Virus record (IMG/VR): IMGVR_UViG_3300013005_000163
Location: 1 to 24,503 of that record
Length of the DNA: 24,503 bases
Origin: a virus
Reading direction: 5' to 3' (one strand)
The position numbers and the translations under genes are program-made. How positions within the stretch are numbered: the first letter of the stretch is position 1; every line of letters starts with the position of its first letter. The notes below the pieces were generated by a model. It had not been told where the DNA came from, ran no database searches, and was given only the letters and a program-made list of their open reading frames with translations. Positions 1 through 24,503 of this stretch are shown here, one piece after another.

Positions 1-237
1 ATCACCATTTAATAACATATTATAGTCTATACCTGTTGTTACAATCATTGATTGTAATAACTTATCAATAACTGTTCCTTGACGAATAAAGTTAGCATTA
101 GATAGAATATCTTCTTCTTTTGCGGTCATGTACTTCATTTCAATAACACCTTTTGATAATGGTGATTCAGGAGGGTAAATTAAACCTTTAGAAGGTAAAT
201 CGATTTGTTCAGTAGGATACTTAAACTTTTGTTCCAT
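1..237 (-). CDS. Probable T4 gp26-like baseplate hub protein, N-terminal part
   Basis: The first 79 codons of a gene that runs off the left edge. My translation starts M-E-Q-K-F-K-Y-P-T-E-Q-I-D-L-P-S-K-G and continues with L-I-Y-P-P-E-S-P-L, then E-M-K-Y-M-T-A-K-E-E-D-I-L. The 'LPSKG-x-x-YP' start followed by an 'MTAKEED-IL' segment recalls the small baseplate proteins of T4-like phages (T4 gp26 family, baseplate hub assembly). That assignment is from memory of the family pattern and only the N-terminus is visible. The ATG at 237 is the first in frame; the octamer ATATTTAT lies 24 nt before it and a terminator separates it from the tail tube gene, so it probably begins its own transcription unit. 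A baseplate gene directly after tube and sheath would fit a tail assembly cluster. Confidence 0.6.
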   Translation of the reverse strand, partial: MEQKFKYPTEQIDLPSKGLIYPPESPLSKGVIEMKYMTAKEEDILSNANFIRQGTVIDKLLQSMIVTTGIDYNMLLNGD

Positions 238-261
238 AACGTTTATATTGTTTTTATATAT

Positions 262-269
262 ATAAATAT
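262..269 (-). promoter_or_regulatory. Intergenic ATATTTAT motif before the gp26-like gene
   Basis: On the coding (minus) strand the gap reads TATATTTATATATATAAAAAC, and the octamer ends 24 nt before the ATG at 237. It is one of eight copies placed alike before genes in this window. I infer a promoter element (a -10-like box); no transcription start is visible from sequence. Confidence 0.5.
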
Positions 270-274
270 ACAAA

Positions 275-304
275 GATAAAAGAAGTCATCCTCTCGGATG
301 ACTT
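275..304 (-). terminator. Rho-independent terminator after the tail tube gene
   Basis: On the minus strand a 9-bp perfect stem (AAGTCATCC with GGATGACTT, 283-304) closes a GAGA loop of the stable GNRA type and is followed by CTTTTATCTTTG. It lies 26 nt past the tail tube stop codon. The T-rich tract follows the stem in the minus direction, so it should end transcripts coming from the tube gene. On the plus strand there is no gene to terminate. Confidence 0.8.
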
Positions 305-329
305 TCTTATTAAATATATGGATGAACGA

Positions 330-815
330 TTAGTAGTTCAGGATACAATAATCCATTGCTATTGTTAAGCTGATTGAAACATACGCTTCATTAGCCCAAT
401 CGTATTCACCAAAGTTAGCTTCTTTAACAAAAGAACCTTTAACTATCCACTCACCAACTACATCACCAACAGGACCTAAAATGTCTAAACGTAAATCTTT
501 TTTATAGAAATCACTATAGCCATCACGTCCAGTTACTGATTCGTGAGCCAAACGAGCCCATTCCATTACAGCTTGAGCGCCACTTGGAGTTACAGGATCA
601 TAAAGTTCTAAAGTCATATCATTCCAACGAACTTTACCCTTAACTTTACGGTAAACGTTGATATGATCTAATACGATTTCACCAGCGTTGAAAGACGGAG
701 TTGAAGCTTTTCTAATTAAATATGAAGGGATACCGTCAATATACATTAAAAAGCGATTCTGAACTTTTGGTTCAAAAGCGGTGAACATAATTTCGGTAGG
801 ATCTAATACTGCCAT
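330..815 (-). CDS. Tail tube protein (T4 gp19-like)
   Basis: 161 aa, close to the length of T4 gp19 (163 aa). Family traits visible: an N-terminal segment around 17-35 (V-Q-N-R-F-L-M-Y-I-D-G-I-P-S-Y-L-I-R), then K-A-S-T-P-S-F near 37-43, a central 'V-R-W-N-D-M-T-L-E-L-Y-D' strand (about 62-73), and a C-terminal stretch typical of tube subunits (G-S-F-V-K-E-A-N-F-G-E-Y-D-W, about 127-140, ending in a short Y-C-I-L-N-Y tail). Such subunits form stacked hexamer rings that make the inner tube of a contractile tail; the sheath gene lies two genes upstream. The start at 815 is the first ATG, without a Shine-Dalgarno sequence, 16 nt after the ATATTTAT octamer. A terminator follows the stop. Confidence in the family is high; the exact orthology to T4 gp19 is from pattern recognition. 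Confidence 0.9.
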   Translation of the reverse strand: MAVLDPTEIMFTAFEPKVQNRFLMYIDGIPSYLIRKASTPSFNAGEIVLDHINVYRKVKGKVRWNDMTLELYDPVTPSGAQAVMEWARLAHESVTGRDGYSDFYKKDLRLDILGPVGDVVGEWIVKGSFVKEANFGEYDWANEAYVSISLTIAMDYCILNY

Positions 816-831
816 TGTATTGTTATTTTAT

Positions 832-839
832 ATAAATAT
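832..839 (-). promoter_or_regulatory. Intergenic ATATTTAT motif before the tail tube gene
   Basis: Coding-strand context is TTAATATTTATATAAAATAA; the octamer ends 16 nt before the ATG at 815, the shortest spacing of the eight copies. It sits in the 33-nt gap after the 95-aa gene, so the tube gene may be transcribed both from here and by read-through from the sheath unit. Promoter role is inferred. Confidence 0.5.
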
Positions 840-848
840 TAATAGTTA

Positions 849-1136
849 TTATTTTTGCGCAACTGGATTTTCAACTGGTTTTTTGTTATCAACATCTGAT
901 TGCATCTTGTTTAAGTAACTTAATACCATTTTATAGTTTTGATTACTTTCAAGACTGCTTAATTGAGATCCTTTTTTCTTTTGTATCCATTTAGCTATAG
1001 CTTCAACTACTCGAGAAAAATCTTTCACATTAGTTACAGCTGATGACAACTTAGTTAAAGATGAAGTAACGCCAGCAACCGAGGTATCGGCTGCTGCGTC
1101 GTCTTCAAATTCGTATAATTTTTTATCTTTTATCAT
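849..1136 (-). CDS. Hypothetical 95-aa protein between sheath and tube
   Basis: I do not recognise this family. The protein is 95 aa, hydrophilic and Lys/Ser-rich. Residues about 4-17 are acidic (D-K-K-L-Y-E-F-E-D-D-A-A-A-D), followed by a Ser/Thr/Val-rich stretch and a predicted helical second half with a single W-I-Q-K-K-K segment near 50-55. No signal peptide or membrane segment. The start codon lies 13 nt past the sheath stop, so it is almost certainly co-transcribed with the sheath. In T4 the sheath and tube genes are adjacent; here this small gene is between them, so a tail-related role is plausible, but only from position. Confidence 0.7.
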   Translation of the reverse strand: MIKDKKLYEFEDDAAADTSVAGVTSSLTKLSSAVTNVKDFSRVVEAIAKWIQKKKGSQLSSLESNQNYKMVLSYLNKMQSDVDNKKPVENPVAQK

Positions 1137-1149
1137 TTGTTATTTTTTA

Positions 1150-2919
1150 TTAACTTCCAAATTCTACACCAGTTGGTAAGATGTTGAAATCTAATAAGAT
1201 AAATTCAGCTGTACGAGTTGGTTGTAAGTAAATTTGTCCTACTAATTGGTTTCTATCAATTACATCTGGAGTGTTGTTTGTATCATCCATTACTACTCTG
1301 AAAGCATATAAACCTTGTCTTTGTTGTACACTTTCTAAGTATGGAGTAACTTGAGATAAGAATCTGTTTCTTGTCACAGTTGTATTTTGTTCAAATACTA
1401 ATGTCTTAGAAACATTACCAATGTAACGTTTAAGAGCAATTAATAATCTACGAACGTTAATTCTATCTAAAGCACTAGCTTTTTGTTGTAATGTCTTTTG
1501 ACCAAATGCTGTAACACCTACGTTAGGGAAAGTAGCGATTGGGTTAACTTTACCAGCATATAAATTATCACGGTTTGTTGGAGATAATTTTCTTTCTGCT
1601 TGAATAACACCACCTAAACCACCACGATTTAAACCAGCAGGAGCAAACCATTCAGCACTTACATTATCGTTGAAAGCATAAACACCAGCCATAATTGTTG
1701 AAGCAGGTACCCATACATTTCTACCAGTTTCTTGAGATACAACTTGAACCCAAGGCCAATAAGCACCAGCATAGTTAGTATCTAAACCTTGTGCTTCAGT
1801 TACTGGAGTGTTGATAGTTGAACCATATGGAGTTAGATCCATAATATAGAAATGATCACCTCTTTCTTCAGCATTTGAAATATAATTTGTTTGAGCTGTA
1901 GCGTGATCAGCTTGTTGTAAACCTGGAGTGATTAATAATTCATAGTCATAATCATCTTTGTTACTTAAAATGTTACTTGCAGTAGCATAGTTAGCAACTG
2001 GAACACCTTGAGGAGCTGTAGCTGAGTTGTTTTGGAATAAACTGTTTCCAATAAACGGAATGTCATTACCAACAGCACCACTAAATGCACCACCAAATGA
2101 ACCACTACCTGCTTGAGGTAATGAAGCTGAATAGCTTTGGTTATTTGTATCTGCAGCAACACCACCTACGTTATTAAAATATGATGGAGTATCTCTAACA
2201 GATTTAACTCTTACATAGCGGCTATTGTTTGGATAGCTACCAGATAATTGAATATAATATCCACCCATATCAACATCATAAGATACAGTTCTTGATTGAT
2301 CACCAATTACTGCTGCGATATAGTTAGGTTGTAATGGATCTAAAGATACATTAGAATAAGTTTCTAAAACAACTTTAGTATTTGTATTGTCATCACCACG
2401 ACGAACTAATACTGTGAAAGTACCTTGTTGTAAATTTACATTTGATACTTCCCACTTAACGTTATCTTGAGTTCCAGTAGCTAAAGCACCATTACTTAAT
2501 AAAGAACTAGTGTTGTTGTTCATTGTACCAACATTGATTGTTTCTAAAACAAACGATGCTGTAAATGCACTGTTACCTGGAATTCCACTTGTACTAGCAG
2601 TTGTAGCACAACTAGCTGTAGCTGCAGTGAATGAACCACTTGGTACTCTTGTTACTAAAATTGATTCACCACCTTGTAAAAAGTAGTTGTAAGCAGCGAT
2701 GCTTGTTAAAAACTCATAATTAGCACCTCCGCTAATAAATGAACCACCAAATCTGTTTTTAAAGTCACTATATGAAGTAACTACAGTTGGGATATACGGT
2801 TGACCTTTAACAGTCGGACCTACTAATGCCAAACCCACAGTTGGAGGTAATTGGGTTATTTGAGATAAGTCATTCTCACGTGTTAGTACACCTGGAGAAA
2901 TTAATGTTTCTTGCGCCAT
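1150..2919 (-). CDS. Contractile tail sheath protein (T4 gp18-like)
   Basis: 589 aa, somewhat shorter than T4 gp18 (659 aa). The N-terminus has the usual sheath opening: S-P-G-V-L-T-R-E-N-D (8-17), then P-P-T-V-G-L-A-L-V-G-P-T-V-K-G (25-39) and a 'Y-S-D-F-K-N-R-F-G-G' element near 50-59. The C-terminal domain (from about 456) is the conserved part: G-V-T-A-F-G-Q-K-T-L, then L-D-R-I-N-V-R-R-L-L near 484-493, V-F-E-Q-N-T near 508-513, R-F-L near 519-521, and a final Q-I-Y-L-Q-P-T-R-T-A-E-F-I-L-L-D-F strand (562-578). The central part (about 90-330) is Ser/Thr/Asn-rich and probably forms the variable outward-facing domain. The protein polymerises around the tail tube and contracts on infection. 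The start at 2919 gives the expected N-terminus and lies 24 nt after an ATATTTAT octamer; a terminator lies just upstream. Confidence 0.93.
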   Translation of the reverse strand: MAQETLISPGVLTRENDLSQITQLPPTVGLALVGPTVKGQPYIPTVVTSYSDFKNRFGGSFISGGANYEFLTSIAAYNYFLQGGESILVTRVPSGSFTAATASCATTASTSGIPGNSAFTASFVLETINVGTMNNNTSSLLSNGALATGTQDNVKWEVSNVNLQQGTFTVLVRRGDDNTNTKVVLETYSNVSLDPLQPNYIAAVIGDQSRTVSYDVDMGGYYIQLSGSYPNNSRYVRVKSVRDTPSYFNNVGGVAADTNNQSYSASLPQAGSGSFGGAFSGAVGNDIPFIGNSLFQNNSATAPQGVPVANYATASNILSNKDDYDYELLITPGLQQADHATAQTNYISNAEERGDHFYIMDLTPYGSTINTPVTEAQGLDTNYAGAYWPWVQVVSQETGRNVWVPASTIMAGVYAFNDNVSAEWFAPAGLNRGGLGGVIQAERKLSPTNRDNLYAGKVNPIATFPNVGVTAFGQKTLQQKASALDRINVRRLLIALKRYIGNVSKTLVFEQNTTVTRNRFLSQVTPYLESVQQRQGLYAFRVVMDDTNNTPDVIDRNQLVGQIYLQPTRTAEFILLDFNILPTGVEFGS

Positions 2920-2943
2920 GTTTTGAATAGATTTTGTCTAATG

Positions 2944-2951
2944 ATAAATAT
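2944..2951 (-). promoter_or_regulatory. Intergenic ATATTTAT motif before the sheath gene
   Basis: Coding-strand context is CTCACATATTTATCATTAG, ending 24 nt before the sheath ATG at 2919. It lies directly downstream of the terminator at 2961-3004, which is where a new promoter would be needed. This arrangement, terminator then octamer then gene, is the best local support for the octamer being part of a promoter. Confidence 0.55.
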
Positions 2952-2960
2952 GTGAGATAA

Positions 2961-3004
2961 TTTATAAAACGAAGAAACCCCGGCAATTACTGCCGAGGTT
3001 CTTC
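2961..3004 (-). terminator. Rho-independent terminator before the sheath gene
   Basis: On the minus strand GAAGAACCTCGGCA pairs with TGCCGGGGTTTCTTC across a GTAAT loop, giving 14 pairs with one bulged T and one G-U pair; GTTTTATAAATT follows. The G-U pair forms only in the minus-strand transcript (on the plus strand it would be a C-A mismatch), which supports the minus direction. It would end the unit that finishes with the 75-aa gene at 3036. Confidence 0.85.
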
Positions 3005-3035
3005 TATATTAACTCCTAACACCTAACAATACATA

Positions 3036-3263
3036 TTATGAATTTACTTCACCTGTTTCAAGATTAATAGAGCCTTCACCATATTTATCTTGTAATTTTT
3101 TAGCTAAAACTAATTCAGCATCGCTTAAATTTTTACGGTATTCAAGTAAACGAGATTTTTCAATCTCTAATTCACCTAATGATATAGCTAAATCATTGTA
3201 ACTAGCTTTAATCTTTTTAATTTCATCTAACTCTTCAATAGTTAGTTTTTTAACTTCACTCAT
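3036..3263 (-). CDS. Small coiled-coil-like hypothetical protein
   Basis: 75 aa, very rich in Glu, Lys and Leu. Residues 7-60 look like one long amphipathic helix or coiled coil (T-I-E-E-L-D-E-I-K-K-I-K, later L-E-I-E-K-S-R-L-L-E-Y-R-K). The C-terminus G-E-G-S-I-N-L-E-T-G-E-V (about 62-73) looks like a short hairpin; I believe short coiled-coil proteins with such an ending are frequent in T4-like environmental phages, but I know no function. The ATG overlaps the stop of the upstream gene by one base (TAATG), so translation is probably coupled. It is the last gene before the terminator at 2961-3004. Confidence 0.75.
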   Translation of the reverse strand: MSEVKKLTIEELDEIKKIKASYNDLAISLGELEIEKSRLLEYRKNLSDAELVLAKKLQDKYGEGSINLETGEVNS

Positions 3264-3721
3264 TATTCAGGTTTTACAAGTTTAAAGAAAGTAACATAAA
3301 CTCCTTCTGATTCTACATTTTCAAAATCATCAAGTTTGAATTCTTTATGTTCTATTTCTCTACTTTCTTTTAACAATGTGTTAAAATCATTTTGAAATTC
3401 TACAAACTTTGGATTTACTTCTCTGCTTGTTATTTCACCTTCTTCATTAGTGACAACATTGATATACATTGGAATACTGATATTACCAGTTTCGTCAGTT
3501 TCACCATGTTTTTTAATTAATTCTTCTTTAAGTTTTTCAACAGATTCTTTTTCAGTTGTTACTTTTTTAGCTAAATCTGATAGCCAATATTTTGTAGTTA
3601 ACTTAATTTTTTCACTTAGTAAACCTTTAAGTGATGTTTCACCGGTTTGTTGATTCACAACTCCATTAAGTTCATTATCTAAGGCATAGAACTCATGTAA
3701 TTCTAATGTAACTTTTTCCAT
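3263..3721 (-). CDS. Hypothetical 152-aa charged protein
   Basis: I do not recognise this family. It is highly charged, with a helical region in the middle (V-T-T-E-K-E-S-V-E-K-L-K-E-E-L near 54-68), then G-E-T-D-E-T-G-N-I-S-I-P-M-Y-I (about 73-87) and a C-terminal half that mixes helix and strand. The turn-rich 'G-E-x-x-x-x-T-G-x-I' element resembles the end of the 75-aa neighbour at 3036-3263, so the pair may interact or be distantly related. No signal peptide, membrane segment or cysteine. The start at 3721 lies 5 nt past the stop of the membrane-protein gene, so all three are likely one operon. Confidence 0.75.
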   Translation of the reverse strand: MEKVTLELHEFYALDNELNGVVNQQTGETSLKGLLSEKIKLTTKYWLSDLAKKVTTEKESVEKLKEELIKKHGETDETGNISIPMYINVVTNEEGEITSREVNPKFVEFQNDFNTLLKESREIEHKEFKLDDFENVESEGVYVTFFKLVKPE

Positions 3722-3726
3722 ATATT

Positions 3727-3954
3727 TTATTTAGATTTTTTTACTGGTTTTTTAACATCTTTTTTTACAGGTGCTTTTTTAGCTACTGGTTTTTTCTCAG
3801 TTGGTTTTTTAGCTATCTCCGCCATAATAGTTGGTGGTGGAGTTGATTCAGGAGCTAACTCTTCAACATGATTTACTGATGTTTCTTTTTTCTTGTTGTT
3901 AAGAACAAATGCTACTACTACAGCAGCAATTAATAAGATAATAATTAAAGCCAT
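3727..3954 (-). CDS. Small membrane-anchored Lys/Pro-rich protein
   Basis: 75 aa in two parts. Residues 2-18 are a hydrophobic helix (A-L-I-I-I-L-L-I-A-A-V-V-V-A-F-V-L) followed at once by N-N-K-K-K-E, which by the positive-inside rule predicts a signal anchor with the C-terminus in the cytoplasm. Residues about 48-75 are a low-complexity basic tail of repeated K-K-P/A-V units (K-K-P-V-A-K-K-A-P-V-K-K), similar in composition to histone H1 tails. No enzyme motif. The anchor may be a phage membrane or tail-associated component; a role as a spanin or a DNA-tethering protein cannot be shown. It opens a three-gene unit with an ATATTTAT octamer 26 nt upstream. Confidence 0.75.
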   Translation of the reverse strand: MALIIILLIAAVVVAFVLNNKKKETSVNHVEELAPESTPPPTIMAEIAKKPTEKKPVAKKAPVKKDVKKPVKKSK

Positions 3955-3980
3955 TTTATTTAATTTTTGTTTTTATATAT

Positions 3981-3988
3981 ATAAATAT
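3981..3988 (-). promoter_or_regulatory. Intergenic ATATTTAT motif before the membrane-protein gene
   Basis: Coding-strand context is TGATATATTTATATATATA followed by AAAAAC, nearly the same 20-odd bases as the copy before the gp26-like gene (about 249-270). It ends 26 nt before the ATG at 3954 in the 53-nt gap after the DUF5672-like gene. Promoter role is inferred. Confidence 0.5.
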
Positions 3989-4007
3989 ATCAAATTTTCA
4001 GAAAACG

Positions 4008-4757
4008 TTATTTATACTGTTCTTTGATTTGTTTTTGTTCTTCTTCAGTAAGATAAGCATCTATTCTATGATATCCAAGTGTTCCTAATTCAAATCTTGA
4101 TTCAACACTAAACTTTTTAGCCACATCAAGTGGTGCTAATTTACCAGCATTGTATTTAATCATACGTAAACAGAAAAATATATCTTCTGCAAAGAATGAT
4201 GCTGATGAATATTGTCCTACCACCATCATATCTTGTAAATCAGTTTTCCAATTATACATTCTACAAATATATTCCATTACTCGTGGATTGCGTAGACTGA
4301 AACCACCATTTTGTATTGTTTGGTCTTTTACAAAATTATAACATGGTGCTCCTACATAATCATATTCCATAAATTCTTCAATACCATTTCTTAATATAGC
4401 TGAATCACCTTGAAATATTAATACACGTTCATAATCAAAATAATCTTTCCAAAATTCAGATGTTGTCATCACCATACACATATTGAATAAAGATTTCATA
4501 CGTGCATCTTGTAATACTTGATCTAAACCTGGAATGTATTTAATTGTGATAGGTATTTCTTGGTCTTTGTTATATGGTTTAAATTTATAATTAATGTTAA
4601 ACTTAATTAATTGTTCTTTAAACTTAGGTTTACACTCATCAGATGTGTAAATAAACAAGTCAGTATCTTTAGGTAAATGTTTTAAATGATTATAACATAT
4701 TTTACCAAAATTCTCTATTGGCCTGTCTTCAATAATAAATGTTGCTAATTGTTTCAT
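4008..4757 (-). CDS. DUF5672-like putative glycosyltransferase
   Basis: 249 aa from the ATG at 4757, which overlaps the upstream stop as ATGA; an in-frame ATG at 4793 would overlap the neighbour by 40 nt and is less likely. The protein fits the DUF5672 pattern: an E-F-W-K-D-Y-F-D-Y-E-R-V-L-I-F-Q-G-D-S segment (101-119) whose F-Q-x-D is the likely metal or sugar-nucleotide site, Y-D-Y-V-G-A-P (132-138), and N-G-G-F-S-L-R (150-156). These motifs are typical of GT-A-like enzymes of unknown acceptor. It is the third of three glycosyltransferase-like genes that are translationally coupled, next to the fibre cluster, so modification of a virion protein or of a host surface sugar is plausible. The substrate is unknown. 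Confidence 0.8.
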   Translation of the reverse strand: MKQLATFIIEDRPIENFGKICYNHLKHLPKDTDLFIYTSDECKPKFKEQLIKFNINYKFKPYNKDQEIPITIKYIPGLDQVLQDARMKSLFNMCMVMTTSEFWKDYFDYERVLIFQGDSAILRNGIEEFMEYDYVGAPCYNFVKDQTIQNGGFSLRNPRVMEYICRMYNWKTDLQDMMVVGQYSSASFFAEDIFFCLRMIKYNAGKLAPLDVAKKFSVESRFELGTLGYHRIDAYLTEEEQKQIKEQYK

Positions 4758-5440
4758 AACTCTTGTTTCCAGTTTGTTAATGGAGATAACCATTGAGTTT
4801 CTCCGTGTGTTGAATAACCAGGTAAAGATGAAGCTAAACGTTTACCTTTTTGTCTTAATTCTGCAAACATATTAAAATCATATGGATATGTTTCACTAGT
4901 CCATTTTCTTAATATGCCTTCATCTTCTTTTAATGTTTTCACTTTAGAAGCGAATGTCATTGTTGTACTATTTGTTAGCTTAAAATGACAATGTTGTCCT
5001 AAATATAATCTAGTTTCTTCGGATCTTCCGCCGCATAATAAATTTCCTCCTTCAAATGGATTTAAATACTTGTCTGGATGGTCATAAGTTGTAACATAAT
5101 CAAATCCTAATTCAAATCCGTCTTCAATTATTTTATCTGCTTCTGGTTTATGTAAATAGTCATTTTCTAAAAAATAAACTATTTCATTGTCAGGTAAGTT
5201 TAAGGCATAATCTAATGCTAAATTAAAAGTACCTGCGCCATGTCCTACATTAACATATTTTATTTCTTTATTTGATTGGGTTATTAAAGACTTAGTTTCA
5301 TCACCTACATTATCAGCGATAATTAACCAATCAGCCTTATTAAACGTTCTTAAAGCGTTTATAAAACAATTTTTATTGTTAATGTAGTCAGGCTTCTCTT
5401 TTTTATATCCTGTATCGCTTATACGATAAATAACAAACAT
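4754..5440 (-). CDS. Putative GT-A glycosyltransferase
   Basis: 228 aa. The N-terminal half has a GT-A layout: an opening strand (F-V-I-Y-R-I-S-D-T), a W-L-I-I-A-D-N strand (38-44), a G-H-G-A-G-T-F-N-L-A-L segment (66-76) that would contact the nucleotide, and V-Y-F-L-E-N-D-Y-L (88-96), where E-N-D occupies the place of the metal-binding DxD motif. The second half (Y-V-T-T-Y-D-H-P-D-K-Y, then S-T-H-G-E-T-Q-W near 210-217) is family specific, and I cannot name a precise family. The start at 5440 overlaps the upstream stop by one base (TAATG) and its stop overlaps the next gene (ATGA), so the three enzymes are probably made together. The acceptor is unknown. Confidence 0.75.
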   Translation of the reverse strand: MFVIYRISDTGYKKEKPDYINNKNCFINALRTFNKADWLIIADNVGDETKSLITQSNKEIKYVNVGHGAGTFNLALDYALNLPDNEIVYFLENDYLHKPEADKIIEDGFELGFDYVTTYDHPDKYLNPFEGGNLLCGGRSEETRLYLGQHCHFKLTNSTTMTFASKVKTLKEDEGILRKWTSETYPYDFNMFAELRQKGKRLASSLPGYSTHGETQWLSPLTNWKQEL

Positions 5441-6339
5441 TAGTTTTTATTTATTGCCTTGATAATCTCATTTACATCAAACATTTCCTCTGGACTGTTG
5501 TAAGGACATTCATGGAACTGACCATCTAAAGAATAATCAAAGTATGAAGCGTCTACTTTTTTAACATTACCAACAGGCTCTTTTGCTATGATGTTTGTAT
5601 GCATTGAATAACCAAACATTTCTGGGTGAGTACCAACCCACAATACTGTAGAAGGCAATTTATAAGCTGCTGCTGCGTGTTGTAAACAAGAGTCAATTAA
5701 TACTCTTTTTGCTGATGCTCTTACTAATGAGAATAGTTCAAAGTTTGACATTGATCTATCTACTACTTCAACTAGAGGAGATTGAATACCTTGAGCTTGA
5801 TGTTTAACAACTTGAATGATATGATATTGTTGTCCAAATTGCTGAATAATAGCTTCAGCTACATATCTTGGCATGTCTCTAGACCAAGCATAAATTGGAG
5901 CACCATCCATTAAAGGACCACCATTTGTATGTAACAATAAGATTGGTCTTTGTCTGTTCCAAGTGATAGGCATTTCTGTTTGAATCATATTCATATATAA
6001 TTCAGGTAAATCCTTTTCCTTGTTATAAGGCAAATCATACATCTTATGCCATGTTTCATGCAATGGAGTTTTTTGCATGATGTGAGATGTTTCAAAGTAA
6101 GGTTCGCGACGTAATATAATAGTATCTTTACCACTAATATAATCTTCCCAGAAATAAGGTGTCATACCCATTCTATACACTCTATGAATGTATGGATTGT
6201 TTATAAAAATTTCAGGAAACGAAGCCATTACAATTAGCTTTCTGTCTTTGTACTTTTCAGCAATGTTTTTGATTACTGCTGTTGAGGCTATGTTTTTGCC
6301 GAGACCTCCTTCGACGTGGAATACAACGTATTTATCCAT
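5440..6339 (-). CDS. Putative GT-B glycosyltransferase, GT9 (heptosyltransferase)-like
   Basis: 299 aa. The N-terminus H-V-E-G-G-L-G-K-N-I-A-S-T (8-20) is the glycine-rich loop of GT-B enzymes of the heptosyltransferase type. Residues 36-62 give a strand and a 'NPYIHRVYRMG' element seen in such proteins. The C-terminal half has a likely donor-site region: V-L-I-D-S-C-L-Q-H-A-A-A-A-Y (213-226) then T-V-L-W-V-G-T-H-P-E (231-240), close to the 'D-S-x-x-x-H-x-A-x-A' arrangement of GT9. Length is a little below bacterial heptosyltransferases (about 320-350 aa). It opens the glycosyltransferase unit, with an ATATTTAT octamer 21 nt upstream. Donor and acceptor cannot be told from sequence. Confidence 0.8.
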   Translation of the reverse strand: MDKYVVFHVEGGLGKNIASTAVIKNIAEKYKDRKLIVMASFPEIFINNPYIHRVYRMGMTPYFWEDYISGKDTIILRREPYFETSHIMQKTPLHETWHKMYDLPYNKEKDLPELYMNMIQTEMPITWNRQRPILLLHTNGGPLMDGAPIYAWSRDMPRYVAEAIIQQFGQQYHIIQVVKHQAQGIQSPLVEVVDRSMSNFELFSLVRASAKRVLIDSCLQHAAAAYKLPSTVLWVGTHPEMFGYSMHTNIIAKEPVGNVKKVDASYFDYSLDGQFHECPYNSPEEMFDVNEIIKAINKN

Positions 6340-6360
6340 AACTGTATTTTAGTATTTCCA

Positions 6361-6368
6361 ATAAATAT
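6361..6368 (-). promoter_or_regulatory. Intergenic ATATTTAT motif before the glycosyltransferase unit
   Basis: Coding-strand context is GTATTATATTTATTGGAAATA, ending 21 nt before the ATG at 6339 in the 42-nt gap after a LamG gene. It would let the glycosyltransferase cassette be expressed independently of the long fibre operon. Promoter role is inferred. Confidence 0.5.
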
Positions 6369-6381
6369 AATACAGGGAATG

Positions 6382-7137
6382 TTAAATTCCAAATCTTCTC
6401 CTATTTGCATTAAAGTTCTGAAGGATTTCAGATGCTGATAATTCTCTACTATACATTTGAAAATTAGCTATATTACCATTCATATAATATAAATCACCAT
6501 AACCTGTTGCTGCATATAAATAAGCAGTATGGTCATTTCGTAAATTAGCCCAATTAAATGTTGTTGATATTGTTGCTACTGGTAGTCCATTTCGATAAAA
6601 TATTAAAGAATTGGTTTTTACAACAGTTGCAATATGATACCAATTTCCGTTTGAAAATGGGGATGGTGATTCAACATTTCCTCCAAATTCTCCTGAAACG
6701 TTATCTTCAGTTCTCCATAACCAGTTTCCTAAATTTAAGTGTTGCCAAAAACCATCATTTGTGTTTCCATCGTTTGGAGAAGTCATTAATGAATAAGGAG
6801 CACCTCCATTACTACTATCATTATAATAGAAAAATGAATTAAATGTGTAAGCTGATGATGTACTTCTAATCCAACTGTTTACATTAACTATAGCATAATC
6901 ATTTGAGCCATCAAAAACTAGTGATCCACCACCATTTCTACTATAAGTAGGACCATTTGTTAAAGTAGCATTATAACCATTACCACTTAAATCAGTCCAT
7001 GTTGTTCCAGATCCAGGATATGAATTAGCAATACCTGCATCTAGATATAAAACTAAACCATTTCTAACGATATTAGCTTCGTTATAGTGTTTTATTTGTA
7101 GATTGGTTAATATGTTTCCGTTTACATCAAATGGCAT
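6382..7137 (-). CDS. LamG/concanavalin-like jelly-roll protein 1
   Basis: 251 aa, one LamG-type domain. After a 25-aa N-terminal segment comes the signature: N-G-L-V-L-Y-L-D-A-G (26-35), S-Y-P-G-S-G-T-T-W (39-47), L-S-G-N-G-Y-N-A-T-L (50-59), N-G-P-T-Y-S (61-66) and L-V-F-D-G-S-N-D-Y (73-81). The end is I-L-Q-N-F-N-A-N-R-R-R-F-G-I. Such domains bind carbohydrates or act as virion decorations in phages; here the cluster position suggests glycan recognition by the fibre apparatus, which is an inference. The start overlaps the stop of the preceding LamG gene by one base (TAATG). It closes the operon that begins with the 1568-codon fibre gene. No cysteine, unlike the fibres. Confidence 0.85.
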   Translation of the reverse strand: MPFDVNGNILTNLQIKHYNEANIVRNGLVLYLDAGIANSYPGSGTTWTDLSGNGYNATLTNGPTYSRNGGGSLVFDGSNDYAIVNVNSWIRSTSSAYTFNSFFYYNDSSNGGAPYSLMTSPNDGNTNDGFWQHLNLGNWLWRTEDNVSGEFGGNVESPSPFSNGNWYHIATVVKTNSLIFYRNGLPVATISTTFNWANLRNDHTAYLYAATGYGDLYYMNGNIANFQMYSRELSASEILQNFNANRRRFGI

Positions 7138-7850
7138 TATACTCCGAATCTTTGTCTTGTTGAATTATAATTTTGTAATACTTGAGTAGCTGAGTGTTGA
7201 ACACTATAAGATGATACTTGGGCTATATTTCCATTAAAGTAGTTGAATCCCCATAGTATACCTATACTACCTATATTCAAACCATATTGGCCACCAGTTA
7301 CTGTAAAACTCCAATCAGATATTCCATTTACATATGTTACTATACTTCCATCTGCAGCAGATGGAGCAGCATAAGTAACCATTACCCAATTATTTGTGTT
7401 AACGGCTGTACCTGTACTGTAGTTATATCTCCAATCACCATTGTAATAAGCGTTAGCTAATTTTCCACTATCCAAAAACATACCACTATTTACTGGTCCT
7501 CCACTATAATGTGACATTAATCCTCCACTTGCACTTGATGTTTTAATCCAAAAATTAATAGTATAAGGGGGATTTATAGTAAAAGAACTGCCGTCTCTAT
7601 AAGCAGCATAGTCATTTGAACCATCAAAAACAATACTACCACCCCCTGCAGTTGAGAATGTAGGGCCATTTGTTAAAGACCAGTTTCTGTTATTTGCTAC
7701 CCAATTATCCCAGTTAGTGCCTGAGCCTGGATAAGAGCTAGTTAGTCCTGGGTCCCATAACGCAAAAAGATCAGATTTAAGGAGTGTGGTATCATTTAAT
7801 AATTTTGCTCCTATACTGTTTATTTCATTTCCACCTAAATTTACTGGCAT
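7137..7850 (-). CDS. LamG/concanavalin-like jelly-roll protein 2
   Basis: 237 aa, paralogue of the gene at 6382-7137. The same signature appears at nearly the same positions: L-W-D-P-G (31-35), S-Y-P-G-S-G-T-N-W (39-47), N-G-P-T-F-S (61-66), G-S-I-V-F-D-G-S-N-D-Y (71-81). The usual L-S-G-N-G turn is replaced by V-A-N-N-R, so this loop differs. The C-terminus V-L-Q-N-Y-N-S-T-R-Q-R-F-G-V matches the shared ending of all four LamG proteins here. Its ATG is 3 nt past the stop of the small TFVKY gene, and its own stop overlaps the next LamG gene. Role as a glycan-binding decoration or adhesin is inferred. Confidence 0.85.
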   Translation of the reverse strand: MPVNLGGNEINSIGAKLLNDTTLLKSDLFALWDPGLTSSYPGSGTNWDNWVANNRNWSLTNGPTFSTAGGGSIVFDGSNDYAAYRDGSSFTINPPYTINFWIKTSSASGGLMSHYSGGPVNSGMFLDSGKLANAYYNGDWRYNYSTGTAVNTNNWVMVTYAAPSAADGSIVTYVNGISDWSFTVTGGQYGLNIGSIGILWGFNYFNGNIAQVSSYSVQHSATQVLQNYNSTRQRFGV

Positions 7851-7853
7851 AAT

Positions 7854-8108
7854 CTATTTATTTTCTGGTAATGGAGGATTCCACTCAGGTGTTGCTAATA
7901 TAGCTAATATTTCTTCATGTGAATAAGGACCTTGTTTTGTATCTAAACTAGCTACACTAGAAGGCATTTCATCAGTAGCATATTTAACAAATGTTAAAGT
8001 TTCATCTACTGATTTTCTTACTGTTTCGATTGATGTTTCAAATACTTGAGAAAAATCTATTTTGTCAAGTTCAGAAACATTAAATATTACGTAGTATTTT
8101 GGTTCCAT
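7854..8108 (-). CDS. Small fibre-cluster protein, TFVKY family, copy A
   Basis: 84 aa from the ATG at 8108, the start directly after the stop of the giant fibre gene (8110-8112). A longer frame reaching 8213 would run 100 nt into the fibre gene and is rejected. The protein matches the gene at 18788-19111: both have S-V/I-D-x-T-x-T-F-V-K-Y and end in Y-S/T-H-E-E/Q-I-L-x-I-L-x-x-x-E-W. In both places it lies 3-4 nt before a LamG gene. The end resembles short phage proteins with a 'YTHEQILAIL' tail, but I do not know a function. A fibre or LamG assembly chaperone is one guess from position. No signal peptide or membrane segment. Confidence 0.8.
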   Translation of the reverse strand: MEPKYYVIFNVSELDKIDFSQVFETSIETVRKSVDETLTFVKYATDEMPSSVASLDTKQGPYSHEEILAILATPEWNPPLPENK

Positions 8109-8109
8109 A

Positions 8110-11100
8110 TTATGTTGATCGTTTTGCAGGTGCAATTTCAGGACAAACTTCTTGTAACAAGAACTTGAACACCTTACATGAATTATTATTGTATAAGAAT
8201 AGATCGTTTTCACCTTCTACAATTGTATAGTTACCTATACCGTTGTTTAATGATAAGTCAGATGTGTATACTGTACACCATCTATATGATGATGAACCTA
8301 AATCTTTTGTTCCGTTTGTTGGATTACCTACACCATCTATTGGTAAAACACTATTAGGACCAAACCCAATACCTACATTATTTCCGTTTGCTGCATTATC
8401 ATATATTGCTGCAGTAGCATAAACTGTTCTTGAATTAAGAATCATTGTACCTGTTATACCAATATTACCTGCATTTCCATTTAGTGAAATTACTTCTGTT
8501 CCACTATTATTAAACAGTGATGCACCAACGGCATTATTACTGTAATTTTGGTAAACTATAAATCTACTACATACACAAGTACCATTTAAGCGAAAATCAC
8601 CACCAGCAACATTTAATCTTGTACTTGGAGATGAAGTACCTATACCAACATTTCCTCCAATTGGTTGTAGTAAAATATCTTTTACTCCAAAATCGTTACT
8701 ACCAGGTCCACTATTATCATAAGAACCTTGAATCCAAGGATGGTAGTTATATCCTTCTGAACCTACACCAAATTGAAGGCTATTAGTTGCGTTGGTTCCT
8801 TGTATTCTAAATATTGCTGTACTATTGGTAAAATCATTGCTTGGACATGAATTGATTGCTCCTGCTACAACAGCAGCACCTAAACTATTTGTTCCCCCAT
8901 CATACCTTTCAGGCAAGTTTACAGTTAGCCTATTTTGAGGACTTGTATTGTTTATACCTACATTCCCTGAAAATATAGCTGTTGGGGCACAAACAGTGCA
9001 AGCAAAACAAGCAACTCCACTTTCAAATATTCTTGCTTTAACACTTACTGATGCTGTACCTCCCTCATCTGCTGTTCCTGTGGCAAATGAAAAACCAGCA
9101 TTATATCCGGATCTAGTACCTCCTTGGAATATTAATTCACCATATTGATTAAATGGGAAAGTTCCTGAACCATCATTTGGAAATCTTTCACTGTAATATA
9201 TATAAGGAATAGCAGCAACAGAAGTTACAAAACATCCTCTAACTCCAGCTTTTAAAGGTCCTTCTAAATAACATGAAGCTCCTACATAAGTAGAACATAA
9301 TTGAGGAGTACACACTTGACAAGCAAAACATGCTATACCAGAATTAAACATTTTTAAATCTTGGTATACAGCTGTTGGTGATGTTATAGTTCCTGCAAAT
9401 CTACCTAACCAGGTAGATATACTACCATCTGTACCAGAACAAGCACCTACAAAGCCTGTAGAAAAATTAAAATATTTCATTAAACCATGTCTACTAGCAA
9501 CATCAACAATAACTCCAGAACAATCTGTTGCTACTGTCATTGATGTACCTGTAATTGAGCCTCCTCTAAATGAAGGAGCACAAACTTGGCAAGCAAAACA
9601 AGCTATACCATCACTTGTAATATCAAATCTTCTACTACCACTAGTGTAGAATATCATTGGTGTAGCTGACTTGTTATTAATTAATGCATTTTCACTACTA
9701 TCACTTTCAATAACAAATTTATTACCATTACCATTATTTCCTAATGCAATTAAAGAGCCAAAATTATTACCACCAATTACTAATTGTTGTCTGCATCCAC
9801 TAAGAGCAGTACCAGTACCAATAAGAAGACTACATCCTCCTGTAGGCTGTAATAATAAGTTATAGGCTGTAGCGCCATCATCAAAACGCATTGCTTGCAT
9901 CCATGTTGGTCCTGTTGGATCAACACCTATATTTAATCCGTAATTTCCGTTATTTGAACTTATAATCAAACCATCTCTTGCACATCCTACAGCTGGAACT
10001 CCATCATTTGATGATTGTTGAACATGTAAAGTGCTTCTTGGAGATGCTGTTCTAACACCAACACAACCACCATTATTTAGTACTAATACAGCACCATTAT
10101 TAATAACAGTCATATCACAGTTAGTACTTCTAAATCTTAATTGGTTAGGACCAAAATCGATAAATGAGTTTTGGGTGCCGTGTGATAAAAGATCTAATTC
10201 TGAAGATCCATTTGATGCTGTTGCTTGAATTCTTAAACCAGCATTACTATTGTTTACAATGTGTAAATTAGTAGCTGGGGCAGTTGTTCCTATGCCTATA
10301 CAGCCTCCTAATGGGTTTAATAATAAGTTATAATATATTGCTCCACTATAATCACCTGCTTGTATATATGTTGGGTATCCATTTCCTCCTGCTGAGAAAT
10401 TAGATACACCAATTCTGCCATAAATGTCTCCACCATCTGTTACTACTATACCATTTGTTGTGTTTGTATGTGTTGGGATTGATGTTGGTAATCCTGAGCT
10501 GAATTCAGCTTTTGTTCTTGGAGTTCCTGTACCTACACCAAGGCATCCACTAACTATAGAGGCACCTGTAACTACAGAAACAGGAGCACATACTTGACAA
10601 GCAAAACAAGCTATACCACCGCTTGTTATGCGCATACGTTCGGTATTTCCAGTTTTGAGAATTAAAGCAGAACTAACAGTAGGACCTATTAAAAAGTTTC
10701 CCGTTCCTCTATCTACATAAGCATCATTATAAACTGTGCCATCAAGTCTCCATCTTACATAAGCATCTCCTGTTGTTGCAGAATTAATAGATAATCCTGT
10801 TTGTCCGCCACCAAGGGTCAATGGATCTGTTGGTGATGTAGTACCTATACCTACACATCCACTAAACAATCCAGTAGGAGCACAAACAGCACCATTAGTG
10901 CAAAAAGTACCTCCATGAGTGAATATACCATTTGAATCAATAGAACCATCTGCTTTAATACCAATCCAGTTTGTAATTCCACTATTTACAATAAACATGC
11001 CGCTTGAAGCAGGTGCTTGTAACCAAGATGAATTTGCATATGGGGATGCGGATGCTTTACCTATTAAGCGAGCACAATTTGAATCAAATGTTGGAGAACA

Positions 11101-12816
11101 AACAGTGCAAGCAAAACAAGCTATGCCTGCTGCAAATAAAGTTAATTTAGGAACATTAGTTCCTCCAGCATCTATAAGGAAATTTAATGAGTTACTATTT
11201 GCTAATGACGAACCAATTGCAAGTCCCCAACTATTACCATAAGCACCTAATTGAAGTCCAGCGTAAGCAGAACCACTATCGGCTTGGTTATCTATTCTTG
11301 CCCAAGTATAAGCATTTTGGTCTTTTCTAGCATGTAATAATTGGGTTGGTGATAGTGTTCCTATACCAACATCTCCTGATAGAAATGATATAGTATTTGT
11401 TCCAGTAGGGTTAACAATCATTGCATTTTCCGCCGCTGAATAAATTGAAAAGTCATATACAGTAGCTGTTTTTGCTCTTAATATTAAACCTCTAGCATCA
11501 TTATAGCTTACTGTACCTTGTGTTGTATATGCGTTTGTTGTGGCAACAAAATTATTAGAAAGAGATGTTACACTACTAGCAAAGCAAGCAGCACCACTAG
11601 AACTAATAAAACTATTGTTATAGAAACATGTTCTAGACCCATCTTCAAATATACCTGAAGACGTCATATGGTGCATTCCATTTCCTTTAGAAAGGAAATT
11701 ACAGCTAATACCTGGTTCGTTTCCTAAAACGCCTGAGTTTCTAGGTCCTACTAGGAATACAGCTGAATCATAAGTTGATCCTGATGGATTAGAATAAATC
11801 CACTGATTGTCTTCACTGTCCCATAACATTGAACCTGTTAGTCCAGTAGAGCCAGAGTCATAAACTGCTAAACCACCAAAACGTATTGTTGGTGTATCTG
11901 TGTTCACAGTTATAATGTTAGTGCCTATGTTAAGTTGGGATGATGTTATATACTGAACACTTTGAGTGCCAAATATAGTGACATTATTAAAGTAAGAAGT
12001 TCCACTTACATACATGTCTTTAGTTACTCTTAAACCACCATCTGTATAAAGCGAGGCTGTTGAAGTAAAAGAAATAGCATTGTTTGCAGCACTAATGTAT
12101 TGAGTATTGACAAATGTATTTGAACCTGTTGTGGCATAAGATCCTGTCTTAGAAGATAAAGCCGCAACACCAACTAAAGCAGCTGTTGCAGTTGATGAAA
12201 CACAGTTTACAGTTGCGTCATTAGATGATGTATAACTGTTGAATGAACTAGTAAGAGTGTATGATCCAGTTCTGGATGTTAGAGTAGCTATAGATGCTAA
12301 AGCTAATGCTGTTGAAGCAGCTACACTAGTTACAGTTGCATTGTTTGATGAAGTGTAACTATTGAATGAGTTTATAGGTGTAAAAGCACTACTATCTAAA
12401 CCATCTAATAATTCTGCATTTGCGGCATATGAAGATGTGATTGCAAATGATGATGTGTTTATCTGAGTAGCAGGGCTAACATAAGACGCGGTAATAGCGA
12501 AAGATGCCGTATTAATTTGTGTAGCAGGGCTAACATACGATGCTGTGATAGCAAACGAGGATGTTATTACAGTGTTATTATAATCAACAGTTGAAGCATA
12601 AGAAGAAGTTACAGCAAATGACGCTGTATTAATTTGTGTGTTAGGGCTTACATATGATGCTGTAGTTGCAAATGAAGCTGAATCAACAGAACCAGTTAAG
12701 GCACCAATGATAGGGCCAGTTACAGTTAATGATCCTGTTATTGTAACATTTCCAAACTGGTTTAATGAACCTGAAGCAGCGTATGAACCACTTATAATAG
12801 GGCTATCTATAATCAT
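8110..12816 (-). CDS. Giant cysteine-rich tail-fibre-like protein A
   Basis: 1568 aa. The N-terminus has an 18-aa tandem repeat (47-132), then a stretch shared with fibre B (about 220-400). The body is built of fibre repeats of the type G-N/C-V/I-G-I-G-T-x-S/A-P and R-M-R-I-T-S. The cysteine strand G-I/V-A-C-F-A-C-x-V-C-A/S/T-P occurs at about residues 564, 734, 1070, 1160 and 1267, with degenerate copies near 408 and 637. By my count there are 41 Cys. The C-terminus (1505-1568) carries the conserved phage fibre ending Y-T-S-D-L-S-L-N-N (13-21 of that segment), I-V-E-G-E-N-D-L-F-L-Y, and Q-E-V, here with Cys at 1547 and 1558, positions where I recall Gly or Lys and Asp/Glu in other phages. 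Likely trimeric receptor-binding fibre. Start at 12816 is 23 nt after an octamer; no Shine-Dalgarno sequence. Confidence 0.88.
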   Translation of the reverse strand: MIIDSPIISGSYAASGSLNQFGNVTITGSLTVTGPIIGALTGSVDSASFATTASYVSPNTQINTASFAVTSSYASTVDYNNTVITSSFAITASYVSPATQINTASFAITASYVSPATQINTSSFAITSSYAANAELLDGLDSSAFTPINSFNSYTSSNNATVTSVAASTALALASIATLTSRTGSYTLTSSFNSYTSSNDATVNCVSSTATAALVGVAALSSKTGSYATTGSNTFVNTQYISAANNAISFTSTASLYTDGGLRVTKDMYVSGTSYFNNVTIFGTQSVQYITSSQLNIGTNIITVNTDTPTIRFGGLAVYDSGSTGLTGSMLWDSEDNQWIYSNPSGSTYDSAVFLVGPRNSGVLGNEPGISCNFLSKGNGMHHMTSSGIFEDGSRTCFYNNSFISSSGAACFASSVTSLSNNFVATTNAYTTQGTVSYNDARGLILRAKTATVYDFSIYSAAENAMIVNPTGTNTISFLSGDVGIGTLSPTQLLHARKDQNAYTWARIDNQADSGSAYAGLQLGAYGNSWGLAIGSSLANSNSLNFLIDAGGTNVPKLTLFAAGIACFACTVCSPTFDSNCARLIGKASASPYANSSWLQAPASSGMFIVNSGITNWIGIKADGSIDSNGIFTHGGTFCTNGAVCAPTGLFSGCVGIGTTSPTDPLTLGGGQTGLSINSATTGDAYVRWRLDGTVYNDAYVDRGTGNFLIGPTVSSALILKTGNTERMRITSGGIACFACQVCAPVSVVTGASIVSGCLGVGTGTPRTKAEFSSGLPTSIPTHTNTTNGIVVTDGGDIYGRIGVSNFSAGGNGYPTYIQAGDYSGAIYYNLLLNPLGGCIGIGTTAPATNLHIVNNSNAGLRIQATASNGSSELDLLSHGTQNSFIDFGPNQLRFRSTNCDMTVINNGAVLVLNNGGCVGVRTASPRSTLHVQQSSNDGVPAVGCARDGLIISSNNGNYGLNIGVDPTGPTWMQAMRFDDGATAYNLLLQPTGGCSLLIGTGTALSGCRQQLVIGGNNFGSLIALGNNGNGNKFVIESDSSENALINNKSATPMIFYTSGSRRFDITSDGIACFACQVCAPSFRGGSITGTSMTVATDCSGVIVDVASRHGLMKYFNFSTGFVGACSGTDGSISTWLGRFAGTITSPTAVYQDLKMFNSGIACFACQVCTPQLCSTYVGASCYLEGPLKAGVRGCFVTSVAAIPYIYYSERFPNDGSGTFPFNQYGELIFQGGTRSGYNAGFSFATGTADEGGTASVSVKARIFESGVACFACTVCAPTAIFSGNVGINNTSPQNRLTVNLPERYDGGTNSLGAAVVAGAINSCPSNDFTNSTAIFRIQGTNATNSLQFGVGSEGYNYHPWIQGSYDNSGPGSNDFGVKDILLQPIGGNVGIGTSSPSTRLNVAGGDFRLNGTCVCSRFIVYQNYSNNAVGASLFNNSGTEVISLNGNAGNIGITGTMILNSRTVYATAAIYDNAANGNNVGIGFGPNSVLPIDGVGNPTNGTKDLGSSSYRWCTVYTSDLSLNNGIGNYTIVEGENDLFLYNNNSCKVFKFLLQEVCPEIAPAKRST
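9567..9609. repeat. Exact 43-nt repeat, copy in fibre A
   Basis: Identical base for base with 16075-16117 in fibre B. It encodes the cysteine strand A-C-F-A-C-Q-V-C-A-P-S-F in the same frame in both genes. Ten further related 35-nt copies, less exact, occur in the three fibre genes. A good seed for recombination between the two genes. Confidence 0.9.
10622..10643. repeat. Exact 22-nt fibre repeat, copy 1
   Basis: Encodes the R-M-R-I-T-S part of the fibre repeat. The same 22 nt occur at 21501-21522 and 22047-22068 in fibre C. They contain the palindrome ATGCGCAT. Each of these three copies is followed on the coding strand by a strand of the fibre: the cysteine strand here, G-C-V-G-I in the second and G-G-V-V-L in the third. 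Confidence 0.85.
11678..11727. repeat. Exact 50-nt repeat with an inverted repeat, copy in fibre A
   Basis: Identical to 16995-17044 in fibre B, inside a larger region (about 11620-12160 and 16925-17470) that is similar in protein but has many silent differences. Within it TTTCCTTT-AG-AAAGGAAA (11681-11698) is a perfect inverted repeat that could extrude as a short hairpin. The flanks differ at synonymous sites, which makes this conserved core stand out. Confidence 0.9.
12421..12678 (-). repeat. Tandem 18-aa repeat in the N-terminal region of fibre A
   Basis: Units of the form S-F-A-I-T-A-S-Y-V-S-P-A-T-Q-I-N-T-A (18 aa, 54 nt) recur about five times at residues 47-132. Two units are near-identical in protein but differ at several silent bases, so they are not a fresh slippage product. 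The segment is Ser/Thr/Ala-rich, beta-like, and ends in A-E-L-L-D-G-L-D-S, which is also present in the upstream partial fibre gene. Confidence 0.8.
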
Positions 12817-12839
12817 CTCTTAAATTAGGTTATTCCTGT

Positions 12840-12847
12840 ATAAATAT
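12840..12847 (-). promoter_or_regulatory. Intergenic ATATTTAT motif before fibre A
   Basis: Coding-strand context is TTGTAATATTTATACAGGAAT, ending 23 nt before the ATG at 12816. It sits between imperfect inverted arms AATTAGGTT (12823-12831) and AATCCTAATT (12856-12865), which may be coincidental. Promoter role is inferred; it would drive the fibre A, small gene, LamG, LamG unit. Confidence 0.5.
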
Positions 12848-12863
12848 TACAAAGAAATCCTAA

Positions 12864-13046
12864 TTATTCAACGGCCGTTACAGGATTTGATATTTTGCAA
12901 AGATTATTTGGATATAGTTCTTGCACACTAGGAAAAGCAGTTTCTGCTTCTTCTAGTGTGGTATAAACGTATTCCGGATCTTCAGCATTTAGTTTTGCCA
13001 CCCAGATTTCAGCCCCAGGCATAAATTGTTTTAAAATGTAAAACAT
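12864..13046 (-). CDS. Small hypothetical protein before fibre A
   Basis: 60 aa: M-F-Y-I-L-K-Q-F, then a strand, an acidic middle (N-A-E-D-P-E-Y-V-Y-T-T-L-E-E-A-E) and Y-P-N-N-L-C-K-I near 45-52. The segment 'Y-x-T-x-E-E-A' followed by an amphipathic helix is common in small phage proteins, but I recognise no family. The start is 3 nt past the stop of the 138-aa gene at 13050, so the two are co-transcribed. It ends 47 nt before the fibre A start. No signal peptide, membrane segment or repeats. Confidence 0.7.
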   Translation of the reverse strand: MFYILKQFMPGAEIWVAKLNAEDPEYVYTTLEEAETAFPSVQELYPNNLCKISNPVTAVE

Positions 13047-13049
13047 TTA

Positions 13050-13466
13050 TTAAACAGTTGGAGTTGTTGATGGAGTTGGAGTCACTGATGGTGAAGGTAC
13101 TTCTGGACTTGGACTTGGAGATGGTACTAACCAAGGAGCAGTTAAATTAATTGTTGGAGGATTAATTTGATTCTCGATTTGAGTAGCTAAGTTAGCATAC
13201 ATTCTATCAACACTTCCTGTGTCGTAAGCGTTTATAGCATTTACTACCCATCCTTGTACTTGTTCTTTTGTTAAATCTTCGAACGGAGTAAATGAACCTG
13301 TACCTAATGGTCCTACCATTTGTGTACCAATACTACCAGCAGTGTATGAACCAGTGGTTGCATATAATTGCCAATGTACGTTGAATACTACGTCGGTTTG
13401 GCCTGACTCTGTTGGGTAGCATTCTAATGGGTTGAAGTTCCAGTTGTAAGTGATATCTAATGACAT
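13050..13466 (-). CDS. DUF7936-like phage protein with Pro/Ser/Thr tail
   Basis: 138 aa. The first 110 residues match a phage family I recall as DUF7936: Y-N-W-N-F-N-P-L-E-C-Y-P (7-18), then Q-T-D-V-V-F-N-V-H-W-Q-L (23-34), and T-P-F-E-D-L-T-K-E-Q-V-Q-G-W-V (60-74), ending with a helix containing N-I-N-P-P-like residues. The family is common beside phage fibre genes, with no established role that I know. Unlike typical members it ends with a low-complexity tail of P-S-P-S-P-S, P-E-V-P and T-P-T-P-S-T (about 112-138), probably unstructured, reminiscent of O-glycosylated or surface-exposed linkers. Starts 22 nt after the octamer at 13489. It leads the small gene and fibre A. Confidence 0.8.
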   Translation of the reverse strand: MSLDITYNWNFNPLECYPTESGQTDVVFNVHWQLYATTGSYTAGSIGTQMVGPLGTGSFTPFEDLTKEQVQGWVVNAINAYDTGSVDRMYANLATQIENQINPPTINLTAPWLVPSPSPSPEVPSPSVTPTPSTTPTV

Positions 13467-13488
13467 TGTGTTTGTTTTATTGTTTATT

Positions 13489-13496
13489 ATAAATAT
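13489..13496 (-). promoter_or_regulatory. Intergenic ATATTTAT motif before the DUF7936-like gene
   Basis: Coding-strand context is TAATAATATTTATAATAAACA, ending 22 nt before the ATG at 13466 in the 32-nt gap after the stop of fibre B. Promoter role is inferred. Confidence 0.5.
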
Positions 13497-13498
13497 TA

Positions 13499-16400
13499 TT
13501 AAATTATTTGTTTTAAGAAAATTGTAGTACCATCACCTGTAGCTGATGAATTATATCCATTTATTTTAAATCTAATTGTGTAGGTTCCACCTAAGCCAAT
13601 ACTTGAATATTCAGCACCACTATAGAACATACAAACGTTTACTGTCAAATTACCACCACCAGATCCATATAAAGATCTTGGAGGTGTACTTCTTTGACAC
13701 CAAAATATATAATCAGTAACAGCAGCTCCACTAAATCCAGTACCTATAAGTAAATCTCCGTAGTAAAAATCAGCATATGCTCCAGATCCAGCTCCGTTGG
13801 GGTTTGCTACAATTGCTACTTCGTACAATGCAGCACCACTTCGTGTTACTGTATTAAATATAGCGTTTCCTGTACCTGATCCTCCATTTAATGTGGAAAA
13901 ACTTGCTCCTTGATATCCTCTAGCAGTCACTATACCACAATGGCAAGCACCACCATTATAATCAAAGCAGTGTTTAGTATTATAATTATCCGCTGACCAT
14001 TGTAATAAGTATGGAACACAATTATTGTGGTTTATCCATTGAATATATCCACCTGTTGACCAGTTAAATTCCATTCTTAAAGCACCTCCATCACACCAAT
14101 AAGGAGTAGCACATTGAGTTCCAGCTCCCATATTACCCATAGTGTGGGTTCCTGAAAGTATAGATCCATTACATGCTGTTAAGAAATTATATCCAAAGTT
14201 TGAACAATAAGTTCCATTGCAGTTAAATATAGTATTACCATTTGTATCTATTGATAATCTAGCACAGTTAAAATGACCAGTATATAATCTAAAATTATCT
14301 TTAGAAAAATATTGACCTGGATTTTCAGCTGCTTCAACTAATACATGGTCTAGATAAGTACAAGTTATACCTGATCGGTAATCTAGTGCTCTAGCTTCAA
14401 ATACATCTCCAGGACTAGATATAGTAAAAGGTATATTAATATATTGATAACAACCACTAGTACAGAAAGTATTTGCTGAGACGTTCATACCAGATCCTCT
14501 ATTAGTATCTAAATAAAATAAAGTTGATCTACATGAGTTATTATCTACTTTCATTCTGAATTTAGCTACATAAGAGCCTGGTGTTAAATAACTATATGGG
14601 CCATAGAAAAATGTACTTGAGGCATTAATATTTGCTACTTTAGCACAACCATAAGTTGCAGCTCCATCTACTACAATACATTGGTTTGCAGAGCCATTTG
14701 CTAATTGCCAATGGTTAATTGTATAAAATCTTTGAACACAAGTGTTTAGGTGGATTCTAGAAGAACTAAGTATAATATTTTCTTGACTAGTACCAACAAT
14801 AATTCCGGGAGCGCAAACTGTATTTGAAAAGCAAGTCACACCTGTAGGAGAAATGCTCATTCTAGTAACGGGTGCTGTACCACCAGCCATTGTCTTAAAC
14901 ATAATAACGCCAGCGTTTGTAGCAGAAACATCTTGTCCCGCTTCAATTACTGCCATTGGGTCAGTAGCATTGTAATAAGCCCAGAAATTTATAAGACTTG
15001 TGCTATATGTGTTAGGCCAGTTATTTTCTAAATTTAAAGTGTTTTGAGCACCATTATACACTCCAGTTAAATGAAGTCTACCATATGGGGTTGAAGTCCC
15101 TATACCAACATTTGATGATGCGTTAACAATCAAAGCAGTACTATTAGCTATTCTAAGTTGTATTGTACAATCACTTTGGGGAAATAAACCTGTTGATACA
15201 GCACCAGAATTTACATATCCATATCCGTTTTGTACCCAAACACTTCCTCCAATTTGATATGTTACACCGTGAACGTTAAGAGCAAAAGCACAATATGAGC
15301 CACCTATTGTTACGTTACCTGCAAAACAAGAAGTACCATTTACTTCTAATTTGTAGTTTGGAGTTGTGGTACCTATACCTACACATCCTGCAAAATAAGA
15401 CGCACCACCAGCTGAATATAAAGCATAATTTACACTAGAACCATTTGTTTGGTTTGCTATATATAAACCATAGTTATTAGTTATAGATGCCCCAGATAGT
15501 AGTTCACTATTAACTATATATACTCCAAAAGCGTTTGTTGTTGCTGTTGAAGCTTTAATTCTAGCATTAGCAAGTAATCCATAATTATTAGTTCCTGACA
15601 ATTGAGGATCTAGTAGTAATGCATATTGATTTGATCCGCATGTTAATGCCCCACCAATAAAAACACTAGCATAATATTGATCTGATGCACCAACTGATAA
15701 TCTACAATCTGATATTAAAATATCTCTAAATCTACCTGTTCCTCCTGAGCAAATACTTGCTCCACAAACTAATGTTGATCCATAAATTGTAGTACCACTA
15801 ACTGTACCCCCTGCAAATATTGAAGCACAAACAGTACCAGAAAAAGTAGATATACCTGTTCCACTATTTACTCTAAAATATTCAGTTGTACCAGCATTAT
15901 TTGTAACACTTAATAAAGGATAGTTATTTGCTGGAGATGAAGCGTCTTTAACTCGTAATCCATAAGGTGTTGAATTTGCTGTGTTTGTAAATTCAGCAAC
16001 AAAATCAGTACTTGCTTGGGTTACTGATAATTTACCTGTGAAGGTACCACTAGTACCTGATACTGTTCCTCCTGTAAATGAAGGAGCACAAACTTGGCAA
16101 GCAAAACAAGCTATACCTGCGGATGTTATACGCATTTTTTCGGTACTTGTTGCTCCAAAAGCAGTGTAAAATCTTAAATCAGAATAATCAACTCCCGGTC
16201 CACTATAAGACCTGATTTCTCCACCATAATCTATATATGTGTTACTACCAGCAGTTGAATACATAGCTATTCTTCCATATAAAATACCAGAACCTCCAGA
16301 TTCATTGTTATTAGCTATTCCTAATACAGCCCCACTTGAAGCTGCAATTTCAGTAAGCCTATTTGGCGATTGAGTACCTATACCTACGTTACGACCACAT

Positions 16401-18052
16401 GTTAAAGTCATTATATTACCTACACCTACTAAATCAAAATATAAATTATTTGCATATCCTGAAGCAGCACTATTACCGCCAATTCCTATTTGGTAATTTC
16501 TACCAGATGTTCCATTATTTATTAAATCAATAAATGTAAAACCTGTTGTTGAATTTGTTGCTGCAACTAAACTTGCATTCGCAGTTGATGAAATTGTTAC
16601 ATTTCCTGTTGCCGTTACACTACAAGCAAAACATGCTATTCCAGTACTAGAAAATGTTAATCTGTTCTGGCTATTAGATCTTACATTAAATGGATGGTTT
16701 GTAATAGTTCCTATATAACCAGCAGCTGAATCATTGGTGAATGTAGATCCAACACCTGATGTTTCACAGAGTATGTATGCTGGAGAACTATTACCTCTTA
16801 CTGCTATGCCATCTGAAGAAACTTCAGAAGCATCTATTGTTAATCTTTTAAAAGGAGTAGTAGTATTAATACCAATACAGCTTGCATTAGCCATTGTAGT
16901 GCAAACAGTGCCACTTGAACTTACAACTGTATTTCCATAGAAACAAGTTCTAGAACCGTCTTCAAAAATACCACTTGATGTCATGTGATGAAGACCATTT
17001 CCTTTAGAAAGGAAATTACAGCTAATACCTGGTTCGTTTCCTAACACTCCCGAATTTCTAGGGCCAACCAAAAACACCGCTGAATCATATTCAGAACCAC
17101 TAGGATTAGAATAAATCCACTGGTTGTCTTGTGAATCCCACAACATTGATCCAGTCAATCCTGTTGATCCACTATCATAAACAGATAAACCACCAAAACG
17201 AATGCTTGGTGTATCTGTGTTTACATTAATAATGTTTGTACCAATGTTAAGCTGAGAAGATGTTATATATTGTACACTTTGAGTGCCGTAAATTGTTACG
17301 TTATTAAAATATGAAGTACCACTTACATATAAGTCTTTAGATACTCTAACACCTCCATCTGTATAGAGTGAGGCAGTTGAAGTAAATGAAAAAGAATTAT
17401 TAGCAGCACTAATATATTGAGTATTTACAAATGTATTTGATCCTGTAGTAGCATAACTACCTGTTTTAGAATTAAGAGATGTAATGTTACTTTCATTACT
17501 TGTTACTCTTGTACTAAAACTACCTGAAGCTGTCTCTAAATTAGTTGTACGAGTAGAGAAAGAACCTGAAGCAGTTTGTAATGAAGAAATATTAGATTCA
17601 TCTGTTGTTAATCTTGAAGCAAATGAAGAACTATTATTTGTAATAGTATTTTCATCTGTTGTTAATCTTCCTGTTACAGAACTACTTAAAGATGTTAATT
17701 CAGCATCTGTTGCGAAAGTAGAATCTAAACTAGAACTAAAACTTTCTAAACTAGATACACGAGTTGAAAAAGAAGAAGACGCATTTATTAATGATCCACT
17801 AGTTGTTTCTAACGAAGATAAACGATTATTTTGAGTAGTATTTATTGAATCATTACTCGCGGTATATGTTAGAATACTCGAGCTAAACGTTTGTAAAGCG
17901 TTTATATTTGTATTATTACTGCCTGTGTATATGTTTATTGAAGAAGAGAATGAGTTTAAAGCACCAATTGATACTTCTGAACCAGTAATGTCACCAATAT
18001 CTATACCATTTAATGTTAGTGAACCTGTTACTTGTGCGTTATGTATTAACAT
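13499..18052 (-). CDS. Giant cysteine-rich tail-fibre-like protein B
   Basis: 1517 aa. Residues 1-75 are Ser-rich; 76-197 form a repeat region with S-F-S-T-R-V-T-x-L-E-T-A-S-G units; about 198-380 are shared with fibre A (TGSNTFVNTQYISAANN, then S-Y-F-N-N-V-T-I, and G-I-S-C-N-F-L-S-K-G-N-G). The body has G-x-V/I-G-I-G-T/N-x-S/T-P and R-M-R-I-T-S repeats. The cysteine strand appears in full at about 646, with two Cys at 471 and a variant (V-T-C-F-S-N-T-V-C-A-P) at 1071. My count is 41 Cys, about half of them in the last 500 residues, including pairs such as C-H-C and C-x-x-G-C. The ending (about 1390-1517) is another beta-rich domain with I-F-W-C and F-L-K-Q-I-I. Likely a trimeric fibre. Start at 18052 is 19 nt after an octamer. 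Confidence 0.88.
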   Translation of the reverse strand: MLIHNAQVTGSLTLNGIDIGDITGSEVSIGALNSFSSSINIYTGSNNTNINALQTFSSSILTYTASNDSINTTQNNRLSSLETTSGSLINASSSFSTRVSSLESFSSSLDSTFATDAELTSLSSSVTGRLTTDENTITNNSSSFASRLTTDESNISSLQTASGSFSTRTTNLETASGSFSTRVTSNESNITSLNSKTGSYATTGSNTFVNTQYISAANNSFSFTSTASLYTDGGVRVSKDLYVSGTSYFNNVTIYGTQSVQYITSSQLNIGTNIINVNTDTPSIRFGGLSVYDSGSTGLTGSMLWDSQDNQWIYSNPSGSEYDSAVFLVGPRNSGVLGNEPGISCNFLSKGNGLHHMTSSGIFEDGSRTCFYGNTVVSSSGTVCTTMANASCIGINTTTPFKRLTIDASEVSSDGIAVRGNSSPAYILCETSGVGSTFTNDSAAGYIGTITNHPFNVRSNSQNRLTFSSTGIACFACSVTATGNVTISSTANASLVAATNSTTGFTFIDLINNGTSGRNYQIGIGGNSAASGYANNLYFDLVGVGNIMTLTCGRNVGIGTQSPNRLTEIAASSGAVLGIANNNESGGSGILYGRIAMYSTAGSNTYIDYGGEIRSYSGPGVDYSDLRFYTAFGATSTEKMRITSAGIACFACQVCAPSFTGGTVSGTSGTFTGKLSVTQASTDFVAEFTNTANSTPYGLRVKDASSPANNYPLLSVTNNAGTTEYFRVNSGTGISTFSGTVCASIFAGGTVSGTTIYGSTLVCGASICSGGTGRFRDILISDCRLSVGASDQYYASVFIGGALTCGSNQYALLLDPQLSGTNNYGLLANARIKASTATTNAFGVYIVNSELLSGASITNNYGLYIANQTNGSSVNYALYSAGGASYFAGCVGIGTTTPNYKLEVNGTSCFAGNVTIGGSYCAFALNVHGVTYQIGGSVWVQNGYGYVNSGAVSTGLFPQSDCTIQLRIANSTALIVNASSNVGIGTSTPYGRLHLTGVYNGAQNTLNLENNWPNTYSTSLINFWAYYNATDPMAVIEAGQDVSATNAGVIMFKTMAGGTAPVTRMSISPTGVTCFSNTVCAPGIIVGTSQENIILSSSRIHLNTCVQRFYTINHWQLANGSANQCIVVDGAATYGCAKVANINASSTFFYGPYSYLTPGSYVAKFRMKVDNNSCRSTLFYLDTNRGSGMNVSANTFCTSGCYQYINIPFTISSPGDVFEARALDYRSGITCTYLDHVLVEAAENPGQYFSKDNFRLYTGHFNCARLSIDTNGNTIFNCNGTYCSNFGYNFLTACNGSILSGTHTMGNMGAGTQCATPYWCDGGALRMEFNWSTGGYIQWINHNNCVPYLLQWSADNYNTKHCFDYNGGACHCGIVTARGYQGASFSTLNGGSGTGNAIFNTVTRSGAALYEVAIVANPNGAGSGAYADFYYGDLLIGTGFSGAAVTDYIFWCQRSTPPRSLYGSGGGNLTVNVCMFYSGAEYSSIGLGGTYTIRFKINGYNSSATGDGTTIFLKQII
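16075..16117. repeat. Exact 43-nt repeat, copy in fibre B
   Basis: Identical to 9567-9609 in fibre A, in the same reading frame, with unlike flanks on both sides. It encodes the full three-cysteine strand plus the next residues A-P-S-F. Confidence 0.9.
16995..17044. repeat. Exact 50-nt repeat with an inverted repeat, copy in fibre B
   Basis: Identical to 11678-11727 in fibre A. The inverted repeat TTTCCTTT-AG-AAAGGAAA is at 16998-17015. It encodes the I-S-C-N-F-L-S-K-G-N region. Confidence 0.9.
17462..17827 (-). repeat. Ser/Thr-rich repeat region in fibre B N-terminal part
   Basis: Residues about 76-197 repeat units such as S-L-E-T-x-S-G-S, S-F-S-T-R-V-T and T-D-E-S-N-I-S-S, of about 14-17 residues each, ending in N-I-T-S-L-N-S-K-T-G-S-Y. 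The same units occur in the upstream partial fibre gene (about 23870-24020). The pattern of hydrophobic residues could form a triple coiled coil. Confidence 0.75.
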
Positions 18053-18071
18053 CTGTTATGACTTGTTTTGT

Positions 18072-18079
18072 ATAAATAT
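18072..18079 (-). promoter_or_regulatory. Intergenic ATATTTAT motif before fibre B
   Basis: Coding-strand context is AAAAATATTTATACAAAACA, ending 19 nt before the ATG at 18052 in the 29-nt gap after a LamG gene. Promoter role is inferred. Confidence 0.5.
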
Positions 18080-18081
18080 TT

Positions 18082-18783
18082 TTAAATTCCAAAACGTTTA
18101 CGTTGGACTGTGTAATTTTGTAATATTTCTGATGGTGATAATACTCTATTATAAATAGAAATACTACCTATAGTTCCAGCCCAATATGAGTAAATATTAC
18201 CATTATCCATAAATGAACCTACTGAAAAGTCATTAGTTCCTATTCCCCACCCTCCATATCCATCTTCTTGTGTTAAAGAAATAGATGTGTTGTCAATATA
18301 TCCTCCTAATATAGAATCATTTCTTGTAATAACTACATTATGCCAATTTCCATTCACTAATTGGGTTTGGTTTGAGGATGCTCTTCTATTATTAGCTTTA
18401 GTTTCAGTACTTATTTGAAAATGACTGTAATCACTTCTAATATCTAAAAATAACATTCTTGACGAAGAATCTGAAATCCAAAATGGTCCTCTATGAGCTA
18501 CAGTGCTTACAGAATCTTTAATCCACATATTAATTGTACAATATTGTATACTTGTAATATTAGTACTTGTATTATTTCCATAATCGTTAGTTCCATCAAA
18601 TATAAGATTACCACCGTTGGCACTATTAAAAGTTGGACCATTAGCTAAAGTTATATTACGTCCATAACCGCTTGTATCACTCCAAGTAGTACCACTACCA
18701 GGATATGAATTTATATCAGCAGCGTCTAGAGATAATGATAACCCTAATGTTACTATTTGTCCATGTCCATATTGTATAGCCAT
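18082..18783 (-). CDS. LamG/concanavalin-like jelly-roll protein 3
   Basis: 233 aa, one LamG-type domain with a short N-terminus: L-S-L-S-L-D-A-A-D-I-N-S-Y-P-G-S (15-30), G-T-T-W-S-D-T-S-G-Y (31-40), N-G-P-T-F-N (48-53), G-N-L-I-F-D-G-T-N-D-Y (58-68). The middle holds the strands with N-M-W-I-K and N-G-N-W-H-N-V-V-I-T-R typical of the fold, and the end is I-Y-N-R-V-L-S-P-S-E-I-L-Q-N-Y and K-R-F-G-I. Its start is 4 nt past the stop of the small TFVKY gene at 18788. It lies before the fibre B unit. Glycan recognition is inferred, not shown. Confidence 0.85.
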   Translation of the reverse strand: MAIQYGHGQIVTLGLSLSLDAADINSYPGSGTTWSDTSGYGRNITLANGPTFNSANGGNLIFDGTNDYGNNTSTNITSIQYCTINMWIKDSVSTVAHRGPFWISDSSSRMLFLDIRSDYSHFQISTETKANNRRASSNQTQLVNGNWHNVVITRNDSILGGYIDNTSISLTQEDGYGGWGIGTNDFSVGSFMDNGNIYSYWAGTIGSISIYNRVLSPSEILQNYTVQRKRFGI

Positions 18784-18787
18784 AACT

Positions 18788-19111
18788 TTATTCTGTTGGT
18801 GGAATTAAAATCCATTCATTATTAGATAATATTACTAAAATTTGTTCATGTGTGTATTCTGATCCTGAAGGATAAATATCAGGACGACCATACACTCCAG
18901 CTTCTATAGTAATAGATTGAGATTGATGTGAGATAGGATCATACCAGCTTTGTGTGTATGAAGCTGTAACATCATTTATGTTATATTTTACAAATGTCTT
19001 AGTACCATCTATTGATAGTCTAAGAGTAGATGTATCATATTCTAATAACTGATTATAGTTAAGTGATCCTGTTATTGTTGTAGGTATAATTAAGTAGCGT
19101 GTTTCTATCAT
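18788..19111 (-). CDS. Small fibre-cluster protein, TFVKY family, copy B
   Basis: 107 aa, paralogue of the gene at 7854-8108 but 23 residues longer. It shares the R-Y-L-I-I opening strand, L-S-I-D-G-T-K-T-F-V-K-Y (about 32-43), and Y-T-H-E-Q-I-L-V-I-L-S-N-N-E-W near the end. The added middle part (Y-T-Q-S-W-Y-D-P-I-S-H and R-P-D-I-Y-P-S-G) is absent in copy A. The ATG overlaps the stop of the LamG/CBM gene (ATGA). It precedes a LamG gene by 4 nt, the same arrangement as copy A. An octamer ATAAATAT (plus strand 18872-18879) occurs inside its coding region, probably by chance. Function unknown. Confidence 0.8.
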   Translation of the reverse strand: MIETRYLIIPTTITGSLNYNQLLEYDTSTLRLSIDGTKTFVKYNINDVTASYTQSWYDPISHQSQSITIEAGVYGRPDIYPSGSEYTHEQILVILSNNEWILIPPTE

Positions 19112-20310
19112 ATTCCAAAGCGTTTTTTATATGCTAAATAGTTTTGTTGTACTTGAGCAGCTGATAGGGTTTCACTATACATTCTAAAAATAGGTATGTC
19201 ACCAAGAAGGCTACCGCCATTACCTAAACCAATATTTAAACCATCTGTTGTTGTGGGTGTACCAGCTGTACCTGTGCCTGCTAAAGATCCATTTATGTAC
19301 ATAGCAGCACTTCCTCCATTTCCACTCACTGTACCAACAACGTGATACCAGTTTCCTGCTGTCACATAACTAGAAATAGGAGCTAAGGCGACTGATCCTC
19401 CCCAAGAGGCGCCATAAGAAAAAGTAAAGTTATTGTATATAAATTGCATTGATATACCTGTATCTCCATTCCAGTTTCCTGATTTTTGCCAAATGCTTCT
19501 AAATGTATTTGAAGCTGGAATTGAGGCAGGTCTGAAAACCATTTCGTAGCTTTTATTTGTTATAGGAGAATTAGCGTGGGCTACAGGTATATAATCGTTT
19601 GATCCATCAAATGTTGGAACAGATGCTGTTGTAAAAGATACATTACTCATATCTAAAGAAGCATTATACCCACTTATATCAAATAATGAATTTGTTACTG
19701 AGCGGGTGGATGTTGATCCTACAGTAGATATGTATTGAGTAGCATATGATTTTTGTTCTACTTGTCCTCCCCATACATCTACTTTTTGTCCACTATTGTT
19801 ATTTCCATATCCTATATAAGGAACTACTCCAAATTGCATTTGGTTTATGCCTGAGGATGGAGATGTTACTGTGATTTGAAATCGTCTCCATTCTGTTGTT
19901 GATAGCATAGCTACACTTACATTAAGTACTCCTGTATAACTAACTAAAGTTCCATTCAATCCAAAAGCAGAATATAAATCTACACCAGTTCCTGTCAAAC
20001 TAACATTTTTTAACCAAACAGAAAATGTGTAAACTGTACTAGTTGAAGCTGAGATAGTCTTAGTATATCTAGAATATCCATTTCCTAATCTATTTCCAGT
20101 TAAAGTACCATCAGGAGCATAAGATGCATTTAAGGTAACATCACTATTAATCCAGTTACTAAATAGATTACCCGTCCATTCATCAAAATTTTGACTATAT
20201 AAAGCTAAATTAGTAGTTGGTTCTCCTAAATATGAGTTTTTAACATCTGCCATATCATAAGCAAATCTTAAGCCTAATAAAGATGTTCCTGGTCCGTTTT
20301 TAATTGCCAT
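19108..20310 (-). CDS. LamG protein 4 with an inserted CBM-like domain
   Basis: 400 aa. Residues 12-32 (L-G-L-R-F-A-Y-D-M-A-D-V-K-N-S-Y-L) match the opening of the other LamG proteins. About 35-207 are a second jelly-roll-like domain: N-L-A-L-Y-S-Q-N-F-D-E-W (34-45), A-P-D-G-T-L-T-G-N-R-L (65-75), Y-T-F-S-V-W-L-K-N (94-102), W-R-R-F-Q-I-T-V-T (141-149), V-D-V-W-G-G-Q-V-E (177-185). This order is typical of carbohydrate-binding modules of the CBM4/9-like kind in phages. From about 208 the LamG pattern resumes (L-F-D-I-S-G-Y-N-A-S-L, then P-T-F-D-G-S-N-D-Y 232-240) and ends Q-N-Y-L-A-Y-K-K-R-F-G-I. So the CBM-like domain sits inside the LamG fold. Its ATG is 1 nt past the fibre C stop. Likely two glycan-binding surfaces; ligands unknown. 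Confidence 0.85.
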   Translation of the reverse strand: MAIKNGPGTSLLGLRFAYDMADVKNSYLGEPTTNLALYSQNFDEWTGNLFSNWINSDVTLNASYAPDGTLTGNRLGNGYSRYTKTISASTSTVYTFSVWLKNVSLTGTGVDLYSAFGLNGTLVSYTGVLNVSVAMLSTTEWRRFQITVTSPSSGINQMQFGVVPYIGYGNNNSGQKVDVWGGQVEQKSYATQYISTVGSTSTRSVTNSLFDISGYNASLDMSNVSFTTASVPTFDGSNDYIPVAHANSPITNKSYEMVFRPASIPASNTFRSIWQKSGNWNGDTGISMQFIYNNFTFSYGASWGGSVALAPISSYVTAGNWYHVVGTVSGNGGSAAMYINGSLAGTGTAGTPTTTDGLNIGLGNGGSLLGDIPIFRMYSETLSAAQVQQNYLAYKKRFGI

Positions 20311-20311
20311 A

Positions 20312-23300
20312 TTATAATGTATAGATATTATTATCGTTGTTTATTCCTTCAATTACGTAGTTTATTGTTGGAGCAGCTCCACTATAGGTTAATGTAACAT
20401 TAATTGTGTATGCTGGGCTGCCTCCATTATCATACGTTACAACTATATCGCTTACATTTCCAAAATTAGCTTCGGTTGTTGTACCCCCATTACTAGAACC
20501 ATATAGTGTTGTTATATCAGCAATAGCTGAACTACCATTTCCTGTTGATTGATTAGCCCAAACATAAACTCTAACTGAGTGGGTATGCCCAACATAAGCT
20601 ATTTTCTTAGCAGTTCCAGAGGAGGCAGCTGTTATTTGGCCAACAACTGTTTGTTTGTAAGTTCCACCACCGCCTTGTTTTATTGTAGATAAACGACTGT
20701 ATGTTGTAACCTCTCCTCCATTCATACTGATGCTAAATAATTCAGTTGTACTGGTAGTATTAGTACCAGACATTATTCTAAATCGATCTTGGAAGTTATC
20801 TAAGTGAGTAGCACAACTACAAGATGTTCCTTTTTGTAATACTAATTGACCTCCTTCTGATGTACCTCTAGCACCTAGATATAGATTAGCTTCAGTACTT
20901 GTTGATGTTGTACCTATAGCTACTACACTTCCTGTGATCATCATTGTAGAACCACTAACAGAACTATATGTACCTAATCTAACAGTATTATCAGCAAATG
21001 CTTCAATCACAGGTAAACCTGCTATTGTATTTACACTAAATAAACTATTAGTTAAATCATCGTCTACTGAGAATAGACGACCTGAAGTTCCATCTACTGC
21101 GAATATATTTGAGCCTGAACCTTCAAATATAACAGCGTCTGTTGAACCAGTGACATGGAGTTTAGATGTTGGGGCTGTAATACCTATACCTACATTACCT
21201 GCACTTGATAAGCGCATTCTCTCGGTAACTGCCCCACTAGCATTTCTTGTACCAAATGTTATTGCCATTGAACCACAAGATGTAGTTACACCGTTTATTG
21301 TTGCTAAACCGTTTCCACCACTAGGACCTTGTGCAACAAACATAATACCTGAAGTAGCACATGCTATAGTACTTGGATTAGATGTTCTAAACCATTGATT
21401 ACTTACTAATGTATTTGTAGGGTCATATGAAGAATTTATACAATTTTGTACATCCAATACTGATTGTGGATTATTTGTATTTATACCAACACAACCTGCG
21501 CTTGTTATGCGCATACGTTCGGCTGCATCTGAAGCAAAATATAAATAATTGCCATTATGATTATAAGCGACATATCCTCTATATCTATCCGCACCAGAAC
21601 TTCCATCAGCAAACATCAAAAATTGTTCCCCAGTTGTAGTAGTACTTGCAATAGTAATTCCTCCTTGGTCAATTGCTGATATAACTAATTCTTTAGAATA
21701 ATAGCTGCTTGGCGATGTGATACCTATACCTACGTTACCACCCGATGTGATTCTCATTCGTTCGGTTCCTGAAAAAGAATTTCCTTCGGTTAATCCTGCA
21801 TTTGTATAAAAAAGATGCTCTCCGTTATACTGCTGATATAAAGTTGCAGTTGTTTGAGTAGCTACCACTGCAGAACCGTTATAGTAAGCACCAGAACTTA
21901 AAATATTATTATTCCCATTTTCAGCAGTTGTCGTACTACTAAAATTAAATCCTGCTATGTTTGCTACTAATCCGCTTTTATTTTGTATATAAAAAGTAGG
22001 GCTACCACTAGAATTTGAAGTAGTTCCTATTAATACTACACCACCACTTGTTATGCGCATACGTTCGGAAATAAATCCTGTTCCAGAAGCTTTAGTATAA
22101 AAAGCTAATGCACCAGTAACACTATTTGGTGATCCTGCATGGGTTTCATTAATAGCACCCATAGCTGCAAGATTAATAAATTGGCTTGCATCTTGAAATC
22201 CTATTAATGATAAATTACCATTTGTAGCACTTTTATTTTGAATATTTAAAATACCTGGATTATAATTACTTCCTATACTTGTTGCAGTTAATGTATCTGC
22301 TATATTAGCTTTTACAAATACAGTTGATGTATTTATATTTAAACTATCTGCTGTTATGCTACAAGCAAATGTAGCTCCACCTGCACAAGCAAAAGTTAAA
22401 ACATCAGATGATATAACATCATTTCGTAAGATGAAATTACCGTTTGTATTTCCAATAAGTCTATATTGATTAGCACCACACAATCTAAAAGATTGATGGG
22501 TATAACTTCCAGCCCCAGCAACAAAATCTAAAACTAATTGTTCATTTATAGTTCCTTTAATTATAGAAGAAGGTGAACAAACTTGACAAGCGAAACAGGC
22601 TATACCTGTATTAGTAAAACGTAAACGTTCTAAACTATCGCATGTTACAAATCGTAAAGGAGTATTACTTGTAGTACCAATAGAAGTTTCTGTAACATTA
22701 GATGATATTGTAAAATGTCTTGTACCACCTTGACCCATATATAGTTGAGCTCCTCTACCTGCTGTAGCACCAGCATTTAATTGTAAAGACATGTTTTGAG
22801 TAGATCCTACACCTGCTGAAGATATACCAACATCAAATCCATCTCCTCTACCGAATATATCTGGGGTAGTAGTACCTATACCTAAATTACCATCTCCAGT
22901 TAAGACCATTCTTGTATTTGCGCCACCAGTTCCGTTTCTCCAAGTCCAAAGACCTGTATTAGAGGTTGCTCTATGATCAAAGAACATACCTGGAGAAGAG
23001 GCTCCAGTAGTGTATATTCCAAATTGTGCTCCTGATGCTGAATTAGTAAAACCTAATTCACCTGCTGTAAATGTAGAGCCCCCATTTATTAAAACTCCAG
23101 TATTAAAATACCCAGCTCCATTAACATCTAATTTATAAGCTGGTGAGGCAGAACCAATACCTACATTGCCTGAAGGATCAAGGCGCACATATTCAGTATT
23201 ATTAACATTAAATGTCATTCCACTAGAATCTGATGAATTGCCTCTTAAAAATCCAATATGGGTTACAGGATTACCACTAGTTCCATACCACATCCCAACT

Positions 23301-23671
23301 TTTGCATGCTCAGATGCTGTCCCACTACCAGATCCATTTGCAAATCCTGCTCTAAAGTTAGGATCTGAATTACCTCTGGTAAATAGAGATGTTATTAAAT
23401 TAACAGTTTGTGAAGGTTCAACTTGTAACAAAACTCCCGGACTTGTAGTACCTACACCAACATTTCCTAAAACATAGTGGTTTGAACCACTTACTTGAAG
23501 TGATCCTGTAAATTGTTGAGTGTTAGAAACACTATTTCCAAATATATTTGATCCACTAGAATATACAATAGACGAAGTAACTGTCTGTACAACAAGCGTT
23601 TGTGCTGTTATAGTACTTGTAGCTAATAAGCTACCTGTAATTGCTAATGATCCTGATAATTGTATTGGCAT
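20312..23671 (-). CDS. Cysteine-bearing tail-fibre-like protein C
   Basis: 1119 aa. The short N-terminus (M-P-I-Q-L-S-G-S-L-A-I-T-G-S-L) is followed by classic fibre repeats: G-N-V-G-V-G-T-T-S-P near 72-81 and repeated R-M-R-I-T-S and G-N-V-G-I-G-I-T-S-P. Cysteines are fewer (13 by my count). One full strand G-I-A-C-F-A-C-Q-V-C-S-P lies at about 356 and a degenerate copy A-T-F-A-C-S-I-T-A near 432. G-C-V-G-I-N occurs once in place of G-N-V-G-I. The C-terminal domain (about 1010-1119: K-I-A-Y-V-G-H-T-H-S-V-R-V, Y-D-N-G-G-S-P-A-Y, N-Y-V-I-E-G-I-N) is a beta domain with no Peptidase_S74-like Ser-Lys dyad that I can see. Start at 23671 lies 1 nt past the stop of the upstream fibre-like gene. Likely a trimeric receptor-binding fibre. 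Confidence 0.87.
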   Translation of the reverse strand: MPIQLSGSLAITGSLLATSTITAQTLVVQTVTSSIVYSSGSNIFGNSVSNTQQFTGSLQVSGSNHYVLGNVGVGTTSPGVLLQVEPSQTVNLITSLFTRGNSDPNFRAGFANGSGSGTASEHAKVGMWYGTSGNPVTHIGFLRGNSSDSSGMTFNVNNTEYVRLDPSGNVGIGSASPAYKLDVNGAGYFNTGVLINGGSTFTAGELGFTNSASGAQFGIYTTGASSPGMFFDHRATSNTGLWTWRNGTGGANTRMVLTGDGNLGIGTTTPDIFGRGDGFDVGISSAGVGSTQNMSLQLNAGATAGRGAQLYMGQGGTRHFTISSNVTETSIGTTSNTPLRFVTCDSLERLRFTNTGIACFACQVCSPSSIIKGTINEQLVLDFVAGAGSYTHQSFRLCGANQYRLIGNTNGNFILRNDVISSDVLTFACAGGATFACSITADSLNINTSTVFVKANIADTLTATSIGSNYNPGILNIQNKSATNGNLSLIGFQDASQFINLAAMGAINETHAGSPNSVTGALAFYTKASGTGFISERMRITSGGVVLIGTTSNSSGSPTFYIQNKSGLVANIAGFNFSSTTTAENGNNNILSSGAYYNGSAVVATQTTATLYQQYNGEHLFYTNAGLTEGNSFSGTERMRITSGGNVGIGITSPSSYYSKELVISAIDQGGITIASTTTTGEQFLMFADGSSGADRYRGYVAYNHNGNYLYFASDAAERMRITSAGCVGINTNNPQSVLDVQNCINSSYDPTNTLVSNQWFRTSNPSTIACATSGIMFVAQGPSGGNGLATINGVTTSCGSMAITFGTRNASGAVTERMRLSSAGNVGIGITAPTSKLHVTGSTDAVIFEGSGSNIFAVDGTSGRLFSVDDDLTNSLFSVNTIAGLPVIEAFADNTVRLGTYSSVSGSTMMITGSVVAIGTTSTSTEANLYLGARGTSEGGQLVLQKGTSCSCATHLDNFQDRFRIMSGTNTTSTTELFSISMNGGEVTTYSRLSTIKQGGGGTYKQTVVGQITAASSGTAKKIAYVGHTHSVRVYVWANQSTGNGSSAIADITTLYGSSNGGTTTEANFGNVSDIVVTYDNGGSPAYTINVTLTYSGAAPTINYVIEGINNDNNIYTL
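21501..21522. repeat. Exact 22-nt fibre repeat, copy 2
   Basis: Second copy of the 22-mer at 10622-10643, here in fibre C, encoding R-M-R-I-T-S before G-C-V-G-I-N. Confidence 0.85.
22047..22068. repeat. Exact 22-nt fibre repeat, copy 3
   Basis: Third copy, in fibre C, encoding R-M-R-I-T-S before G-G-V-V-L-I-G-T. Confidence 0.85.
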
Positions 23672-23672
23672 A

Positions 23673-24503
23673 TTATACTATTCTTATTGCTATAAAATTT
23701 CCGTTTCTATATAAACCACCTAATGGTACTCCACCAGCTGCTGCTGCGGCGTCATCTGCGTAGTTTAAACTTTGAGATACTTGTGTTAATGTTATATATC
23801 CAGTTGTTACTGTTTGAGCGCCGTTAAAAGTATTTGAACCTGTAGTTGCATAACTACCTGTTTTACTATTAAGGGATGTTATTGATGATTCAGCATTAGT
23901 TACTCTAGTTGAGAAACTACCTGATGCTGTTTCTAATGTTGTTATTCTTGTACTAAAAGATCCACTTGTAGTTACATAAGCAGAAGCAGTTGCTTCTGTG
24001 TTAGTTACTCTAGTTGAATATGATGAAGAGAAAGTATTAAATGAACTAGTAAATACAAAAGCAGTACTATCTAATCCATCTAATAAATCAGCATATGAAG
24101 CAGTTCCTAATAATGAACCGGTAAATGAACCATTAAATGAACCACTAAATGATCCTGTGTTGCTTAAGAATTGATCTACTCTATTAACTGTTGCTATTAC
24201 TGAAGGTATACCAGGATGACCTCCGCCTGCAGTTTCGGCTAATATTCTTAAATCTGTATCGGCTGAGTACCATATGATTTGATAGTAATCGTTTGCCGCT
24301 GAATTTACAAACCAGTTCCAAGCTGCTACTTGTTTATCGTTATTACCGGTTAATGTTAGAGTAGTAGCAGTATCAGTTAAAGCAGTACCGTTTTTAGCAA
24401 GCCAAATTACTATTTCATCAGCACCACTATCTGTTTTATCTATTTGGGCAGAGAATTGAATATCGTATACGCCTGGATTTTCTGTTTTAATGTAAGTGTT
24501 GAA
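23673..24503 (-). CDS. Fibre-like structural protein, C-terminal part
   Basis: 276 codons, open at the right edge, stop at 23673-23675. My translation begins inside the conserved phage fibre domain: N-P-G-V-Y-D-I-Q-F-S-A-Q-I-D-K (9-23), then I-V-I-W-L-A-K-N-G-T (29-38), A-A-W-N-W-F-V-N (55-62), and P-G-I-P-S-V-I-A-T-V. The next part contains a run of G-S-F-S-G-S-F-N-G-S units, then L-L-D-G-L-D-S-T-A-F (as in fibre A), then S-F-S-T-R repeats (as in fibre B), then T-G-S-Y-A-T-T-G-S-N-T-F. The end D-D-A-A-A-A-A-G-G-V-P-L-G-G-L-Y-R is a common ending of phage structural proteins. No cysteine in the visible part. Its stop is 1 nt before fibre C's ATG, suggesting coupling. N-terminus is outside the window. 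Confidence 0.85.
   Translation of the reverse strand, partial: FNTYIKTENPGVYDIQFSAQIDKTDSGADEIVIWLAKNGTALTDTATTLTLTGNNDKQVAAWNWFVNSAANDYYQIIWYSADTDLRILAETAGGGHPGIPSVIATVNRVDQFLSNTGSFSGSFNGSFTGSLLGTASYADLLDGLDSTAFVFTSSFNTFSSSYSTRVTNTEATASAYVTTSGSFSTRITTLETASGSFSTRVTNAESSITSLNSKTGSYATTGSNTFNGAQTVTTGYITLTQVSQSLNYADDAAAAAGGVPLGGLYRNGNFIAIRIV

Follow-up and report, generated by a model that had tools for sequence, protein, structure and literature searches.

The range of bacteria open to a phage is set by its tail fibres, proteins that as a rule contain hardly any cysteine. The window, meaning the whole stretch of viral DNA analysed here (24,503 nucleotides, IMG/VR record IMGVR_UViG_3300013005_000163), encodes three neighbouring giant fibres, A, B and C, in which a cysteine strand recurs.

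The tail-fibre locus

The fibres belong to a myovirus tail locus, in which sheath and tube were recognised (PHROGs, Pfam), and their GNVGIGTTSP, RMRITS and GxATF strand repeats place them in the T4-like long tail fibre, or VGIG-repeat fibre, family. The genes considered here are the following.

1150..2919, minus strand: tail sheath
4011..4793, minus strand: cassette gene 3, DUF5672 protein, 261 aa (Pfam PF18922, E 1e-29)
4757..5440, minus strand: cassette gene 2, putative GT-A glycosyltransferase, 228 aa, with a conserved E-[ND]-D-Y motif (alignment)
5443..6339, minus strand: cassette gene 1, GT9 (LPS heptosyltransferase-type) glycosyltransferase-like protein, 299 aa (hhalign; phrog_8954)
6382..7137, minus strand: LamG/concanavalin-like accessory tail protein (Pfam PF13385)
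8110..12816, minus strand: fibre A, 1568 aa, 41 Cys, five CFACxVC strands
13499..18052, minus strand: fibre B, 1517 aa, 41 Cys, one CFACxVC strand plus degenerate strands
20312..23671, minus strand: fibre C, 1119 aa, 13 Cys, one CFACxVC strand

A recount agrees with the 41 cysteines that a preliminary description gave for each of fibres A and B (2.6-2.7% Cys), and its claim that this content is abnormal for tail fibres is borne out by a median of 0.18% in 118 comparable ORFs. The mean for the remaining window proteins is 0.45%. Recoding of a Cys codon was rejected, neighbouring proteins being sparing with cysteine and TGT/TGC usage normal. The strands hold 16 of the 41 cysteines of fibre A and 9 of the 41 of fibre B, the remainder being scattered along the distal fibre; the first 204 residues of A and the first 344 of B are free of cysteine, and a domain of about 200 residues is near-identical between B and A. 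Sequence searches of the PDB with the fibres and the cassette proteins gave no match, and an AlphaFold monomer of a window fibre slice, run without an alignment, reached a pLDDT of 32.

The cysteine strands

A search of the window with G-[IV]-A-C-F-A-C-x-V-C gave 7 matches, all on the minus strand, recovering the seven strands already described, whose coordinates had been off by at most 1 base. An eighth ACFAC strand, lacking the third Cys and absent from that description, and five degenerate copies complete the list.

8983..9018, minus strand: GVACFACTVCAP, fibre A
9304..9339, minus strand: GIACFACQVCTP, fibre A
9574..9609, minus strand: GIACFACQVCAP, fibre A
10582..10617, minus strand: GIACFACQVCAP, fibre A, preceded by ERMRITS
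11092..11127, minus strand: GIACFACTVCSP, fibre A
16082..16117, minus strand: GIACFACQVCAP, fibre B, preceded by EKMRITS
22571..22606, minus strand: GIACFACQVCSP, fibre C
16607..16642, minus strand: GIACFACSVTAT, fibre B, the eighth strand
11560-11595: degenerate copy GAACFASSVT
14807-14842: degenerate copy GVTCFSNTVC
15302-15337: degenerate copy GTSCFAGNVT
15821-15856: degenerate copy GISTFSGTVC
22346-22381: degenerate copy GGATFACSIT

The strand had been said usually to follow R-M-R-I-T-S; this did not hold, literal RMRITS standing before only two of the seven strands and RRFDITS, ERLRFTN, KLTLFAA, DLKMFNS or KARIFES before the other five.

The Cys strand is an ordinary tail-fibre strand, GxATFxSxVT, in which Thr4, Ser7 and Thr10 have become Cys. 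These three positions are 70, 35 and 60% Cys in Cys-rich fibres versus 0% in Cys-poor ones, where they are Thr, Ser and Thr. Because a backward control version of the pattern gave 0 matches and the same positions are devoid of cysteine in Cys-poor fibres, the strands are not a product of chance. Cysteine stands in for polar Thr, Ser or Asn and never occupies the hydrophobic core positions; the Cys positions are presumably outward-facing, of an exposed type. By strand alternation, C4 and C10 would lie on one face and C7 on the opposite face or in a turn.

The neighbouring cassette

Cassette gene 1 matched the E. coli heptosyltransferases WaaC/F/Q/U (hhalign probability 96, E 6e-9) and not a GT8 control (0.2). 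Its match to NCBIfam TIGR02193 was weak (15.7 bits vs a cut-off of 185) and Pfam gave none; since no curated family cut-off was passed, the protein is called GT9-like and not assigned to a named family. Pfam, NCBIfam and PDB searches with the product of cassette gene 2 were without match; in S-SRM01 and Mel-JY01 its homologues belong to annotated clusters of glycosyltransferase genes. The DUF5672 protein is putatively glycosyltransferase-like, by motif only. Two of the three cassette enzymes are thus putative glycosyltransferases, so called from a motif or from gene context only. A search of the cassette contigs, one of them 209 kb long, revealed neither HldE nor GmhA.

Co-occurrence of cassette and Cys-rich fibres

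Relatives of the window virus were found via the tail sheath. Among contigs with both cassette and fibre in view, 10 were Cys-rich and one (L306) was an exception, with a Cys-poor fibre fragment (3/545). All 11 relatives lacking the cassette were Cys-poor, to which is added one Cys-rich contig that starts inside its fibre. The association has a Fisher p of about 1e-4, an optimistic value since the contigs are related and non-independent. Eight of the 10 Cys-rich cassette contigs came from searches with cassette genes and not with cysteine patterns, although one of these eight, L310, is the same contig as L030, itself a match to a Cys pattern. Three relatives (L044, L047 and L049) whose sheath is 99% identical to that of the window have neither cassette nor Cys-rich fibres. 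A supposed Cys-poor cassette locus, L322, was dropped when its ORF proved to be a sheath.

A GT9-like homologue occurred in 2 of 50,697 phage-database records. One, AG-345-L05, has a 75-Cys fibre, known before the GT9-like search; in the other, AG-345-O18, the gene adjoins proteins with 73 Cys in 758 aa and 31 Cys in 292 aa and lies near HldE-like heptose-nucleotide genes. GT34 or GT2 genes lie beside unrelated Cys-rich loci; at several Cys-rich loci (L134, L132/L154, L149 and L150) no glycosyltransferase was in view. Pfam tallies of glycosyltransferases (4-6 of 44 neighbours vs 2 of 105) are suggestive and are confounded by phage type, so that the matched cassette comparison is relied on instead.

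Modified thiols or linked cargo: two possible readings

Because the cassette tracks the Cys-rich state, it points to a modification of the thiols. The reading preferred here, with a rough probability of 0.4, is that outward Thr/Ser residues of the distal fibre shaft were turned into Cys as acceptors for a phage-encoded modification, probably S-glycosylation, by the adjacent cassette. Cysteine at exposed-type positions, co-occurrence with the cassette and the relationship to GT9 are observations. We infer that the cassette enzymes act on the fibre, that cysteine is the acceptor and that the phage benefits. The near-universal Cys-rich state among cassette-bearing relatives suggests an unusual Cys-linked coating of the fibre. 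More tentatively, the system may be a previously undescribed hyper-modification of the virion, in which exposed fibre Thr/Ser became Cys that the phage cassette S-glycosylates at dozens of sites per chain.

In such a system, fibres A, B and C would be trimeric-type tail fibres with a distal shaft presenting many acceptor thiols, which the GT9-like, putative GT-A and DUF5672 proteins would modify while virions assemble in the host cell. Priming at numerous exposed sites of the repetitive beta-strand rod would fall to the GT9-like enzyme, comparable to TibC on TibA and AIDA-I; the other two proteins would extend or vary the sugar, and the resulting coat would determine which receptor is recognised or protect the fibre.

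Co-occurrence is silent on the substrate: host LPS or Ser/Thr might be what the glycosyltransferases modify, and fibre and cassette may do no more than move together. A somewhat unlikely alternative along these lines is that Cys-rich fibres and cassette form one horizontally exchanged tail module, whose enzymes modify host sugars (for example excluding other phages) or fibre Ser/Thr, the cysteines being used otherwise. Recombination is concentrated in tail-fibre regions, the sheaths of L044 and the window are 98-99% identical although the two differ in cassette and cysteine, and L108, L119 and L263 carry GT9-like genes without this kind of Cys-rich fibre, for which reason a GT9-like gene alone was rejected as a marker. 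However, the association persists in backgrounds that have diverged (GT9 identity 24-97%, fibres of different fold) and was seen in both of the phage-database records with a GT9-like gene.

Arrangement of the cysteines in a wider class

Cys-rich fibres (up to 7% Cys) form a rare class among environmental phages, with two fibre designs; a few further viruses from water, likewise uncultured, have swapped presumably exposed fibre Thr/Ser for Cys as the window virus has. None of the cellular genomes with GCVGIGT motifs was Cys-rich as the phages are. The second design (L144, L149, L150 and AG-345-L05), which carries the Cys-rich state too but is absent from the window fibres, consists of YadA-head-like 17-residue repeats with Cys only at variable, presumably exposed positions. 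An AlphaFold monomer of an L144 slice of this design, without alignment, gave a pLDDT of 59 and no significant PDB fold match. In 307 such repeats, Cys pairs numbered 636 within turns (641 expected) and 318 between turns (303 expected), and no partner columns were found within a turn or from one turn to the next; this independent placement speaks against disulphides or metal clusters built in by design.

It therefore weighs on the proposal, a distinctly unlikely one, that oxidation of the thiols, once the host has lysed, links strands or chains into a rigid, protease-resistant fibre. The setting is extracellular and oxidising, cysteine is very high (up to 7-10%), and C4 and C10, on the same face, occur together somewhat above expectation (14 vs 9.8); against this stand the lack of partner columns and a Cys number that varies between relatives.

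The preliminary description suggested that the nine cysteines which a strand would bring together in a trimer might form a metal site or a covalent lock. It is very improbable that rings of Cys bind metal (Fe, Zn or Cu) along the fibre trimer, perhaps exploiting metal uptake receptors. Each strand would bring three close cysteines into a trimer, and HxH iron fibres have been proposed in marine phages (PMC11705849), but the cysteines take polar, exposed-type positions and never the core, they are unclustered in the YadA-like class, many strands retain just one or two of the three, and HxH is missing from fibres A and B (fibre C has one HTH). The convergence was thus not upheld; metal and disulphide models are possible and gained no support. 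Slimmest is the chance that free surface thiols act as an adhesive, binding host-surface disulphides, thiols or metals directly: scattered, variable, exposed-type positions would suit a sticky surface, but free thiols are not expected to persist in oxic water and the cassette is left unexplained.

Significance

No paper on Cys-rich tail fibres was found in the literature searched, nor was the virion-surface chemistry to which recurrent exposed cysteines, in at least two fibre designs and with a sugar-transferase-like cassette, point. If the cysteines are S-glycosylated, the fibres would be the first multi-site viral S-glycoprotein known to us, would have a hydrolysis-resistant sugar coat and would be a source of new S-glycosyltransferases. 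Cysteines serving as disulphides or metal sites would still be a new way to build fibres.

Comparison with known systems

TibC and AAH, of the BAHT family, are WaaC-like GT-B enzymes that hyperglycosylate large repetitive beta-strand adhesins (TibA, AIDA-I) at many sites (PMC4358343). Their acceptor is Ser, whereas the window fibres are Cys-rich, and the window GT9-like protein is shorter (299 aa) and may be likened to them in mode of action only. The N-terminal beta-barrel and four-Cys iron finger of BAHT enzymes were not found in it; with 2 Cys it can have no such finger and is not classed as a BAHT. The glycocin S-glycosyltransferases SunS and PalS provide a precedent for S-linked glucose on protein Cys (PMC6405829). 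Their substrate is a small peptide with one site, unlike fibres with dozens of Cys, and the comparison concerns the proposed function.

The T4 gp37 iron fibre is likewise a trimeric-type long tail fibre with repeated, potentially metal-binding residues; it uses His in HxH, whereas the window fibres use Cys at exposed-type positions. Similar in design are the fibres of aquatic T4-like phages such as Flavobacterium phage immuto, which share with the window the VGIGTTSP, RMRITS and ATF strands, the LamG neighbours and the place upstream of the sheath, but which contain 0-0.5% Cys and have Thr/Ser where the window fibres have Cys.

Cysteine strands of the window fibres

Seven copies of the cysteine-rich strand G-[IV]-A-C-F-A-C-x-V-C had been reported in the preliminary description, and all were found on the minus strand at these positions:

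8110-12816, minus strand, fibre A: strands at 8984-9018, 9305-9339, 9575-9609, 10583-10617 and 11093-11127
13499-18052, minus strand, fibre B: strand at 16083-16117
20312-23671, minus strand, fibre C: strand at 22572-22606

An eighth, incomplete copy lies at 16607-16642, and five further copies in the window are more degenerate. The reported 41 cysteines apiece in fibres A and B agree with our count; fibre C has 13, and the remaining window proteins contain 0.45% Cys. The first 204 residues of fibre A and the first 344 of fibre B are cysteine-free. RMRITS, said usually to precede the strands, stands literally before only two of the seven. Fibres A and B share about 200 near-identical residues (roughly 222-408 of A; window 11570-12150 and the fibre B counterpart), a likeness that suggests a recent duplication or gene conversion.

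The 24.5-kb record, from an uncultured virus, holds an incomplete tail locus of myovirus type, encoding the sheath and tube as well as LamG proteins and fibres. Its nearest isolate by sheath (56%) is Flavobacterium phage immuto, whose fibre locus has the same build yet is Cys-poor (0.35-0.5% Cys). Homing-endonuclease-type (GIY-YIG/NUMOD) genes lie amid the fibre genes of two other viral contigs (L045 4499-5026, L155 625-1230).

Among 118 ORFs with the fibre motif G-N-V-G-I-G-T-x-x-P, median Cys content is 0.18% and only three exceed 1.5%. Outside the window, exact ACFACxVC is confined to the fibres of viral contigs L030 and L037. The 209-kb contig L309 carries G-x-A-C-F-xxx-[VIM]-C eight times, on a single strand between 101 and 131 kb, against no match for a control pattern. 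Among named records, Marine virus AG-345-L05 (MH319754, Kyanoviridae) has a Cys-rich fibre with 75 Cys in 2491 aa. Additional, very Cys-rich fibres were found with the pattern G-C-V-G-I-G-T-x-x-P.

Cys-rich fibres from the G-C-V-G-I-G-T-x-x-P search (contig: Cys/residues)
L144: 122/1689 and 123/2349
L149: 171/3191 and 73/1688
L150: 97/2759
L147: 67/2624

Contig L263 (1-1479, minus strand) encodes kelch-like repeats (WSAGGALITAR...CTEEYNG) in which a Cys mostly sits directly in front of TEEYNG; this may be a third fibre design bearing extra Cys.

Placement of the cysteines

Aligned with other fibres, GIACFACQVCAP corresponds to the common strand GxATFxSxVTA, and the exchange is of Thr and Ser for Cys. 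In Cys-rich fibres (40 strands) Cys occupies +3, +6 and +9 in 70%, 35% and 60%, whereas Cys-poor fibres (30 strands) have Thr (53%), Ser (50%) and Thr (46%) there and no Cys. Because the search pattern specified the core Phe (+4) and Val/Ile (+8), Cys is excluded there by construction; the flanking hydrophobic positions (-4, -6), which it left free, hold 0-2.5% Cys. The same range applies to the unfixed L (+11) and V/I (+13) of the VGIG repeats, where Cys enters at -10, -2, -1, +5 and +14. This hydrophobic pattern suggests that the Cys positions are exposed.

The fibres of L144, L149 and L150 consist of 17-residue repeats, assigned a YadA-head-like fold from the repeat pattern; database comparison gave no confirmation of it. 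The giant fibres at L144 9849-14915 (122 Cys) and L149 5089-14661 (171 Cys) have no Pfam match. The search pattern dictated columns 0 to +4; among those it left free, the conserved A-L columns (+7, +8) hold 0-1% Cys and the variable columns -2, -1, +6, +9 and +10 hold 13-25%. Across 307 repeats, Cys pairs numbered 636 in the same turn (641 expected by chance), 318 with the next turn (303) and 259 two turns on (244). The strand cysteines of the window fibres had tentatively been read as a metal site or covalent lock; the chance-level pairing in these repeats speaks against engineered disulphides or metal clusters and is in keeping with sites of modification. Selection appears to act on Cys composition, not on geometry.

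The glycosyltransferase-like cassette

Three minus-strand genes within 4011-6339, beside fibre A, form a cassette:

5443-6339, GT9-like gene; hhalign to E. coli WaaC/F/Q/U, probability 96, E 6e-9 (GT8 control 0.2)
4757-5440, putative GT-A glycosyltransferase; conserved E-N/D-D-Y motif, homologues inside annotated glycosyltransferase clusters
4011-4793, DUF5672 protein

Contig L045 was Cys-rich with the cassette, whereas L044 and L049 were Cys-poor without it, and this contrast prompted a query of the collection by cassette genes alone. Where cassette and fibre were both in view, 10 of 11 independent contigs were Cys-rich (window, L045, L301, L303, L304, L309, L310, L317, L318, L330; pooled Cys 1.5-2.9%), the exception being L306 (3/545); in L309 both lie in the region of the eight strands. 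Eleven relatives lacking the cassette are Cys-poor (L044, L046, L047, L049, L060, L069, L080, L104, L117, L124, L274), although most contigs compared are fragments, some Cys-poor ones included, so the cassette can be called absent with certainty only when a contig shows the fibre as well as the sheath. L037 is Cys-rich with no cassette in view, its start falling within the fibre. Fisher's p for the association is about 1e-4, optimistic because the contigs are related; joint transfer of a tail module may underlie it.

A fibre-like protein adjoining the cassette (L309 12919-15270, L310 7681-9765) has 0-3 Cys (0-0.4%) against 1-3% in sibling fibres, so conversion to Cys spares some fibres of a genome. 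Near the cassette, L294-L296, L300, L304-L306 and L308 carry a small zinc-ribbon-like gene (78 aa, 6 Cys) immediately upstream of the sheath.

GT9-like homologues occurred in only 2 of 50,697 phage records, Marine viruses AG-345-L05, already picked out for its Cys-rich fibre, and AG-345-O18 (MH319759; 24% identity). At 10016-13157 the latter encodes adjacent proteins with 73 Cys/758 aa and 31 Cys/292 aa, next to the GT9-like gene and between it and HldE-like genes, and it also has a 27-Cys protein; no homologue of the 73-Cys protein was found elsewhere in the phage collection. The HldE-like genes, one of kinase and one of adenylyltransferase type, are within a few kb of the GT9-like gene and match TIGR02198 (E 4e-42) and TIGR02199 (E 6e-29), both under curated cut-offs. 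A NodU-like carbamoyltransferase directly follows the GT9-like gene in both records (AG-345-L05 32500-34182, AG-345-O18 14925-16688), suggesting a carbamoylated sugar.

Comparison with known systems

GT9-like enzymes encoded beside repetitive beta-strand adhesins are reminiscent of TibC, a WaaC-like heptosyltransferase by which TibA and AIDA-I are hyperglycosylated (PMC4358343), and sugar transfer onto Cys is known in glycocins (PMC6405829). From this likeness and precedent we propose that the fibre cysteines would be acceptor thiols modified by phage-encoded glycosylation. The data show how Cys is exchanged into the strands, that cassette and Cys-rich fibres occur together, and that the first cassette protein is related to GT9; substrate, linkage and benefit are our inference. 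The phage GT9-like protein is short, has 2 Cys and lacks the hallmarks of TibC/AAH-type autotransporter heptosyltransferases, and is therefore likened to TibC by mode of action and not classed with them.
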